In this document: positions 1 through 57,767 of the stretch, piece after piece
Layout of the letters: each line of letters opens with the position of its first letter
Position numbering within the stretch: position 1 is the stretch's first letter
Translations under genes and position numbers: made by a program
NCBI GenBank assembly: GCA_002839805.1
Contig: PGYT01000012.1
Coordinates: 1 to 57,767, forward strand
Direction of reading: 5' to 3'
DNA from: Ignavibacteriae bacterium HGW-Ignavibacteriae-2
Lineage (GTDB): Bacteria; Bacteroidota; Ignavibacteria; Ignavibacteriales; Melioribacteraceae
DNA: 57,767 nucleotides
Notes under the pieces: model-generated
What the model was told of the DNA's origin: nothing
The model's database searches: none
What the model saw: the letters and a program-made list of their open reading frames with translations, nothing else

Positions 1-24
1 TTCGTTTCTAAAGTGTTTTCGATA

Positions 25-1665
25 CTACTCATTCTTCATTTCCTCGAGTTGACTAAAATCATAAGGTTCGTGAGTAACTATTGGTATTTCCTCAAAATTC
101 TCCAACGGAGGCGGCGATGTTGTATGCCATTCAAGTGTAACACCGCCCCACGGATTTTGTGTGGATTTTTTGCCATGAAAAATGCTATAAACAATATTCC
201 AGATTACTATAGTAAGAGCAATAAGCATTAACCATGAGCCTATTGTTGAAACAAGTTGCCACCCGCTAAATTCTGGCAGATAATCATAATATCTTCTCGG
301 CATCCCCATATAACCCAAAATAAATTTCGGGAAATACAACATATTGAAAGCAATAAAGAAAAGCGCTACACCAATGTTGGCGACTCTAATATTGTACATT
401 TTACCAAACATTTTTGGAAACCAATAATATAAAGCTGCAAAGAAAATGGTACCCGTTCCGCCGAACATAACATAATGAAAATGTGCAACAACAAAATAAG
501 TATCGTGCAAATGAATGTCGGTAGCAAGTGAACCTAATACAAGTCCAGTTAATCCGCCTATTGAAAACAGAAAAATAAAAGCCATTACCCATAAAAATGG
601 CGGTTTAGGATCTATTGAGCCTTTATACATTGTAGCCACCCAATTAAACACTTTCACTCCGCTGGGTAAAGCAACAATAAACGTTAATAACGAAAAAATG
701 ATTCTTGCCATATCGCTCATTCCGCTGGTAAACATGTGATGCGCCCAAACCAAGTATCCCACAAACGCGATAGCCAAAGATGACATTGCGATTGCCCTAT
801 AACCGAAAATGGTTCTGCGGGAAAAAGTAGGAATAATTTCCGATACAACACCCATTGCTGGTAAAATCATTATATATACTGCGGGGTGAGAATAAATCCA
901 AAACATATGCTGGTATAAAATTGGATCGCCGCCTAATGCAGGATCAAATATTCCTACTCCGAAAAATCTTTCTATGATAACAAGTAAAATTGTAATTCCA
1001 ATCACAGGTGTGGCAATTATTTGAATCCATGCAGTAGCATAAGTGCTCCAGACAAATAAAGGCATTTTAAACCAGCCCATTCCTGGAGCTCTCATTCTAT
1101 GGACTGTTGTAACAAAATTTAATCCGGTTAAAATTGAAGAAAATCCAAGAATGAATGCGGCGAAAATTGCCAGTGAAACGTTTGATCCGGTTCTTACAGA
1201 ATATGGTATATAAAATGTCCAACCTGTATCAATTGGGCCGCCCGGTAACACTAAAGAAACAAGTACAAATATCGCTCCTATTATGTAAATCCAGAACGAT
1301 AAAAGATTTAGTCTTGGGAAAGCAACGTCTTTAGCTCCAATCTGTAGTGGTAAAAAGAAATTACCGAATACCGCGGGTATGCCTGGAATAATGAACAAAA
1401 AAATCATAATTACACCGTGAAGTGTAAAAAGACTATTATAAGTTTGCGCCTCCATTATGGTTTTGCCGGGGGATATCAATTCCAAACGCATAAAAATACC
1501 GATAATCACCGCAACCGAAAAGAAAAAGGCTATTGCAGTTAGATACATCAAACCTATCCTTTTATGATCGGTGCTTAATATCCACGCAAAAATTCCGGAC
1601 TTGGCTTTTGTAGTACCTTCTTCGTAAAATGATTTTCCATTTAAGGCAATAGTGCCATTAGCCAT
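25..1665 (-). CDS. coxA: Cytochrome c oxidase subunit I, A2-type haem-copper oxidase
   Basis: Catalytic subunit of the terminal oxidase, 546 aa with about 12 membrane segments, reducing O2 with electrons from cytochrome c and pumping protons. Visible ligands are His83 (low-spin haem), His260 with Tyr264 (CuB and its cross-linked Tyr), His309/His310 (CuB), and His395/His397 (haems a3 and a). Asp113 and Asn120 mark the D-channel entrance and Lys338 the K-channel. The sequence YSHPAVY replaces the Glu-containing HPEVY of A1 enzymes, which marks the A2 subfamily. An AGGAG Shine-Dalgarno lies 8 nt before the ATG. It is the last complete gene of the ACIII operon in the window. No CuA-bearing subunit II gene precedes it; that gene may lie past the left edge. 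Confidence 0.96.
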   Translation of the reverse strand: MANGTIALNGKSFYEEGTTKAKSGIFAWILSTDHKRIGLMYLTAIAFFFSVAVIIGIFMRLELISPGKTIMEAQTYNSLFTLHGVIMIFLFIIPGIPAVFGNFFLPLQIGAKDVAFPRLNLLSFWIYIIGAIFVLVSLVLPGGPIDTGWTFYIPYSVRTGSNVSLAIFAAFILGFSSILTGLNFVTTVHRMRAPGMGWFKMPLFVWSTYATAWIQIIATPVIGITILLVIIERFFGVGIFDPALGGDPILYQHMFWIYSHPAVYIMILPAMGVVSEIIPTFSRRTIFGYRAIAMSSLAIAFVGYLVWAHHMFTSGMSDMARIIFSLLTFIVALPSGVKVFNWVATMYKGSIDPKPPFLWVMAFIFLFSIGGLTGLVLGSLATDIHLHDTYFVVAHFHYVMFGGTGTIFFAALYYWFPKMFGKMYNIRVANIGVALFFIAFNMLYFPKFILGYMGMPRRYYDYLPEFSGWQLVSTIGSWLMLIALTIVIWNIVYSIFHGKKSTQNPWGGVTLEWHTTSPPPLENFEEIPIVTHEPYDFSQLEEMKNE

Positions 1666-1689
1666 TTATTAAAACTCCTATTAACATTT

Positions 1690-2457
1690 TTATTTTTTCT
1701 TTTTTATTAAAAGAAATACTAGAAAAACTCCAATTCCCAGCAGCATTACAGAACCCACTATTCTTGTTATATTAATAGTGTAGGATCTGCCCGCAGGGTC
1801 GTAACTGAAGCAAAACTGCAACACCTTGGAAATCGTTGGATTTGTTTTACCGCTCTGTGCATCAATCAATGCCATTTTAACATCGAACGGATTAAATGTT
1901 GGTCCAAACAGATATCTTGATATTTTCCCTTTTGGAGTAACTGTAACAACAATACCGGCATGCACAAAATTTTCATCGTCGGGTTTAAAATAAAATCCAA
2001 CAGCGTCTGTAACTTTTTTAATATTTAAGCTATCCCCGGTTAAAAAAAGCCAATCTTCAGGAGGAAATTTTTTCCTCATTCCTTCTAAATAATTTTTTTT
2101 CCACTTTGCAGCAATGGCGGGAGTTTCATGGTGATCGAAACTTAAAGAAATTATTTTATAATCAACCCCTGGTACCAAATCCACTTTGTTTGCCACCCAT
2201 CCCAACTCAGTCTGTAACGGGGAGCATATTCCGGGACATTCATAATAAACCAAAGCCAGCAAAACGGGTTTGTTCAGTAAATCATACAAAGCAACTGTAT
2301 CGCCTTCGGAGGTTATAAAAACCGCATCAACGGGGATGTAATCACCAAGTTTTTCATCCACTCCAACTTCTATATGCTCCGACTGGGGCAATAGAATCAT
2401 TGGGAACAAAATCAGGTAACTTATTATTAAACAATATCTTAAACTGCTTTTCTTCAT
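1690..2457 (-). CDS. sco: SCO1/SenC-family copper chaperone
   Basis: Thioredoxin-fold copper chaperone of 255 aa, probably needed to metallate the oxidase CuA site. The copper-binding CPGIC motif is at Cys74/Cys78 and the distal ligand is His166 (VHAGIVVTV). It has an N-terminal signal or anchor segment (about residues 5-25) and, less usual for the family, a second hydrophobic segment at about 234-251 followed by KKKK. It may therefore be held in the membrane at both ends with the domain outside. Its ATG overlaps the stop of the upstream cytochrome c gene by 4 nt, so the two are translationally coupled inside the ACIII-oxidase operon. Confidence 0.93.
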   Translation of the reverse strand: MKKSSLRYCLIISYLILFPMILLPQSEHIEVGVDEKLGDYIPVDAVFITSEGDTVALYDLLNKPVLLALVYYECPGICSPLQTELGWVANKVDLVPGVDYKIISLSFDHHETPAIAAKWKKNYLEGMRKKFPPEDWLFLTGDSLNIKKVTDAVGFYFKPDDENFVHAGIVVTVTPKGKISRYLFGPTFNPFDVKMALIDAQSGKTNPTISKVLQFCFSYDPAGRSYTINITRIVGSVMLLGIGVFLVFLLIKKKK

Positions 2458-3401
2458 TTAGCATCTATTTGTTTATTCAGATTTGCTATTTGGCGTAAAT
2501 AGGTGAATAAATTTTGCCAATTCGATTTATCCAGCGAAATAATTGAAGAATTAAATCCCCTTTCATTAGGAGCAAGACTCACCGATTTAATAAAATCGTC
2601 AGTCGTCGATTCAATTTCGCCATAAAAAGTGGATTGTGCGACTGCCGCAGGATCAAACGAATATTCCTTTAATAATCGTGCTCCCGGTAATTCTGAGGTT
2701 TTTTCCAAATAATTAAATAAACCTGCTTGTGACTCAGAATTTTTAAATTCTTTTATTATTAAACTTTCGGATTTTTTTACTGGAATCTGATTTGGAACAT
2801 TTGTGCCCTCAGATAATCGATAAGCTAAATCAACTTCGGAAATCTGCTCTTCCGTAATTTCCGGATACTCCGCTAATGTTCGCATATAATGAATTATGGA
2901 GATTCTATCTGCGGGTGAAAGATATTCGTATGCAGCCATTCCATTTTTTATAATTCCTTCCTGCAATGTTTTATACAAATCCTGAAAATTACGACCATTT
3001 GTCCAACCGGTTTCCTCTTGAAAATTTCTGGGTTTAGGATTCAGCGCCACTCCAGCTGGTCCATCGCCCATTCCCTGCGCTCCGTGACACGATAAACAAT
3101 TGGCGTCGTATAATTCTTTGCCCTTATCAATAATTGTTTGATCTGGGGATTTAATTTTGCTTAAATCCACGGCAGGCATTATTCCACCTTTTTTAAGGGG
3201 AATATCTCTTTCTACATTCAACGAATCAATGTATGAAACTGGAATTGTATTATATGAAATTGAATCCAGATTTTTTACGTAAAAAATACCAATCAAAATA
3301 ATTACGATAAAAAAATACGGATACACAATTGCGAATAATCTAAGTGGATTACTCAGCAATTCTTTAAAATTAATTTCGTCTTCAACTTTTTTTCTATTCA
3401 T
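2454..3401 (-). CDS. Membrane-anchored monohaem cytochrome c of the ACIII-oxidase operon
   Basis: A 315-aa protein with one membrane anchor (about residues 22-42) and a single class I cytochrome c domain: haem site CLSCH at 102-106 and likely axial Met155. After the domain come about 130 residues without recognised motifs. It sits just after actF and overlaps sco by 4 nt. I infer that it carries electrons from ACIII to the oxidase. It is not subunit II, because no CuA motif (CxxxC...H..M) is present. It resembles the cytochrome half of the ActD-ActE fusion two genes upstream, so duplication is possible. The gene identity is clear; the exact place in the electron path is inferred. Confidence 0.88.
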   Translation of the reverse strand: MNRKKVEDEINFKELLSNPLRLFAIVYPYFFIVIILIGIFYVKNLDSISYNTIPVSYIDSLNVERDIPLKKGGIMPAVDLSKIKSPDQTIIDKGKELYDANCLSCHGAQGMGDGPAGVALNPKPRNFQEETGWTNGRNFQDLYKTLQEGIIKNGMAAYEYLSPADRISIIHYMRTLAEYPEITEEQISEVDLAYRLSEGTNVPNQIPVKKSESLIIKEFKNSESQAGLFNYLEKTSELPGARLLKEYSFDPAAVAQSTFYGEIESTTDDFIKSVSLAPNERGFNSSIISLDKSNWQNLFTYLRQIANLNKQIDAK

Positions 3402-3414
3402 TTATATACCGATA

Positions 3415-4605
3415 CTATAATCTGAAGTTTAAACCCCTTTTTAATTTGGGGTCGCCTATTGGAATTAAATTTTGATTTTTAGATTTAAATGTGAATATTA
3501 ATATCAATAAACCGACCGCAAGAATCGGGAATCCTAATTCTATCCATCCGAAAACTGCATAACCTTTTCCATAAGTTGGCATCACTAACCAATATAAATC
3601 ATAAAAGTGAGCGAATAAAATCCAAACCGACATAAATTTTAATCTTTTCGGATCCATTTTTGATGGCTGGGATAATAAACCAAAATATGGCACAATAAAA
3701 TGGACAATAATAAGTCCTATTGATACGAACATCCAGTTCCCTTCCCACCTGTGGAGAAACCAAAAAGTTTCTTCCGGAAGATTCGCATACCATATCAACA
3801 AATACTGGCTGAAGGCTATATATGCCCAGAAATTAACAAATGCGAACAACAAGGCACCTAAACTATAATAATGATCTCTAACCATACCCTTAACAAAATA
3901 TCCTTTTTCCACTAAGAGAACTATTGCGAGAGTTGCGGCAGCCAAAGCTGCAAGTACAGTCCCGGAAAAGTAATAAACCCCTAATATTGTAGAGAACCAA
4001 TGAGGCTCCAAACTCATTATCCAATCAATTGCTGAAAATGTAACTGTAAGAGCAAAGAAAGGCATAAAAACAGCCGATATTTTTATGTTTTTCGATGTAA
4101 GCGATTGGTCACCCGATATATCCTGCTTTTTAGAATTTCGGGTAATTACAAAATAAAAAGTTAACCAAATAACAAAAAAAGCTATCATTCTAATTATAAA
4201 AAAAGAGACGTTTAGATATCCTGATTTAGATTTAAGTAACGTATCCGATTGCACAACCTCATTGTGTGTCCAATGGAAAAGATCGTGCATATTAAATAAT
4301 AAAGGCAAAGCTACAATAGGGAGGATAACTAAAGTAGCCGCGAAAAATTCGAGCACTCTTCGGAAAGGAGTACTCCAAACAGCACCGGCTAAATATTCTA
4401 ATGCTACAAAAAACAAGGATCCTAGACCGATACTTGTTAAAAATAACAATAGAATCAGATTGTTAAATGCCGCTCTTGTATGATCAATAAAAAAGGCAGA
4501 TATAACAATTACCAAACCGACTCCGAATAGCGCGAAACCGAGCTTGGTTAAAATGCCGGGTAGATCTTTTTTCGAATAATCGATATTTGTTTGGTTAGAA
4601 CTCAT
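3415..4605 (-). CDS. actF: Alternative complex III subunit ActF (NrfD/PsrC-like membrane protein)
   Basis: Polytopic membrane protein of 396 aa with about ten hydrophobic segments and almost no soluble domain. It is the second NrfD-like membrane subunit of alternative complex III, the quinol:cytochrome c or HiPIP oxidoreductase that replaces bc1 in this group. The N-terminal segment with FFIDHTRAAFNN and the repeated Trp/His-rich helices are characteristic. Position after actD/E supports the call. It overlaps the upstream actDE gene by 4 nt (ATGA), so coupling is tight. It could be confused with ActC, but ActC is encoded separately upstream and is more NrfD-like. Confidence 0.9.
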   Translation of the reverse strand: MSSNQTNIDYSKKDLPGILTKLGFALFGVGLVIVISAFFIDHTRAAFNNLILLLFLTSIGLGSLFFVALEYLAGAVWSTPFRRVLEFFAATLVILPIVALPLLFNMHDLFHWTHNEVVQSDTLLKSKSGYLNVSFFIIRMIAFFVIWLTFYFVITRNSKKQDISGDQSLTSKNIKISAVFMPFFALTVTFSAIDWIMSLEPHWFSTILGVYYFSGTVLAALAAATLAIVLLVEKGYFVKGMVRDHYYSLGALLFAFVNFWAYIAFSQYLLIWYANLPEETFWFLHRWEGNWMFVSIGLIIVHFIVPYFGLLSQPSKMDPKRLKFMSVWILFAHFYDLYWLVMPTYGKGYAVFGWIELGFPILAVGLLILIFTFKSKNQNLIPIGDPKLKRGLNFRL

Positions 4606-5741
4606 TCTAAATCCGACTCCTTAGCGTTTAGAGATCTTTGTAAAACTCTTAAATATAAAATTGTCGCCCATCTTTCCTTTCTCGTCATTTGGCTCGCGTA
4701 AGAGGGCATAATGTTTTGACCTTCCGTTATCACATGATATAATCTTCCATCGGTCCAAGTTCTAACTTTTTCTGAATGAAGACTCGGCGGATTTGGAAAC
4801 TGTCCTCTTAAACGGCTATCTCCTTCTCCATAATATCCATGACAAGGGCTGCAATAGATATCATATTTTTTCTTACCCAAATCCAAATTCTTTTCAGTTG
4901 GCAGTAGAGTATTTTTTAAATATTTACCTGCTGATTCAGGATCACCTTTAAATTGATAAGGCATGTTTCCCCTTGCAACGGTTCCCTCTATAGGTGTGCG
5001 CATTGCTTTGCCATCCGAAAAAAAGCTATTATTATCCTGAGGAATAATTTTCGACTGTTCCATCATCCAATTGAATGGTACCATGAACATTAATTTATTC
5101 AATGCAAAATAGGTCGATCCTGAAACTACAACCGCAATTATAATGAGCAGAGAAATAAACTTCGGTTCAAAAATTTTGTGTTCTGTAGAAATCTCAGCTT
5201 GGTCATAATATATCGCCGTAATGTCTTTTGCTCCAAGTTTGGCGAGTAATTCCTTTGCTGATTCTTCTGTAAATTTTAAGTCATCCGCTTGTAATAGAAT
5301 TCCATATTTATTAGAAGAAACTTTTTTCATATACTCGGTATCATGCAGTGGATGGCTAATATTCGGAAATTTAAAAAACAGTGCTATCATAGTTACAACA
5401 GTAGCAATTGAAGCCGCTAAAACCGTCACTTCGAATATTATTGGCACGAATGCTGGAAACGCGAAAAAGGGTTTGCCGCCTATCACTATAGGGTAGTCGA
5501 ATACCGATAAAAAATACATTAAAGTTACCGCGGAAATTGTACCCGTTAAACCGAATATGAGAGCTGCGTAACCCAATTTTGACACTGGCAGTTTCATCGC
5601 ATTATCCATACCATGCACAGGATATGGAGTATTTACGTCAAATTTTTTGTAACCATCTTCAGCGACTTTGTTGGCCGCTAAAATAATTTCATCTGGTGTA
5701 TCGAATATTCCGGTATAACCGTATAAAATTTTATCACTCAT
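4602..5741 (-). CDS. actDE: ActD-ActE fusion: DUF3341 membrane domain plus monohaem cytochrome c
   Basis: A 379-aa protein joining two ACIII subunits. Residues 1 to about 235 form a DUF3341/ActD domain, with hydrophobic segments near 58-78, 95-125 and 195-215. Residues from about 275 onward form a monohaem cytochrome c with CSPCH at 297-301 and probable axial Met345. In well-studied ACIII operons (Rhodothermus, Flavobacterium) ActD and ActE are separate proteins. Here the reading frame runs unbroken through both, with no internal stop or frameshift. The fusion would fix the haem next to the membrane module. It overlaps actF by 4 nt and lies 2 nt after actC. Confidence 0.9.
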   Translation of the reverse strand: MSDKILYGYTGIFDTPDEIILAANKVAEDGYKKFDVNTPYPVHGMDNAMKLPVSKLGYAALIFGLTGTISAVTLMYFLSVFDYPIVIGGKPFFAFPAFVPIIFEVTVLAASIATVVTMIALFFKFPNISHPLHDTEYMKKVSSNKYGILLQADDLKFTEESAKELLAKLGAKDITAIYYDQAEISTEHKIFEPKFISLLIIIAVVVSGSTYFALNKLMFMVPFNWMMEQSKIIPQDNNSFFSDGKAMRTPIEGTVARGNMPYQFKGDPESAGKYLKNTLLPTEKNLDLGKKKYDIYCSPCHGYYGEGDSRLRGQFPNPPSLHSEKVRTWTDGRLYHVITEGQNIMPSYASQMTRKERWATILYLRVLQRSLNAKESDLE

Positions 5742-5743
5742 TA

Positions 5744-7111
5744 TTAATGATCTCCATGTGAAGGTTGAGATCCTTCAACAACTGCTTTTACTTCGGCAAT
5801 TGAAACAACTGGTAAAGTTTTAGTAAATAACAATAACCATGTAAAAAAGAACCCAAAACTACCTAATAATATAGCACCGTCTACTAACGTTGGCGCATAA
5901 TATGCCCAACTCGATGGTAAATAATCCCTTGATAATGAGGTAACAGTTATCACAAATCTTTCGAACCACATACCGACATTAACAAGCACGGCAATAACAA
6001 ACATAATGGGGATACTTCTTCGTATTTTTTTAACCCAGAACAGTTGCGGAAATATTACATTGCATGAAACCATTATCCAGTAAGCCCAGGCATAAGGACC
6101 GAAAGCTCTGTTGATAAAAGTAAATTGTTCGGGTTGAACACCGCTATACCATGCTATAAAAAATTCCATGGCGTAAGCGTAACCAACCATTGATCCGGTA
6201 AGAAGAATAATTTTATTCATTCTTTCCAGAGTATTTAAAGTTATTATATGTTCGTAATTGAATATTTTTCTGATAAAAATCAAAACATTTTGAACCATAG
6301 CGAAGCCTGAGAAAACGGCTCCTGCTACAAAATATGGCGGAAATATTGTTGTATGCCAGCCGGGCATTATAGAAACGGCGAAGTCGAAACTCACTATTGT
6401 ATGTACAGATAGAACCAAGGGAGTTGCAAAACCAGCTAGAATAAGATAAACCATTTCGTAATGCTGCCAGTGTCGGTTGGAATGTCTCCAACCCAAACTT
6501 GTGACGGAATAGATTAATTTTTTAATTTTATTTGATGTTCTGTCTCTCAGAGTGGCAAAATCCGGTATCAGCCCAACATACCAAAAAATAAACGAAACGG
6601 TAAAATAAGTTGATACAGCAAAAACATCCCAAAGTAACGGTGATGTAAAATTGACCCATAAGGAATGTTGATTTGGATAAGGGAATAAGTAACCTGCCAG
6701 CCAGGGACGACCAACATGTATAAGCGGAAATATTCCGGCGGTCATTACAGCAAAAATTGTCATTCCTTCAGCAAAACGGGCAATTCCATTACGCCATCTT
6801 TGTCTTAATAAAAATAAAATTGCTGAAATCAATGTTCCTGCGTGCCCTATCCCGACCCAGAATACAAAATTAACAATTGGCAAGCCCCATCCTACCGGAT
6901 TGTTGTTACCCCAAAGTCCGGTTCCGTAATAGAATGAAAGCAAAAGGGCAATAGCTCCTATACCCGTCATAGTTAAAGTAACAGCAAGAGCTAAATAATA
7001 TTTTTTGTCAGGCTTAGTTTCGAGAGGTTTAGCAATAAGATCATCAATTTCCCTTAGAGCGGGTCGACCTTCAATTACAGGAATCTCTCGTGTATAATCA
7101 ATCTCGTTCAC
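5744..7111 (-). CDS. actC: Alternative complex III subunit ActC (NrfD family)
   Basis: A 455-aa polytopic protein of the NrfD/PsrC family with about ten TM segments, the likely quinol-oxidising membrane subunit of ACIII. Recognisable parts are the N-terminal segment around [18 protein letters not shown], a Gly/His-rich helix ([11 protein letters not shown]) and several His/Trp-rich helices. It starts at GTG, not ATG. The GTG overlaps the actB stop (TAGTG, 1-nt overlap), with a strong GGAGGA Shine-Dalgarno 7 nt upstream, so this start is well supported. The gene is co-transcribed between actB and actDE. Confidence 0.95.
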
Positions 7112-10100
7112 TAAGCTTCCTCCGAATGAGTATTTCTAAGTTTGGCTAAATATGTAACATTTGGTTTAACATATAATTCTTCCAATACATGGTAACCTAA
7201 TTCGTGTTCACGGTATTTTGATATCTTGGATTCTTTATCATTAGTATCTCCGAATACAATAGCATCTGCAGGGCAGGCTGATTGACAGGCTGTTTTAACA
7301 TCGCTTCCTTTTAACTCCCTGCCCTCAGCAATGGCTGTTTCACGAGCTTCCATAATCCTCTGTACACAGAAAGTGCATTTTTCCATAACACCTCTTGATC
7401 TTACTGTAACTTCAGGATTATTTACTAATGAAGTCAACTCATTCTCGTAGTAAGCATCTGCAAAATGATCTCTGAAATTATAGAAGTTGAATCTTCTAAC
7501 TTTATAAGGACAGTTATTTGCGCAGTAACGTGTACCCACACAACGATTATATGCCATTTGATTAAGTCCATCGGGACTGTGATTTGTGGCATTCACCGGA
7601 CACACATTTTCGCACGGGGCATTATCACAATGCTGACACAGCATGGGCTGTCCGCTTACTTCGGGATCATCGGGAGTCCCCGAATAATATCTATCGATTC
7701 GAATCCAGTGCATTTCCCTGCCGTTTGCAACTTGATCTTTTCCAACAACCGGAATATTATTTTCTACATTGCAAGATGTTACGCAAGAAGCACAAGAGGT
7801 ACATTTATTCAAGTCAATAGACATTCCCCACTTAACGCCTTCGTATTTATGTTCCCGGGTTATACCTATTAAATTATGTTCGTCTTCGTGAAGAAACTTT
7901 GAATTCTTTTTATATTCTTCTACAGTTCCTTCCTGAATGATTTTCCTTATTTTGTGGAAGTCTTTTACAGAATTATCATCCAAAGGATGGTGCTCCTGAG
8001 TAGAAACTAATTTATATGAGCCTCCGGGTTTTGTAACGGCAGCGTTTGTTAGCAAATAATTTGAAACTTCTGTACCAGACATTAAGACGACGGCATTAAA
8101 ACCCGAATTCTTTCCGGCGTCTCCGATCACAGTTCTTCCGTAACCAAGTTCGATACTTAATAGTTTGTCGGCCATTCCTGGTTGAAGCATAACAGGTATT
8201 TCGAGAAACTTTCCGTTAACGACAACTTTTACGTAATCATTATTTTCTACTCCCAATTCTTTGGCAGAATTAGGAGAAAGCGCCGCATAATTATCCCAGG
8301 CTACTTTCGAAACAGGATGAGGAATTTCCTGAAGCCAGCCGTTGTTAGCGAATTTACCGTCACCGATAAAATAACTTTTCTGCAATTGAACTAAATATTC
8401 ACTGGTCGTTTCAGTGGATGAAATTTTATCAAAACTGCTCTGATTAAACGAATATTTTATTTGCGCTGAAGGTATTACTTTAACAAATCCATCATGTAAA
8501 GCATTGTACCAGTAACTTTTAAAATCTACGGGAGAGTTTTGCAGATTATAAATATCTTTAAAATTTTCCATCACAAAATGATGGATTGCATCCATAGAAT
8601 ATGCTTCAGCGCTTCCGTTTATCCAGGTAAGTAGAATATTTTCTTTCTGTCTTGTATTAAATATTGGAGCGATAAGTGGCTGCTGTAGTTCGTAAATATC
8701 TGATCGCACATAATTATCGCCCCAGCTTTCCAATTCGTTGCTAGCCGCCAATGTATATGTGGATTTATCAGATGTTTCATTTTCACTTTCAACAATGCTA
8801 ATTGTATTTGGTATTTTTTGGAATGCTTCCTCTAATCCTAATTCCTTAGGCATATTAAAAATCGGATTTATTCCAAAATTTATAAGTACTCCAATATTTC
8901 CTTTTGATGCCGAACTAACAAGTCCTTTTAATTCATCAGATGTACTCATTGGATGAAAATCCAGGTTAACAGAATTATAATCATACAGAGCGGAATTACC
9001 CAAAACCTCGTTTAACATAATTACAGCAGAATGAACGTCAACAGGTAAAATCTCACCGGCGAGAACGATGGATTGACCCTGATATTTAACAAGATCGTCT
9101 ACTAAATAGTTGATCTTAATCGAATCCAGTTTATATTTGTTTATAAAATTTTTGAGCTGGTATTTGGATATTAAAGATTTTATAGAAGCAGTAAGAGTAA
9201 TTTGCTGAACATTCTTTTTCAGTACAATTTCGTTGAGCAGACTTAAAACAAATTCCAGTTGAGCGTCCGCGCGCAATCTTATCCTATAGTCCGAATTAAT
9301 TCCTGTTAAACTCATTGCTCCTTCAACTGAATAAAGCCTGTTGAAGTTATTGGAGTTCATAACATCTTTTCTTTGTGTAAACAATCTAGTATTCTCAATT
9401 GTATTACCCTCTCTGCCCAAAAAGTCACTTTCCAGTGAAAGAATTATTTGAGCCTTATCAAGTTTAATACTCGGAACATTGCGTGATCCGTAAGAAGACT
9501 GCCAGGCAATTCGTTTATTTTCATCGCCAGATGATTGGTAACTGTACCATTTTGTTGTAGGAAATTTTTCTTTAAAATTATTAATAAGTTTTAATGTAGC
9601 TGGTGAAGCAATTCTATCTGTAATAATTGCGATCTCTTTATTCTTTACAACAGCTTCGCCTAATAAATCTAAAATTTCCGAATCGGCTTTTTCCCAGTCA
9701 ATTTTTCTCTTCTTTTTGTAAGGTTCTTTTAGTCTTTCCGGGTCGTAAAGATTTAACAACACTGCTGGAGATTGAGCATCAATTTTGCCCATATAGATCG
9801 GATGATCGGGATTTCCTTCAATATTAATAGGTCTTCCCTCACGCACTCGTACAAGAACACTTTTACCATTTACAATTGTTGCGTAAAAATTCGGCTTCCC
9901 CGGCAATACACCTTCGGGGCGTTTGGTGTATGGGATAATTTCCCCCTTGTCTTGATAATCCGAGCAAGCCGTTGCTGCAAAAGCTGCGGAAGCAGACAAC
10001 AAGGCGATAAATCTTCTTCGCGAAACTGTGTTTAATGTATCCGGATTAAATTCATCCGTTACCCCGTCAGCAAATTCGTTAGCTTTCGCTTTTAACACTG

Positions 10101-10170
10101 CTGGATCGTTGTAATATTCTTTTAAATTTTTCCAAAAGTCTTTTTTTTCTACAGTTTTTTTCAAGCTCAT
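7111..10170 (-). CDS. actB: Alternative complex III subunit ActB (molybdopterin-like plus iron-sulfur domains)
   Basis: A 1019-aa exported electron-transfer subunit. A twin-arginine motif ([10 protein letters not shown], Arg51-53) lies unusually deep, after about 48 polar residues. Next comes a long region resembling the molybdopterin oxidoreductase fold, which in ACIII carries no cofactor. A C-terminal ferredoxin-like module (from about residue 790) has four Cys clusters: [27 protein letters not shown] and CTFC...CQSAC. This is consistent with three [4Fe-4S] and one [3Fe-4S] centre as in other ACIII. Export by Tat fits the nearby tatC gene. It lies 11 nt after the small membrane peptide gene. 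Confidence 0.95.
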
Positions 10171-10181
10171 TATAGTTAGAC

Positions 10182-10352
10182 CTATTTATTTCTCTTAACG
10201 GCAGATGGATGAATATTTAATGTAATTTTTTTTTCAATTCCGTTTTTGTTGTTGTTAAAATATTTTAGTGGAGTGTTATTTAATAATGTTAAACCAAAAG
10301 CACTTAAACTGGCTGTAACAAAAAACTTTTTCCTATCAATTTTATTTTTCAT
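10182..10352 (-). CDS. Small membrane/Tat-like peptide between actA and actB
   Basis: A 56-aa protein starting MKNKIDRKKFF, then a hydrophobic stretch (about residues 12-27), then a short basic tail ending HPSAVKRNK. I chose this start because AAGGA lies about 8 nt upstream. The longer reading frame would run backwards through the end of actA, out of frame. Spacing is tight on both sides: 14 nt after actA and 11 nt before actB. The KKFF plus hydrophobic segment resembles a weak Tat or signal-anchor sequence. I recognise no family. It may be a small ACIII accessory or assembly peptide, or the remnant of a larger exported protein. Confidence 0.6.
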   Translation of the reverse strand: MKNKIDRKKFFVTASLSAFGLTLLNNTPLKYFNNNKNGIEKKITLNIHPSAVKRNK

Positions 10353-10366
10353 TCTTAAAATTCCTT

Positions 10367-10936
10367 TTATCGGTGACAAGCCGCGCAATTTTCCGGACCA
10401 ACTTTTACATTTTTGAGATAAGGTAACTTCTCCTGCGGATTTCTGTGACAATCCAGACAGGCGGTCATTGTAAATGGTTTTATCTGACTTACTTCCTCCA
10501 TCTCTCTAACGTTTCCATGACAACTTTCGCAATCAATTCCTTTATTTACATGTACGCTATGATTAAAATATGCATATTCAGGAACTTTATGAATACGTTT
10601 CCAGGGTATAGGATTACCTTCTTCATAATATTTTGTTAGTTTTATAATTTCAGGTTTATCTTTACGTGCAACCGAATGGCAATTCATGCAGATATTAACT
10701 GAAGGAACCAGGGCATGCCTGCCTTTTGTAACCCCTACATGGCAATACTGACAATCAATGCCCATTTCACCTGCATGTAATTTATGGGAATAATTAATTG
10801 GTTGCAAAGGCTTATACCCAACACCATCGCGCTCCGCTCTGGAAATATAAAATGTGACAACAAACGCCGCGGCCGCGATAAATAAAATTAACGGTAGCCT
10901 GAATTTTAGAGTATAATCAAGAACAGTTTTTTTCAT
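10367..10936 (-). CDS. actA: Alternative complex III pentahaem cytochrome c ActA
   Basis: A 189-aa protein with an N-terminal anchor (about residues 13-30) and five CxxCH haem sites at 62-66, 83-87, 136-140, 160-164 and 184-188. The last haem site is two residues from the C terminus. Many extra His residues could serve as distal ligands. Five haems and first place in the operon match ActA of characterised ACIII. It probably passes electrons from ActB towards the monohaem cytochromes. A GGGAAG sequence precedes the ATG. The 228-nt gap upstream separates it from the prenyl synthase gene, so the operon promoter should lie there. Confidence 0.95.
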   Translation of the reverse strand: MKKTVLDYTLKFRLPLILFIAAAAFVVTFYISRAERDGVGYKPLQPINYSHKLHAGEMGIDCQYCHVGVTKGRHALVPSVNICMNCHSVARKDKPEIIKLTKYYEEGNPIPWKRIHKVPEYAYFNHSVHVNKGIDCESCHGNVREMEEVSQIKPFTMTACLDCHRNPQEKLPYLKNVKVGPENCAACHR

Positions 10937-11135
10937 TTCTTCCCTAAGTATAACTTTTCTGTTTCATTACTGATATGAATCTAGGATAAATCTGGTTCTG
11001 ATGCTTTCAGGTCTTCTATAACGTATACTTTACAAATAATCATGCACATAATCGGATACGATATATAAATATTTTTTTTATTTAAGCAAATTATCAAATT
11101 ATAGTAAAAAATGAAAATTATTTTAAATAAAAGTA

Positions 11136-11164
11136 TAAAAAATAAAAGATCTTTTATATGCTAT
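11136..11164 (-). terminator. A/T-only hairpin with U-run after the prenyl synthase gene
   Basis: On the minus strand the palindrome ATAAAAGATCTTTTAT (11142-11157) lies just after the prenyl synthase stop and is followed by a run of T (11136-11141). The stem is all A-T around a GATC loop, so termination may be weak. It marks the end of the glgA-to-prenyl-synthase gene run before the ACIII operon. Confidence 0.35.
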
Positions 11165-12145
11165 TTAGTTTTTTCTAGAAACAACAAAATCAACAAGAGA
11201 TTCAAGCGAAGTATAACTTTCGGATGACTGAAAAATTTTAAGAGAATCTTTCGCTTTCTGAGAATATTCAAAGGCTACTTTTTCTGCGTATTCGAGACCG
11301 CCATTTTGTTTCACAAAATCGATAACTTCTTCAACTTTCTTGTTTTTTTCACCGTCTTTTACATAACGTATTATTTTTGAGGATTCATTTTTGTCAGCAT
11401 TTCGAAGAGCATAAATCAGTGGAAGGGTAATTTTTTTATCTTTAATGTCGCGTCCTGGATTTTTACCAATAATTTTAGAATTTCCGATGTAATCCAATAT
11501 GTCATCCCTTATTTGAAAAGAAAGCCCCAAATATTCTCCGAAGTTTTTAAGCGCTGAAATTTGGTCGGCATTATTGGTTGAACTAAGCGCTCCAATTTCG
11601 CAACAGGTGGATAATAAAGAAGCAGTTTTATCGCTTATTATTCTAAAATATGTTTCTTCATTGATATTTAATTTCCGTGTTTTACTCATCTGAAGAAGTT
11701 CACCTTCGGACATTCTTTTTACTGTATTGGTGATAGTTTTCAGGAAATCGAAATCGTTGTTTTCTACTGCAATCATCAATCCCCTTGAAAGCAGATAATC
11801 TCCCATTAGTACAGCAATTTTATTTTTCCAGATAGCATTAATTGAAGGAAAACTTCTTCTTTTTTCGGCTCCATCAACAACATCGTCATGAACAAGTGTG
11901 GCAGTGTGAAGCAATTCCACAAGGGCCGCACCCCTATAACTTCTTTCTGTGATTCCACCAGCTAATTTCGCTGAAAGCAGAACAAGTATAGGTCTTATTC
12001 GTTTCCCTTTCTGTTTTATGATGTATCTGGCAACCAGGTCAACTAATATTACATCAGACTTTAAATTATTCTTGAAAACAGAATCGAAATGCGATAATTC
12101 TTCGATTATGGGTTTCTGAATGTTAGAAAGATTTAGTTTATTCAA
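11165..12145 (-). CDS. Long-chain polyprenyl diphosphate synthase
   Basis: A 326-aa trans-isoprenyl diphosphate synthase. The first Asp-rich motif is HDDVVD at 86-91 and the second is RDDILD at 213-218, both complete. Such enzymes condense isopentenyl units onto an allylic primer to make quinone or undecaprenyl side chains. Ala and Leu residues just before the first motif suggest a long product, probably the menaquinone side chain that would feed the ACIII pathway, but chain length cannot be read safely. The gene overlaps tatC by 8 nt, so the two are coupled. Confidence 0.92.
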   Translation of the reverse strand: MNKLNLSNIQKPIIEELSHFDSVFKNNLKSDVILVDLVARYIIKQKGKRIRPILVLLSAKLAGGITERSYRGAALVELLHTATLVHDDVVDGAEKRRSFPSINAIWKNKIAVLMGDYLLSRGLMIAVENNDFDFLKTITNTVKRMSEGELLQMSKTRKLNINEETYFRIISDKTASLLSTCCEIGALSSTNNADQISALKNFGEYLGLSFQIRDDILDYIGNSKIIGKNPGRDIKDKKITLPLIYALRNADKNESSKIIRYVKDGEKNKKVEEVIDFVKQNGGLEYAEKVAFEYSQKAKDSLKIFQSSESYTSLESLVDFVVSRKN

Positions 12146-12911
12146 TGCTTTTTTTCGAGAAGATTTTTGAAACGAATATACTTATTTCGTATAATAAAAC
12201 CAATGGAATAGCCAAAAGTACTTGAGCAACCGGATCAGTGCCCGGAGTTAATATCGCGGACAATATCATAATCGTTACAATAGAATGTCTTCTGAATCTG
12301 CGCATTATTGAAGGATTTAATATTCCAATTTTTGAGAGGAAAAATGAGAGCATTGGCAGCTCGAATACCAATCCTGCGGCTAGCATTACACTAAATATTA
12401 TCGAGAAATACTCGTCAATAGAAAAATTATTCTCTATAATTTCAGTCCCGAATTGGGCTGCAAATTTTAATGTAAATGGAAGCATCACATAATAAGCGAA
12501 AACAATACCGGTCAAAAAACAAATCGAGGAAAATAGTACAATCCATACCACATATTTTTTTTCACTTGATTTTAAAGCAGGCGAAATAAACTTCCAAAAA
12601 TGGTAAAAGAAATTAGGTATGCTTAATATAAAACCCGCTATAAAAGCGACTTGCAGATAAATAAATAACTGACCGAAAGGTTTGAGATTTTGCAATTGAA
12701 TTTTTGCTTCACTCGCTGGAAGCAGTAGAACTTTTTCTACAAGAAAGTCAATAAAAACCCATGCCACTACCGTAGCAATTACAATACCTATTAAAGAATA
12801 TATTACCCGCCATCGAAATTCCTCCAAATGCTCGAGGAATGTCATTTCCGATTCGCTTGTATCAACTTCTTTTTCTTCTGAAATAATCTCTTCTGAACTC
12901 ACAAAAACCAA
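12138..12911 (-). CDS. tatC: Sec-independent protein translocase TatC
   Basis: A 257-aa polytopic TatC with the typical N-terminal MTFLEHLEEFRWR segment (about residues 23-35), whose Glu residues recognise the twin-arginine signal, followed by six TM helices. The N terminus has about 20 extra acidic residues before the family start. It lies between glyA and the prenyl synthase gene and close to the ACIII operon, whose ActB carries a Tat motif. No tatA/B gene is visible in the window. Confidence 0.95.
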   Translation of the reverse strand: MVFVSSEEIISEEKEVDTSESEMTFLEHLEEFRWRVIYSLIGIVIATVVAWVFIDFLVEKVLLLPASEAKIQLQNLKPFGQLFIYLQVAFIAGFILSIPNFFYHFWKFISPALKSSEKKYVVWIVLFSSICFLTGIVFAYYVMLPFTLKFAAQFGTEIIENNFSIDEYFSIIFSVMLAAGLVFELPMLSFFLSKIGILNPSIMRRFRRHSIVTIMILSAILTPGTDPVAQVLLAIPLVLLYEISIFVSKIFSKKSIE

Positions 12912-12916
12912 TAACT

Positions 12917-14212
12917 TTATAATAGTTCTTTATATAGTGGAAATTTAGAACAAAGCTCATTAACATCTTTTTTAACTGAATTTAGGATATCTTCATTTTC
13001 ATTATTTTCAACCGCCTTATTTATCAGTCCGGCAATTACATCCATCTCATTTTCTTTCATTCCGCGAGTGGTAACTGCGGGAGTTCCTATCCTTATTCCA
13101 CTGGTAACAAATGGACTTTTAGTATCGAAAGGAATCATATTTTTATTTACTGTGATACCGGCTATTTCTAATGCTTTCTCGGCTTTTTTACCACTAATAT
13201 TTTTATTGGAAAGATCTAAAAGCATAAGATGATTATCAGTACCGCCAGAAATAATTTTAAATTCATACTCTGAAAGTTTATTTGAAAGCTGTTTCGCGTT
13301 TTTAATTACTTGTTTGGCATAAGCATCAAACGAATCGTCCAAAACTTCTCCAAAAGCTACTGCTTTAGCCATAATAACGTGCATTAAAGGTCCGCCTTGA
13401 ATACCTGGCATAATCATGCTATCAAATATTTCAGACATTAGTTTTAAACGATCGCCTTTAAGTGTTTTTATTCCAAGCGGATTCTCTTTGTCTTTACCTA
13501 TCAGAATCATACCACCGCGAGGTCCGCGTAATGTTTTATGTGTAGTTGAAGTTACCACATCACAGTAATCAAGAGGACTATTTAATAAACCTTTGGCTAT
13601 CAAACCGGCCGGGTGCGACATATCACAAACCAAAAATGCGCCCACTCTATCGGCTATTTCCCTGAATTTTTTATAATCCCATTCGCGGGAATACGCACTG
13701 GCACCGGCAATAATTAATTTTGGTTTCTCTTTTACAGCCAAATCCTCAATTATATTATAATCGAGTGTTTGTGTTTCTTTGTTCAATGGATAACCAACTG
13801 CTCTGTAAATTTGACCGGAGAAATTTACTGGAGAACCATGTGTTAAATGTCCTCCATGATCAAGACTTAAACCAAGAATTGTATCCCCGGGATTTAGTAA
13901 AGCCATAAATACGCCCATGTTGGCTTGCGAACCGCTGTGCGGCTGAACATTTGCATATTCTGCTTTGAATATTTTTTTTGCTCGTTCACGGGCAAGTTCC
14001 TCTGCCATATCCACATATTCGCAGCCGCCGTAATATCTTTTACCCGGATAACCTTCAGCATATTTATTTGTCAAAACGGATCCTGTTGCTGACAATACCG
14101 CTAGACTTACAAAATTTTCGGATGCTATCAGTTCTAAATTATTTTGAAGTCGTCCAATTTCTAATTTGGCCACTTCTAAAATTTCAGGATCCGAGTTCAG
14201 ATAATTCAGCAT
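12917..14212 (-). CDS. glyA: Serine hydroxymethyltransferase
   Basis: PLP enzyme of 431 aa interconverting serine and glycine and loading one-carbon units onto tetrahydrofolate. Family signatures are complete: [11 protein letters not shown] near the N terminus, [10 protein letters not shown], and the PLP-binding Lys226 in [14 protein letters not shown]. Length matches bacterial GlyA. It is 5 nt upstream of tatC in the same run. Nothing is unusual apart from its company with membrane and envelope genes. Confidence 0.97.
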
Positions 14213-14235
14213 TTTATTTCCTACCTAATTTTTAT

Positions 14236-15528
14236 TTACGGAACAATTATACTTTTATTTATCCAGTTATAACATTTTCCTTGAATTTTAATTTCGGTTC
14301 CGGAAGATAATTTACGGAAGAAATAATCTTCCTGCTGCGGAACTGAATTGGACAAAGCTTTTATTCTATCTCTTGCAGCACCAGATTGTGAACCGTTCAA
14401 TTTGGCGGCTTTAGCGTAAGTATCAACTGCTAATTGGTAAACACATTTATCATCAAATTCAAAACCACAATCCCGTGCAGCTTGTTCATATAGTGAGGCT
14501 TCAACAAAAATGGGCAGATCCCATGGTTCGCTGCTTGCGTTTGAGGCTTTCTGTAAATATGAACGTGCCACCGACAATTGGCCTAAATCTTTATAAATTA
14601 GGGCAACGTTAAAATAATTATCCCTATTATTTGGTTCTAATTCAATTAATGTTTTATAAGCGTTTATTGAAGCGTCACTTTTATTAAGCTTATTATAGAC
14701 TAAAGCAAGTTTTCGCCAATAGTTTATTACATCTGTCGATTTCTTCGTTAAAAACTCGAGTGGTTCAATTGATCTTGTATAAAACTGATAATTAAGGCAT
14801 GTTTCAGCATAAGCATAAGCTTTAGATAAATTCTCTTTGTCCAGTTCCCACGATCTTTTCATAATATCTGCGAGTTCTTCAGGATTATCTGCCAACGATT
14901 TTAATCTTGTATTCCATGTATCGTTTTCAGGATCTTCTTCTGCCAATTTAGAATATAACTGCAGAGCTTTCAATTTATATCCATTTTCTCCATCATCATT
15001 CTGAGAATAGAGAATTCCAAGTCTATCTTTATAAAAAGATGGTGCATCGGGATATTTTTCTAATGCATATTCATAAGCGGCTATAGCTTCATCTGTTGGG
15101 GCATTTTTCCATACTTCAATAGTATATGCTTTTTTAATTATAAAATAATCTGAGTTTTTGGAATCGTACTGAACAGCTTTATCATACAATGCAATCATTG
15201 TATCTGCGTACATATTTTTATCTTGCTCAGTAGTAGCGACACTGTCTCTGAGAAAAATAATAATGTCTTCCATTTTTTTAAATGGTTTATATTGTAAATA
15301 ATTGGTTGGATTATCATTAATTACATTCCAGCCATGATCGTAAGCAAATTTATAATCTTTGGTTTTATAAGCTTCCCAAAACAGACTGAACTCTACCATC
15401 AGGCTGTCTGAAGATGTCGCGCTGATAGTGGCAATGTTTACTTTAGCTGATACTGAAGAAAATCCAGTAGATAAAAGTAAAACAAAGACAAATAATAAAA
15501 CTATACGTGTTTTCAATTTCAACTCCAA
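14236..15528 (-). CDS. Exported tetratricopeptide-repeat protein
   Basis: A 430-aa protein with an N-terminal signal peptide (hydrophobic core about residues 8-28, ending near VSAKV) followed by repeated TPR-like helical pairs. The clearest is around AYKTLIELEPNNRDNYFNVA, with others such as AYEYALEKYPDAPSFYKDR. TPR arrays act as protein-binding scaffolds, here probably in the periplasm. It sits 7 nt after the outer-membrane barrel gene, and both follow a lipoprotein gene, suggesting a shared envelope role. No specific family is recognised. Confidence 0.8.
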   Translation of the reverse strand: MELKLKTRIVLLFVFVLLLSTGFSSVSAKVNIATISATSSDSLMVEFSLFWEAYKTKDYKFAYDHGWNVINDNPTNYLQYKPFKKMEDIIIFLRDSVATTEQDKNMYADTMIALYDKAVQYDSKNSDYFIIKKAYTIEVWKNAPTDEAIAAYEYALEKYPDAPSFYKDRLGILYSQNDDGENGYKLKALQLYSKLAEEDPENDTWNTRLKSLADNPEELADIMKRSWELDKENLSKAYAYAETCLNYQFYTRSIEPLEFLTKKSTDVINYWRKLALVYNKLNKSDASINAYKTLIELEPNNRDNYFNVALIYKDLGQLSVARSYLQKASNASSEPWDLPIFVEASLYEQAARDCGFEFDDKCVYQLAVDTYAKAAKLNGSQSGAARDRIKALSNSVPQQEDYFFRKLSSGTEIKIQGKCYNWINKSIIVP

Positions 15529-15535
15529 ATTAAAT

Positions 15536-16801
15536 TTATCTATCCTGTCTAATAAACCAAAGTTCGCCGAAACTAATTGATACGTTTGCTCTAAGAATAT
15601 TTTCTTTTATCAATTGAGAATCGGTAGTACCTCTTATCCCATATTCAAATCCAAGATCAATTGTGTTGCCAATACCCAGCGGAAAAGAAAAACCTGCATG
15701 AGCTGAAATAGTTTCTATTCTTGTACCATTGATCTCATATTGAGTCTGTTCATATCCAAAGCCGCCGCGCAAAACTATATCATCCCAAAACGAAGTCCCA
15801 ATTCTACGAGTATCACCGGAATACTCTAAACTTAATACGGCTTTATTCAAATTTTCTAAGGAACCAGAATTTATTCCATCGAAGGAATACTCCGACCATG
15901 GTTGATATAAATAATCTACTAAAATTAGGTAATTTTTATTCCAAGTTAAACTAGCTCCAACACCAATTTTATAAGGAACTTTCGTCTCAACTATACCTTT
16001 ATCTTTTATTATGGTTCCAATTGATGTGACGGAGGTCAAACTTGTATCGGTAGTTAAATTTGTTCCTAAATTATAATAAATGGCTAATTTAAAATTTTCA
16101 ATTTTTTCACTGCCGAATACTGATGACAAATCACTTGTAATAAGTCCAAGTGATCCGCCCGCCCCGTAATAACTTCTTTTATTAATGTATTGCAAATTAC
16201 CATACTGCGAATCATTATAATATTCCAGAGTTGAATTATAATCAATTTTTCCTGTATAATAATCAAAAGTACCTCCCAAAATAAAATTAAGGGGAAGTTT
16301 GTAAGTTAATCCGACAAATATTTTAGAAAGTCCTCCATCTCCGCTATATTTAAATGAGGAACTTGTCGTTTCCTGGCCCGCTCCGCTTGCAGTAACACTA
16401 TTAGTTTTAACATTATAACTAACGGTGGAAACTGGCAGCAAACCTAATGATCCAACAATTCCGTAATCCTTTTGCAGAGGGAAACCGATTGTAAAACCGC
16501 TGAAACTATAATTTGAGTAATATTTTGAGTTTTTTGAGTCCGTTAACAGCATACCATCGTAGTTAAGCCCAACTTCAAAACGTGTAAGATCCAACTTATA
16601 CAATCCCGCGGGATTTATACTGCTCAAATAATCTTTATCTACAGCGGCAAAACCAAGACCACCCAAGCCCATTCGGCGGGCTGAATGAGTATAAATATTA
16701 TCTCCAATTCCATTCCTTGAGTATAAGGATCCGCCCTGCCCAAAAATATTAGAGACAGTCCATAGAACAATTAAAGTAAAAACGATTTTTGTAATTTTCA
16801 T
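15536..16801 (-). CDS. Predicted outer-membrane beta-barrel protein
   Basis: A 421-aa protein with a signal peptide (MKITKIVFTLIVLWTVSNIF, cleavage near GQG) and alternating Gly/aromatic strands typical of a beta-barrel. Conserved-looking elements are an N-terminal ARRMGLGGLGFAAVD segment and NPAGLYKLDLTRFEVGL, which resemble the start of PorV/FadL-like barrels of this phylum. The last residues (FGELWFIRQDR) do not end in the classic aromatic residue. It overlaps the upstream lipoprotein gene by 4 nt. Transport substrate unknown. Confidence 0.72.
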   Translation of the reverse strand: MKITKIVFTLIVLWTVSNIFGQGGSLYSRNGIGDNIYTHSARRMGLGGLGFAAVDKDYLSSINPAGLYKLDLTRFEVGLNYDGMLLTDSKNSKYYSNYSFSGFTIGFPLQKDYGIVGSLGLLPVSTVSYNVKTNSVTASGAGQETTSSSFKYSGDGGLSKIFVGLTYKLPLNFILGGTFDYYTGKIDYNSTLEYYNDSQYGNLQYINKRSYYGAGGSLGLITSDLSSVFGSEKIENFKLAIYYNLGTNLTTDTSLTSVTSIGTIIKDKGIVETKVPYKIGVGASLTWNKNYLILVDYLYQPWSEYSFDGINSGSLENLNKAVLSLEYSGDTRRIGTSFWDDIVLRGGFGYEQTQYEINGTRIETISAHAGFSFPLGIGNTIDLGFEYGIRGTTDSQLIKENILRANVSISFGELWFIRQDR

Positions 16802-17985
16802 TTTATATCGGCATATATTATTTGAAGTCGTGGTTTAAGTGTAACATCTTCTACCTTGCTGCTATACAGTGCAATTTTATTGACTGATTTGTCATCATCA
16901 AAAGCACGTATTTTAAGTCCGTAATTCATTTTTCCTTCAACCCAGTGCTGAACCAAAGCGCTAATGTTAGCTTTGAAAGTGTCACCGGATTTTACCATTA
17001 AAATAGAGCTGACTGAAGTATCAATGGCATGTTCCATTTCTCTTTTGATTAAACTCACAAGTAATGAATCATCATATGTGGAACCTTTTACTGCCTGCAG
17101 TGGGTCTTCAACAAATGAAAGATTAGCTTCAATAATAATAGCATTTTTAGGCAGAGACGATAAGTCAAATTTTACAGTACTATGAACAGGGATACCACCT
17201 TGAACATACATAAAGTTCTCATCATCGCCCGGCATTGAACCTGTTACACCAAATGCGTCGTAAGAGGGTGTTGCCGAAAGAGTATCCAACTCACCGCTTG
17301 TGTCCATAACAATAAGATAAACAGTTGGCAATTCACTTGAACTTGCAGCGCTTGTTAAAGTCGGAAATCCGAAAACTTTATTTGACTCCGGAGTAGGAAT
17401 GTATAAGGCTCCGTAATTTTTTATAGTTGTATCGACTCCTGAACGTAACCAATCGAATACAATTTCTTTGTTCAAATCTATTGTAAATAAAGTATCGTCA
17501 TTAGAAAAAAAGTTACTGCTAAAAGGAGTTGAGTTATACTGAATTTTTTCAAGGTTTTCTTTCTTGAATTTTTCAAAATTCCAATCCGCAGTTATTTTGT
17601 GAACGTTAATCCCAAATGCATTATTGGCTGCACCTATAGAATAATCAGGTTTTAGAGTAACATATGCATTAACAGGAGTTAGTTCATTATTAGTTATTTG
17701 GGTTTTTAACGCCGATGAGATTGCAAATCCAAACTTAATTACTCCCTTAGCCGTTAATTGTTCGGTTTTGCCAATGAGAGTCCTGTCGGATAATCCAAGA
17801 CTGAGTGTATCGATGTAGGAACTACTGCTTTGTTCTAAATTATCAGCTTGAGAGTCAAGTGTATGAATTGATGTTAAATCCTGGCCGGCTAATAAATCCT
17901 CACCTACAGAACTTGGATCTTCTTCGCAGCCAAAGATTAGGGCCGCAAAAAAAAGTATTAAAAATAAATTGATGAACTTGTTCAA
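16798..17985 (-). CDS. DUF4270-like outer-membrane lipoprotein
   Basis: A 395-aa lipoprotein: signal sequence and lipobox LIFGC, with the lipidated Cys at residue 20, followed by EEDPSSVGEDLL. The body is Ser/Thr/Asp rich and beta-strand rich. The last part (ISALVQHWVEGKMNYGLKI) resembles the end of DNRLRE/DUF4270 proteins. In many Bacteroidota DUF4270 genes neighbour glgA, as here with only the phosphatase gene between, which supports the assignment. Function is not established for this family. It overlaps both neighbours by 4 nt. Confidence 0.62.
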   Translation of the reverse strand: MNKFINLFLILFFAALIFGCEEDPSSVGEDLLAGQDLTSIHTLDSQADNLEQSSSSYIDTLSLGLSDRTLIGKTEQLTAKGVIKFGFAISSALKTQITNNELTPVNAYVTLKPDYSIGAANNAFGINVHKITADWNFEKFKKENLEKIQYNSTPFSSNFFSNDDTLFTIDLNKEIVFDWLRSGVDTTIKNYGALYIPTPESNKVFGFPTLTSAASSSELPTVYLIVMDTSGELDTLSATPSYDAFGVTGSMPGDDENFMYVQGGIPVHSTVKFDLSSLPKNAIIIEANLSFVEDPLQAVKGSTYDDSLLVSLIKREMEHAIDTSVSSILMVKSGDTFKANISALVQHWVEGKMNYGLKIRAFDDDKSVNKIALYSSKVEDVTLKPRLQIIYADIK

Positions 17986-18560
17986 TTAGAATCTCCTAAA
18001 GAGTCCGAAATAATAAAATTGACAACAGCGTTAAAATTTGAAGCTACAAAGTTGGGAGTTTTTCCATCCTTTTTCAATAGATTAATTAAATCCTTGTCTT
18101 GATTATAATTAATTAGTATGGGTTTCACTCCGGCATTTATTGCACATTCAATATCAGAATATTTATCCCCGACCAAATAAGATTTTTTAAGATCGAGTTT
18201 TAATTCTTCTGCTGCTTGTACAATCATATAAGGTGAAGGTTTCCTGCAAATAGTTTTTTCCGGCGGATCGTAATCCGGATGGTATGGGCAATAATAAAAA
18301 GCGTCGATAGATGTATTAAATTCACTAAGTATTTCGTTTATACGATTATGAATTAAATCAACTGTATTGTTAGATACCAAACCCCTAGTAATACCGGATT
18401 GATTTGAGACAACGACTATCTTAAAATCGCAAACAGCTTTAAGATTAGCAATTCCTTCCGGCACTCCAGGAAACAATTTTACCTCGGAAGGATCATTCAA
18501 ATAACCTGGATCAATATTTAACGTATCGTCTCTATCGAAAAAAACAGCTCTATATAACAT
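17982..18560 (-). CDS. gmhB: HAD-IIIA phosphatase, GmhB-like (heptose bisphosphate phosphatase family)
   Basis: A 192-aa HAD phosphatase related to GmhB (D-glycero-D-manno-heptose 1,7-bisphosphate 7-phosphatase) and the HisB N domain. The catalytic motif is FFDRDDTLN with nucleophile Asp9 and acid/base Asp11; SNQSGI is motif II, KPSPYM supplies the Lys, and GDKYSDIECA is motif IV. The usual Zn loop CxH...CxC is altered: Cys91-Pro-Tyr-His94 and Thr103-Ile-Cys105, so two of the four ligand positions differ from the E. coli enzyme. Substrate could therefore be a different sugar phosphate. It lies 4 nt from glgA and overlaps the lipoprotein gene. Confidence 0.8.
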   Translation of the reverse strand: MLYRAVFFDRDDTLNIDPGYLNDPSEVKLFPGVPEGIANLKAVCDFKIVVVSNQSGITRGLVSNNTVDLIHNRINEILSEFNTSIDAFYYCPYHPDYDPPEKTICRKPSPYMIVQAAEELKLDLKKSYLVGDKYSDIECAINAGVKPILINYNQDKDLINLLKKDGKTPNFVASNFNAVVNFIISDSLGDSN

Positions 18561-18564
18561 AAAA

Positions 18565-20061
18565 CTAAGGACTCAAAATTGTCTTATAAAGCTCAACATA
18601 GTTCTTGGAAGAGTTCAACCAGGTGAAATTAACTTTCATACCGGCTTTCATTATTTTTGTCCAAGTTTTATTATCGTTCTTATAGATTGAAAGTGCTCTG
18701 TTAATTTCTTTCATCATCTCGTTACTATCGTACTTCTTAAATGAAAATCCTGTGCCTTCGCCTGTTTTTTCATCAAATCTTACAACAGTGTCGGCCAGCC
18801 CTCCTGTTTCCCTAACAATAGGAACAGTTCCGTAAATTAAACTGTACATTTGATTCAACCCGCAAGGTTCAAATTTAGAAGGCATTAAGAACATATCTGA
18901 GCCGGCTTCTATTAAATGCGCCAGTTCATCATCAAATCCCAAATAGCAGGAAAATTTATCCCTGTATTTCATATAAGCTTCTTCAAAAAACATATGATAT
19001 TTACGGTTGCCGGTTCCAAGAAGAACAAATTGTATATCAAGTTTCATAAGGTCTTTAAAAACTTTTTGAATAAGGTCAAACCCTTTATTATCCTCGAGTC
19101 TTGAAATCATTCCAATTACAGGAGTATTTTCCTTAAATTCAAAGTTAAACTTTTCTGAGAGAGCTTTTTTATTGAGTATTTTATCACTAAGGTTCTTTAC
19201 AGAATATTTTTTAGCAATTTTTTTATCCTTTTCCGGATTCCAGATCAATGGATCAATTCCGTTTACAATACCGTGTACGGCATCCTTGCGGCTTTTTAGT
19301 ACTTCCTGTAAACCTGATGCGATTTCTTCGTCTTTACAAATTTCTTTGGCATAAGTTTCACTAACTGTATTTATATAATCTGAATATTCCAGCCCGGCTT
19401 TTAGATAGTTAAACTTATTATTATGAAGAATATTACCTTTTTTAACAAGACTATCCGGTAATCCGGTTTTATTGAAACTCGATTTTGGAAATACACCCTG
19501 GTAGCTGAGATTATGAATAGTAAATAATGTTTTAACGTTTTGAAATAGTTCATGTTCACTGAACATTGTTTTGAGATAAACAGGCACCAATCCACACTGC
19601 CAATCGTTACAATGTATGATATCCGGCACCCAGCCTAATTTTATAACTAATTCGAAAATAGATTTAGCCAATAAAATAAATCTTTCATCATTATCAGGAA
19701 AGTCCTCGCCTGTTAGAGGATCAGAGTATAAACTATGTCTGCTCCCGAAATATTCCTGATTATCCAAAAAATAAATCTGAACACGTGCTTTGGATCCAAT
19801 AAGAAAACTTGATCTAAGAGAAAATACAACTTCCTTATCACCGATTTGTGTGGTCAAATCTTTTAGCCTAACCACTTCGTGAATCTTATATTTTCTTTCA
19901 TCTATAGCTCCGTACTTGGGCACAACTATTCTAACCTGGTGGCCAAGTTCCTGCAGTTTCTGTGGTAAAGCCGAAGAAACATCGGCTAAACCGCCAGTTT
20001 TAATAAACGGTACAACTTCTGAAGTAACAAAAAGGATTTTTAATTTTTTGGATGGAGGCAT
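18565..20061 (-). CDS. glgA: Glycogen/starch synthase, GT5 family
   Basis: A 498-aa glucosyltransferase adding glucose from a nucleotide sugar to alpha-1,4-glucan. The N-terminal sugar-nucleotide loop KTGGL is at 21-25, and the C-terminal domain holds PSKFEPCGLNQMYSLIYG and RETGGLADTV, with the conserved Glu. Length and both domains match GlgA. AAGGA lies about 9 nt before the ATG. It is the first gene of a minus-strand run continuing through the phosphatase and lipoprotein genes, and is divergent from hutI across a 134-nt gap. Confidence 0.94.
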   Translation of the reverse strand: MPPSKKLKILFVTSEVVPFIKTGGLADVSSALPQKLQELGHQVRIVVPKYGAIDERKYKIHEVVRLKDLTTQIGDKEVVFSLRSSFLIGSKARVQIYFLDNQEYFGSRHSLYSDPLTGEDFPDNDERFILLAKSIFELVIKLGWVPDIIHCNDWQCGLVPVYLKTMFSEHELFQNVKTLFTIHNLSYQGVFPKSSFNKTGLPDSLVKKGNILHNNKFNYLKAGLEYSDYINTVSETYAKEICKDEEIASGLQEVLKSRKDAVHGIVNGIDPLIWNPEKDKKIAKKYSVKNLSDKILNKKALSEKFNFEFKENTPVIGMISRLEDNKGFDLIQKVFKDLMKLDIQFVLLGTGNRKYHMFFEEAYMKYRDKFSCYLGFDDELAHLIEAGSDMFLMPSKFEPCGLNQMYSLIYGTVPIVRETGGLADTVVRFDEKTGEGTGFSFKKYDSNEMMKEINRALSIYKNDNKTWTKIMKAGMKVNFTWLNSSKNYVELYKTILSP

Positions 20062-20195
20062 TTTTTACTTGTCCTTTTATTTTTAGATTACTAATTTAAT
20101 AAAATCTTAGGTTTTAAACAAAAAATCCATTTTTCACTGTTCTCTCTCCAATTATCTCCATAAGTTTATTTTATTTAAAATAATTTTGTGATCAC

Positions 20196-21434
20196 ATGAT
20201 TTATTTATTCGAAAATGCCGCACAGATAATCACCGTGGATACCGGTGGGATTAACTCAAAACCGGGTTCTCAAATGAAAAATATTGGGATACTCACAAAT
20301 CATTCTATAGTTGTTGAGAATGGAATTATCAAAGATTTTGTGAAATCCGGCGGAAAGAAAAGGTCGATTGATAAAAAAATAGATTTGAGAAAAAAAACTT
20401 TAATGCCCGGTTTTGTAGAATGTCATACACATACTGCTTTTGCGGGATCAAGAAGCAACGAATTCCGACAAAAACTTAGCGGAGTTGGGTATGAAGAAAT
20501 CGCTAAAAATGGCGGTGGAATTAATACTACTGTAAAAGCTGTTCGAAACTCTACATTCGACGAATTATTGCAAATTATTCAACCGCGTATAGATTATTTT
20601 ATTTCGCAAGGTATAACCACTCTCGAAATTAAAAGCGGTTATGGATTAAGTTTTTATGATGAAATAAAATTATTACAAGTTATTAACCAGTTGAACAGAA
20701 ACAATCCTATTGAAATTGTGGCTACTTTTCTAGGCGCCCATACTTACCCAAACGAATATAACAACGACCATGTTAAGTATAACGAAATTATTATTAATGA
20801 AATGCTGCCCTATATAGCTGAAAATAAACTGGCTGAGTTCTGTGATGCTTTTTGTGAAGTTACGGCATTTTCCGCCGATGAAGTTGATAAAATTTTTTCT
20901 GCGGCGGCAAAGCATGGATTAAAATTAAAATTACATACTGAACAATTTAACAATATCGGCGGATTAGACGTAGCCCTCAATCATCAGGCCGTTTCGGTGG
21001 ATCATTTAGAGGTAATATCCGATAGTGACACAAATAAAATGGTCGATACAAACACAGTATCCGTTCTGCTGCCGGGTGTTTCTTTTTTTCTAAATTACAA
21101 TTATGCCCCGGCCAGAAAACTGATCGATAAAGGTGCTACGGTTGCTCTGTCCACAGACTTTAATCCAGGCTCATCTCATATTTCAAATCTTAATTTAATT
21201 ATGAGTCTGGCGGCGCTTAAAATGAATATGTCCATTGAAGAAACAATTTCTGCCGTAACCATTAATGCCGCAAAAGCTATTAATCGTAATCAGAGCACAG
21301 GCAGTTTGGAAATTGGGAAAAAAGCTGATTTCTCAGTATTTGATACTGAAGATTTTTCTGATATTGTATATCAGGTCGGTAAAAATCTGAACTGTATTAC
21401 GGTGAAAGAAGGTGAAATCATCTATTCGAGATAG
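20196..21434 (+). CDS. hutI: Imidazolonepropionase
   Basis: A 412-aa amidohydrolase of histidine degradation, hydrolysing imidazolonepropionate to formiminoglutamate. The metal-binding HTH of ECHTHTAFAGSR is at His77/His79. Later motifs include KSGYGL, LHTEQFNN, VDHLE and STDFNPGSS, all typical of HutI. Length is normal. No clear Shine-Dalgarno precedes the ATG, as is common in this phylum. The other hut genes are not in the window; the next gene is a murein enzyme, so no histidine operon is visible here. Confidence 0.95.
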   Translation: MIYLFENAAQIITVDTGGINSKPGSQMKNIGILTNHSIVVENGIIKDFVKSGGKKRSIDKKIDLRKKTLMPGFVECHTHTAFAGSRSNEFRQKLSGVGYEEIAKNGGGINTTVKAVRNSTFDELLQIIQPRIDYFISQGITTLEIKSGYGLSFYDEIKLLQVINQLNRNNPIEIVATFLGAHTYPNEYNNDHVKYNEIIINEMLPYIAENKLAEFCDAFCEVTAFSADEVDKIFSAAAKHGLKLKLHTEQFNNIGGLDVALNHQAVSVDHLEVISDSDTNKMVDTNTVSVLLPGVSFFLNYNYAPARKLIDKGATVALSTDFNPGSSHISNLNLIMSLAALKMNMSIEETISAVTINAAKAINRNQSTGSLEIGKKADFSVFDTEDFSDIVYQVGKNLNCITVKEGEIIYSR

Positions 21435-21460
21435 AATTAAATAATACAATAGGTTTTTAA

Positions 21461-22702
21461 ATGAAAATGAAAAACATTTTTATACTTATGATATTCTTTT
21501 CAATTATTTCTGCAGCTCAAGTTATAAAAGTAAAATCGGGAATTGAAGTTTTACGAGAAAATAATTTTAAGCTGCTCGAGGGTAAACGGGTAGGTCTTGT
21601 TACTAACGCTTCAGGAGTGGATAGTAAATTAAAATCAACAATTGATATTCTGTTCGAAGCTGATAATGTTGATTTGGTAGCGTTATATGGACCTGAACAT
21701 GGTGTGCGCGGTAATATTGAAGCCGGTTTTAAAGTTGACACATATACCGATGAATACACAAAACTTCCGGTTTACTCTTTGTACGGTTCAACACGAAAAC
21801 CGACCGAAGAAATGTTGAATGATATTGATGTAATAGTTTACGACATTCAGGATATTGGCTGCAGATCTTACACTTTTATAAGTACTATGGGTCTTGTTAT
21901 GGAAGCCGCTTCACAATTTGATAAAGAAGTGGTAATTCTCGACCGCGCTAATCCGTTGGGAGGTATAAGAGTTGAAGGTAATTTGGTGGAAGAAGATTTT
22001 ATATCATTTATCGGGCAATTTAAAATCCCTTATGTTTACGGATTAACTTGCGGAGAATTAGCGATGCTCCTTAATGAAGAAGGAATGCTTGATAACGGCG
22101 TAAAATGCAAATTGACCGTTGTACCAATGGAAGGTTGGAGCCGAGATGTATCCTTTGAGGAAACAGGACTACCCTGGGTGGCTACTTCCCCGCATATACC
22201 GCATAATTATTCACCTTACTTTTATGTTTGCTCCGGTATTGTAGGAGAGTTACGAGAAGCATTTTCAATTGGAGTTGGGTACACAATACCATTTCAATCT
22301 TTTGCCACTCAATGGATTGACGGGAACAAACTTGCCGAGAAAATGAATTCGTATCAATTACAAGGAGTAATTTTCCGTCCGATTTATTACATGCCCTATT
22401 ATGCATTTGGAAAAGGCGAAAATCTTGGCGGTGTTCAAATACATATAACGGATTATCATGATGTAGAATTGATGCCTATTCAATTCTACTTTCTTCAAGC
22501 GGTAAAAGAATTACACCCCGACTTTAATATTTTTGAATCTGAATCAACTTCACAATTCAGTGGATTTGACAAAGCGCTTGGAACAGATAAAGTTAGAAAA
22601 GAATTCAGTAAAAATTATAAATTTGATGATATAAAGGATTTTCTTAACAAAGATGTTGCCGCTTTTAAGGAATTAAGCAGCAAGTATTATCTCTATAAAT
22701 AA
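21461..22702 (+). CDS. namZ: Exo-beta-N-acetylmuramidase, DUF1343 (NamZ) family
   Basis: A 413-aa exported protein: signal peptide about residues 1-20 (ending ISAAQ) followed by a complete DUF1343 domain. Characteristic motifs are GLVTNASGVD, YGPEHGVRG, VYDIQDIGCRSYTFIST and LDRANPLGG. NamZ-type enzymes release N-acetylmuramic acid from the end of peptidoglycan fragments, which points to cell-wall recycling. It follows hutI by 26 nt on the same strand; the two may share a transcript though they are functionally unrelated. Confidence 0.9.
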   Translation: MKMKNIFILMIFFSIISAAQVIKVKSGIEVLRENNFKLLEGKRVGLVTNASGVDSKLKSTIDILFEADNVDLVALYGPEHGVRGNIEAGFKVDTYTDEYTKLPVYSLYGSTRKPTEEMLNDIDVIVYDIQDIGCRSYTFISTMGLVMEAASQFDKEVVILDRANPLGGIRVEGNLVEEDFISFIGQFKIPYVYGLTCGELAMLLNEEGMLDNGVKCKLTVVPMEGWSRDVSFEETGLPWVATSPHIPHNYSPYFYVCSGIVGELREAFSIGVGYTIPFQSFATQWIDGNKLAEKMNSYQLQGVIFRPIYYMPYYAFGKGENLGGVQIHITDYHDVELMPIQFYFLQAVKELHPDFNIFESESTSQFSGFDKALGTDKVRKEFSKNYKFDDIKDFLNKDVAAFKELSSKYYLYK

Positions 22703-22757
22703 GACTTATTGCATAAGTATAATAGGGTAACTGTAAGAATTGGAAATTGTAGAATAA

Positions 22758-24440
22758 TTATTTTTTAAATTTCAGATCTACATCACCAACGGGCCATCGC
22801 GCACCAAGTTTTAGGGTGTCAGGATAAACGGAAAATTTTTCGGAATATTCGAACGGTTTTACTTTTCCATAGTCAAATTTATCGTTAACATTTTTATCAA
22901 CATAACCCCAAAGTATATATTTGCCCGGGCGAACCCTCTGAAAATTAAAAACTTGCGACTCTTTAATCTTACTGTGGTATTTTACTTCTGGAAATTCGAC
23001 ATTTGCAATTTCAACTATTACTCCGTCATCTTCAGTTTTTTCCACCTTACCGCTAAGTCCTGAAAACTCCATTTCATTAATCGTTATTATATTCGACTTG
23101 TATGTTGCAGTATCCAGATTATTACCCGCCGCATCATTAATAAACTTGTACTTGAACTCAATTTTATAATCTTCTTTGGACTTTAATTCTTCATTAATAT
23201 TTATTCTAAATGACGCATCATCTATTTTTGTATGACTAAATCCGATAACTTTTTTATTCTTATTCTTTATAGATATGGATTGGGATAAATTACCATCATC
23301 AATAGCGTCATCAAAATTTAAGATAAAGTATGGGTTTAGAAAATCAATAGTTTTTCCGGGGTATTCGGTTTCCAGCGATTGAATTGTTGGAGCAGTGGTA
23401 TCGGGTTTAACAGATACTGTGAATGAATATGACTGATTTGTTAAATTGTTACCCGATTTATCGAAAATATTTTTTACTATCAGGTAATTTTCGTTGGCCA
23501 GTACCAATGAATCGCTGAATGATAAAAAATACTTGCCCGCTTTATTTTTCCCTTTAAATAAATACCTCACATTATGCTGAATTGCCGAAGTCGAATCGAA
23601 AATAGAAAAATTTTTCGCGCTCAATTGGCTGCTGTCAACAGGTTCCGAAAATTCGACAAGTATATGATTTTTATCTGTCATTGTAACATTAGAAACAGCC
23701 GGAGCTATTGTATCTTCAACAGACAATCTGAAATTTAGGGATGTATATAAAGAATCTGATTTAGTAAGCGTTATATCTGAAAAAGGACAAGCGTATTTAT
23801 CGTCACCCGCGTTATAAAGCATATCCCTAAAAGAATCGTTAACGGCAAATATTCTATAAGTAGAGGGCGCCATTCCAGATATCTTATAATTGCCTCGTGC
23901 ACCAACTTGCGAGATATATTCCGGTTTTTGTGTAATTGGATTTGGAATTGTATCGGTTAACTGATAGGCGAAAATGAAAATACCCAATGGATTTTTATCG
24001 TATACTTTTCCTTCAATACTGCAAAAATCTATTTCAGGACCTGTTGAGAAAGTGAAGGAATAAGCCTGCGCCAGATTATTACGATTATTCAAATCAATTA
24101 CATCTGTGCCAACTGTAACAGTATAAGTAATGTTCTTTCGTAACGAATCTTCAAACATCAGTTCAACAGAAGTTCCACTCCAACTATATTCTATTTTGCC
24201 TTTAACAGATGGAGAAATAAATATCGCATCTTGTACCGATCTTTTGTCAACATATTCGGAAAACTCTATTTCAATAAAATTTTCTCCATAATTTACAGTT
24301 TTATCCTTAGGATAGATGAATGTAATTTCGGGAGGAGTTTTGTCAATTTCACCACCGGAAGGGCCTATCTGGCTTGCGCATGACCATATGCCAAAAATCA
24401 GCATAAAAAATAGTATTGTTATTTTTGCGAATTTCGCCAT
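22758..24440 (-). CDS. Surface lipoprotein with bacterial Ig-like (Big_5) domains
   Basis: A 560-aa lipoprotein with lipobox at GIWSC (Cys21), then a Big_5/SbsA-like Ig domain of the type TPPEITFIYPKDKTV...FSTGP. This pattern recurs at about 250-350 (VSNVTMTDKNHILVEFSEPVD) and 350-450. The C-terminal part (VRPGKYILWGYVDKNVNDKF) resembles a carboxypeptidase-like domain end. Such proteins are common, poorly characterised envelope lipoproteins in Bacteroidota and Chlorobiota. It overlaps mltG by 22 nt, so the two genes are coupled, which hints at a link to peptidoglycan synthesis. Confidence 0.78.
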   Translation of the reverse strand: MAKFAKITILFFMLIFGIWSCASQIGPSGGEIDKTPPEITFIYPKDKTVNYGENFIEIEFSEYVDKRSVQDAIFISPSVKGKIEYSWSGTSVELMFEDSLRKNITYTVTVGTDVIDLNNRNNLAQAYSFTFSTGPEIDFCSIEGKVYDKNPLGIFIFAYQLTDTIPNPITQKPEYISQVGARGNYKISGMAPSTYRIFAVNDSFRDMLYNAGDDKYACPFSDITLTKSDSLYTSLNFRLSVEDTIAPAVSNVTMTDKNHILVEFSEPVDSSQLSAKNFSIFDSTSAIQHNVRYLFKGKNKAGKYFLSFSDSLVLANENYLIVKNIFDKSGNNLTNQSYSFTVSVKPDTTAPTIQSLETEYPGKTIDFLNPYFILNFDDAIDDGNLSQSISIKNKNKKVIGFSHTKIDDASFRININEELKSKEDYKIEFKYKFINDAAGNNLDTATYKSNIITINEMEFSGLSGKVEKTEDDGVIVEIANVEFPEVKYHSKIKESQVFNFQRVRPGKYILWGYVDKNVNDKFDYGKVKPFEYSEKFSVYPDTLKLGARWPVGDVDLKFKK

Positions 24441-25471
24441 CGTCTGTAATTACTCACGTTTTTATTATGATCACTTAAAGATTTCGAAAATACATGCCCA
24501 CCGTTCCCGTCTGCTACAAAGAATATATAATCATTTTTTTCCGGAAAAATTGCGGCCATTATTGCTTCTTTGCCAGGATTATTTATCGGTCCCGGCGGCA
24601 AGCCAGCGTAAAGGTAAGTATTATATGGTGATACAATTTCAAGATCTTTAAAATAAACTTTATTTTTTTTATTCCTATGTCTAATTAAATACTGAACTGT
24701 AGGATCGGCCTGAAGAAGCATATTTTTATTGAGGCGATTATGATAAACGCCGGATATTCTTTTAAATTCCGAAACTACATTTGATTCTCCATCAATAATG
24801 GATGCAAGAGTTAGAATCTGATGTTTTGTCATATCCATTTTTTGCATTTGATCAATCACAGACTGAGTTTCAAAAATTTTATCCATCTCCATTTTAAGCT
24901 TGGTAATTATCTCTCTCTCGTTATTATCATCATAAAAATAATATGTTTCGGGAAGCAGATAACCTTCTGCCGATTTAGCTTCAATTCCAATGGTAGTTAA
25001 AAATTCTTTATCCTCACTTAACTCCATTATTTTAGCGGAATCGAGGTTAAATTCCTTAGAGATTAAACTGGCAAGTTTGAACTGCCAAATGCCTTCAGGA
25101 ATTGTAAGCCGTTTTTGTTCTGCAGGGGTGCCATCAATTAAAATCTCAACCAATTGGAAATAATTTAATCCGTTGGGAATATTATATTTACCCGCTTTTA
25201 CTTTTTTTTCAGCACTGTAAAAAAAAGCAGCTACACGCATAAATGTTTTATTCGGAATTATTTTTTTTTCATACAAAGAATCGATTACTACTGTAAGTGG
25301 CGATCCCTGCTTTATTTCAAACTGGTATGAAGAATTGTTTTTGTTATAATTTGGCGCGTAAAAAATAAATAGCAGCAATCCAAAAATAAATCCGAAAGCT
25401 GAAGAAATGAAATAAATTTCATTTTCTGAAATACCGCCTTTGTCTTTAATATTGATAATGTTGTTTTTCAA
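24419..25471 (-). CDS. mltG: Endolytic murein transglycosylase MltG
   Basis: A 350-aa YceG/MltG protein cutting nascent glycan strands at the inner membrane. It has one N-terminal TM helix (about residues 19-40), a LysM-like region (QGSPLTVVIDSLYEKK) and the catalytic domain with Glu229 in LASIIDGES. Further family signatures are VYHNRLNKNMLLQADPTVQY and ADGNGGHVFS near the C terminus. Length is standard. It lies 24 nt after tsaD and overlaps the lipoprotein gene. Confidence 0.94.
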   Translation of the reverse strand: MKNNIINIKDKGGISENEIYFISSAFGFIFGLLLFIFYAPNYNKNNSSYQFEIKQGSPLTVVIDSLYEKKIIPNKTFMRVAAFFYSAEKKVKAGKYNIPNGLNYFQLVEILIDGTPAEQKRLTIPEGIWQFKLASLISKEFNLDSAKIMELSEDKEFLTTIGIEAKSAEGYLLPETYYFYDDNNEREIITKLKMEMDKIFETQSVIDQMQKMDMTKHQILTLASIIDGESNVVSEFKRISGVYHNRLNKNMLLQADPTVQYLIRHRNKKNKVYFKDLEIVSPYNTYLYAGLPPGPINNPGKEAIMAAIFPEKNDYIFFVADGNGGHVFSKSLSDHNKNVSNYRRWRNSQK

Positions 25472-25495
25472 TTGATTTACATTATAATAAATTTA

Positions 25496-26512
25496 TTAAA
25501 TAAACTCATCCCCCTTTAAGGAGGGGTAAGCGTTGTAATTTAATCCGAAATTTTTTCCGTTTTTGAACAATTGCATAGCTCTATAAGCAATCATGGCACC
25601 ATTATCTCCGCAGAACTCAATATCGGGAACCACAAATTTTTTCTTATGTTTTTCCGCAATTCCCGCCAAACTATCCCTTATATATTTATTGGCTGCGACT
25701 CCCCCCACAAGCGATATTGAGTTTATTTTATACTGCTTCAAAGCTTTTTTTACACTTTTTATTAAACTATCTGAAACAGTTTTTTGGAAAGAAGCAGCTA
25801 TATCCGGAAGGTCTGCATCAGGTATATTTTTTATATCCTCATAATTATTTTGGATATAACGTAATACTGATGTTTTTAAACCGCTGAACGAAAAGTCATA
25901 GGGTGTTTTTAACTGAGCAACTGGAAATTTTATAGCGTCGGCATTACCCTTTTCGGAATATTTCTGGATATTAGGTCCGCCCGGATAACCCAAGCCAAGC
26001 ATTTTGGCAACTTTATCGAATGCTTCTCCGGCTGCGTCATCAATAGTAGTTCCAAGTTTTCGTATCGTCATCTCGTCTTCAACTAACAGAAGGAGTGTAT
26101 GCCCTCCGGAAACTGCGAGGCATAAATAAGGGAACTCCGGTTTATCATTCATTAAAAAACCTGAATAGATATGCCCCTCGATATGATTAACAGGAATAAA
26201 TTTTTTACTGAGTGAAAATGCCAAACCTTTTCCGAATGTGAGACCTACAAGTAATGCCCCTATAAGACCGGGACCGGCTGTAGCCGAAATAACATCCAGT
26301 TCATTCACATTAATTTCTGCAATTTGCAGCGCCTGTTTTACTAAAGGCGTTACCATCTGCAAATGAGCTCTGCTGGAAAGTTCGGGCACAACACCTCCAT
26401 ATTTAACATGGAAATGCTGAGACGCAATTAGGTTTGCTTTAATAATTCCGTCGGATAATAAAGCAACCGAGGTTTCGTCGCAGGAGGTTTCTATTCCTAG
26501 TACATTCATCAA
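25496..26512 (-). CDS. tsaD: tRNA N6-threonylcarbamoyladenosine transferase TsaD
   Basis: A 338-aa ASKHA-fold enzyme that transfers the threonylcarbamoyl group to A37 of ANN-decoding tRNAs. It opens with VLGIETSCDETSVALL; the metal ligands His110 and His114 are in NHIEGHIYSG, and LVGGVAANK and FCGDNGAMIA are present near the C terminus. Length is normal. It overlaps the proline dehydrogenase gene by 4 nt. Partners TsaB/E/C are not in the window. Confidence 0.97.
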   Translation of the reverse strand: MMNVLGIETSCDETSVALLSDGIIKANLIASQHFHVKYGGVVPELSSRAHLQMVTPLVKQALQIAEINVNELDVISATAGPGLIGALLVGLTFGKGLAFSLSKKFIPVNHIEGHIYSGFLMNDKPEFPYLCLAVSGGHTLLLLVEDEMTIRKLGTTIDDAAGEAFDKVAKMLGLGYPGGPNIQKYSEKGNADAIKFPVAQLKTPYDFSFSGLKTSVLRYIQNNYEDIKNIPDADLPDIAASFQKTVSDSLIKSVKKALKQYKINSISLVGGVAANKYIRDSLAGIAEKHKKKFVVPDIEFCGDNGAMIAYRAMQLFKNGKNFGLNYNAYPSLKGDEFI

Positions 26513-27414
26513 TTAAAAGAAAAAATACTTTTAGTTATGTACCAGGCCAACTGAGGATTTTCCTGAAGTCTTCTGATTGAATACGCATACCACTGCATAC
26601 CAAAAGGAACATAAATTCTAATTTTATGCCCATCGGCATTAATTTTGTCACGGGTTCCTTCTTTTACTCCATAGAGCATCTGGAATTCATATTTATCTTT
26701 AGGTATCTTTTTATCAGCTAGAAGTTTGTAAGCTCCTTTAATAAGTGGATCATCATGCGTAGCAATTCCGACATAATTACCGTTGTCAAGCATTAGTTCC
26801 AAAGCTTCAAGATATTTATCCCTTACTTCTTCCCTCTCTTTATAAGCAATTTCCGCAGGTTCCACATAAATACCCTTACATAATCTGTAATGAGCTCCGC
26901 GAGAATTTAATCTTTTTACATCATCGATATTTCTTTTGAGATATGCCTGAACAACAATACCAACTTTGGGATAATAGTTTTTTGCTTTTTCATATAATTC
27001 AAAAATTGAATCCGTTACTGAAGAGTCTTCCATATCGATACGAATAAAATTATCGTATTTCTTCGCTCTGTCCATAATTTCGCACAATAATTTGAAACAA
27101 AAATCTTTATCAATAAGCAAACCAAGTTGAGTAGGTTTTAATGAAAGATTTGCCTTTAATTTGTGTTGTTCTATGGCATCAAGAACTTCCAAACATTCCT
27201 GTTTCGCCATTTCGGCTTCTTTTTTATTATTTACCGATTCGCCAAGAACATCCATAGTAGCGTAAATCCCTTTTTCATTCAATTCTTTTACAACTCTAAT
27301 ACCATCTTCTAATTTTTCACCGGCAATGTATCTGCCTGCAAAAAGTTTAACAATTTGTTTAGGAAGCATTTTAACAAAAGATACGATGAGATTGTTAATA
27401 ATTTTCAATGTCAA
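26509..27414 (-). CDS. Proline dehydrogenase (single-domain PRODH)
   Basis: A 301-aa FAD-dependent proline dehydrogenase with a TIM-barrel fold, oxidising proline to pyrroline-5-carboxylate. Typical segments are TMDVLGESVNN, LSLKPTQLG, IRIDMEDSS, CKGIYVEP and ATHDDPL, and near the C terminus YVPFGMQWYAYSIRRLQENP with the substrate-binding Arg-Arg pair. It lacks the DNA-binding and aldehyde dehydrogenase domains of long PutA proteins. It overlaps tsaD by 4 nt; the pairing is probably only transcriptional. Confidence 0.92.
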   Translation of the reverse strand: MTLKIINNLIVSFVKMLPKQIVKLFAGRYIAGEKLEDGIRVVKELNEKGIYATMDVLGESVNNKKEAEMAKQECLEVLDAIEQHKLKANLSLKPTQLGLLIDKDFCFKLLCEIMDRAKKYDNFIRIDMEDSSVTDSIFELYEKAKNYYPKVGIVVQAYLKRNIDDVKRLNSRGAHYRLCKGIYVEPAEIAYKEREEVRDKYLEALELMLDNGNYVGIATHDDPLIKGAYKLLADKKIPKDKYEFQMLYGVKEGTRDKINADGHKIRIYVPFGMQWYAYSIRRLQENPQLAWYITKSIFSFN

Positions 27415-27460
27415 CCTCGTAAAAATTTAGTTACAAAATTAGTCCGCTATTACTTCGAAA

Positions 27461-28096
27461 TCAATCTTCCAGATTATTTTCATTTGTTTTACTAACTGCA
27501 AGTGCATTAAGCAGATGTAACACAAACTTTGTTTTATTTTCAAGTTCATCGAGCGATGAATTATTTTCTATAACAAAATCGGCTCTTTTTCTCTTTTCTT
27601 CTTCATCTAGTTGCATAGAAATTCTATCTTTAACTTCTTCTTCAGAAATATTTAATCTTTTTGTTGCTCTTTCTATTCTAATATTCTCTTGTGCATAAAC
27701 ATGAATAATATAATCGAACATTTTGGCTCTTTTAGCCTCGTAAATCAAAGCGGATTCTACAAAAGCAATTTCTTTAAGAATTAGAATTTCATCAAGTTTT
27801 TTTGAGATAAGACTTAATGTCGCGGGATGAATAATTGAGTTAATTTTCTCAACATTTTCTTTTGTAGAGAAGGCAATTTTGGATAAGAATTCCTTATTAG
27901 GTTTGGCACCGTCAAAAGATTTTGAACCAAAAGCGTCAATAATTTTTTTTTGAATTTTCTTGTCGGTATATAAAATATCTTTAGCTATTTCATCAGCATA
28001 TAGAACATCATATCCGGCGGCCGAAATTATTTTGGAAACTTCGGATTTGCCAGCACCAATTCCCCCGGTTATAGCAATTTTTAGTTTATTTAGCAT
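27461..28096 (-). CDS. coaE: Dephospho-CoA kinase
   Basis: A 211-aa P-loop kinase for the last step of coenzyme A synthesis. The Walker A motif GGIGAGKS is at 11-18, DEIAKDILY follows, and the LID region is around RATKRLNISEEEVKDRI. Size is normal. The gene starts 42 nt after rny, separated from it by a strong hairpin. Function is conserved and no irregularity is visible. Confidence 0.95.
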   Translation of the reverse strand: MLNKLKIAITGGIGAGKSEVSKIISAAGYDVLYADEIAKDILYTDKKIQKKIIDAFGSKSFDGAKPNKEFLSKIAFSTKENVEKINSIIHPATLSLISKKLDEILILKEIAFVESALIYEAKRAKMFDYIIHVYAQENIRIERATKRLNISEEEVKDRISMQLDEEEKRKRADFVIENNSSLDELENKTKFVLHLLNALAVSKTNENNLED

Positions 28097-28102
28097 AAAA
28101 TA

Positions 28103-28130
28103 AACCCGATATAATTGATTATACCGGGTT
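28103..28130 (-). terminator. Hairpin between rny and coaE
   Basis: An inverted repeat AACCCG...CGGGTT with a further inner TATAAT/ATTATA stem makes a long hairpin in the 42-nt gap. On the transcribed strand it is followed by a short T-rich stretch (TTTATTTTATG) that merges with the coaE start. It could terminate rny transcripts partly, or protect or process mRNA ends. Only 6 nt separate it from the coaE start codon. Confidence 0.5.
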
Positions 28131-28138
28131 AATAAATT

Positions 28139-29710
28139 TTATTTTGCGTACGCGATTTTTCTAACTTCGCGAATCACTGTTACTTTAATTTGTCCAGGAT
28201 ATTCCATTTCTTCTTCAATTTTTTGAGCTATTTCATAAGCCAAACGATCTGAAAAATCATCGTCGGCTTTATCGGGTTCTACAATTACTCTAACTTCTCT
28301 TCCTGCTTGAATAGCGTATGTTTTAGCAACACCCTCAAAAGTTTTAGCAATACCTTCCAAATTCTCCAATCTTTTCACATAGGATTCAAGAGGTTCTCTT
28401 CTGGCACCGGGTCGGGCACCACTGATTGCGTCAGCCGCTTGAACTAGCGCGGAGATAGGGTGTTCCATCTCTATATCTTCGTGATGGCTGCCTATGGCGT
28501 TAACAACAATATGATTTTCTTTGTATTTTTTTGCAAGGTCGTAGCCCAGTAATGCGTGAGGACCTTCAATACTTTTATCAACTGTTTTACCTATATCGTG
28601 CATTAAACCGGCTTTTTTTGCTATATTGGTATCGAACCCTATTTCAGAAGCCATAATACCTGTCAGATATGCCACTTCAATACTATGCTGTAATAAATTT
28701 TGTCCATAACTTGAACGATATTTCATTTTACCAATATGTTTAACAAGTTCAGGGTGAATGCCGTGAAGCCCAAGCTGAATAATCGCGTTCTCACCCTCTT
28801 TTATTACTTCTTCTTCAAGTTCGGATTGAACTTTTTCAACAACTTCTTCAATACGAGCGGGATGAATTCTTCCGTCGGCTATTAAACGTTCTAGCGAGAT
28901 ACGCGCGACTTCCCTTCTAAACTGATCGAAAGCAGAAAGAATAACCGCTTCCGGCGTATCGTCTACAATAACATCAACTCCTGTGGCCGCTTCAAAAGCG
29001 CGTATATTTCGGCCTTCTCGTCCTATGATTCGTCCTTTCATTTCGTCATTTTGAATTTGCACAACAGAAACCGTAGTTTCCACTGAATGATCGACTGCGG
29101 TCCTTTGAATTGCCTGAACAACAACTTTTTGGGCTATTTTTTTTGCTTCGGCTTTGGATTCGTCTCGTACTTTTTGAATAAACTGGGTTGCATCTGTTTT
29201 TGCTTTATTAACCATATTTTCCATAAGCATTTTTTTAGCTTCTTCGGCGGTTAGAGAGGCAATTTTTTCGAGACGCACATTTTGTTCTACTACGAGTTTA
29301 TTAAGTTCATCTTCTTTTTTTAGAAGTAAGTTTTGTCTTTCAGAAAGATCTTTGTCAAGAATTTTATTTTCTTTTTCTTTGTTGATTACAAGATCATATT
29401 TTTTCTCAATACTTTCTTCTCTGGTCTCCAGTTTCTTTTCCAGAACTTGAATTTTTTGACGTTTGTTATTTATTTCATTATCAAATTCTTGTTTTTTCTT
29501 GAACCATTCGTCTTTTACTTCCAGTAATTTTTCTTTTTTAATACTTTTAGCTTCTTTTTCAGCATCGGCGAGAATTCCTTCCGCCTTTTCTTTAGCGATA
29601 TTTAAGTTATTACTACCGATTTTGGAATTAAAAAACCATCCTAAATAAAAAGCGACAATTACCAATACGATAGCAATGGGTATTACGTACAAGGGATCAA
29701 ACCATTGCAT
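28139..29710 (-). CDS. rny: Ribonuclease Y
   Basis: A 523-aa membrane-anchored endoribonuclease initiating mRNA decay. Order of parts: N-terminal TM segment (about residues 8-28), a long coiled coil (about 30-200), a KH domain with GRIIGREGRNIRAFE, and an HD domain with HSIEVAYLTG and GLMHDIGK. I start it at MQWFDPLYVIP because GGAGGA lies 5 nt upstream and this is the usual family N terminus. A longer frame would extend into the 6S-like RNA gene and lacks support. It follows zapA and the RNA on the same strand. Confidence 0.95.
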   Translation of the reverse strand: MQWFDPLYVIPIAIVLVIVAFYLGWFFNSKIGSNNLNIAKEKAEGILADAEKEAKSIKKEKLLEVKDEWFKKKQEFDNEINNKRQKIQVLEKKLETREESIEKKYDLVINKEKENKILDKDLSERQNLLLKKEDELNKLVVEQNVRLEKIASLTAEEAKKMLMENMVNKAKTDATQFIQKVRDESKAEAKKIAQKVVVQAIQRTAVDHSVETTVSVVQIQNDEMKGRIIGREGRNIRAFEAATGVDVIVDDTPEAVILSAFDQFRREVARISLERLIADGRIHPARIEEVVEKVQSELEEEVIKEGENAIIQLGLHGIHPELVKHIGKMKYRSSYGQNLLQHSIEVAYLTGIMASEIGFDTNIAKKAGLMHDIGKTVDKSIEGPHALLGYDLAKKYKENHIVVNAIGSHHEDIEMEHPISALVQAADAISGARPGARREPLESYVKRLENLEGIAKTFEGVAKTYAIQAGREVRVIVEPDKADDDFSDRLAYEIAQKIEEEMEYPGQIKVTVIREVRKIAYAK

Positions 29711-29743
29711 AACTTCCTCCAATAATAACAGTCTATATAAAAA

Positions 29744-29929
29744 CCGCAACTGCCAGCGCAAAAAAGAACCCTTTTCCAAATTCACGGTGGGTAATTGCCC
29801 GACGCTTTTTACGTCCACTGTCCTAATAAATTAGGAACCCGATTTCTCGAGTTGAGGCCTGTAATACACGCCGTAAGTCAAAAACCCTCTTGGTTTAACT
29901 TAATAGTTCTATTATTACTGGCAGTGCGG
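29744..29929 (-). ncRNA. ssrS: Probable 6S RNA (ssrS) between zapA and rny
   Basis: The zapA-rny gap holds a 186-nt segment whose two ends pair almost perfectly: the 5' end CCGCACTGCCAG (29918-29929) against the 3' end CTGGCAGTTGCGG (29744-29756), a 12-bp stem with one bulged base. Inside are smaller hairpins, such as TCCTAA-TTTA-TTAGGA and CTCGA-GAAA-TCGGG, and a TTACG/CGTAA pair around an open centre. Length of about 185 nt, a long rod with a central bubble, and location directly downstream of zapA all match 6S RNA, which binds sigma-70 RNA polymerase. Identification rests on structure and location, not on a database hit. Confidence 0.72.
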
Positions 29930-29935
29930 AAACCT

Positions 29936-30235
29936 TTATGATGGAGAGGATGATATGCTGTTTTCGTTTAGAAGAAGCTTTATTTTTTTGACTTTATCCG
30001 TTGCCTGAATACTGAATTCTCTAAATCTATTTTTCTCTACAAATAAATCATAAGCTATGTTTAACGCCGCAATTACAGCTACCGTTTCAGTCGGCTGATC
30101 ATGCAATTCTTCCTGAGTCTCTTTCATCACATTGTTAATATACTTAGCTAATTCAGCAGCAATTTCTTGATTTTCTACTAATAAGGAATATTCTTTATCA
30201 AAAATATTTACTTTAAGCTTCTTTTTTTCCGACAT
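29936..30235 (-). CDS. zapA: Cell division protein ZapA
   Basis: A 99-aa protein with the ZapA pattern: a short N-terminal globular part (KVNIFDKEYSLLVE...) and a helical coiled-coil tail with ETVAVIAALNIAYDLF. ZapA binds and bundles FtsZ at the division ring. It lies 29 nt after a small coiled-coil gene that could be a ZapB-like partner, and directly upstream of the 6S-like RNA. Confidence 0.88.
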   Translation of the reverse strand: MSEKKKLKVNIFDKEYSLLVENQEIAAELAKYINNVMKETQEELHDQPTETVAVIAALNIAYDLFVEKNRFREFSIQATDKVKKIKLLLNENSISSSPS

Positions 30236-30264
30236 ATTATTCTAACCACCATACAACAAACAAA

Positions 30265-30576
30265 TTAAGAACGTAAATGATTATCTAATTTAGAAATTAG
30301 TTCACCAATCTTATTTTTAATTTCTTTTCTTTCCTCCGGACCTAACGAAGATGAATCAAAAATATCTTCCTGTTCCGGCGCATTTGAAAAGTGATCTTCA
30401 ATCTCTTTTATTTTATTTTTTAACGCTTGATTCTCCTGCTCTAAACGCAATACAGTATTATTAAGTTCAATGTTCTTATCGAACAAATCATCACATTTTT
30501 GAACAAATAACCCCACAAGTTTTTCGAGTGAGGATAGTTCATCCATAAAAAGATCATATTTGGATGATTCGGACAC
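30265..30576 (-). CDS. Small coiled-coil protein, possible ZapA partner
   Basis: A 103-aa acidic protein, almost entirely coiled coil in the first 65 residues (heptad-like ELNNTVLRLEQENQALKNKI), followed by SSLGPEERKEIKNKIGELISKLDNHL. It lies between pheT (2 nt away) and zapA, a position held by small coiled-coil proteins in many related genomes. I infer a cell-division role similar to ZapB, but sequence alone cannot prove this. Confidence 0.6.
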   Translation of the reverse strand: MSESSKYDLFMDELSSLEKLVGLFVQKCDDLFDKNIELNNTVLRLEQENQALKNKIKEIEDHFSNAPEQEDIFDSSSLGPEERKEIKNKIGELISKLDNHLRS

Positions 30577-30578
30577 TT

Positions 30579-32981
30579 TTACCCTCGTAATTGAGCATTA
30601 AAATCCTTTTTTACAATTTCAATCGCATTCCAAAAATCTTTGTTAACTTCCTCTTCAGTTAAAGTTCTGTTTTCGTCATAAAACTCTAATTGGAAAGCCA
30701 TACTTTTTTTATCTTCGCCCAGACTTTCACTTTCAAAAATATCGAATAACTTAACATTTTTCAATAACTTAGAGTTAATCGCAAAAATCGATTTAACAAC
30801 CTGCCCATACTCCACCGATTTGTCGAGTACAATTGCAAAATCCCTAATAATTTTGGGATATTTAAGCAGTTCTGTAAATCTTTTTTCTTTCGATTCAACT
30901 TGTTTAAGAACATCAAGATTAATATTAAAAGCAAATACATCTTGTTTTATATCGAACAATTCGGCGATATTGGTTTTTACCTTTCCACCAAATCCAACAT
31001 GAACATCTCTAACAAAAAGTTCAAAATATTGATCAAAAAAAGAATTATTCTGTTGATTATACTCATAACGTGAATCTTTGTCAAGCAAATTTTTAGACAG
31101 GAAATCTTCAACATTTCCCCGAAGATCATATATATCATAATTTTTTGTTTTGGTGTACCATTGATCTTCGTCCGACTTTCCTGTAATCCCCATCAATAAA
31201 AATTCATTTTCAAAAATATCATCGAACGATTTTATTTCACCTTCCGATTTTTTTTCGAAAATATGCCCTACTTCAAAATACTTTAAGTTATGCTCTCTAA
31301 CTTTAATGTTTTTGGAAAAAGTTGAAAGCATTCCCGGCAGTAAAGAAGGTCTGGTGTTGGCCATTTCGTAGCTTTGAGGATTTAGAATATTTATAGCATT
31401 ACCGAATTTTTTGGCCGTTTCTTCATTTAGAAGAGAATTGGTAATTATTTCCCTGAATCCTAGCGAAGCCAGAGAATATCTTATTTTTTCACTAAATCCC
31501 GATTGGTCAGTTTTAGGATCCAAAGTAATACTGATTTTTGAAACAGAAGGAATATTATCGTAGCCATAAACCCGCGCTATTTCTTCAATTAAATCAATTT
31601 CTCTTTCAATATCCGGGCGGAACAAAGGTATTTCGCAGAACAACGTTTCCAAATCTTTATTAAGTACATTGATGCCTAATTTTACGAGGATATTTTCAAC
31701 TTGTTCATTAGCGATTGAATACCCCAAAATTTTTGAAATTCTTGAAAAACGTAAAGTCACATTTTTCTTAACAATTTCTTTGGGATATACATCAATTTCG
31801 CCTGAAGCTATATTTCCTCCGCCCAATTCTGCTATCAGCATTGCACATCTGCGAGCCGCGAAAACAACTATATCAGGATTACAACCTCTTTCGAATCTAT
31901 AAGAAGCGTCAGTGGATAATCCGAGTTTTTTTGCAGTTTTTCGCACTGCCGAAGGGCGGAAATATGCGCTTTCAATCAGAATATTTTTTGTATTTACTGT
32001 AACCTCGGAATTTTCTCCCCCCATAACGCCTGCAATTGCGACACCTTTTTCACCGTCACAAATTAAAAGATCATCGGCCGATAATTCCCTTTCTTTGCTA
32101 TCGAGTGTAACAAATTTTTCTTTATTTACCGCCGATTTAACAACAATTTTATTTCCGGCAAGTTGATCAAGATCGAAAGCATGTAGGGGTTGACCTAATT
32201 CGTGAAGAACGAAGTTAGTAACATCAACCACATTATTAATTGGACGAAGACCCAAACTTTTTAGTCGGGTTTTTAGCCATTCCGGGGATTCTTTAATTTC
32301 CACACCGGTAACAACTTTTGCCGCGTATCGCGGACAGTCAACTTCATTTTCAATAATTATATCAGCATAGTCAGAGGACTTTTTATTTTCTTCGGTAAAT
32401 TTTAATTCAGGTTCGATTAAACTACGATTTAATACCGCGGAAAGATCGCGAGCAACACCAAAGTGACTTAGTGCGTCGGCACGATTAGGAGTAATATCTA
32501 TGTCAAAAATTACGTCGTTCATTTTAAGAGCTTCACTAATATCGGTTCCCTCTTTAAGGGAGGCATCGAGCACCATTATTCCATCGTGATTATCGCTAAT
32601 ACTAAGTTCACGTTCAGAGCAAATCATACCTTCGGATTTTTCACCGCGTAATTTAACCGGTTTAATTTCGAATCCGCCTTCAGGAATTACAGCGCCTATT
32701 TTGGCAAATACAATTTTCTGATTTTTATCAACATTTGGAGCGCCGCAAACAACTGAATAGTCGGCAACTCCGTCGTTAATTATACATAGCGATAATTTAT
32801 CGGCGTTAGGGTGTTTCTTTTTTTCTTTAACAAAACCAACAACAAAGTTTTTATACAACTCTGTCTGGTTAACCATTTCGTCTACTTCTAATCCAGCAGT
32901 TATCAAACCGTTAACAACGTCGTCTACCGACAAATCATTTAAATCGATGTATTGTTTCAGCCAGTTAAGAGAAATTTTCAA
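30579..32981 (-). CDS. pheT: Phenylalanine-tRNA ligase beta subunit
   Basis: An 800-aa beta subunit of PheRS. Domains in order: N-terminal domain; EMAP/tRNA-binding domain (about residues 40-150, with HPNADKLSLC); B3/B4 editing domain; B5 domain; the catalytic-like core; and the C-terminal ferredoxin-fold anticodon-binding domain (from about 705, FTELLKYPKIIRDFAIVLD). Length is typical. It lies 12 nt after pheS and forms the alpha2beta2 synthetase with it. Confidence 0.97.
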   Translation of the reverse strand: MKISLNWLKQYIDLNDLSVDDVVNGLITAGLEVDEMVNQTELYKNFVVGFVKEKKKHPNADKLSLCIINDGVADYSVVCGAPNVDKNQKIVFAKIGAVIPEGGFEIKPVKLRGEKSEGMICSERELSISDNHDGIMVLDASLKEGTDISEALKMNDVIFDIDITPNRADALSHFGVARDLSAVLNRSLIEPELKFTEENKKSSDYADIIIENEVDCPRYAAKVVTGVEIKESPEWLKTRLKSLGLRPINNVVDVTNFVLHELGQPLHAFDLDQLAGNKIVVKSAVNKEKFVTLDSKERELSADDLLICDGEKGVAIAGVMGGENSEVTVNTKNILIESAYFRPSAVRKTAKKLGLSTDASYRFERGCNPDIVVFAARRCAMLIAELGGGNIASGEIDVYPKEIVKKNVTLRFSRISKILGYSIANEQVENILVKLGINVLNKDLETLFCEIPLFRPDIEREIDLIEEIARVYGYDNIPSVSKISITLDPKTDQSGFSEKIRYSLASLGFREIITNSLLNEETAKKFGNAINILNPQSYEMANTRPSLLPGMLSTFSKNIKVREHNLKYFEVGHIFEKKSEGEIKSFDDIFENEFLLMGITGKSDEDQWYTKTKNYDIYDLRGNVEDFLSKNLLDKDSRYEYNQQNNSFFDQYFELFVRDVHVGFGGKVKTNIAELFDIKQDVFAFNINLDVLKQVESKEKRFTELLKYPKIIRDFAIVLDKSVEYGQVVKSIFAINSKLLKNVKLFDIFESESLGEDKKSMAFQLEFYDENRTLTEEEVNKDFWNAIEIVKKDFNAQLRG

Positions 32982-32993
32982 TTTACATACCTC

Positions 32994-33983
32994 TTAGAAT
33001 TGAGTTAAAAACCGTTTATCGTTATCGAAGAAAGTACGGATATCAGTAATTCCGTATCGCAGCATAGCTGTTCTTTCAACTCCCATACCAAACGCGTATC
33101 CAGTATATTTTTCTGGATCAATATCAACGTTTCGCAGCACATTAGGATCTACCATTCCGCATCCTAAAATTTCGAGCCAGCGTCCCTGTTTGCCTTTTGG
33201 TTCCCACCAAATATCCACTTCAGCGCTCGGTTCTGTAAACGGAAAAAAGCTGGGGCGGAATCTGTATTTTACATTTTCACCGAAAAACTGTTGAGCAAAA
33301 GCCACAAGAGTTCCTTTTAACTCGGCGAATGTTACGTCTGTATCTACGTATAATCCTTCTACCTGATGGAAAAGGCAGTAACTTTTGGCACTAATGGCTT
33401 CGTTACGATAAACCTTGCCCGGCATTATAGCACGCAAAGGCGGTTTTTTACTTTTCATTAGCCGAACCTGCACAGGAGAAGTATGTGTTCTTAATAAAAA
33501 GTTTTCATTTATAAAAAATGTGTCCTGCATATCTCGGGCGGGGTGATCCGCAGGAAAGTTGAGCGCTTCAAAATTATTAAAATCCGATTCAAGTTCGGGT
33601 CCTTCATAAACAGAAAAACCTAATCCTTTAAATATTTCCTTCATCTCGTAGAGCGTTTGAGTTAAAATATGCAAAGATCCCACTTCGTTCCTGCGCGCCG
33701 GCAAAGTTAAATCGACAGTCGATTTTTTACCGCTCGCATTCATTTCCAAATTATTTTTTACATCGTCAAACTTCTGTTGAACTACATTTTTAAGGATATT
33801 GAGGGTTTTACCGTACTTTGGTTTTTCATCCGAGGGTAATTTGCGGAAATCTTCAAACAATAAAGGCACAAGTCCTTTTCTACTGAGATATTTTAATCTG
33901 ATTTCTTCTAATTTTTTAATATCATCAACAACTGCAATTTCGTTGTCGAAATCAGTTTGTATACTTTTAATCCTGTCTTCCAT
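32994..33983 (-). CDS. pheS: Phenylalanine-tRNA ligase alpha subunit
   Basis: A 329-aa class II synthetase subunit with an N-terminal coiled coil, motif 2 around KVYRNEAISAKSYCLFHQVEG and motif 3 GYAFGMGVERTAMLRYGI. I start it at MEDRIKS, the usual family N terminus. A longer frame would start at a TTG inside the hairpin upstream and add 16 unlikely residues. No strong Shine-Dalgarno is seen. It follows rplT across an 78-nt gap with a hairpin, in the thrS-infC-rpmI-rplT-pheS-pheT order known from many bacteria. Confidence 0.95.
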   Translation of the reverse strand: MEDRIKSIQTDFDNEIAVVDDIKKLEEIRLKYLSRKGLVPLLFEDFRKLPSDEKPKYGKTLNILKNVVQQKFDDVKNNLEMNASGKKSTVDLTLPARRNEVGSLHILTQTLYEMKEIFKGLGFSVYEGPELESDFNNFEALNFPADHPARDMQDTFFINENFLLRTHTSPVQVRLMKSKKPPLRAIMPGKVYRNEAISAKSYCLFHQVEGLYVDTDVTFAELKGTLVAFAQQFFGENVKYRFRPSFFPFTEPSAEVDIWWEPKGKQGRWLEILGCGMVDPNVLRNVDIDPEKYTGYAFGMGVERTAMLRYGITDIRTFFDNDKRFLTQF

Positions 33984-34014
33984 AATTAACCGGTTATTAG
34001 ATTTAAAACAATAA

Positions 34015-34055
34015 ACCCTCTTATGACACAACTTATATTGTGATATTAAGAGGGT
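34015..34055 (-). promoter_or_regulatory. Hairpin in the rplT-pheS gap
   Basis: A 9-bp perfect stem (ACCCTCTTA with TAAGAGGGT) encloses a second 5-bp stem (CACAA/TTGTG), giving a 41-nt structure between the rplT stop and pheS. On the transcribed strand it is followed by TTTATTGTTTT, a weak U-rich tail. It may be an attenuating terminator for pheST, or an end or processing site for the ribosomal-protein mRNA. No Phe-rich leader peptide is visible. Confidence 0.5.
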
Positions 34056-34061
34056 GTAAAA

Positions 34062-34409
34062 TTAATTCATTACAAATTTAACAACATCCGAAAAAGCTTT
34101 AGGATTATCAACTGCTAAACTGGCAAGAATTTTTCTGTTAATATCCACACCCTTTTTATTCATCGCGTCAATTAACTTAGAATATGTTGTGCCTTCCTGA
34201 CGAGCTGCGGCATTAATTCTAACAATCCATAAACTTCTAAAAATTCTTTTCTTATTTTTTCTATCTCTATAAGCGTGTTGCAAACCTTTTTCAACTGTTG
34301 TTTTCGCAACGGTGTAAACGTTTCCGCGCGCACCCCAGTTGCCTTTGGCCATATTCAGTACTTTTTTTCTTCGTTGCTTTGATGCTGCATGGTTAACTGA
34401 TCGTGGCAT
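34062..34409 (-). CDS. rplT: 50S ribosomal protein L20
   Basis: A 115-aa basic protein, [19 protein letters not shown]... with [29 protein letters not shown], a complete L20. L20 binds 23S rRNA early in 50S assembly and in several bacteria represses its own operon. It lies 22 nt after rpmI in the conserved infC-rpmI-rplT order. Confidence 0.98.
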
Positions 34410-34431
34410 GACTTATACCTCTACTTTATCA

Positions 34432-34623
34432 TTATTGAATCATTTGTTTAACTCTTGATAAATCAGCTTTAGACACTAAAGTTGATTTGCGCAAATTTCT
34501 TTTTCTCTTTGTACTTTTAGTAGTTAAGATATGAGATTTGTACGCTTTATTTCTTTTAATTTTGCCGGAACCTGTAACTTTAAAAGATTTGCTGGCTCCT
34601 CTGTTGCTCTTCATTTTAGGCAT
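34432..34623 (-). CDS. rpmI: 50S ribosomal protein L35
   Basis: A 63-aa strongly basic protein with the L35 pattern [21 protein letters not shown] and the Arg/Lys-rich [21 protein letters not shown]. It lies 15 nt after infC and is co-transcribed with infC and rplT. Confidence 0.97.
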
Positions 34624-34638
34624 CTTTTCACCTTCTAT

Positions 34639-35172
34639 TTATTTCTTCTTTTTAATTTTAGTTGGCGCTAAAATAGCGTGCATCGTTCGACCTTCGAACT
34701 TTATTTCATTTTCAAGTTTAGATACGTCTTCAAGTGCTTCTATAAATTTTTTCAATAATTCTTCGCCGTGTTCTTTATATGCCAACTCGCGACCTTTGAA
34801 AATAACAGAAACTTTAACTTTGTTTCCTTCTTCAAGGAAATTATTAGCATGCCTAGCCTTAAAATCGAAATCGTGTGTATCTGTATTCGGATGCATTCTA
34901 ATTTCTTTAAGAACAGTTACATGTTGTTTTTTCTTCTGTATTTTGTCTCTTTTTTGTTGTTCGTAAACAAATTTTCCGAAATCAATAATTTTACAAACCG
35001 GTGGTTTCGCATTTGGTGCGATTTCTACCAAGTCTAAATTGCTTTCTTCCGCTAATTTAATGGCTTCTTTGAATGATACAATTCCGACCGGATTACTTTC
35101 GGCATCAAGCAGTCTTAGTTCTTTCAAGTCTCTTAAATCTTCGTTGACTCGAGTTTTTGGTTGCTTTGCGAT
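34639..35172 (-). CDS. infC: Translation initiation factor IF-3, with an apparent AUC start codon
   Basis: A 177-aa IF-3 that binds the 30S subunit and checks the start codon. The family N terminus (KQPKTRVNEDLRDLKELRLLD) can only be reached by starting at ATC (35170-35172). The frame is closed by TAG two codons upstream, and there is no ATG, GTG or TTG before residue 16. A GAGAGG Shine-Dalgarno sits 6 nt before this ATC. Rare start codons in infC are a known basis for autoregulation (AUU in E. coli), so IF-3 probably limits its own translation here too. A later TTG would lose 15 conserved residues. The gene is 14 nt after thrS. Confidence 0.92.
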   Translation of the reverse strand: MAKQPKTRVNEDLRDLKELRLLDAESNPVGIVSFKEAIKLAEESNLDLVEIAPNAKPPVCKIIDFGKFVYEQQKRDKIQKKKQHVTVLKEIRMHPNTDTHDFDFKARHANNFLEEGNKVKVSVIFKGRELAYKEHGEELLKKFIEALEDVSKLENEIKFEGRTMHAILAPTKIKKKK

Positions 35173-35186
35173 ATACTACCTCTCTG

Positions 35187-37115
35187 TTAGTTGTTTACTT
35201 TGTTTTTTATCAATTCTAGAATTTCATTTGTAAAATCAGTTACGGATTTAGCTCCTAAATCGCCTTCTTTATGTTTTCTAACACTAACGGTGTTAGCTTC
35301 AACTTCTTTTTCACCTACAATCAACATAAAAGGGACTTTCTGAGTTTCCCAATCGCGAATTTTATAACCGATCTTTTCGTTACGTAAATCTAATTCGACT
35401 CTAATTTTATGTTTTTTTAATTCATTTTTTACTTTTTCTGCATAATCCATAAAATGATTGGAAACGGGCACAATAGCAACCTGAACCGGAGCGAGCCAAA
35501 CAGGAAACGCACCGCCGTAATGCTCTATTAAAACGCCCATAAATCTTTCCAAAGATCCCAGTAAAGCTCTATGCACCATGAACGGTCTGTGGTCTTTTCC
35601 ATCCTCGCCTACATATTTCATATCGAAACGTTCGGGCAGATTAAAATCGAACTGAATTGTAGTCATCTGCCATTCCCTGTTAAGAGCATCGCGAACTTTC
35701 AGATCAATTTTAGGTCCGTAGAACGCACCGCCGCCTTCGTCTAATTCGTAATCGTATCCTTCTTTTTCAAGCGCGTTTTTAAGAGAAACAATTGCTTTAT
35801 TCCATAACTCGTCTTCGCCTACAGCTTTTTCGGGTTTAGTGGAAAGGTAAAATTTAATATTCTCGAAACCAAATGATTTCCACATATACATACTGAAACG
35901 GATTACTTCTATAATTTCAGCTTCTACCTGTTCCTGTGAGCAGAAAATATGCGCGTCATCCTGAGTAAAACCTCTAACACGCAGCAAACCGTGGAGAACA
36001 CCGCTTTTTTCGTATCTGTAAACTGTGCCTAATTCGGCCCATCTTAAAGGTAAATCCCTGTATGAATACATTTTGGATTTATATGTCATTATATGAAACG
36101 GACAATTCATCGGTTTGATATAATACTCCTGCTCGTCAATTGTCATTGGAGCGTACATATTCTCTTTGTAATTTTCCAAATGCCCGCTGGTTTCCCAGAG
36201 CCATGATTTACCAACATGCGGAGAATAAAGCATTTCGTAGCCGTTTTCATAATGGGCTTCTTTCCAGAACGATTCTATTATATGGCGAACTCTGGCACCC
36301 TTAGGATGCCAATAGATTAAACCAGGGCCGGCTTCTTCCTGCACACTGAACAATTCCAGTGCTTTTCCTAATTTACGGTGATCACGTTTTTTTGCTTCTT
36401 CAAGAAGTTCCACATGATCATCAAGCATTTTTTTCTTAGGGAAAGAAATGCCGTAAATCCTTTGCATACGTTTACCATGTTCATCGCCGCGCCAGTAAGA
36501 ACCGGATACGCTTAGTAATTTTACAAACTTAATTTTTCCTGTGGATGGAAGATGAGGTCCTGTGCATAAATCCGTGAAATCCCCTTCTCCATAAATACTG
36601 ATTATTGTATTTTCACCATCAAGTCCTTCGATCAACTCTAATTTATATTCGTCGGCTTTTTCTGTAAAAAATTTATTCGCATCGGCTTTGCTGAGCTCTT
36701 TTCTTACAAAAGACTGATCTTTCTCAGCCAATTCCATCATTCTTTTTTCAATCTTAGCAAGATCATCTTCGGTAAGTTTAGTTCCTATTTCAAAATCGTA
36801 ATAAAATCCGTTTTCAATAGCAGGACCAACGCCGAATTTAGCTTCGGGGTATAAAGACTGAATAGCGTGAGCCATTAAATGAGATGATGAATGCCAGTAG
36901 GTTTCTTTACCTTCTTCGCTATCGAAAGTAAATATCTGAACCGAAGCATCCTGAAAAATTGGGGAATTAAGATCTGTATTTTTTTCGTTTACTTTAGAGA
37001 CCAAAGCTTCTTTGGCTAAACGACCGGAAATAGATTCCGCGATTTGATATGCTGTAACACCCTTTTCGAATTCCTTAACGGAACCGTCAGGTAGAGTAAT
37101 TTTTATATTTTCCAT
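35187..37115 (-). CDS. thrS: Threonine-tRNA ligase
   Basis: A 642-aa class II synthetase. Order: TGS domain (residues 1 to about 60), the alanyl/threonyl editing domain with its HSSSHLMAHA motif, the catalytic core with Zn ligands in MNCPFH, DDAHIFC and MVHRALLGS, and the C-terminal anticodon-binding domain (VQVAIVPVSNHF). Length is normal. The start lies only 15 nt past an intrinsic terminator behind tRNA-Val, so transcription probably comes from upstream by read-through or from a promoter overlapping the tRNA region. It is the first protein gene of the IF3-L35-L20-PheRS run. Confidence 0.97.
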   Translation of the reverse strand: MENIKITLPDGSVKEFEKGVTAYQIAESISGRLAKEALVSKVNEKNTDLNSPIFQDASVQIFTFDSEEGKETYWHSSSHLMAHAIQSLYPEAKFGVGPAIENGFYYDFEIGTKLTEDDLAKIEKRMMELAEKDQSFVRKELSKADANKFFTEKADEYKLELIEGLDGENTIISIYGEGDFTDLCTGPHLPSTGKIKFVKLLSVSGSYWRGDEHGKRMQRIYGISFPKKKMLDDHVELLEEAKKRDHRKLGKALELFSVQEEAGPGLIYWHPKGARVRHIIESFWKEAHYENGYEMLYSPHVGKSWLWETSGHLENYKENMYAPMTIDEQEYYIKPMNCPFHIMTYKSKMYSYRDLPLRWAELGTVYRYEKSGVLHGLLRVRGFTQDDAHIFCSQEQVEAEIIEVIRFSMYMWKSFGFENIKFYLSTKPEKAVGEDELWNKAIVSLKNALEKEGYDYELDEGGGAFYGPKIDLKVRDALNREWQMTTIQFDFNLPERFDMKYVGEDGKDHRPFMVHRALLGSLERFMGVLIEHYGGAFPVWLAPVQVAIVPVSNHFMDYAEKVKNELKKHKIRVELDLRNEKIGYKIRDWETQKVPFMLIVGEKEVEANTVSVRKHKEGDLGAKSVTDFTNEILELIKNKVNN

Positions 37116-37130
37116 AAGCGCTTCTTATTT

Positions 37131-37153
37131 AAAAAAAAACGGAGCTAACTCCG
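37131..37153 (-). terminator. Intrinsic terminator between tRNA-Val and thrS
   Basis: On the minus strand CGGAG-TTAG-CTCCG is followed immediately by nine T residues (37131-37139), a textbook intrinsic terminator. It lies after tRNA-Val and just upstream of thrS, so it could end the tRNA transcript or act as an attenuator in the thrS leader. Confidence 0.8.
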
Positions 37154-37161
37154 AGTATTTG

Positions 37162-37235
37162 TGGGTTCTAGAGGAGTCGAACCTCTGACCTTCTGCACGT
37201 CAAGCAGACGCTCTAACCAACTGAGCTAAGAACCC
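37162..37235 (-). tRNA. tRNA-Val (anticodon GAC)
   Basis: A complete cloverleaf: acceptor GGGTTCT/AGAACCC, D arm TAGCTCAGTTGGTTAGAGC, anticodon arm TCTGC-TTGACGT-GCAGA with anticodon GAC, and T arm AGAGG-TTCGACT-CCTCT. CCA is not encoded. It lies next to tRNA-Leu and upstream of thrS. Confidence 0.95.
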
Positions 37236-37319
37236 TACTAATGTAAAATCATTCAGTAAGTTCTGCGCAAAAAATTAAAATAAATTTTACATTTGCCGAA
37301 ATCTTAGAACATGATGGGG

Positions 37320-37399
37320 CCGCATCTGCCTGGCTTAGGGAGACAGATTCGAACCACGTTTAAACTTTTTATAAAGTTTAATTCTGCTTGTCCAATACT
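37320..37399 (-). pseudogene. tRNA-like remnant between tRNA-Val and tRNA-Leu
   Basis: The spacer between the two tRNA genes contains a T-arm-like GTGG-TTCGAAT-CTGT followed by TCTCCC, preceded by a hairpin AAACTT-TATAAA-AAGTTT in the place of an anticodon arm. No D arm and no pairing 5' acceptor strand are visible, and the loop is not the usual 7 nt. It looks like a decayed tRNA gene and could equally be chance similarity. Confidence 0.3.
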
Positions 37400-37401
37400 T
37401 G

Positions 37402-37487
37402 TACCGAGGGCCGGACTCGAACCGGCACGGGAGAATACTCCCACAGGATTTTAAGTCCTGTGCGTCTACCAATTCCGCCACCCCGGC
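37402..37487 (-). tRNA. tRNA-Leu (anticodon TAA)
   Basis: An 86-nt class II tRNA: acceptor GCCGGGG paired to CCTCGGT (first pair G-U), anticodon arm CAGGA-CTTAAAA-TCCTG with anticodon TAA, a long variable arm GGGAGTATTCTCCC, and T arm GCCGG-TTCGAGT-CCGGC. No CCA is encoded. Confidence 0.95.
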
Positions 37488-37735
37488 GTAAGAACAATTA
37501 CTTCTGTAAATCGAGCAACAAATATATAGTTTATACTTAATTAACGCAAGATATTAAAAGAAGAAAAATAATAATTATTTTCCCCCAACCTATCATTGAA
37601 AAATTATAAATCTAATAATAAAATTTTTTGAAATAAAAATAACTTATAATATTAAATAAAAATTCATTCAAAATATTTTTCACTCTTATTGCTTTAGATG
37701 AAGTTTAGTATTATTTTTGGTGTCCGGTTTTATCG

Positions 37736-37809
37736 GGGCCTGTAGCTCAGCTGGTTAGAGCATCTGACTCATAATCAGAGGGTCCGCGGTTCGAGCCCGT
37801 GCAGGCCCA
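37736..37809 (+). tRNA. tRNA with CAT anticodon (elongator Met or Ile2)
   Basis: A 74-nt tRNA: acceptor GGGCCTG/CAGGCCC, anticodon arm TCTGA-CTCATAA-TCAGA with anticodon CAT, and T arm TTCGAGC. A CAT anticodon can mean elongator Met or lysidine-modified Ile2. The three G-C pairs opening the acceptor look somewhat more like Ile2, but this is not decisive. CCA is not encoded. It marks the switch from minus-strand core genes to the plus-strand accessory region. Confidence 0.93.
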
Positions 37810-37840
37810 CATCGGTTAGTCCTAATAGGACTAAAAAATA

Positions 37841-37873
37841 AAGCCTCTTTCGAAATTCGAGAGAGGCTTTTTT
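37841..37873 (+). terminator. Intrinsic terminator after the CAT tRNA
   Basis: AAGCCTCT...AGAGGCTT forms an 8-bp stem with an inner TCGA/TCGA pair, followed by seven T residues. It lies about 30 nt after the tRNA, in the right direction. A smaller hairpin, AGTCCTA/TAGGACT, lies between. Confidence 0.8.
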
Positions 37874-37879
37874 ATTTTC

Positions 37880-38554
37880 CAGTGTGACACAAAATGTAAC
37901 ACAAAAAAAGTATAATCCTTCCTAATTACCAAATTCAGTATAAAGCATAACAATTATAATATCAGGTTCGCCGTTTGATGTCAATGAGATATTCAACTAT
38001 GAAGCTGAAATGTGGCTCAAAAATTTTGAAGATAAATTTTTAGGTAACCGCAATAACCGGTTTCAACTTTTTCATTCTGTCCTTTCCCAATATTGTTATC
38101 CTCAGTTAATTTTTCAAAAGTTCATTTAATCAATTAACCTGGCTGCTCCCCTTCCGATACATGCGCTATAAAGGCCCTAAAGATTTTCTTTCTGACCTTT
38201 AAGTTCTTTATCGATTAGGAGTTTTGAAACGGAGTTTAATTATAGTCGGAACTCTACAATGAATATGACTTAACTCAACTATTGCGTCTGACATGATTCA
38301 AACTTGAATTGAGTAGTTATTAAGTCCAAATGAGGAGAATATTAATTATTCTGTCGATTCCGATGGTGAAAGCGCTAATACATATTAAAAATTCAGGTCG
38401 AGCGTGAACGGGATGAATTACTAAAGGAATTGAGATAGAATAAAATCTGTTGTGCTTGAAAAATAAATTATATAATTTGGATTTATAATAATTAAGCTGA
38501 CGCAGAAAATGGCAAGTTTCATTATTTCTACGCCGGCTAGGTTTAACCTCCCAT
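37880..38554. other. Gene-poor decayed segment left of the cassette array
   Basis: About 0.7 kb without a convincing gene. On the plus strand a fragment at about 37,950-38,129 reads SPFDVNEIFNYEAEMW and onward but has no start codon. A later stretch (38,139-38,200) is broken by stops. These look like remnants of lost genes. No transposase and no integron integrase fragment could be recognised on either strand. Confidence 0.4.
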
Positions 38555-38731
38555 TTAACGATGGAGCGTCTCAGGCAAATATTTTTCAATCTCCTGTATT
38601 TCATTTAACATCAGATACAGCAGATCACTCGCCGCATAATTGTGACCTTTTCTCTCTAAATAATCTGAAGCTAAATTAAGGTTTACAATAATACCCAAAA
38701 TGTAAATCATCAGAGGCATAATTTCGGACAT
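38555..38731 (-). CDS. Small hypothetical protein
   Basis: A 58-aa frame starting MSEIMPLMIYILG, with a hydrophobic first part and an amphipathic, acidic second part (SDLLYLMLNEIQEIEKYLPE). GGGGA lies 5 nt before this ATG, which is why I prefer it to the ATG four codons upstream. No family is recognised. It lies alone on the minus strand just left of the cassette array, in decayed sequence. It could be a genuine small gene or the surviving piece of a larger one. Confidence 0.3.
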   Translation of the reverse strand: MSEIMPLMIYILGIIVNLNLASDYLERKGHNYAASDLLYLMLNEIQEIEKYLPETLHR

Positions 38732-38921
38732 GTGCGTCCCCAATATTTTGAATAGAAATATTGCATCTGAATAAATCCGTAGTATTAGTAATAATACTGA
38801 GAGGTATTTTTATAGAAATAGGGAAGATTCACAAACTTATTAGAAGTTTAATAAAATTAAACATTAGTGGAGCGAATCCGTGTAACTTTATGTTAGCCAG
38901 TAATAATATCCTGAGTATAAA

Positions 38922-39464
38922 ATGAAACAGATTATTTTGTTTTCAATCGGATTATTAATTCTAATTTCGTGCAAGTCGGAGGACCCAAAACCTCAGATTA
39001 TTCGCATATCATTTTCAAATGGAAAGATATTTTGCCAAGGTAAGCACATATACTCATCAGATAAAAAAGATACTGTTAGAACTGGTTCCTGGAATTTTTA
39101 TTATCCGAATGGGCAAAAAGAAATTTCATCAGAATACAATGAAGATGGTGAAATTATTCGTTACAAATCTTATTCTTTTGAAGGTATCTTAATTGAATCA
39201 TATACAAAAAAAGATGAATTAGAATCGTATTCAACATATTATGATTCCGGAAGTATTAAAATTGAATCAATAATTCAAACAAAAAGTATCGGAGAAGACG
39301 AAACAGAGGAGAAAGCTTTTGTAAAAGAATATTATCCGAATAATAAAATTTATCAAGAATACCAACAGATTGATGGCATAAGAGATGGTATTACAAAAAT
39401 ATGGGACGCTGAAGGAAATTTAGTCTTATCAGTTAAATATGTTAATGGAATAATTCATAAATGA
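38922..39464 (+). CDS. Cassette 1: YwqK/MORN-like lipoprotein
   Basis: A 180-aa lipoprotein with lipobox LILISC (Cys17), then repeats of the YwqK/MORN-variant type: GSWNFYYPNGQKEISSEYNEDG, SFEGILIESYTKKDEL and DGITKIWDAEGNLVLSVKY. Such repeats occur in surface proteins and in some toxin-immunity loci; the role here is unknown. It starts 30 nt after the cassette end sequence GTTAGCCAGTA and overlaps the next gene by 4 nt (ATGA), so the cassette carries a two-gene operon. Confidence 0.7.
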   Translation: MKQIILFSIGLLILISCKSEDPKPQIIRISFSNGKIFCQGKHIYSSDKKDTVRTGSWNFYYPNGQKEISSEYNEDGEIIRYKSYSFEGILIESYTKKDELESYSTYYDSGSIKIESIIQTKSIGEDETEEKAFVKEYYPNNKIYQEYQQIDGIRDGITKIWDAEGNLVLSVKYVNGIIHK

Positions 39465-39796
39465 AAAAGCGGTCATTCAAAAATATAATCTCTCTGTCAA
39501 TAATATTACGAATAGCTTCTATAATAATGTTATTGTGGGCATCCTCTCGACATAAATATGATTATTATACAATTATGCGCTTTCTTGTTACTGTAACATC
39601 CTTATATTGTACATTTTTATCATTTAAAATAAAAAGTGAATTATGGATTTTTCTTTTTCTTGCAGTAGCGTTATTATTTAATCCTATCGCCCCTATTAAA
39701 TTGTCAAAAGAAACTTGGTTAATGATTGATTATGCTATATCATTTTTATTTGTAATATCAATTAAATATATAAGAGAGATAAAAAGTATTAATTAA
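39461..39796 (+). CDS. Cassette 1: small membrane protein, DUF6804-like
   Basis: A 111-aa protein with about four hydrophobic segments. The segment FLAVALLFNPIAPIKLSKETW followed by MIDYAISF resembles the DUF6804 family of small membrane proteins. It is translationally coupled to the lipoprotein gene before it. The stop codon lies 5 nt before the 11-nt cassette end sequence TACTGGCTAAC. Function unknown. Confidence 0.65.
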   Translation: MKKRSFKNIISLSIILRIASIIMLLWASSRHKYDYYTIMRFLVTVTSLYCTFLSFKIKSELWIFLFLAVALLFNPIAPIKLSKETWLMIDYAISFLFVISIKYIREIKSIN

Positions 39797-39801
39797 ATAC
39801 T

Positions 39802-40020
39802 GGCTAACCAGCCCATCAAACCGACCGCCGAAACGGTTTGGGTTGTGTACAATTTTAGTGTTTAGTTTTTTCGTTCGGCATTTTGTTCTACGTAGTTTGT
39901 AAATGTGAGTTAGGTAACCGCCAGTGCGATGAAATTTACTGGCGGCTACACATTATAAACATTCGTTGTTAGTTAAGCATTGCTGTTCTGGGCTTCGGCT
40001 TAGGCACAACGCCGTTAGAC
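39802..40020 (+). repeat. attC-like site 1
   Basis: 219 nt between GGCTAAC (R'' box, 39802-39808) and GTTAGAC (R' box, 40014-40020). It opens CAGCCCATCAAACCGACC and closes GGCACAACGCC. An inner ACCG/CGGT hairpin lies near the left end and GTAACCGCCAGT...ACTGGCGGC near the middle. Confidence 0.78.
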
Positions 40021-40102
40021 ATTTTTGTTAGTGGCGACGCAAGGATGTCTTGCTTTCACAAAAACGAACAAATAATTATTGCTGTTTAAGTATGGAGAAA
40101 TT

Positions 40103-40624
40103 ATGGAATATAGCACACATACTAACACAAACTATGGCTCTTACAATAATACCACACCTCCACTAATAGTCCTTTTCTATGTATTGGCTGGTTTATCATT
40201 ACTCGGTGGAGTTATTCTTTGTGCTAAATTATGGCCAGGTGACCCAGGTTATGGTAGCGAATGGAAAATAATAGCCTATACTCCATCATTTACATGGTTA
40301 ACGGTTGGCATTGTTGAATTTGCCTTTTTTACAGCAATTGGTCAGGCACTTACATATTTAAAACAGATAGCTACAAATACAAGAGAAAGCAAATCCTATG
40401 CAACATCTAATTCTAAAAATTTTTCAGATGACTCTGTTTTGTTGTCTGAAGTAAGCAATAATTCATTATATATTGATGAAAAATCATATGACCCAAAAAC
40501 AAAGAACTATTTTGGGAAAATCGTTGAAATTGATGTTCAACAAAATAAATGTATTGTAAAAAAAGATGTTGGCGGAAATATTGAAAAAGGATTAAACGAA
40601 ATAATGGTATACAAAATTATTTAA
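40103..40624 (+). CDS. Cassette 2: two-TM hypothetical protein
   Basis: A 173-aa protein with a polar N terminus (MEYSTHTNTNYGSYNN), two hydrophobic segments (about residues 22-42 and 64-86) and a cytosolic or periplasmic tail with a small beta-rich end (YFGKIVEIDVQQNKCIVKKD). The start is set by GGAG 7 nt upstream; an earlier in-frame TTG is less likely. No family recognised. It is a single-gene cassette bounded by GTTAGACAT and ATGCCTAAC (8 of 9 complementary). Confidence 0.65.
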   Translation: MEYSTHTNTNYGSYNNTTPPLIVLFYVLAGLSLLGGVILCAKLWPGDPGYGSEWKIIAYTPSFTWLTVGIVEFAFFTAIGQALTYLKQIATNTRESKSYATSNSKNFSDDSVLLSEVSNNSLYIDEKSYDPKTKNYFGKIVEIDVQQNKCIVKKDVGGNIEKGLNEIMVYKII

Positions 40625-40642
40625 CGACTTTTTAAATACTAT

Positions 40643-40834
40643 GCCTAACAAGCAGCTCAAAGCGACCGCTTCTCTGACGCAGTCGTTTGATGTGGTTATT
40701 GGGTTTAGTATTTCAGAGTTGGGCTGTCGTTATAGTGGATTTGTAAAACGAAATTGATTTTAAAACAAAAAAGGTAATTGAAAAAAGCGTCATTGTAGTG
40801 TAGGGCAGACGGGTTAGGCGCAACACCGTTATAC
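40643..40834 (+). repeat. attC-like site 2
   Basis: 192 nt from GCCTAAC (40643-40649) to GTTATAC (40828-40834). The left end reads AAGCAGCTCAAAGCGACCGC and the right end GGGTTAGGCGCAACACC, partly complementary as expected for a folded attC. Confidence 0.75.
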
Positions 40835-40848
40835 CTCTAAAAAACAAT

Positions 40849-42477
40849 ATGAGTTTGAGAGAATTATATACAAATGAAATTAGAGAATTTGTGGATTCAA
40901 TTACAGTTCTTGTAAACAACCGAGAATTTCCTCGAGCTATTGATCTAATTAATCGAAAATTAGATACTATAAAAGAAAATAAACTAGCAGAGGATTATTT
41001 CCTAAAATTCGAGTTGGCTGGTTTCTTAATAGATATTGGTCACGATTCTAGGAGAGAAGAACCTGTATTACAAGGTTTAGAAATTATGTTAGCTGAAAAA
41101 GACGAAGTGATGGATTATATCTGGATTGGAAGCATTGAGTACAATTTAGGGAATGCAAAAGACACACTTTTTAAAATTCAGCGTGAGAAGGATAACTTTA
41201 AGTATATTCCCAAAAATATCACGTACTTACTTGAAGCAAAAAATCATTTCTGGCGTGCTTACAAATTTGAAATGGAAATTAAAAAAGAATTTGTACCACA
41301 CCTCATTACCAATTTGGCAAACTCTCTTAGTTCTTGTGGAAGAATTGCTGAGTCATTACAATTCTATGATTTAGTTCTTAAGAAATATCCCGAATTCCCG
41401 CAAGCCAATGCATCAAGATCGAATGAACTAATTTGGTTAAAAAATATTTCTCTTGGTCTTACCCAAAATCTTGTATATCAAGCTAAGATTGGATATGATA
41501 CTGCATCAAAAGCAACAGATATTCCTGGATGGATGATAGAAATCTGGAGAAATAAAAGTACTTTCTTAGCAAATGTTTTAAAAGAAATGGAATTTGATGA
41601 ATCATCAATTCATATTGATCTCGAAGAGACTAAAAAAGAACGTGAATCCCACTCAGACTGTAGAATATTTAGTATTGAAAATTATCTAACATTATCTGAA
41701 CACGCCCTATATTGTGCTTGTATTCGCGCAAGACGCGATGAACTAATGATTTGTATTCCACATTCACCATTCTCAGCTGAATATATTCCACTTATGGAGA
41801 AAACTCTTAATAGACTAAAATCAGAATTCTCTTTGGCAAGATTATTTTACTTTTTTTCAATTTACGATACATCCAATGCTTTTAAGACTTACGAAGCAGA
41901 AGTTATGTTTTCAGAATTATATGACAATGAATATTTAGGGACAGACTCAGAATTATTAAGAACAAGCTTTCGGTTATGCTTTGGGATACTTGATAAAATT
42001 GCTGTCGCTATTTGTAGGCTCTTTGATTTATCAGATAAAAGAGAACCAATATATTTTGAAAAATTTTGGAATCCTAAAAATAAAAAATCACAAAAACAAT
42101 CAACTCGCTGGGAAAGAATCAACAGTGTTGAGAACATTTCTTTACTAGCACTATATTCTCAAGCTATGGATTTAAATTCTGAGCAAGGTGAATGGAGCCT
42201 TTTTAAAAGTTGGAGAAATTCTCTCGAGCACGGTCAGTTAATACTGATAGAGGATGAAGACTTTGAGGATAAATTTAGCATAAACGATAACCCGAATTTA
42301 GTTTTAGTTTCTAAAAAATATTTTATTGAGAAGACTTTAATGATGTTACAATTTACTCGTTCAGCTATATTTAACTTTGTTTTTATGGTTAGAAACGAGG
42401 CAAATAATTATAAACCTGAAAAGGAAGGTGAACCCTCAAAGCACACATTTAATTTTAAAAATGATTCCGAGGTATAA
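40849..42477 (+). CDS. Cassette 3: LA2681-type HEPN protein
   Basis: A 542-aa soluble protein. The first half is helical with TPR-like segments (NLANSLSSCGRIAESLQFYD). The C-terminal third resembles the LA2681-like HEPN domain and contains WRNSLEHG, an intact HEPN R-x4-H motif (Arg456, His461). HEPN proteins are often metal-independent RNases in toxin-antitoxin and phage-abortive systems. No antitoxin gene accompanies it in the cassette. The TAA stop lies inside the R'' box GTATAAC of the following site, and the ATG is 21 nt from the cassette start, so the cassette is nearly all coding. Family call is by eye. Confidence 0.72.
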   Translation: MSLRELYTNEIREFVDSITVLVNNREFPRAIDLINRKLDTIKENKLAEDYFLKFELAGFLIDIGHDSRREEPVLQGLEIMLAEKDEVMDYIWIGSIEYNLGNAKDTLFKIQREKDNFKYIPKNITYLLEAKNHFWRAYKFEMEIKKEFVPHLITNLANSLSSCGRIAESLQFYDLVLKKYPEFPQANASRSNELIWLKNISLGLTQNLVYQAKIGYDTASKATDIPGWMIEIWRNKSTFLANVLKEMEFDESSIHIDLEETKKERESHSDCRIFSIENYLTLSEHALYCACIRARRDELMICIPHSPFSAEYIPLMEKTLNRLKSEFSLARLFYFFSIYDTSNAFKTYEAEVMFSELYDNEYLGTDSELLRTSFRLCFGILDKIAVAICRLFDLSDKREPIYFEKFWNPKNKKSQKQSTRWERINSVENISLLALYSQAMDLNSEQGEWSLFKSWRNSLEHGQLILIEDEDFEDKFSINDNPNLVLVSKKYFIEKTLMMLQFTRSAIFNFVFMVRNEANNYKPEKEGEPSKHTFNFKNDSEV

Positions 42478-42659
42478 CAAGCCAATCGAGCGGACTCCGT
42501 TTTCGCATTTGGCATTTTCATAATTATTGGCTTTTTGATTGAGAGTTAAGTTTCATTGTTTTGTATTACTGTTAAATAAATATTTTACTAATTATAGGTA
42601 GTTGTTCTTTAAGCGGTATCGCTATTCTGGGCCACTGCTTATCGGCAACGCAGTTAGCT
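42472..42659 (+). repeat. attC-like site 3
   Basis: 188 nt from GTATAAC (42472-42478) to GTTAGCT (42653-42659). Very similar to site 5 over nearly its whole length, sharing GGACTCCGTTTTCGCATTTG and AAATATTTTACTAATTATAG. Confidence 0.78.
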
Positions 42660-42662
42660 AGT

Positions 42663-43394
42663 ATGGAAAAAAAGGAAGAAGAAAAATACTTTCTCTTACT
42701 ATTTAAAAAACTTTATGATCGTTTTCCTGATGGAGAAATCATCTCATCTGAAAAACCGGATTTTATTGTCAAAACTGAAAACAGCACTTATGGAGTCGAA
42801 CTTTCAAAAATATACCAAAAAACTAAAATATTTAATTTATCACCACAAGCATCTGATTCCATTGGCTATTCAATTGTAAATATGATATTAAATAAGTTGA
42901 ATAATTATGAAATCTCGTTTTTAGACGTACTTATTGATTTCACTTTTCAAAAACCCTACACAACAAAAGAAAGAGAAAAAATTAGTAATGTAATAGTGAA
43001 ACTGATAATTGACAATATACCAGATGAGAATGAATCATTAAGAATATATAATGAGTTTGAGAATGAAGCACAAATACCATTCGAAGTAAGCACTATGCGT
43101 ATTTTAAATCATCCTTTTCTTGAGCGCAATTCAGTTTCATTCCCAAGATATGGTTTCTTTCAACACAATATGATTAATAACATTCAGGAAGTATTAAAGA
43201 AGAAAGATGATAAGATAAAAATATATAAACCATATGACGAGCAATGGTTATTAATTTATGCCTTGGGAGGTAATTCAGGTGGGTTTTTTGACCCTTCCGA
43301 AGAAACAATAAATCACAAATATCACACTAAATTCGATAGAATATTTTTATTGATTTCACTTGATAACAAGGTTTATGAATTGAAGAAAATTTAG
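42663..43394 (+). CDS. Cassette 4: possible PD-(D/E)xK nuclease-like protein
   Basis: A 243-aa protein with an N-terminal motif resembling the PD-(D/E)xK core: PDFIVKTENSTYGVELSKIY (Asp about 36, then Glu-x-x-Lys), preceded by a helix with a conserved-looking Glu. The rest is helical, with a late YDEQWLLIYALGG strand often seen in restriction-like or nuclease families. The ATG lies 4 nt after the cassette-start box GTTAGCT, with no room for a Shine-Dalgarno, so leaderless or cassette-dependent translation is likely. Its TAG stop lies inside the end sequence. Assignment is tentative. Confidence 0.55.
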   Translation: MEKKEEEKYFLLLFKKLYDRFPDGEIISSEKPDFIVKTENSTYGVELSKIYQKTKIFNLSPQASDSIGYSIVNMILNKLNNYEISFLDVLIDFTFQKPYTTKEREKISNVIVKLIIDNIPDENESLRIYNEFENEAQIPFEVSTMRILNHPFLERNSVSFPRYGFFQHNMINNIQEVLKKKDDKIKIYKPYDEQWLLIYALGGNSGGFFDPSEETINHKYHTKFDRIFLLISLDNKVYELKKI

Positions 43395-43598
43395 CTAATC
43401 AGTATTGGCTACGAGTATTTTGTGCTATTGGCTTTTCTTTCTTGTTGAGGAGAATCAAGTGGATTACTTTGCAAGTATAGTTTTAAATAATAAATTTTTT
43501 TTATGATTTGGCGTTGTGTTTCTATTCTGCATCCCTGTCCCGCCAAGGTACCGGCGGTTAAATCTGGGGCGGACGGGTGAAAAGCCACGTTGTTATGT
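43393..43598 (+). repeat. attC-like site 4
   Basis: 206 nt from AGCTAAT (43393-43399), which differs from AGCTAAC by one base, to GTTATGT (43592-43598). It contains CCTGTCCCGCCAAGGTACCG (about 43,534-43,553), shared with site 6 and with the repeat at 56.8 kb. Confidence 0.65.
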
Positions 43599-43622
43599 TT
43601 TTAATTAATAGGAATGTAAAGG

Positions 43623-44258
43623 ATGAATAAATCAGAAAAGTTTTGGGACAAGGTATCTAGTAAGTTTGATAAGCGGTCCCAAAAATTTGATAAGACTGAA
43701 ATACGAACTCTTGTAAATACTAAACAATATCTCAATGTCAGCGATATAGTTTTAGATTATGGATGTGCTACGGGTACAATGGCTATCAAAATTTCTGACA
43801 AAGTAAAAAAAATTTACGGCATTGATATCTCGTGCAAAATGATTGATGCTGCAAAAAGAAAAGTGGCTGAGCGGAAAATTGAAAATATAGATTTCGCACA
43901 ATCAACAATATTTGATGAGAGATATAAGAGGGAGTCATTTGATGTGATTCTGGCTTTAAATATTCTTCATTTTATAGAAGATCCAAAGAAGGTTATGACA
44001 AGGATAAACGAATTATTGAAACCGGGAGGATTGATTATTTCTGTAACACCTTGTTTGGGTGAGAAGAAGTCATTATTAAATATTCTTTTATTTCTCCTAG
44101 TATTCCTCCAAACTAAAATGGGAATAGTCCCTTATATACGATTCTTTAAAATCTCTGAATTAGAAGATTCACTTACTAATGGAAATTTGCAAATACTTGA
44201 AACTGAAAGTTTGCATAGTACAGCTGAACAGTATTTTATTGTGGCAAAAAAGATATAG
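43623..44258 (+). CDS. Cassette 5: class I SAM-dependent methyltransferase
   Basis: A 211-aa methyltransferase with motif I LDYGCATGTMAIKIS (about residue 42), an acidic motif II (GIDISCKMID) and motif IV FDVILALNILHFIEDP. This is the class I Rossmann fold; substrate unknown, small molecule likely. AGGA precedes the ATG by about 9 nt. Bounded by GTTATGTTTTT and GAAAACATAAC (10 of 11 complementary). Confidence 0.85.
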   Translation: MNKSEKFWDKVSSKFDKRSQKFDKTEIRTLVNTKQYLNVSDIVLDYGCATGTMAIKISDKVKKIYGIDISCKMIDAAKRKVAERKIENIDFAQSTIFDERYKRESFDVILALNILHFIEDPKKVMTRINELLKPGGLIISVTPCLGEKKSLLNILLFLLVFLQTKMGIVPYIRFFKISELEDSLTNGNLQILETESLHSTAEQYFIVAKKI

Positions 44259-44261
44259 AAA

Positions 44262-44450
44262 ACATAACAAACCAATCAAAACGGACTCCGTTTTCGCATT
44301 TGGCATTTTCATAATTATTGGCTTTTATATCAAGTGTGATGGTTCTTTGTTTAGTATTACAGTTAAATAAATATTTTACTAATTATAGGTAATTGTTATT
44401 TAAGCGGTATCGCTATTCAGGGCTGCCGCTTATCGGCAACGCCTTTATGT
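44262..44450 (+). repeat. attC-like site 5
   Basis: 189 nt from ACATAAC (44262-44268) to TTTATGT (44444-44450). Near-duplicate of site 3. The R' box has T in place of G at its first position, so the point of recombination may be altered. Confidence 0.75.
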
Positions 44451-44486
44451 GTGTAAATTAATAATATCATCTATGGAGCATGGTTA

Positions 44487-45434
44487 ATGAGAAATTCAAT
44501 GAAACGAATACTAATATCGGCAATTGTAATAATATTAGGTTTGAGCAGTTATAGTTTTGGGCAAAAAGAATTTATGACAGTGAACGGAAAGAAAATAGAG
44601 GTTTTTATTTCCGGACTGGAAAATAATCAACCTGGTAAACCTGTAATTGTCCTTGAAAATGGAATGGCAACTAAATATGATTATTGGGAAACCATAGTTA
44701 ATGAAGTTTCCAAAACCTCGGTTGTTTTTTCCTATAATCGACCAAGAATTGGAGAATCTGAAAATGACAGTCTGCCTCCAACAGTAGCACATATTAATAG
44801 CAACTTAAAATCAATGCTTTTAGAGAAGGGTCTTAAGCCGCCATATTTGTTAGTTGGGCATTCATTCGGCGGTGCATATATAAGAAGTTTTGCTTCAAAA
44901 TACCCGGAAGAAATTGCTGGACTAATTTTTGTTGATCCAATTGACTTCACTAAAAAAGGAGATGACGGTGATCTTCCATATTTAGAAATTGGATTAACAA
45001 AGCACCAAATCGATTCTATGTTTGCAAAACCGTATACAAAATTCAAAGAAAAGCTTTATGAAGAAATGCCGAATTTTTATGTTGAGGAAGTGAAAATATC
45101 CAGTCAATTAACCAAAAATGATTTTAAAGATTGCGACAGCATACCCCTGCCTGATGTTCCGGTTCATTTTATCAAAGCCGGTGAATATCCTAAGGGACCC
45201 GATGACCGGGGAGAAACTAGTTTTGATAAGAAGAAATTGTTTAGGATCAATAATAATATTCAAATGAAACGTTGGATTGAATTATTAAACCCACTCAAAT
45301 ATGGAAAGCTAATTTATTTGTCAAATTCGGGGCACTATATCCCCAAAGACGATCCTGAAACAATTATCACAAGCATTAGGCTGGCTCTGAATGATTATTA
45401 CAAAATTCAAAAGGAAAAAATAATTAAGGAATAG
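44487..45434 (+). CDS. Cassette 6: exported alpha/beta hydrolase
   Basis: A 315-aa alpha/beta hydrolase with a signal peptide (about residues 5-26, ending SYSFGQ). The nucleophile elbow is GHSFGG with Ser126, DP at the end of the following strand (FVDP), and the catalytic His lies in NSGHYIPKDDP. It probably hydrolyses an ester or amide outside the cytoplasm. GGAG lies 8 nt before the ATG. Bounded by TTTATGTGTG and CACACATAAC (9 of 10 complementary). Confidence 0.85.
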   Translation: MRNSMKRILISAIVIILGLSSYSFGQKEFMTVNGKKIEVFISGLENNQPGKPVIVLENGMATKYDYWETIVNEVSKTSVVFSYNRPRIGESENDSLPPTVAHINSNLKSMLLEKGLKPPYLLVGHSFGGAYIRSFASKYPEEIAGLIFVDPIDFTKKGDDGDLPYLEIGLTKHQIDSMFAKPYTKFKEKLYEEMPNFYVEEVKISSQLTKNDFKDCDSIPLPDVPVHFIKAGEYPKGPDDRGETSFDKKKLFRINNNIQMKRWIELLNPLKYGKLIYLSNSGHYIPKDDPETIITSIRLALNDYYKIQKEKIIKE

Positions 45435-45443
45435 TATAATCAC

Positions 45444-45677
45444 ACATAACACGCCGCTCAACACGGACAGCGTTTACATTATGGAATTTAATAATTATTA
45501 AATTTGGTTTTCAAACCCAAGATTCTTTTGGAGATAGTTTGTTCTCCCGAAGGGGTGCTTTCGTAATTAAGAATTATTTTTTATAAATAAAAGTTAGTTG
45601 CAATTAGGTGGCATTCCTGTCCCGCCAAAGTACCGGGGGTAAATCCGGGGTACTGGTTAGTTGCAACGCCATAATAC
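45444..45677 (+). repeat. attC-like site 6
   Basis: 234 nt from ACATAAC (45444-45450) to a degenerate R' box ATAATAC (45671-45677) preceded by the usual GCAACGCC. Most of it (45472-45651) is the left copy of the 180-bp direct repeat. Confidence 0.7.
45472..45651 (+). repeat. Left copy of 180-bp direct repeat flanking the metal block
   Basis: Matches 56681-56859 in the same orientation with about 90% identity by eye, including TTATGGAATTTAAT, TTGGTTTTCAAACCCAA, CCCGAAGGGGTGCTTTCGTAA and CATTCCTGTCCCGCCAAAGTA. In this copy the repeat lies inside a complete attC-like site. Confidence 0.88.
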
Positions 45678-45769
45678 CGCTGCAGTTTTAATATCTCTTT
45701 ATGCAAATAATTACATACTTTAAGCATCCATATTGGATTTTGAGATTTTTACCTACGTAACTTAATTTA

Positions 45770-46588
45770 TTAAAATTGATTTTGATTACAATTATTATCC
45801 TTAATATCTTCTATCTGGATCGTAGTTTGAACAATGTGAAGAGTCAAAGCAATCTCAGTAGTGCTCATAGCCCAAATATGTAAATCGTGAACTTCTTTTA
45901 CTCCTTCTAATGAACTTAAATACACTTGATTATTTCCAAATCGATATCTTTAGGTACCGTATCCAACGAAAGATGTAATGAATCTTTTAATAGTCCCCAG
46001 GTTCCGATTGTAATTACGACAACAATAACAAGACTTATAATCGGATCGAACAAGTAAAAGCCGGAAATATTAATAAGAAATCCGGCAGCAACTACACCAA
46101 GCGAAACTCCTGAATCAGCAGCCATGTGCAGAAATGCGCCTTTAATATTTATATCTTTTTACCCGCTCTTTCAAAAATAGTAAAGCAGTGAATGTGTTTA
46201 TTGCAACTCCCACTCCTGCAACAATTATCATAGTTGTTCCACCGACCGGCTAAGGGTTTATAATTTTTCGAATAGCTTCAATGCTTATGGCGCCCACAGC
46301 AATCAACAAAAAACAGCATTAAATAAAGCCGCAAGGATGGTAGATTTTCTTAATCCTAAGTTCTGCTTTTTGTAACGGCAGATTGTGCAAGGCAAGCTCC
46401 GCCCTTAGCTAAAATTAAACCAAGAACATCGCTAAAATTATGCCCGGCATCTGCTAAAAGTGCCGTCGAATTAATTATAAGTACGTATGCGACTTCAACA
46501 ATGATTTAAATGATATTTAATGCAATACCAAACCAAATGCTCTGTTCTAATTTTTCACATTGAGTGAATGAGTATGTTCATTTGACAT
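45770..46588 (-). pseudogene. Cation diffusion facilitator (CzcD-like) pseudogene
   Basis: About 819 nt that once encoded a CDF metal exporter of about 270 aa. Surviving pieces in different frames are: N terminus MSNEHTHSLNV; LLADAGHNFSDVLGLILA with the metal-binding H-x3-D; HMAADSGVSLGV; and C-terminal EVHDLHIWAMSTTEIALTLH. Several frameshifts and stops interrupt it, so no functional product is expected. Orientation matches the other metal genes, suggesting it was the last gene of the same resistance block. Confidence 0.85.
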
Positions 46589-47089
46589 AATCTCTTCTCA
46601 TCACTTTACAATTTTTAATATTCTAAAAGCAAGGAGTTGATGCTGAATATCGATACTTAGACAAAATTTACCCATTATGGGAATTTGACTAACAGCCTCT
46701 GATTTTAGATCAAGACAAGCAATATGATATAATGTCAATAATACTTCCTGATGGGTCTAAAAAAGATTTGGTTTGAGATTACTGAGATTAGCAAACTTGG
46801 ATAAATGAGCCATTAATATTAAAATAAAATCGATTTAATAACAGAGAAATTAGGTTCCCTACCCTGCCCCTCTAGCTGACCAGGGCGCGCATACATCCAG
46901 AATTCGAAGTCGGTTTCTGTCTAATAGAAACAAAGTACAAAAGGGGAGCAAAATCAGTTGTAAAATATTTTTTTGATAATTTTCTAGAAAGGCTATAAGC
47001 AAAAATAAAACCCGGCTACTTATGTAATGGAGCTGAACCCTAACAGAAGGATTTGGAATATCCTTAACTGTTAGCCGCTAATTTTATTT
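46589..47089. other. Decayed intergenic segment with a hairpin and a gene remnant
   Basis: About 0.5 kb with no intact gene. On the plus strand (about 46,631-46,779) pieces such as YLDKIYPLWEFD, a stop, then QYDIMSIILPDGSKKDLV look like a broken small conserved protein. A later frame, EFEVGFCLIETKYKRGAKSV, has no start. At 47040-47074 CTAACAGAAGGAT...ATATCCTTAACTGTTAG forms a strong hairpin just past the oxidase gene, possibly its terminator, though no U-run follows. Confidence 0.45.
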
Positions 47090-48781
47090 TCACAAAATCA
47101 TCTTCTTGGTTTCAACAAAATTACTGTTTTGTAATTTATAAATGTACATCCCGCTTGAAAGGTTCAAGGCATCAAAGTTAATGGAATGTGTGCCTGCTTT
47201 CATATTTGCCTTAACCAGTTCAACTATCTCTTTTCCCTCCGTATTAAAAATCTTTAATGAAACAAACCCACTTACAGGTTGTTTCCAACTGATTACAGTT
47301 GACTGATTAAGTGGATTTGGATAATTCTGATTCAGTTCAAATGTATCTGGTGGAGAATTTTCATTTTCCACATTTGTCGATGCATCAATCAGAATGTTAA
47401 GCATCATTCCGTCATCTTCGTGCTCAAGATAATGACAGTGCAGCAGATAAATTCCAGAGTCATCATTGAACTTAACTAACATCTGAACAGTTTCATTCGG
47501 GTTAACAAGCACGGTATCCTTCCATCCCTTATCATTCGGAGGAATATTTGGATTTCCATTCCTTGAATGAACCTGGAGTAAAACTCCATGAACGTGCATC
47601 GGGTGAAAGTTATTTGTACTGTTAATAAATTTCCATTCTTCAAGTTGATTATAGGGAATTGTCTCGTCAATTCGATTCATTTTATAAGTTAATCCATTAA
47701 TCCTGTGCATCCCAATTTCCATCATTTCCTGGGTTAGTGTAAAATCGCGCGTTCCGTTTATATCAATGATATCATAATAATTAATCGGAGGGAGATTTTG
47801 CGGGACTATTCCTCCTGAAGATAAATTACCAATATTATCGAATCTTAAAAGATCCATTTGAGTTCCCTGGCTGCCAATTCCACTGAATGATTGTGATTGT
47901 AATGATATGGAATTTCCGATGGTGTTGGGGAAGAAATCAAAAAGAATATCATGTCTTTCACCCGGAGAAAGATAAGCACTATTCATTTGAACAGCTTCAT
48001 CCTTTAATCCGCCATTTGATCCAATAATCCAGAATTAAGAATTATCTGAGAACCCAAAATTATAAACCCTTGCATTGGAGCTATTGACTATCCGGAATCT
48101 ATAAAGTGTTTTTTGAACTTCGAAGAAAGCATCGAATGTTCCATTTACAAGAAGTACATCACCGAGATATCCCAACATCCTATCCATCATATTTGGGGCA
48201 TAATTAAATTGAGGTTGATATACTGAATGTCTATCATGAATTAGTAGCGGAATATCATATACACCGGTCGGCAGACCGTACTGAAGTTCTTCATCATCCT
48301 CAATAATAAAAAATCCGGCATATCCTTTATAAACATGTTTTGCAGTTAAATGATGAGCGTGAGAATGATAAAAATATGTCCCTGCTCTTTGAATGATTGG
48401 GAATGAATAAGTGTAGTTAGTACCAGCTTGAACATCATCCTTCGGCTGCCCGTCCATTAATTCCGGTACAAGTAAGCCGTGCCAATGGTTTGTTGCTTCT
48501 TCAGTAAACTGGTTTTCGAATAATACGGAAAAATCATCACCTTTTTTTACTCATATAGTTGGACAAGGGTATGAATTATTCAGAGCTAAAATCTGGGTTG
48601 TTGTTCCAGGTCAAATCTCTACATCAGCTGAGTTAAAAATTAATGATTCCCTGATTGTAGAACGCAAAGGGTTGCCCACTTGCAATTTGGTGATTTTACT
48701 ACTTTGCGAAAATATATTTGGAACCGCGGCTAAAGTTAAACTAGCTATTGATGATTTAATGATAAAGTCATGTCGCTTCAT
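47090..48781 (-). pseudogene. Multicopper oxidase with T9SS sorting domain, three in-frame stops
   Basis: One continuous 564-codon frame for a CotA/CueO-like multicopper oxidase interrupted by TGA (48611-48613), TGA (48551-48553) and TAA (48035-48037), without any frameshift. All copper motifs survive: HWHGL, HSHAHH, HPMHVHG and HCHYLEH followed by a Met. The start has a weak Tat-like signal (MKRHDFIIKSSIASLTLAAVP). The C terminus (NYPNPLNQSTVISW to KKMIL) is a type A Por/T9SS sorting domain. It would have been an exported copper oxidase for the neighbouring efflux system. The nearby decayed CDF gene supports pseudogene status. Confidence 0.88.
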
Positions 48782-48994
48782 TTAGTACCTTCATATTCAA
48801 TTTGTAGAAAAATTCAATTAATAGTCTTCTTATACTAATCAATCAATTCTGATTATATTGTTGGATGTTCATTACCAATTTAAATTTAAGACTGGTAATA
48901 TAGCCCTTCATACTGCTTGACAGTTTCCTTATCCGCTATCTTCAATTCGAATTGTGTTTAATGAACTACATCTTTTTTCTTTCTTCACCATAGC

Positions 48995-49648
48995 TCAAAT
49001 GTTTTCTCTTCTAAATAATGTGTAAACATAAGGTCTTTTACTACCGGATGGAGTTATATAAAGATGATTCAAATATTTAATCAATCCAAAATCATTACCA
49101 AGGAATTCAGTAATCATTTTATGATCATAATTAACAACGTCGAGACCGCTGCATTTATTCGCTCCCTCAAGAGAGAACACAGCAATAATTACATATCCGC
49201 CTTTTTTTACAAATCGTTTTAATGTAGCACGATAACCGGCTTGTTGTTTTTTCTCAGTTAAAAAATGAAGCACCGTTCTGTCGTGCCAAAGATCAACCTT
49301 TAAAGTATTATCCAGATTTTGTGTGTTCGTAATATCATCAACTATCCATTTTACAAGCTCTGAATTTTCTTGTGATAATCTTGTTTTAGATTTCTCGAGT
49401 GCAATTGTACTGATATCGGTTGCTATAATATTTCTATACCCTTGCTGAATTAAACCGTCAATTAGTGTAGTTGCGCCGGAACCTACATCCAATATTACGG
49501 CATTCTTATCGAGTCCGCATTCTGAAATAAAATCTAGCGATGGCTTCGGTATTTCCTCATACCATCCTAAGCTATTCATATTATTTGAAGAATAAACCTT
49601 ATTCCAGTGTTCTTTGTTATTAATATGACTTTTGTCGTAGACTTTCAT
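48995..49648 (-). CDS. Class I SAM-dependent methyltransferase of the metal block
   Basis: A 217-aa methyltransferase: HWNKVYSSNNMNSLGWYEE, motif I ILDVGSGATTLIDGL, acidic IATDIS, and LWHDRTVLHFLTE. The start at MKVYDKS is supported by AAGGAT 6 nt upstream; a start ten codons earlier overlaps the DUF3147 gene. The family resembles enzymes near metal and metalloid resistance genes, so detoxification by methylation is possible, but the substrate cannot be told. It is the last intact gene of the efflux run. Confidence 0.82.
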   Translation of the reverse strand: MKVYDKSHINNKEHWNKVYSSNNMNSLGWYEEIPKPSLDFISECGLDKNAVILDVGSGATTLIDGLIQQGYRNIIATDISTIALEKSKTRLSQENSELVKWIVDDITNTQNLDNTLKVDLWHDRTVLHFLTEKKQQAGYRATLKRFVKKGGYVIIAVFSLEGANKCSGLDVVNYDHKMITEFLGNDFGLIKYLNHLYITPSGSKRPYVYTLFRRENI

Positions 49649-49661
49649 TTTGTATCCTTCT

Positions 49662-50012
49662 TTAAATTCTAATCCCAAATTTTGCTAAGAGAGCAATCAT
49701 TAAATAATAAAGCAGTGCTGTTACTCCAGATGCCAAAGATAAAGCAAGATAAAAATTTATTTTCATTCTTAACAAGAGCGGGAGAATAATAAATAGTCCA
49801 AGTGAAGGAATCACCATCCAAAATACACTTGTTGAAAATTGTGAAATCTTTGCAGCATCCTTTGTCTCAACGTATAACAAAATCATTGCTAACACCGAAA
49901 CAAGGGGAATGGAGGCAATGATGCCTCCAATCAAAGAACTCCTTTTTGATACTTCTGATATAGCCACAATTAATGCAGCAGAAATTGCAACTTTAATTAT
50001 GTAGTAAAACAT
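49662..50012 (-). CDS. DUF3147 family membrane protein
   Basis: A 116-aa protein with four hydrophobic segments, MFYYIIKVAISAALIVAISE then GGIIASIPLVSVLAMI. It matches the DUF3147 family, whose members often sit next to CusA/CzcA pump genes, as here (2 nt downstream of the pump gene). Function unknown; possibly an accessory of metal efflux. Confidence 0.75.
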   Translation of the reverse strand: MFYYIIKVAISAALIVAISEVSKRSSLIGGIIASIPLVSVLAMILLYVETKDAAKISQFSTSVFWMVIPSLGLFIILPLLLRMKINFYLALSLASGVTALLYYLMIALLAKFGIRI

Positions 50013-50014
50013 AT

Positions 50015-53000
50015 TTATTTTCCTTTCCCAAATCTATGAAACAAACTCGGCACTACAACCATATTTAATGCAGTCGAAGTAAATAGACCTCCGAGAATTA
50101 CAATAGCCATCGGAGCTTCAATTTCTTTACCCGGTTCTCCGCTTCCAAGAGCAAGTGGAACTAAAGCAAGTCCAGCTGTTATTGCGGTCATCAATATTGG
50201 ATTTAATCTTTCTATCGATCCTTGAATTACTGCTTGAGTGAATTCTACTCCTTCTTCGAGCAGATGCTTGTAATGTGCTATCATTAATATCCCATTTCGA
50301 GTTGCGATACCGAATAATGTTATAAACCCAACGAGAGAAGCAACGCTTATTATACCGTCAGTAAAATAAACCGACCATACACCGCCGATTAAAGCAAGCG
50401 GAAGATTAACGAGGATAAATAACGAGTACTTGAAATTACCGAATTGTAGATACAATATTAAAAATATTGCACTTACAGAGACTAAACTAAGAAGGGTAAT
50501 AATTTTGGTAGCTTCCTGCTCGCTTTCAAACTGTCCGCCAAATTCTATAAAATAACCTTGAGGAAAGCTGACACTAGTTTGGATATTTTTCTGCATTTCA
50601 TCAACTACGCTTCTTAAATCTCTGCCTGAAACATTTGCCTGAACAACTATTTTTCTTTGAACATTTTCCCGGCTTATTCTATTGGGTCCTTTCTCATTTA
50701 CCACTTCCGCTAATTGAGACAGCGGAACTTTCGCCCCTATTGGAGTATCAAACATTGCGTTCTGAATTTTATGAATATTGCCTCTATTATTTTCATCATA
50801 ACGTACTACAAGATCAAAAGTATTTTGCCCTTCCCTAACCTCAGTAGCTGTTACACCATTAAGGGCAATATCAATCGCATCGGCAAGCTGTCCAACAGTT
50901 ATGCCGTAACGAGCCATTGCAGTGCGGTTAAATTTAATTTTGGTTTGCGGAACTTCTACTTCCTGGTCAACGGCGATATCAACTGCTCCTTCAACCTTCT
51001 CCATTTCTTCCTTAACTGAAGCCGCTATTGAACGAAGCTGCTGAAGATTTGTGCCGAAAACCTTTACGGCGATATTCGCTCTCGTACCCGAAAGCATATG
51101 GTCTATTCTGTGTCCAATAGGCTGACCAATTGTAACATTTGTACCTGGTAAAACAGTGAGAGAATTTCTTAAATCATTTATAAACTTTTCCTTGCTTTTA
51201 CCGTTAAGTTCAAAACGGATGTCCAGTTCGGCAGCGTTTACACCTTGTGCGTGCTCGTCAAGTTCAGCCCTTCCGGTTCTTCTTGCCGTCGATTTTACTT
51301 CCGGTTGAGATAGAATAATCTCTTCGGCAAGGTTGCCAATTTTATTGGATTCATCTAGGGAAGTACCCGGAAGCGTTACTAAACTCAGTGTTAGAGAACC
51401 TTCGTTAAATTCGGGAAGAAATGATCTGCCCAAAAACGGGATTACTGCAATTGTAATAACAAGAGCCGCTAACGAGGAAATAATAATTGTCTTGGGATGT
51501 TTTAAGGTGAACTTCAACGTTTTTTCATAGAGCACCTTTAGTTTCGCTACCAGCCAGGTATCACCCTCATTCTTCATAAAATCTGCTTTTGAGAGCAGAT
51601 AATATGACAGTACAGGCGTAACGGTTAAGGCAACAAATAAGGAAGCGAAAATAGAAGTTATATAAGCAAATCCCATTGGTCTCAAAAGTCTGCCCTCAAC
51701 TCCGCTTAAAAAAAACAGTGGAAGAAATACAACAACAATAATCAAAGTTGCATTAACCATCGGTGCTCTAATTTCTTTCGATGCTTCGAAAATTACAGTT
51801 AGCGGATTTTTTCTTTCACTATCAGGCAGTGATTTATTCAGTTTCATTCGGCGGAACACATTTTCAACGTCAATGATTGCGTCATCAACAAGTGCGCCTA
51901 TTGCTATCGCGATTCCGCCGAGAGACATTGTATTTATCATAATATCGAATAGTTGAAAAATTATTATAGTAACAATAATGGACAAGGGGATAGCAAGCAC
52001 GGAAATAAATGTAGTTCTAAAATTCCATAAAAAGAAAAATATCACAATGATTACAAGTATTGCCCCGTCTCGTAAAGCTTCAATTACATTGCCGATTGAA
52101 GTGTTTATAAAATCGGACTGCTTGAAAATATCTAAATTGATTACGATTCCATTTGGCAAAGTTTTTTGAATCTCATCTAATGACGATTCTATTTTTTCTG
52201 TCAATTCAATTGTGTTTGTCTGCGGCTGTTTTTGAACTGTTAAAATAACTGCCGGTTTAGCGTTTGAAGAACCGTCACCTATTTTAATTGCCGGACCAAT
52301 TTTAACTTCAGCTACATCCCTCATAAAAATAGGAACACCATTCTTTGTTGCGACAACACTATTGGAGATATCTTCAATTGTCTGCACTCTCCCTATTCCG
52401 CGTATTAAATATTCACTGCCGGAATCCATATAAGAACCGCCGGAAGAGTTTTCGTTTGACTCCTCAGCAGATTTTAATATTTCGTTAAGAGATAAATTAT
52501 ATGCATGAAGCTTTTCAGGTGAAACTAAAATTTGGTATTGTTTTACTGCCCCTCCTATAGGAATAACTTGCGAAACTCCATTTATGGAAAGAAGTCTTCT
52601 TCTTATTTCAAAATCGGCAATTGTTCTTAAATCCATTTCTGTAAGATTATCGGAGTTATTCTTCTCATCAATGCTTAAACCTAGGAGCATTATCTCACCC
52701 ATAATAGATGAAATAGGCGCAAGCTGCGGATTATCAATTCCTTTTGGCAAATTCGCAGCGGCTGTCTGGATCTTTTCATTGACCACTTGTCTTGCAGTAT
52801 AGATATCAGTTCCCCAGTCGAACTCTACCCAAACTATAGAAATTCCTGCAGCGCTTGATGAACGAACTCTTCTTACATCTGTAGCGCCGTTAACAGAAGT
52901 TTCAATTGGAAAAGTTACCAGCATTTCCACTTCTTCGGCTGCCATACCGTGAGCTTCGGTTATTATAGTAACGGTTGGTGCAGTTAAATCCGGGAATACA

Positions 53001-53110
53001 TCTACAGGTAAATCCAAAGTAATGTATGTACCTAAAATCAGTAAAAGCAGAGCTGATATAAGTACAATCAACCTTCGGTTAAGTGAAAATTGAATTAATT
53101 TATCAAACAT
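50015..53110 (-). CDS. Heavy-metal RND efflux pump, CusA/CzcA family
   Basis: A 1031-aa inner-membrane pump with 12 TM helices and two large periplasmic loops. RND motifs include DLPVDVFPDLTAPTVTIITE near the N terminus and the proton-relay segment GALVDDAIIDVENVFRR in TM4, with GIATRNGILMIAHYKHLLEEG in the second half. It belongs to the heavy-metal (HME) group. The ion (Cu, Ag, Zn, Co, Cd) is not certain, since the CusA Met relay was not recognised; a copper oxidase remnant nearby hints at copper. It lies 17 nt after the adaptor gene. Confidence 0.92.
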   Translation of the reverse strand: MFDKLIQFSLNRRLIVLISALLLLILGTYITLDLPVDVFPDLTAPTVTIITEAHGMAAEEVEMLVTFPIETSVNGATDVRRVRSSSAAGISIVWVEFDWGTDIYTARQVVNEKIQTAAANLPKGIDNPQLAPISSIMGEIMLLGLSIDEKNNSDNLTEMDLRTIADFEIRRRLLSINGVSQVIPIGGAVKQYQILVSPEKLHAYNLSLNEILKSAEESNENSSGGSYMDSGSEYLIRGIGRVQTIEDISNSVVATKNGVPIFMRDVAEVKIGPAIKIGDGSSNAKPAVILTVQKQPQTNTIELTEKIESSLDEIQKTLPNGIVINLDIFKQSDFINTSIGNVIEALRDGAILVIIVIFFFLWNFRTTFISVLAIPLSIIVTIIIFQLFDIMINTMSLGGIAIAIGALVDDAIIDVENVFRRMKLNKSLPDSERKNPLTVIFEASKEIRAPMVNATLIIVVVFLPLFFLSGVEGRLLRPMGFAYITSIFASLFVALTVTPVLSYYLLSKADFMKNEGDTWLVAKLKVLYEKTLKFTLKHPKTIIISSLAALVITIAVIPFLGRSFLPEFNEGSLTLSLVTLPGTSLDESNKIGNLAEEIILSQPEVKSTARRTGRAELDEHAQGVNAAELDIRFELNGKSKEKFINDLRNSLTVLPGTNVTIGQPIGHRIDHMLSGTRANIAVKVFGTNLQQLRSIAASVKEEMEKVEGAVDIAVDQEVEVPQTKIKFNRTAMARYGITVGQLADAIDIALNGVTATEVREGQNTFDLVVRYDENNRGNIHKIQNAMFDTPIGAKVPLSQLAEVVNEKGPNRISRENVQRKIVVQANVSGRDLRSVVDEMQKNIQTSVSFPQGYFIEFGGQFESEQEATKIITLLSLVSVSAIFLILYLQFGNFKYSLFILVNLPLALIGGVWSVYFTDGIISVASLVGFITLFGIATRNGILMIAHYKHLLEEGVEFTQAVIQGSIERLNPILMTAITAGLALVPLALGSGEPGKEIEAPMAIVILGGLFTSTALNMVVVPSLFHRFGKGK

Positions 53111-53127
53111 TTTTTCTCCTCAAACTT

Positions 53128-54627
53128 TTAATGAACGTGACCTTGACCGATTGCTGATTCTGGCGATAGTGCCGCAAGCCGCACCTGATATGCACCTTGA
53201 GTAACTACTCTTTCACCTTCATTCAAACCTTCAAGTATCTGTACATAATTTCCATCGGTTATTCCGGTTTTTAAGATTCTTTTCTCAAACGCTTCTCCTT
53301 CAACTTGAACGTAAGCGGTATGAAGACCGTCTTCGTCAATGATAGCGCTATCTGGAATTGCTATATATTCTTCTCCTTGACCTTCATGAATATAAACTTC
53401 CGCATACATCCCTATCTTTATTTGGTTTTGAGGATTTGTAAATTCGAAATATACCGGTATTGTTCTGTTAACGGCGTCCAAACCTATAGCAACAGATATT
53501 TTTTTACCATTAAGGTCACTGATGCTAAATTCCCTATTTATACCTTCTATTGAAAAAGAGGCATTCTTAGAATTTACAGCAGCTTCTATTTGTGTTGAAG
53601 GAACGTTTACTTTTAATACTAATTTTGATGGATTTATTATTGTAAACAACTCTTGTCCAGGTTTTATCTGGTCACCAAGATTAAAGTTTATCATTTCAAT
53701 ATATCCATCAATCGGTGAAATAACAGAGTAACCGTTTTCGGTAATCTTTATTTGTTCAGCCAAAGAATTATAACTTACCTGCTTTGATTCAAAATCAAAT
53801 TTTGCTTCATCCAAACGTTTTTGTGATACAGCCTTTTTTTCAAATAGTTTTTTAGCTCTTTCATATTCTGATTTGGCAAGAAGATAATCATTTTTGATTT
53901 TCTGAATATTTGCGCTTGCATCGACAGAAGGAGAAATGTTTAATAAAACTTCCCCTCCTTTTACAAAGGTGCCTATTGATCCTAAATTCGAGTTATTTTT
54001 ATTCAAAACGATACCTGCTATTGGCGATACAACTTTTGAGAAATACTCTGGTTTCGGTTTAATTTCTCCGGTCGCCAAAACAGACTTTACCAATTTTCTT
54101 TTTATAACCGGTTCATTTGCAAAATCAATTTTCCATTGCTGTTCTTTGAGGAAAGATATACTTGATGATTCAGTTTCCTCTTCATGAGGAATTTCATTTT
54201 CGTTTGAATATACCTTTACATCGTTAACAATAATATTATCTGATACTTGTTCTCCTTTGAGAGTAATATTCATTATATAATTTCCAGGTTCTGTAAATTT
54301 TATAACCGGGGTATAAATTCCGTCTCTTACGGGTTTATCTTCAGTTAAAGATAATTTTGCTCCTCTGCCGTTTGTGAATTCAACAGTTAAAATTCCTTGA
54401 GTTACAGCCTTGAATTTTTTTAAATCAGTTAAATGAACAAGAAACTTTGCATCCTGATTTACGACAAGAGCAGGATATTCCAGAAATATCTCTGTTGAAT
54501 CTGTATATTGAGTTACTGATGTGCCGCCGTGTTCATGAACTTCCGCTTCAGTTTCATGTTCATGTGAACAGGCACCGAGGAAAGTTAATGCAACTGCAAA
54601 AATTAAAATATATGTTGTTCTGACCAT
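53128..54627 (-). CDS. RND periplasmic adaptor lipoprotein (CusB/CzcB type)
   Basis: A 499-aa membrane-fusion protein with lipobox LGAC (Cys20) and a His/Glu-rich start HEHETEAEVHEHGG likely to bind metal. It has an N-terminal domain, a barrel-sandwich/lipoyl part (SPIAGIVLNKNNSNLGSIG), a coiled-coil hairpin (about residues 230-290) and a C-terminal domain ending ESAIGQGHVH, again with His. It links the pump to the outer-membrane factor. It follows the TolC-type gene by 20 nt. Confidence 0.92.
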   Translation of the reverse strand: MVRTTYILIFAVALTFLGACSHEHETEAEVHEHGGTSVTQYTDSTEIFLEYPALVVNQDAKFLVHLTDLKKFKAVTQGILTVEFTNGRGAKLSLTEDKPVRDGIYTPVIKFTEPGNYIMNITLKGEQVSDNIIVNDVKVYSNENEIPHEEETESSSISFLKEQQWKIDFANEPVIKRKLVKSVLATGEIKPKPEYFSKVVSPIAGIVLNKNNSNLGSIGTFVKGGEVLLNISPSVDASANIQKIKNDYLLAKSEYERAKKLFEKKAVSQKRLDEAKFDFESKQVSYNSLAEQIKITENGYSVISPIDGYIEMINFNLGDQIKPGQELFTIINPSKLVLKVNVPSTQIEAAVNSKNASFSIEGINREFSISDLNGKKISVAIGLDAVNRTIPVYFEFTNPQNQIKIGMYAEVYIHEGQGEEYIAIPDSAIIDEDGLHTAYVQVEGEAFEKRILKTGITDGNYVQILEGLNEGERVVTQGAYQVRLAALSPESAIGQGHVH

Positions 54628-54647
54628 TTTATTTGCTTTGCTCCTTA

Positions 54648-55871
54648 TTATTTCTCAAGATTTGTTAAAGAAATTCCCACAGCTTTTTCAAGCTGAGAAT
54701 AATATCTATGAAGATTTATTTCCAATTCGCTGCTCAATATTGATCCGTCTATAAAAGCATTTATGCCGTCGATAAACTCGACTAATTTTATCTCACCATG
54801 TTCATAAGAATAAACTGCTGTGTTTAAAATATTATCCATCCGAATATTGTTTCTTTCGTCGTATAATGATTTGTTCACAATATAATTTTGATACGCTTCA
54901 GATACTTCTGTTTTGATTTTATTAATTAGGAATGCCGTTTCCTTTTCAAGGAGGTTTGCTTCAATTTCCGATTGCTGAATAGCCGTCTGGTTGCGATTAA
55001 ACAGAGGGACTTCAAAATCTATTTGGAATACCGTTCCTTTTAGGTTGTCGGTTTGTTTTTTGTACCCGGCTGATAAACTAATATCCGGTATTATTTTCAT
55101 TCGATTGTGTGAGACAAACGAATTCTCACTTTCAATTAACATCTCAAATGATTTAAGATCATTCCTGTTTTTTAGTGCAACGTTTACAAGTTCTTCTTCG
55201 GAAAATTTTAAATCTGTGTTTGATTCCACGGACCCTGTTAGGATGTTTTCAGATGAGTTGAATCCGATAAGAAGTTTTAAATTATTCTCTGATTTGGTTT
55301 TTAAAAATTCTATTTCTGAAGCTGTTGCTTTTATTTTATTCACTTCAATGAGTATTCTCTGTAATTCATACTCAGAAATGTCGCCTTCATGCAAACGGCT
55401 TTTTGCAGCCTCTGCTAACTCGGCTAAATGGGTAATTGTATTATTTAGTCTGCCGGATAAATCAGAATATTTATTAAAAGCAAAGTAACTTTCACGAACA
55501 CGCGCGGATACTTTAAACTTTAGAGCATTATAAAGAAGTTTCTGAGCTTCAAGAGATTTTTCTTTTGATTCTAAATTGCTCCAACGGTTCCATAAAAAAT
55601 TTAACGGAATTGAACCGGATGCAATCCACTCCTTGTAATTAGTAGAACCCGAATTTAAGTCTTCGCGTGTATATGTGAACATCGGGTTCGGGAGCCTTGC
55701 CGATTCTCCCAATGCAACATCTGCGTATTTTATTTTCGCAGATTGTTTTTGCAAATCTATGTTGTTTTGATAAGCTAACTTAAGGGCTTCATCAAAAGAT
55801 ATTTTTTGCTGAGCTATTATAAATACACAAGGTATAAATAAAAGTAAAACCAAGAGACGAAATAGCCTCAT
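54648..55871 (-). CDS. TolC/CusC-family outer-membrane efflux protein
   Basis: A 407-aa outer-membrane factor with a signal peptide (about residues 1-20) and two TolC repeats of long helices (ISFDEALKLAYQNNIDLQKQ, then ELVNVALKNRNDLKSFEMLI). It completes the tripartite metal efflux system with the adaptor and pump. Length is typical of the heavy-metal type. It starts the three-gene efflux run, 49 nt after the His-rich gene. Confidence 0.88.
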   Translation of the reverse strand: MRLFRLLVLLLFIPCVFIIAQQKISFDEALKLAYQNNIDLQKQSAKIKYADVALGESARLPNPMFTYTREDLNSGSTNYKEWIASGSIPLNFLWNRWSNLESKEKSLEAQKLLYNALKFKVSARVRESYFAFNKYSDLSGRLNNTITHLAELAEAAKSRLHEGDISEYELQRILIEVNKIKATASEIEFLKTKSENNLKLLIGFNSSENILTGSVESNTDLKFSEEELVNVALKNRNDLKSFEMLIESENSFVSHNRMKIIPDISLSAGYKKQTDNLKGTVFQIDFEVPLFNRNQTAIQQSEIEANLLEKETAFLINKIKTEVSEAYQNYIVNKSLYDERNNIRMDNILNTAVYSYEHGEIKLVEFIDGINAFIDGSILSSELEINLHRYYSQLEKAVGISLTNLEK

Positions 55872-55920
55872 GATACCTCCTATTGAAGATTATTATAATT
55901 TTTTTAAAACTTGGTTTGGT

Positions 55921-56352
55921 TTAAGCTAATGGGGGAGAAACGTTTGCGGCGCGATGGACATACTTTTCCCATTGAAACTGAAATTCGGGATCGGAAGTTG
56001 CACATCGGATTGCATCTTTTTCGGAACTATCTTGAAAGTAAAATTGATTAGTGTAAAAATTACAAACAATGTTTATCTTGAATCCTCTTGAAGGTTTGAT
56101 ACTGAAAACGGAGTTTAATTGAATAAAATGATAGTGATTGGCTTCGTCAAACGAAAAATGGTTTTTATCTTCAGAATTGTGTGTGTCAGAATTATGATTC
56201 AACAGATGTGAATGAATTACTGTTTCCTCTACTTGGTCAACCGAAACTTCATTGTGATGGTGGTGAAAAAAAGGTGAAAATAATAGAAAGTTCACTAACA
56301 AGAGTGAAATTGCAGAACTAAACAGCCAATATTTTTTTCTGAAAGTAGTCAT
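55921..56352 (-). CDS. His-rich exported protein at the head of the metal efflux operon
   Basis: A 143-aa protein with one N-terminal hydrophobic segment (about residues 10-29) followed by a His-rich stretch (HHHHNEV and several further His up to about residue 75), then a short C-terminal part ending in AANVSPPLA. Similar small His-rich proteins precede metal RND operons in this phylum, and a metal-buffering or sensing role is likely but unproven. It is the first gene of the minus-strand block, so the operon promoter should lie just upstream. Confidence 0.65.
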   Translation of the reverse strand: MTTFRKKYWLFSSAISLLLVNFLLFSPFFHHHHNEVSVDQVEETVIHSHLLNHNSDTHNSEDKNHFSFDEANHYHFIQLNSVFSIKPSRGFKINIVCNFYTNQFYFQDSSEKDAIRCATSDPEFQFQWEKYVHRAANVSPPLA

Positions 56353-56680
56353 AATTAAAAATGTTGCGTAATATAGTAAATAAATTCTTTTAAAATCAAC
56401 GTGTTTAGGTTTAGCTTTTTACTGTAATTAAAAATTAGTTTTGGTCGCAAATGATTCTCTTAATACAAAAATTTACAATGAGAATAATTACGATCATAAA
56501 TTTACCTCTTCACAAACCCGTCCTTAATTAAATTCAATATTTTCCTCTTTCTATTTTAGTGATCCATTTACGGTTTTATTCAATCAAAACACAGAACCGT
56601 CAATATTCAAGGTTTTGATATTCTGTTTCAATTAGTTCATTCGTAAAAAAGTTGACAATCGTTTTCCCGCTTTATTTTTC
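56353..56680. other. Noncoding gap with likely promoter of the metal operon
   Basis: A 328-nt AT-rich gap between the His-rich gene and the right direct repeat. No ORF is visible. An inverted repeat ATCAAAAC...GTTTTGAT (about 56,583-56,622) could be an operator or terminator element. No recognisable metal-regulator box was found. Confidence 0.35.
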
Positions 56681-56859
56681 GTTTTCATTATGGAATTTAA
56701 TTATTATTAGATATGGTTTTCAAACCCAAAATTCTTTTGAAGATAGTTTGTTCCCCCGAAGGGGTGCTTTCGTAATAAGAATTATTTTTTATAAATAAAA
56801 GTCAGTTGCAATGAGGTGGCATTCCTGTCCCGCCAAAGTATCGGGGGTAAATCTGGGGT
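56681..56859 (+). repeat. Right copy of 180-bp direct repeat, truncated attC-like site
   Basis: Same orientation and sequence type as 45472-45651. Here the left end of the attC (TAAC box plus CGGAC) is missing, replaced by CCCGCTTTATTTTTC, while the right part continues through CATGGAATTTGCCACACA to a box GTTATGC at 56901-56907. Confidence 0.85.
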
Positions 56860-56921
56860 GGCGGTTATACCAAAGGCATTCACATGGAATTTGCCACACA
56901 GTTATGCGTCAAGAGAATAAA

Positions 56922-57767
56922 ATGGATACTGCATTACAATTAAGGATAGCATACGATTTAAATCAATCAGTATCTTCAAAAGAAGCTATTGGTTTATTGT
57001 CGCAATCAAAACTAGTCAATAAACTTACATCAGAGTTTGTTCCTAATAATACCTATTCAGTTTGGAGATTATTAGCACTGTCTGAAATACCATTTGCTAA
57101 TAATTTAGATTACACAAAAAAAGTAATTGACTACGTAACAAAAAATATGGGTACAGCTTATGGCTTCTCTCTATTTGGTAGCATAGAGGATTTATTGCCC
57201 TGTTATAATTCGATGTTAATTGAGGCATATAGCAAGTTAGGGCACTCCAATCATATTCTCGTTAAAAATGGTGTGGAGTGGATTCTGAAATATCAACCAA
57301 TCAATAGGACATCAAAATCTGATTGGAACCAAAGAGGCACTAAAAAATACGGCGGGTGTTTCAATGACATTCCTTGTTATATTGGAGTGGCAAAATCAGT
57401 GAAAGCTCTTCAATCATATATAAAACATTCAAATAATCCGAAGAATTTACGGATAACTGAGTTTATTGAAGAAGGGACAGAATATATACTCTCTCATAAT
57501 TTGTATATGCGGCAGAGGGATAACAAACCAATATTTAAGGATATCCTTAGTTTATCTTTCCCCTATAATTACAAACTAAATATTCTTGAGCTACTGGAAA
57601 TAGTTAAGGAAGCAAATAAATTAAAAAGCAGTAATTGTAAATCTGCAAAAGAATATCTGAATAGTAGAAAACTGGAAGATGGTTTCTGGAAAATAGATTA
57701 TAATTATAAAGCGAAAGGATATATCTCTTTTGATAATAAAAGAGGCAACAGCGAATGGCTTACTCAT
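56922..57767 (+). CDS. Partial toroid-fold (terpenoid cyclase/prenyltransferase-like) protein, next cassette
   Basis: At least 282 codons, open to the window edge, starting MDTALQLRIAYDLNQSV. It follows the cassette-start box GTTATGC by 14 nt, so it is probably the next cassette of the array. Repeating helices with aromatic ends (GVEWILKYQ, YLNSRKLEDGFW, GYISFDNKRGNSEWLTH) resemble the alpha/alpha toroid fold of squalene/prenyltransferase-repeat proteins. An ATG at 56904 inside the box is a possible earlier start. No catalytic motif such as DxDD is visible in the part present. Confidence 0.6.
   Translation, partial: MDTALQLRIAYDLNQSVSSKEAIGLLSQSKLVNKLTSEFVPNNTYSVWRLLALSEIPFANNLDYTKKVIDYVTKNMGTAYGFSLFGSIEDLLPCYNSMLIEAYSKLGHSNHILVKNGVEWILKYQPINRTSKSDWNQRGTKKYGGCFNDIPCYIGVAKSVKALQSYIKHSNNPKNLRITEFIEEGTEYILSHNLYMRQRDNKPIFKDILSLSFPYNYKLNILELLEIVKEANKLKSSNCKSAKEYLNSRKLEDGFWKIDYNYKAKGYISFDNKRGNSEWLTH

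Follow-up and report, generated by a model that had tools for sequence, protein, structure and literature searches.

How did an 11-kb block of metal efflux genes come to lie between two near-identical direct repeats in an integron cassette array? The repeats, located towards the right end of the 57,767-nt stretch of DNA analysed (the window), had originally been read as attC-derived sequences through which the block may have entered the array by recombination, or through which it may be excised. The most plausible reading is that the block is adjacent DNA that became fused to the array, and not a unit brought in by the repeats, since it starts exactly at an integron joining point and ends at a broken site. 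A probability of roughly 0.6 is assigned to an arrangement in which the repeats are two attC sites (attC6 and attC7) of an array that has no integrase in this assembly, the left edge of the block having been joined by an integrase and the right edge in a non-site-specific manner. What resembles a mobile metal resistance block would then resolve into separate joints, one of the integrase type and the others not.

Identity of the repeats and organization of the cassette array

The two copies (45472-45651 and 56681-56859) lie in direct orientation and share 93% identity over 180 nt, as first described, with the second copy recovered at E 1.6e-72 in a similarity search with the 180-nt repeat. Repeat search output split the pair into pieces of 111 and 92 nt, spaced 11209 and 11208 apart, which corresponds to a 1-nt indel between them, and the longest exact run between left and right copies is 27 nt. 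A threshold of E <= 0.001 leaves four matches to the 180-nt repeat anywhere in the assembly, namely the two copies and two weak partial matches (43529-43569 in the window and 3963-4015 on contig C145), both inside other attC sites; no match unrelated to an attC site was found. A dispersed repeat or insertion sequence was rejected on the grounds that the full repeat occurs only twice in the assembly and that aligned matches elsewhere are attC sites, and family scans of eight block ORFs or remnants named no transposase.

The proposed attC origin of the repeats is borne out by a profile derived from 11 attC sites in other genomes (model length 187), which matches both copies and four of the five remaining attCs of the window, the fifth scoring E 0.093. 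The left copy is a near-complete site (E 2.8e-28, model positions 2-183), whereas the right copy is short at both ends (E 3.4e-11, positions 31-171): the missing left end had been noted previously, and the end of the right arm is absent as well. Twenty dinucleotide shuffles of the window yielded one match with this profile, at E 0.35; the matches of the repeats are not due to chance. The R'', L'', L' and R' elements of the left copy can all be aligned, with R' decayed (ATAATACC in place of the expected GTTATACC) and a fold lacking the canonical stem. Bottom-strand folding, of little value here for recognizing attC sites, did not show the expected basal stem in three complete attCs (z -2.0, -0.7 and -2.3), a point against the preferred reading; the truncated site (z -1.5) likewise lacks a basal stem, none being expected there. 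The repeat with its arms has matches in 24 of 79 family genomes (its own included), distributed over 12 of 35 genera, and an attC of the same family follows intI in G019.

Both repeats are attC sites, sisters within a single array of integron cassettes. The array lies to the right of a plus-strand tRNA-Met gene (37736-37810; ARAGORN), with the first cassette beginning ~1.1 kb away. Six gene cassettes (c1-c6; 38892-45671), all on the plus strand, were delimited by attC profile matches and by complementarity between each cassette start and the R'' of its own attC; by eye and in comparisons made without a shuffle control, 7, 6, 7, 6, 7 and 6 of 7 bases are complementary in the six cassettes. Their attC sites, all recognized by profile or alignment on the plus strand, are attC1 (39802-40020), attC2 (40643-40834), attC3 (42472-42659), the divergent attC4 (43393-43598; E 2e-12 with a profile containing attC4 and 0.093 with the relatives-only profile), attC5 (44262-44449) and attC6 (45444-45676), the last comprising the left repeat and both arms. 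The tandem, same-orientation series thus consists of six sites within 39.8-45.7 kb and one fragment at 56.7 kb. This fragment, attC7 (56681-56868, plus strand), corresponds to the right repeat and lacks both R''/L'' (model positions 1-30) and the end of L' (172-187). It is followed by a further plus-strand cassette (56865-57767), carrying an ORF without assigned function that continues past the contig end; contig C145 was considered as a continuation and rejected, as it has no exact overlap of at least 15 nt. PADLOC, applied to seven cassette ORFs and one block ORF, gave only methyltransferase-type matches, in c5. In the same genus, G052 contigs break at the tRNA-Met site, and the array is absent from this place in G053, given that no attC was detected in the 6.4 kb beyond that site; a clean empty site could not be read in either genome.

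Gene content of the block

As first described, the block between the repeats is encoded on the minus strand: all five ORFs of at least 200 aa lie on that strand, with shorter antisense ORFs also present. From left to right, it contains a broken cation diffusion facilitator (CDF) gene with its 3' flank (45674-46630; 83-85% identity to G050:C1:656438-657472), a multicopper oxidase pseudogene with a T9SS tail and three in-frame stops before its end (47087-48781), a methyltransferase ORF (48995-49678) and a small hydrophobic protein of a hypothetical protein family (49662-50012; NF006749). These are followed by open ORFs for a CzcA/CusA-type RND pump (50015-53110; TIGR00914, 868 bits against a cut-off of 701), a CzcB-type periplasmic adaptor (53128-54627; TIGR01730, 156 bits against 95) and a TolC/CzcC-type outer-membrane channel whose scores fall below family cut-offs (54648-55871). 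At the head of the operon, a small protein without a Pfam match is conserved in the relatives IGN16 and NAT134 (55921-56352), and the upstream DNA of the operon (56353-56680) shows weak NAT134 homology extending as far as the border with the right repeat.

The left border and the fate of the integrase

The left junction (45671-45674) combines the attC6 crossover with the start of homology to attI-adjacent sequence of G050. The CDF flank becomes homologous to G050 at 45674, at a distance of 1-3 nt from the crossover of attC6; the homologous CDF of G050 begins at the attI crossover (...TAATAG|TTATACC) located 3' of intI. The left border is therefore of the integrase type, as the CDF sequence starts at an attC crossover here and at an attI crossover there, though this comparison involves a single genome, which tempers the preferred reading. 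More broadly, 32 of 79 family genomes have IntI above cut-off, and among 20 genomes whose intI loci were examined with 240 bp or more of 3' flanking sequence, TAATAGTT occurs no further than 300 bp from intI on the 3' side in 14 and on the 5' side in none; the absence of the exact motif from the other six counts against the fusion reading. No attI was found in the window, where TAATAGTTA has no match, a search limited to the exact motif when six of 20 intI loci also lack TAATAGTT. Same-orientation attC sites lie 3' of intI in G009, G018, G019 and G066 and weakly in G028 (E 5e-4); to the detriment of the same reading, attC sites lie on the 5' side in G056 (partial) and G037 (other strand). The G050 array is also on the 5' side, so that this genome does not represent a textbook empty attI. 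The CDF itself is an ordinary operon gene, given that it is grouped with PII and CusA genes in G064, G025 and G060, in loci of 3.7-8 kb without attC at E <= 0.1.

Under the fusion reading, the broken CDF would have been joined to the array by an integron integrase at the attC6 crossover: when attI takes up cassettes, whatever lay to its right would end up behind the last attC. The CDF remnant would also have become joined to the multicopper oxidase/czcABC operon, around 46.6-47.3 kb. With the CDF flank behind attI in one genus and behind the last attC in another, the two loci offer a natural comparison, useful for tests of how an array acquires its chromosomal neighbour and of how an integrase is lost from an integron.

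The same joint could also have been produced by the integron excising its own integrase, a route that appears unlikely. Recombination between attC6 and attI in an ancestral array-intI-attI-CDF order would have removed intI and left attC6 joined to the CDF. The crossover joint is present in the window, and G050 retains this order and orientation, with its array directed towards the CDF and intI and attI in between. Consistent with loss, the window's own assembly (99.92% complete) has no match above the TIGR02249 cut-off, and three stretches tested for IntI-like sequence gave no match better than E 0.4. Against this, no intermediate was seen, the G050 array lies beside tRNA-Lys whereas that of the window lies beside tRNA-Met, and a tblastx comparison of the window with 19.9 kb from the array side of G050 yielded nothing at 1e-8. 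Moreover, the decayed R' means that present activity of attC6 cannot be demonstrated, and intI may have been lost by other routes or, this being a draft, may be missing from the assembly only, in unassembled DNA. If true, self-excision would have left the array frozen beside a heavy-metal operon, with G050 showing the ancestral order and the window the excised product, and would constitute a self-inflicted, site-specific path from an integron to a cluster of attC sites lacking an integrase. Four places in the genome exceed the cut-off of the general phage-integrase family PF00589, none of them reaching that of integron integrases; three were judged from their translations to be of the XerC/XerD type, two of these being halves at contig ends. 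The fourth sits on contig C78.

The right border and the origin of the block

The right border does not appear to be a site-specific joint: promoter-upstream DNA of the efflux operon, which NAT134 also has, is joined to the interior of an attC. The czc block shares 90% identity with IGN16 over 47305-56542 and 85-86% with NAT134; homology to IGN16 ends at 56542 and that to NAT134 extends to 56687. The early end of the former and the weakness of the latter beside the junction (73% identity in 158 nt) count against the preferred reading. At E <= 0.5, no attC was detected around the block copies in IGN16 (59.8 kb searched out of a 62.5-kb contig), NAT134 (roughly 21 kb searched) or G045 (roughly 20 kb). 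The original prediction had treated a repeat-free block at the same place in relatives as evidence against it; block copies without attC do occur in the stretches examined, but at different sites. According to the fusion reading, a deletion or illegitimate recombination may have fused the upstream end of the czc-type operon into another attC, removing the R''/L'' arm of attC7. One more attC and cassette follow on the right, a further point against this reading: the array does not just terminate in the block, and two array pieces have to be explained.

Two further routes that would treat the block as a unit are both improbable. The first is that of a giant (11 kb) cassette moved by the integrase, with attC7 as its own, later damaged attC. 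Its left edge is a cassette boundary in two genomes and a same-orientation attC fragment stands at its right end, yet the distal attC is incomplete, with R''/L'' missing, and inspection by eye of 60 nt around the left end of attC7 revealed no complement of the cassette start. Nor was an attC found in G050 over 17 kb from intI in the direction of the CDF, and the CDF and czc operons are separate elsewhere, without attC in the loci examined.

The second, the originally proposed entry, is comparably doubtful: a circle or block with an attC-like repeat would have recombined homologously with an attC, duplicating it. The 180-nt direct repeats at both ends would fit such an event, and none of the other attC pairs in the window, 21 in total, is as similar as attC6 and attC7. 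However, their flanks are otherwise explained, by the integrase-type crossover on the left and the fusion into mid-attC on the right, and attC6 runs on into its native attC arm; with 7% divergence and a 15-nt difference, such an entry would also have to be old. The likeness is not unique in the array, being comparable to that of attC3 and attC5 (88% identity; longest exact match 45 nt), which are separated by two ordinary cassettes. Closely alike attC pairs thus arise without a block, and sister pairs can mimic mobile-element repeats. As to removal, RecA-dependent deletion or excision by homologous recombination across the repeats would be possible in principle, whereas excision by an integrase is probably now hardly possible, given a right site without its R''/L'' arm and a left site whose R' is decayed.

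A misjoin of the draft at attC sites is scarcely credible: the assembly is in 147 contigs, the window contig ends inside a cassette and the resemblance among attC sites is known to make assembly difficult (PMC9024848), but the longest exact run between the copies is 27 nt, the left joint falls on a point that makes biological sense, and GC content is 0.32-0.36 in all parts except noncoding 56353-56679 (0.26).

Relation to known systems

The array resembles a CALIN, the IntegronFinder term for a cluster of attC sites lacking an integron integrase, in having at least two tandem attC sites, cassettes in one orientation and no intI found here (as the class is described in sections of PMC9024848); it differs in containing an 11-kb non-cassette block between two attC sites, in a draft assembly. 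The literature searched contained no paper on integrons of Melioribacter roseus. In chromosomal integrons of the Treponema type, intI is transcribed towards attI (according to portions of PMC3607928). Related loci share with this type an attI-like TAATAG|TT 3' of intI (in the 14 of 20 family loci) and a same-orientation attC on the 3' side in the five genomes named above (weak in G028), whereas the array of G050 lies on the 5' side. The efflux genes, for their part, are predicted to form an RND metal efflux operon of the CzcABC/CusABC type, from CzcA and adaptor scores above the family cut-offs, and differ from such operons in that the neighbouring CDF and multicopper oxidase genes are pseudogenes and that attC sites occupy the flanks.

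A boundary common to attI and attC

To the left of the efflux block, the frameshifted CDF gene and its 3' flank (45674-46630) share 83-85% identity with the key comparison genome G050, a single contig of 3,300,414 bases (G050:C1). In G050, the CDF-flank homology starts at TAATAG/TTATACCGCTGCA, right at the attI crossover; in the window, the same homology starts at CAACGCC/ATAATACCGCTGCA, where the R' of attC6, one of seven integron recombination sites, is located. These boundaries were set independently, from an attC profile and from the flanks of other intI genes respectively, and on sequence grounds we take the left joint to be integrase-made in at least one lineage. It is this shared boundary, rather than any mobile metal block, that gives the finding its value.

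In G050, CDF is the final gene of a CDF/PII/CusA-type operon. These genes also occur together in G064, G025 and G060, with no attC in the loci examined there, and CDF was therefore probably not cassette-borne. Under the favoured model, cassette insertion at attI would have put the last attC in front of the CDF flank; later, CDF would have been fused to the czc operon, and that operon's upstream DNA into attC7. In a bolder, less probable alternative, the integrase would have recombined attC6 with attI and excised intI. Room for this reading comes from G050, whose own attC array (four profile matches, beside a tRNA-Lys) is placed 5' of intI, an odd position if its attI were empty. Intermediates were found for neither model. 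Within G050:C1:657614-666200 the array lies between tRNA-Lys and intI, its first attC about 0.9 kb past the tRNA; in the window, the first cassette begins about 1.1 kb beyond a tRNA-Met (37736-37810).

IntI above the TIGR02249 cut-off is encoded by 32 of the 79 Melioribacteraceae genomes compared, including the same-genus G052. None above this cut-off occurs in the window's own assembly (147 contigs, 4.16 Mb, 99.92% complete), and the three stretches adjoining the array and block borders yielded nothing IntI-like below E 0.4. Of the 20 genomes examined with 240 bp or more of sequence 3' of intI, 14 have the attI-like motif TAATAGTT on that side and none has it on the 5' side. Same-orientation attC sites follow on the 3' side of intI in G009, G018, G019, G066 and, weakly, G028; the exceptions are G050, G056 (partial) and G037 (other strand), where attC is on the 5' side. 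An intI directed towards attI is known in Treponema, as described in PMC3607928. Elsewhere in the assembly, the end of contig C62 and the start of C43 carry two halves of apparently one Xer-like recombinase gene, which suggests that these contigs are neighbours.

The attC sites and the cassette array

Direct repeats of attC origin, the right one lacking its left attC arm, had been predicted on either side of the block, and this description holds. The copies (45472-45651 and 56681-56859) point the same way and are 93% identical across 180 nt, with 27 nt as the longest exact stretch, and alignment with attC-like sites of other genomes fits both to one attC family with arms ATAACCnGCCGCTCAACACGGACAGCG and GGGCTGCCGGTTAGCGGCAACGCCGTTA, presumably VCR-like; such sites are of a known type. 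The same alignment confirms the missing left arm and reveals the additional loss of about 15 nt near the right end of the right copy, probably deleted between a pair of GTTA words. Of the 21 pairs among the seven attCs, attC6/attC7 are most alike (93%, 187 aligned, longest exact 27). The other outstanding pair, attC3/attC5 (88%, 183 aligned, longest exact 45), encloses two ordinary cassettes, so near-identity of attC6/attC7 alone is no sign of an insertion event.

A profile built from 11 attCs of other genomes, and none from the window's genome, matched attC1 (39805-40018; E 1.1e-8), attC2 (40644-40832; 7.1e-6), attC3 (42474-42657; 7.7e-17), attC5 (44263-44449; 1.5e-17), attC6 (45445-45672; 2.8e-28) and attC7 (56682-56868; 3.4e-11). 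With this profile attC4 (43.4-43.6 kb) reached E 0.093, about as weak as a chance-looking match at 20.2 kb (0.085); with a profile containing attC4 it reached 2e-12. Twenty dinucleotide shuffles yielded one match (E 0.35). In a comparison by eye, the first bases of each of the six cassettes complement R'' of that cassette's attC at six or seven of seven positions. Bottom-strand folding of four sites lacked the expected stem in all three complete ones, and recombination activity is thus unproven.

The genome has further attC sites on two other contigs, C145 and C104. C145 (4337 bp) is another array piece with three attC matches, one partial; two of its cassettes encode proteins that we take to resemble Phd/ParE toxin-antitoxin pairs. 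The third window cassette (40849-42477) encodes a 542-aa protein with an LA2681-like HEPN domain (PF18733, E 7e-39), for which a PADLOC scan returned no match. In some attCs a small additional insert, GC-rich and hairpin-like (CCCGCC...), sits close to the right arm (45568-45660 and 43529-43569, also in G017).

The efflux block and its origin

The efflux block (47305-56542) is 90.4% identical to IGN16 (probably G034) and 85-86% to NAT134 (probably G031). A weaker match to NAT134 (73%, 56532-56687) runs to 56687, and the efflux operon's upstream DNA thus extends to the edge of attC7; the window is the entire contig C107, its right edge being the contig end. No attC at E ≤ 0.5 was found around the block in G034 (59.8/62.5 kb), G031 (~21 kb) or G045 (~20 kb), leaving zero of three attC-flanked copies within the DNA examined in these relatives from other genera.

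Identity across a housekeeping stretch (32990-37115) is 74% with G052, 70% with G045, 69% with G050, 65-70% with G034 and 66-74% with G031. The CDF remnant (85%, G050) and czc block (90%, G034; 85%, G031) lie far above these values, for which intergenus transfer of both would be the simplest reading. The block shows its age in three internal stops in the multicopper oxidase and frameshifts in CDF; the reading frames of czcABC remain open. The multicopper oxidase has a T9SS tail (47087-47300) unlike those in IGN16 and NAT134, and since DNA homology of this region ends at 47297-47305, the tail may have been swapped.
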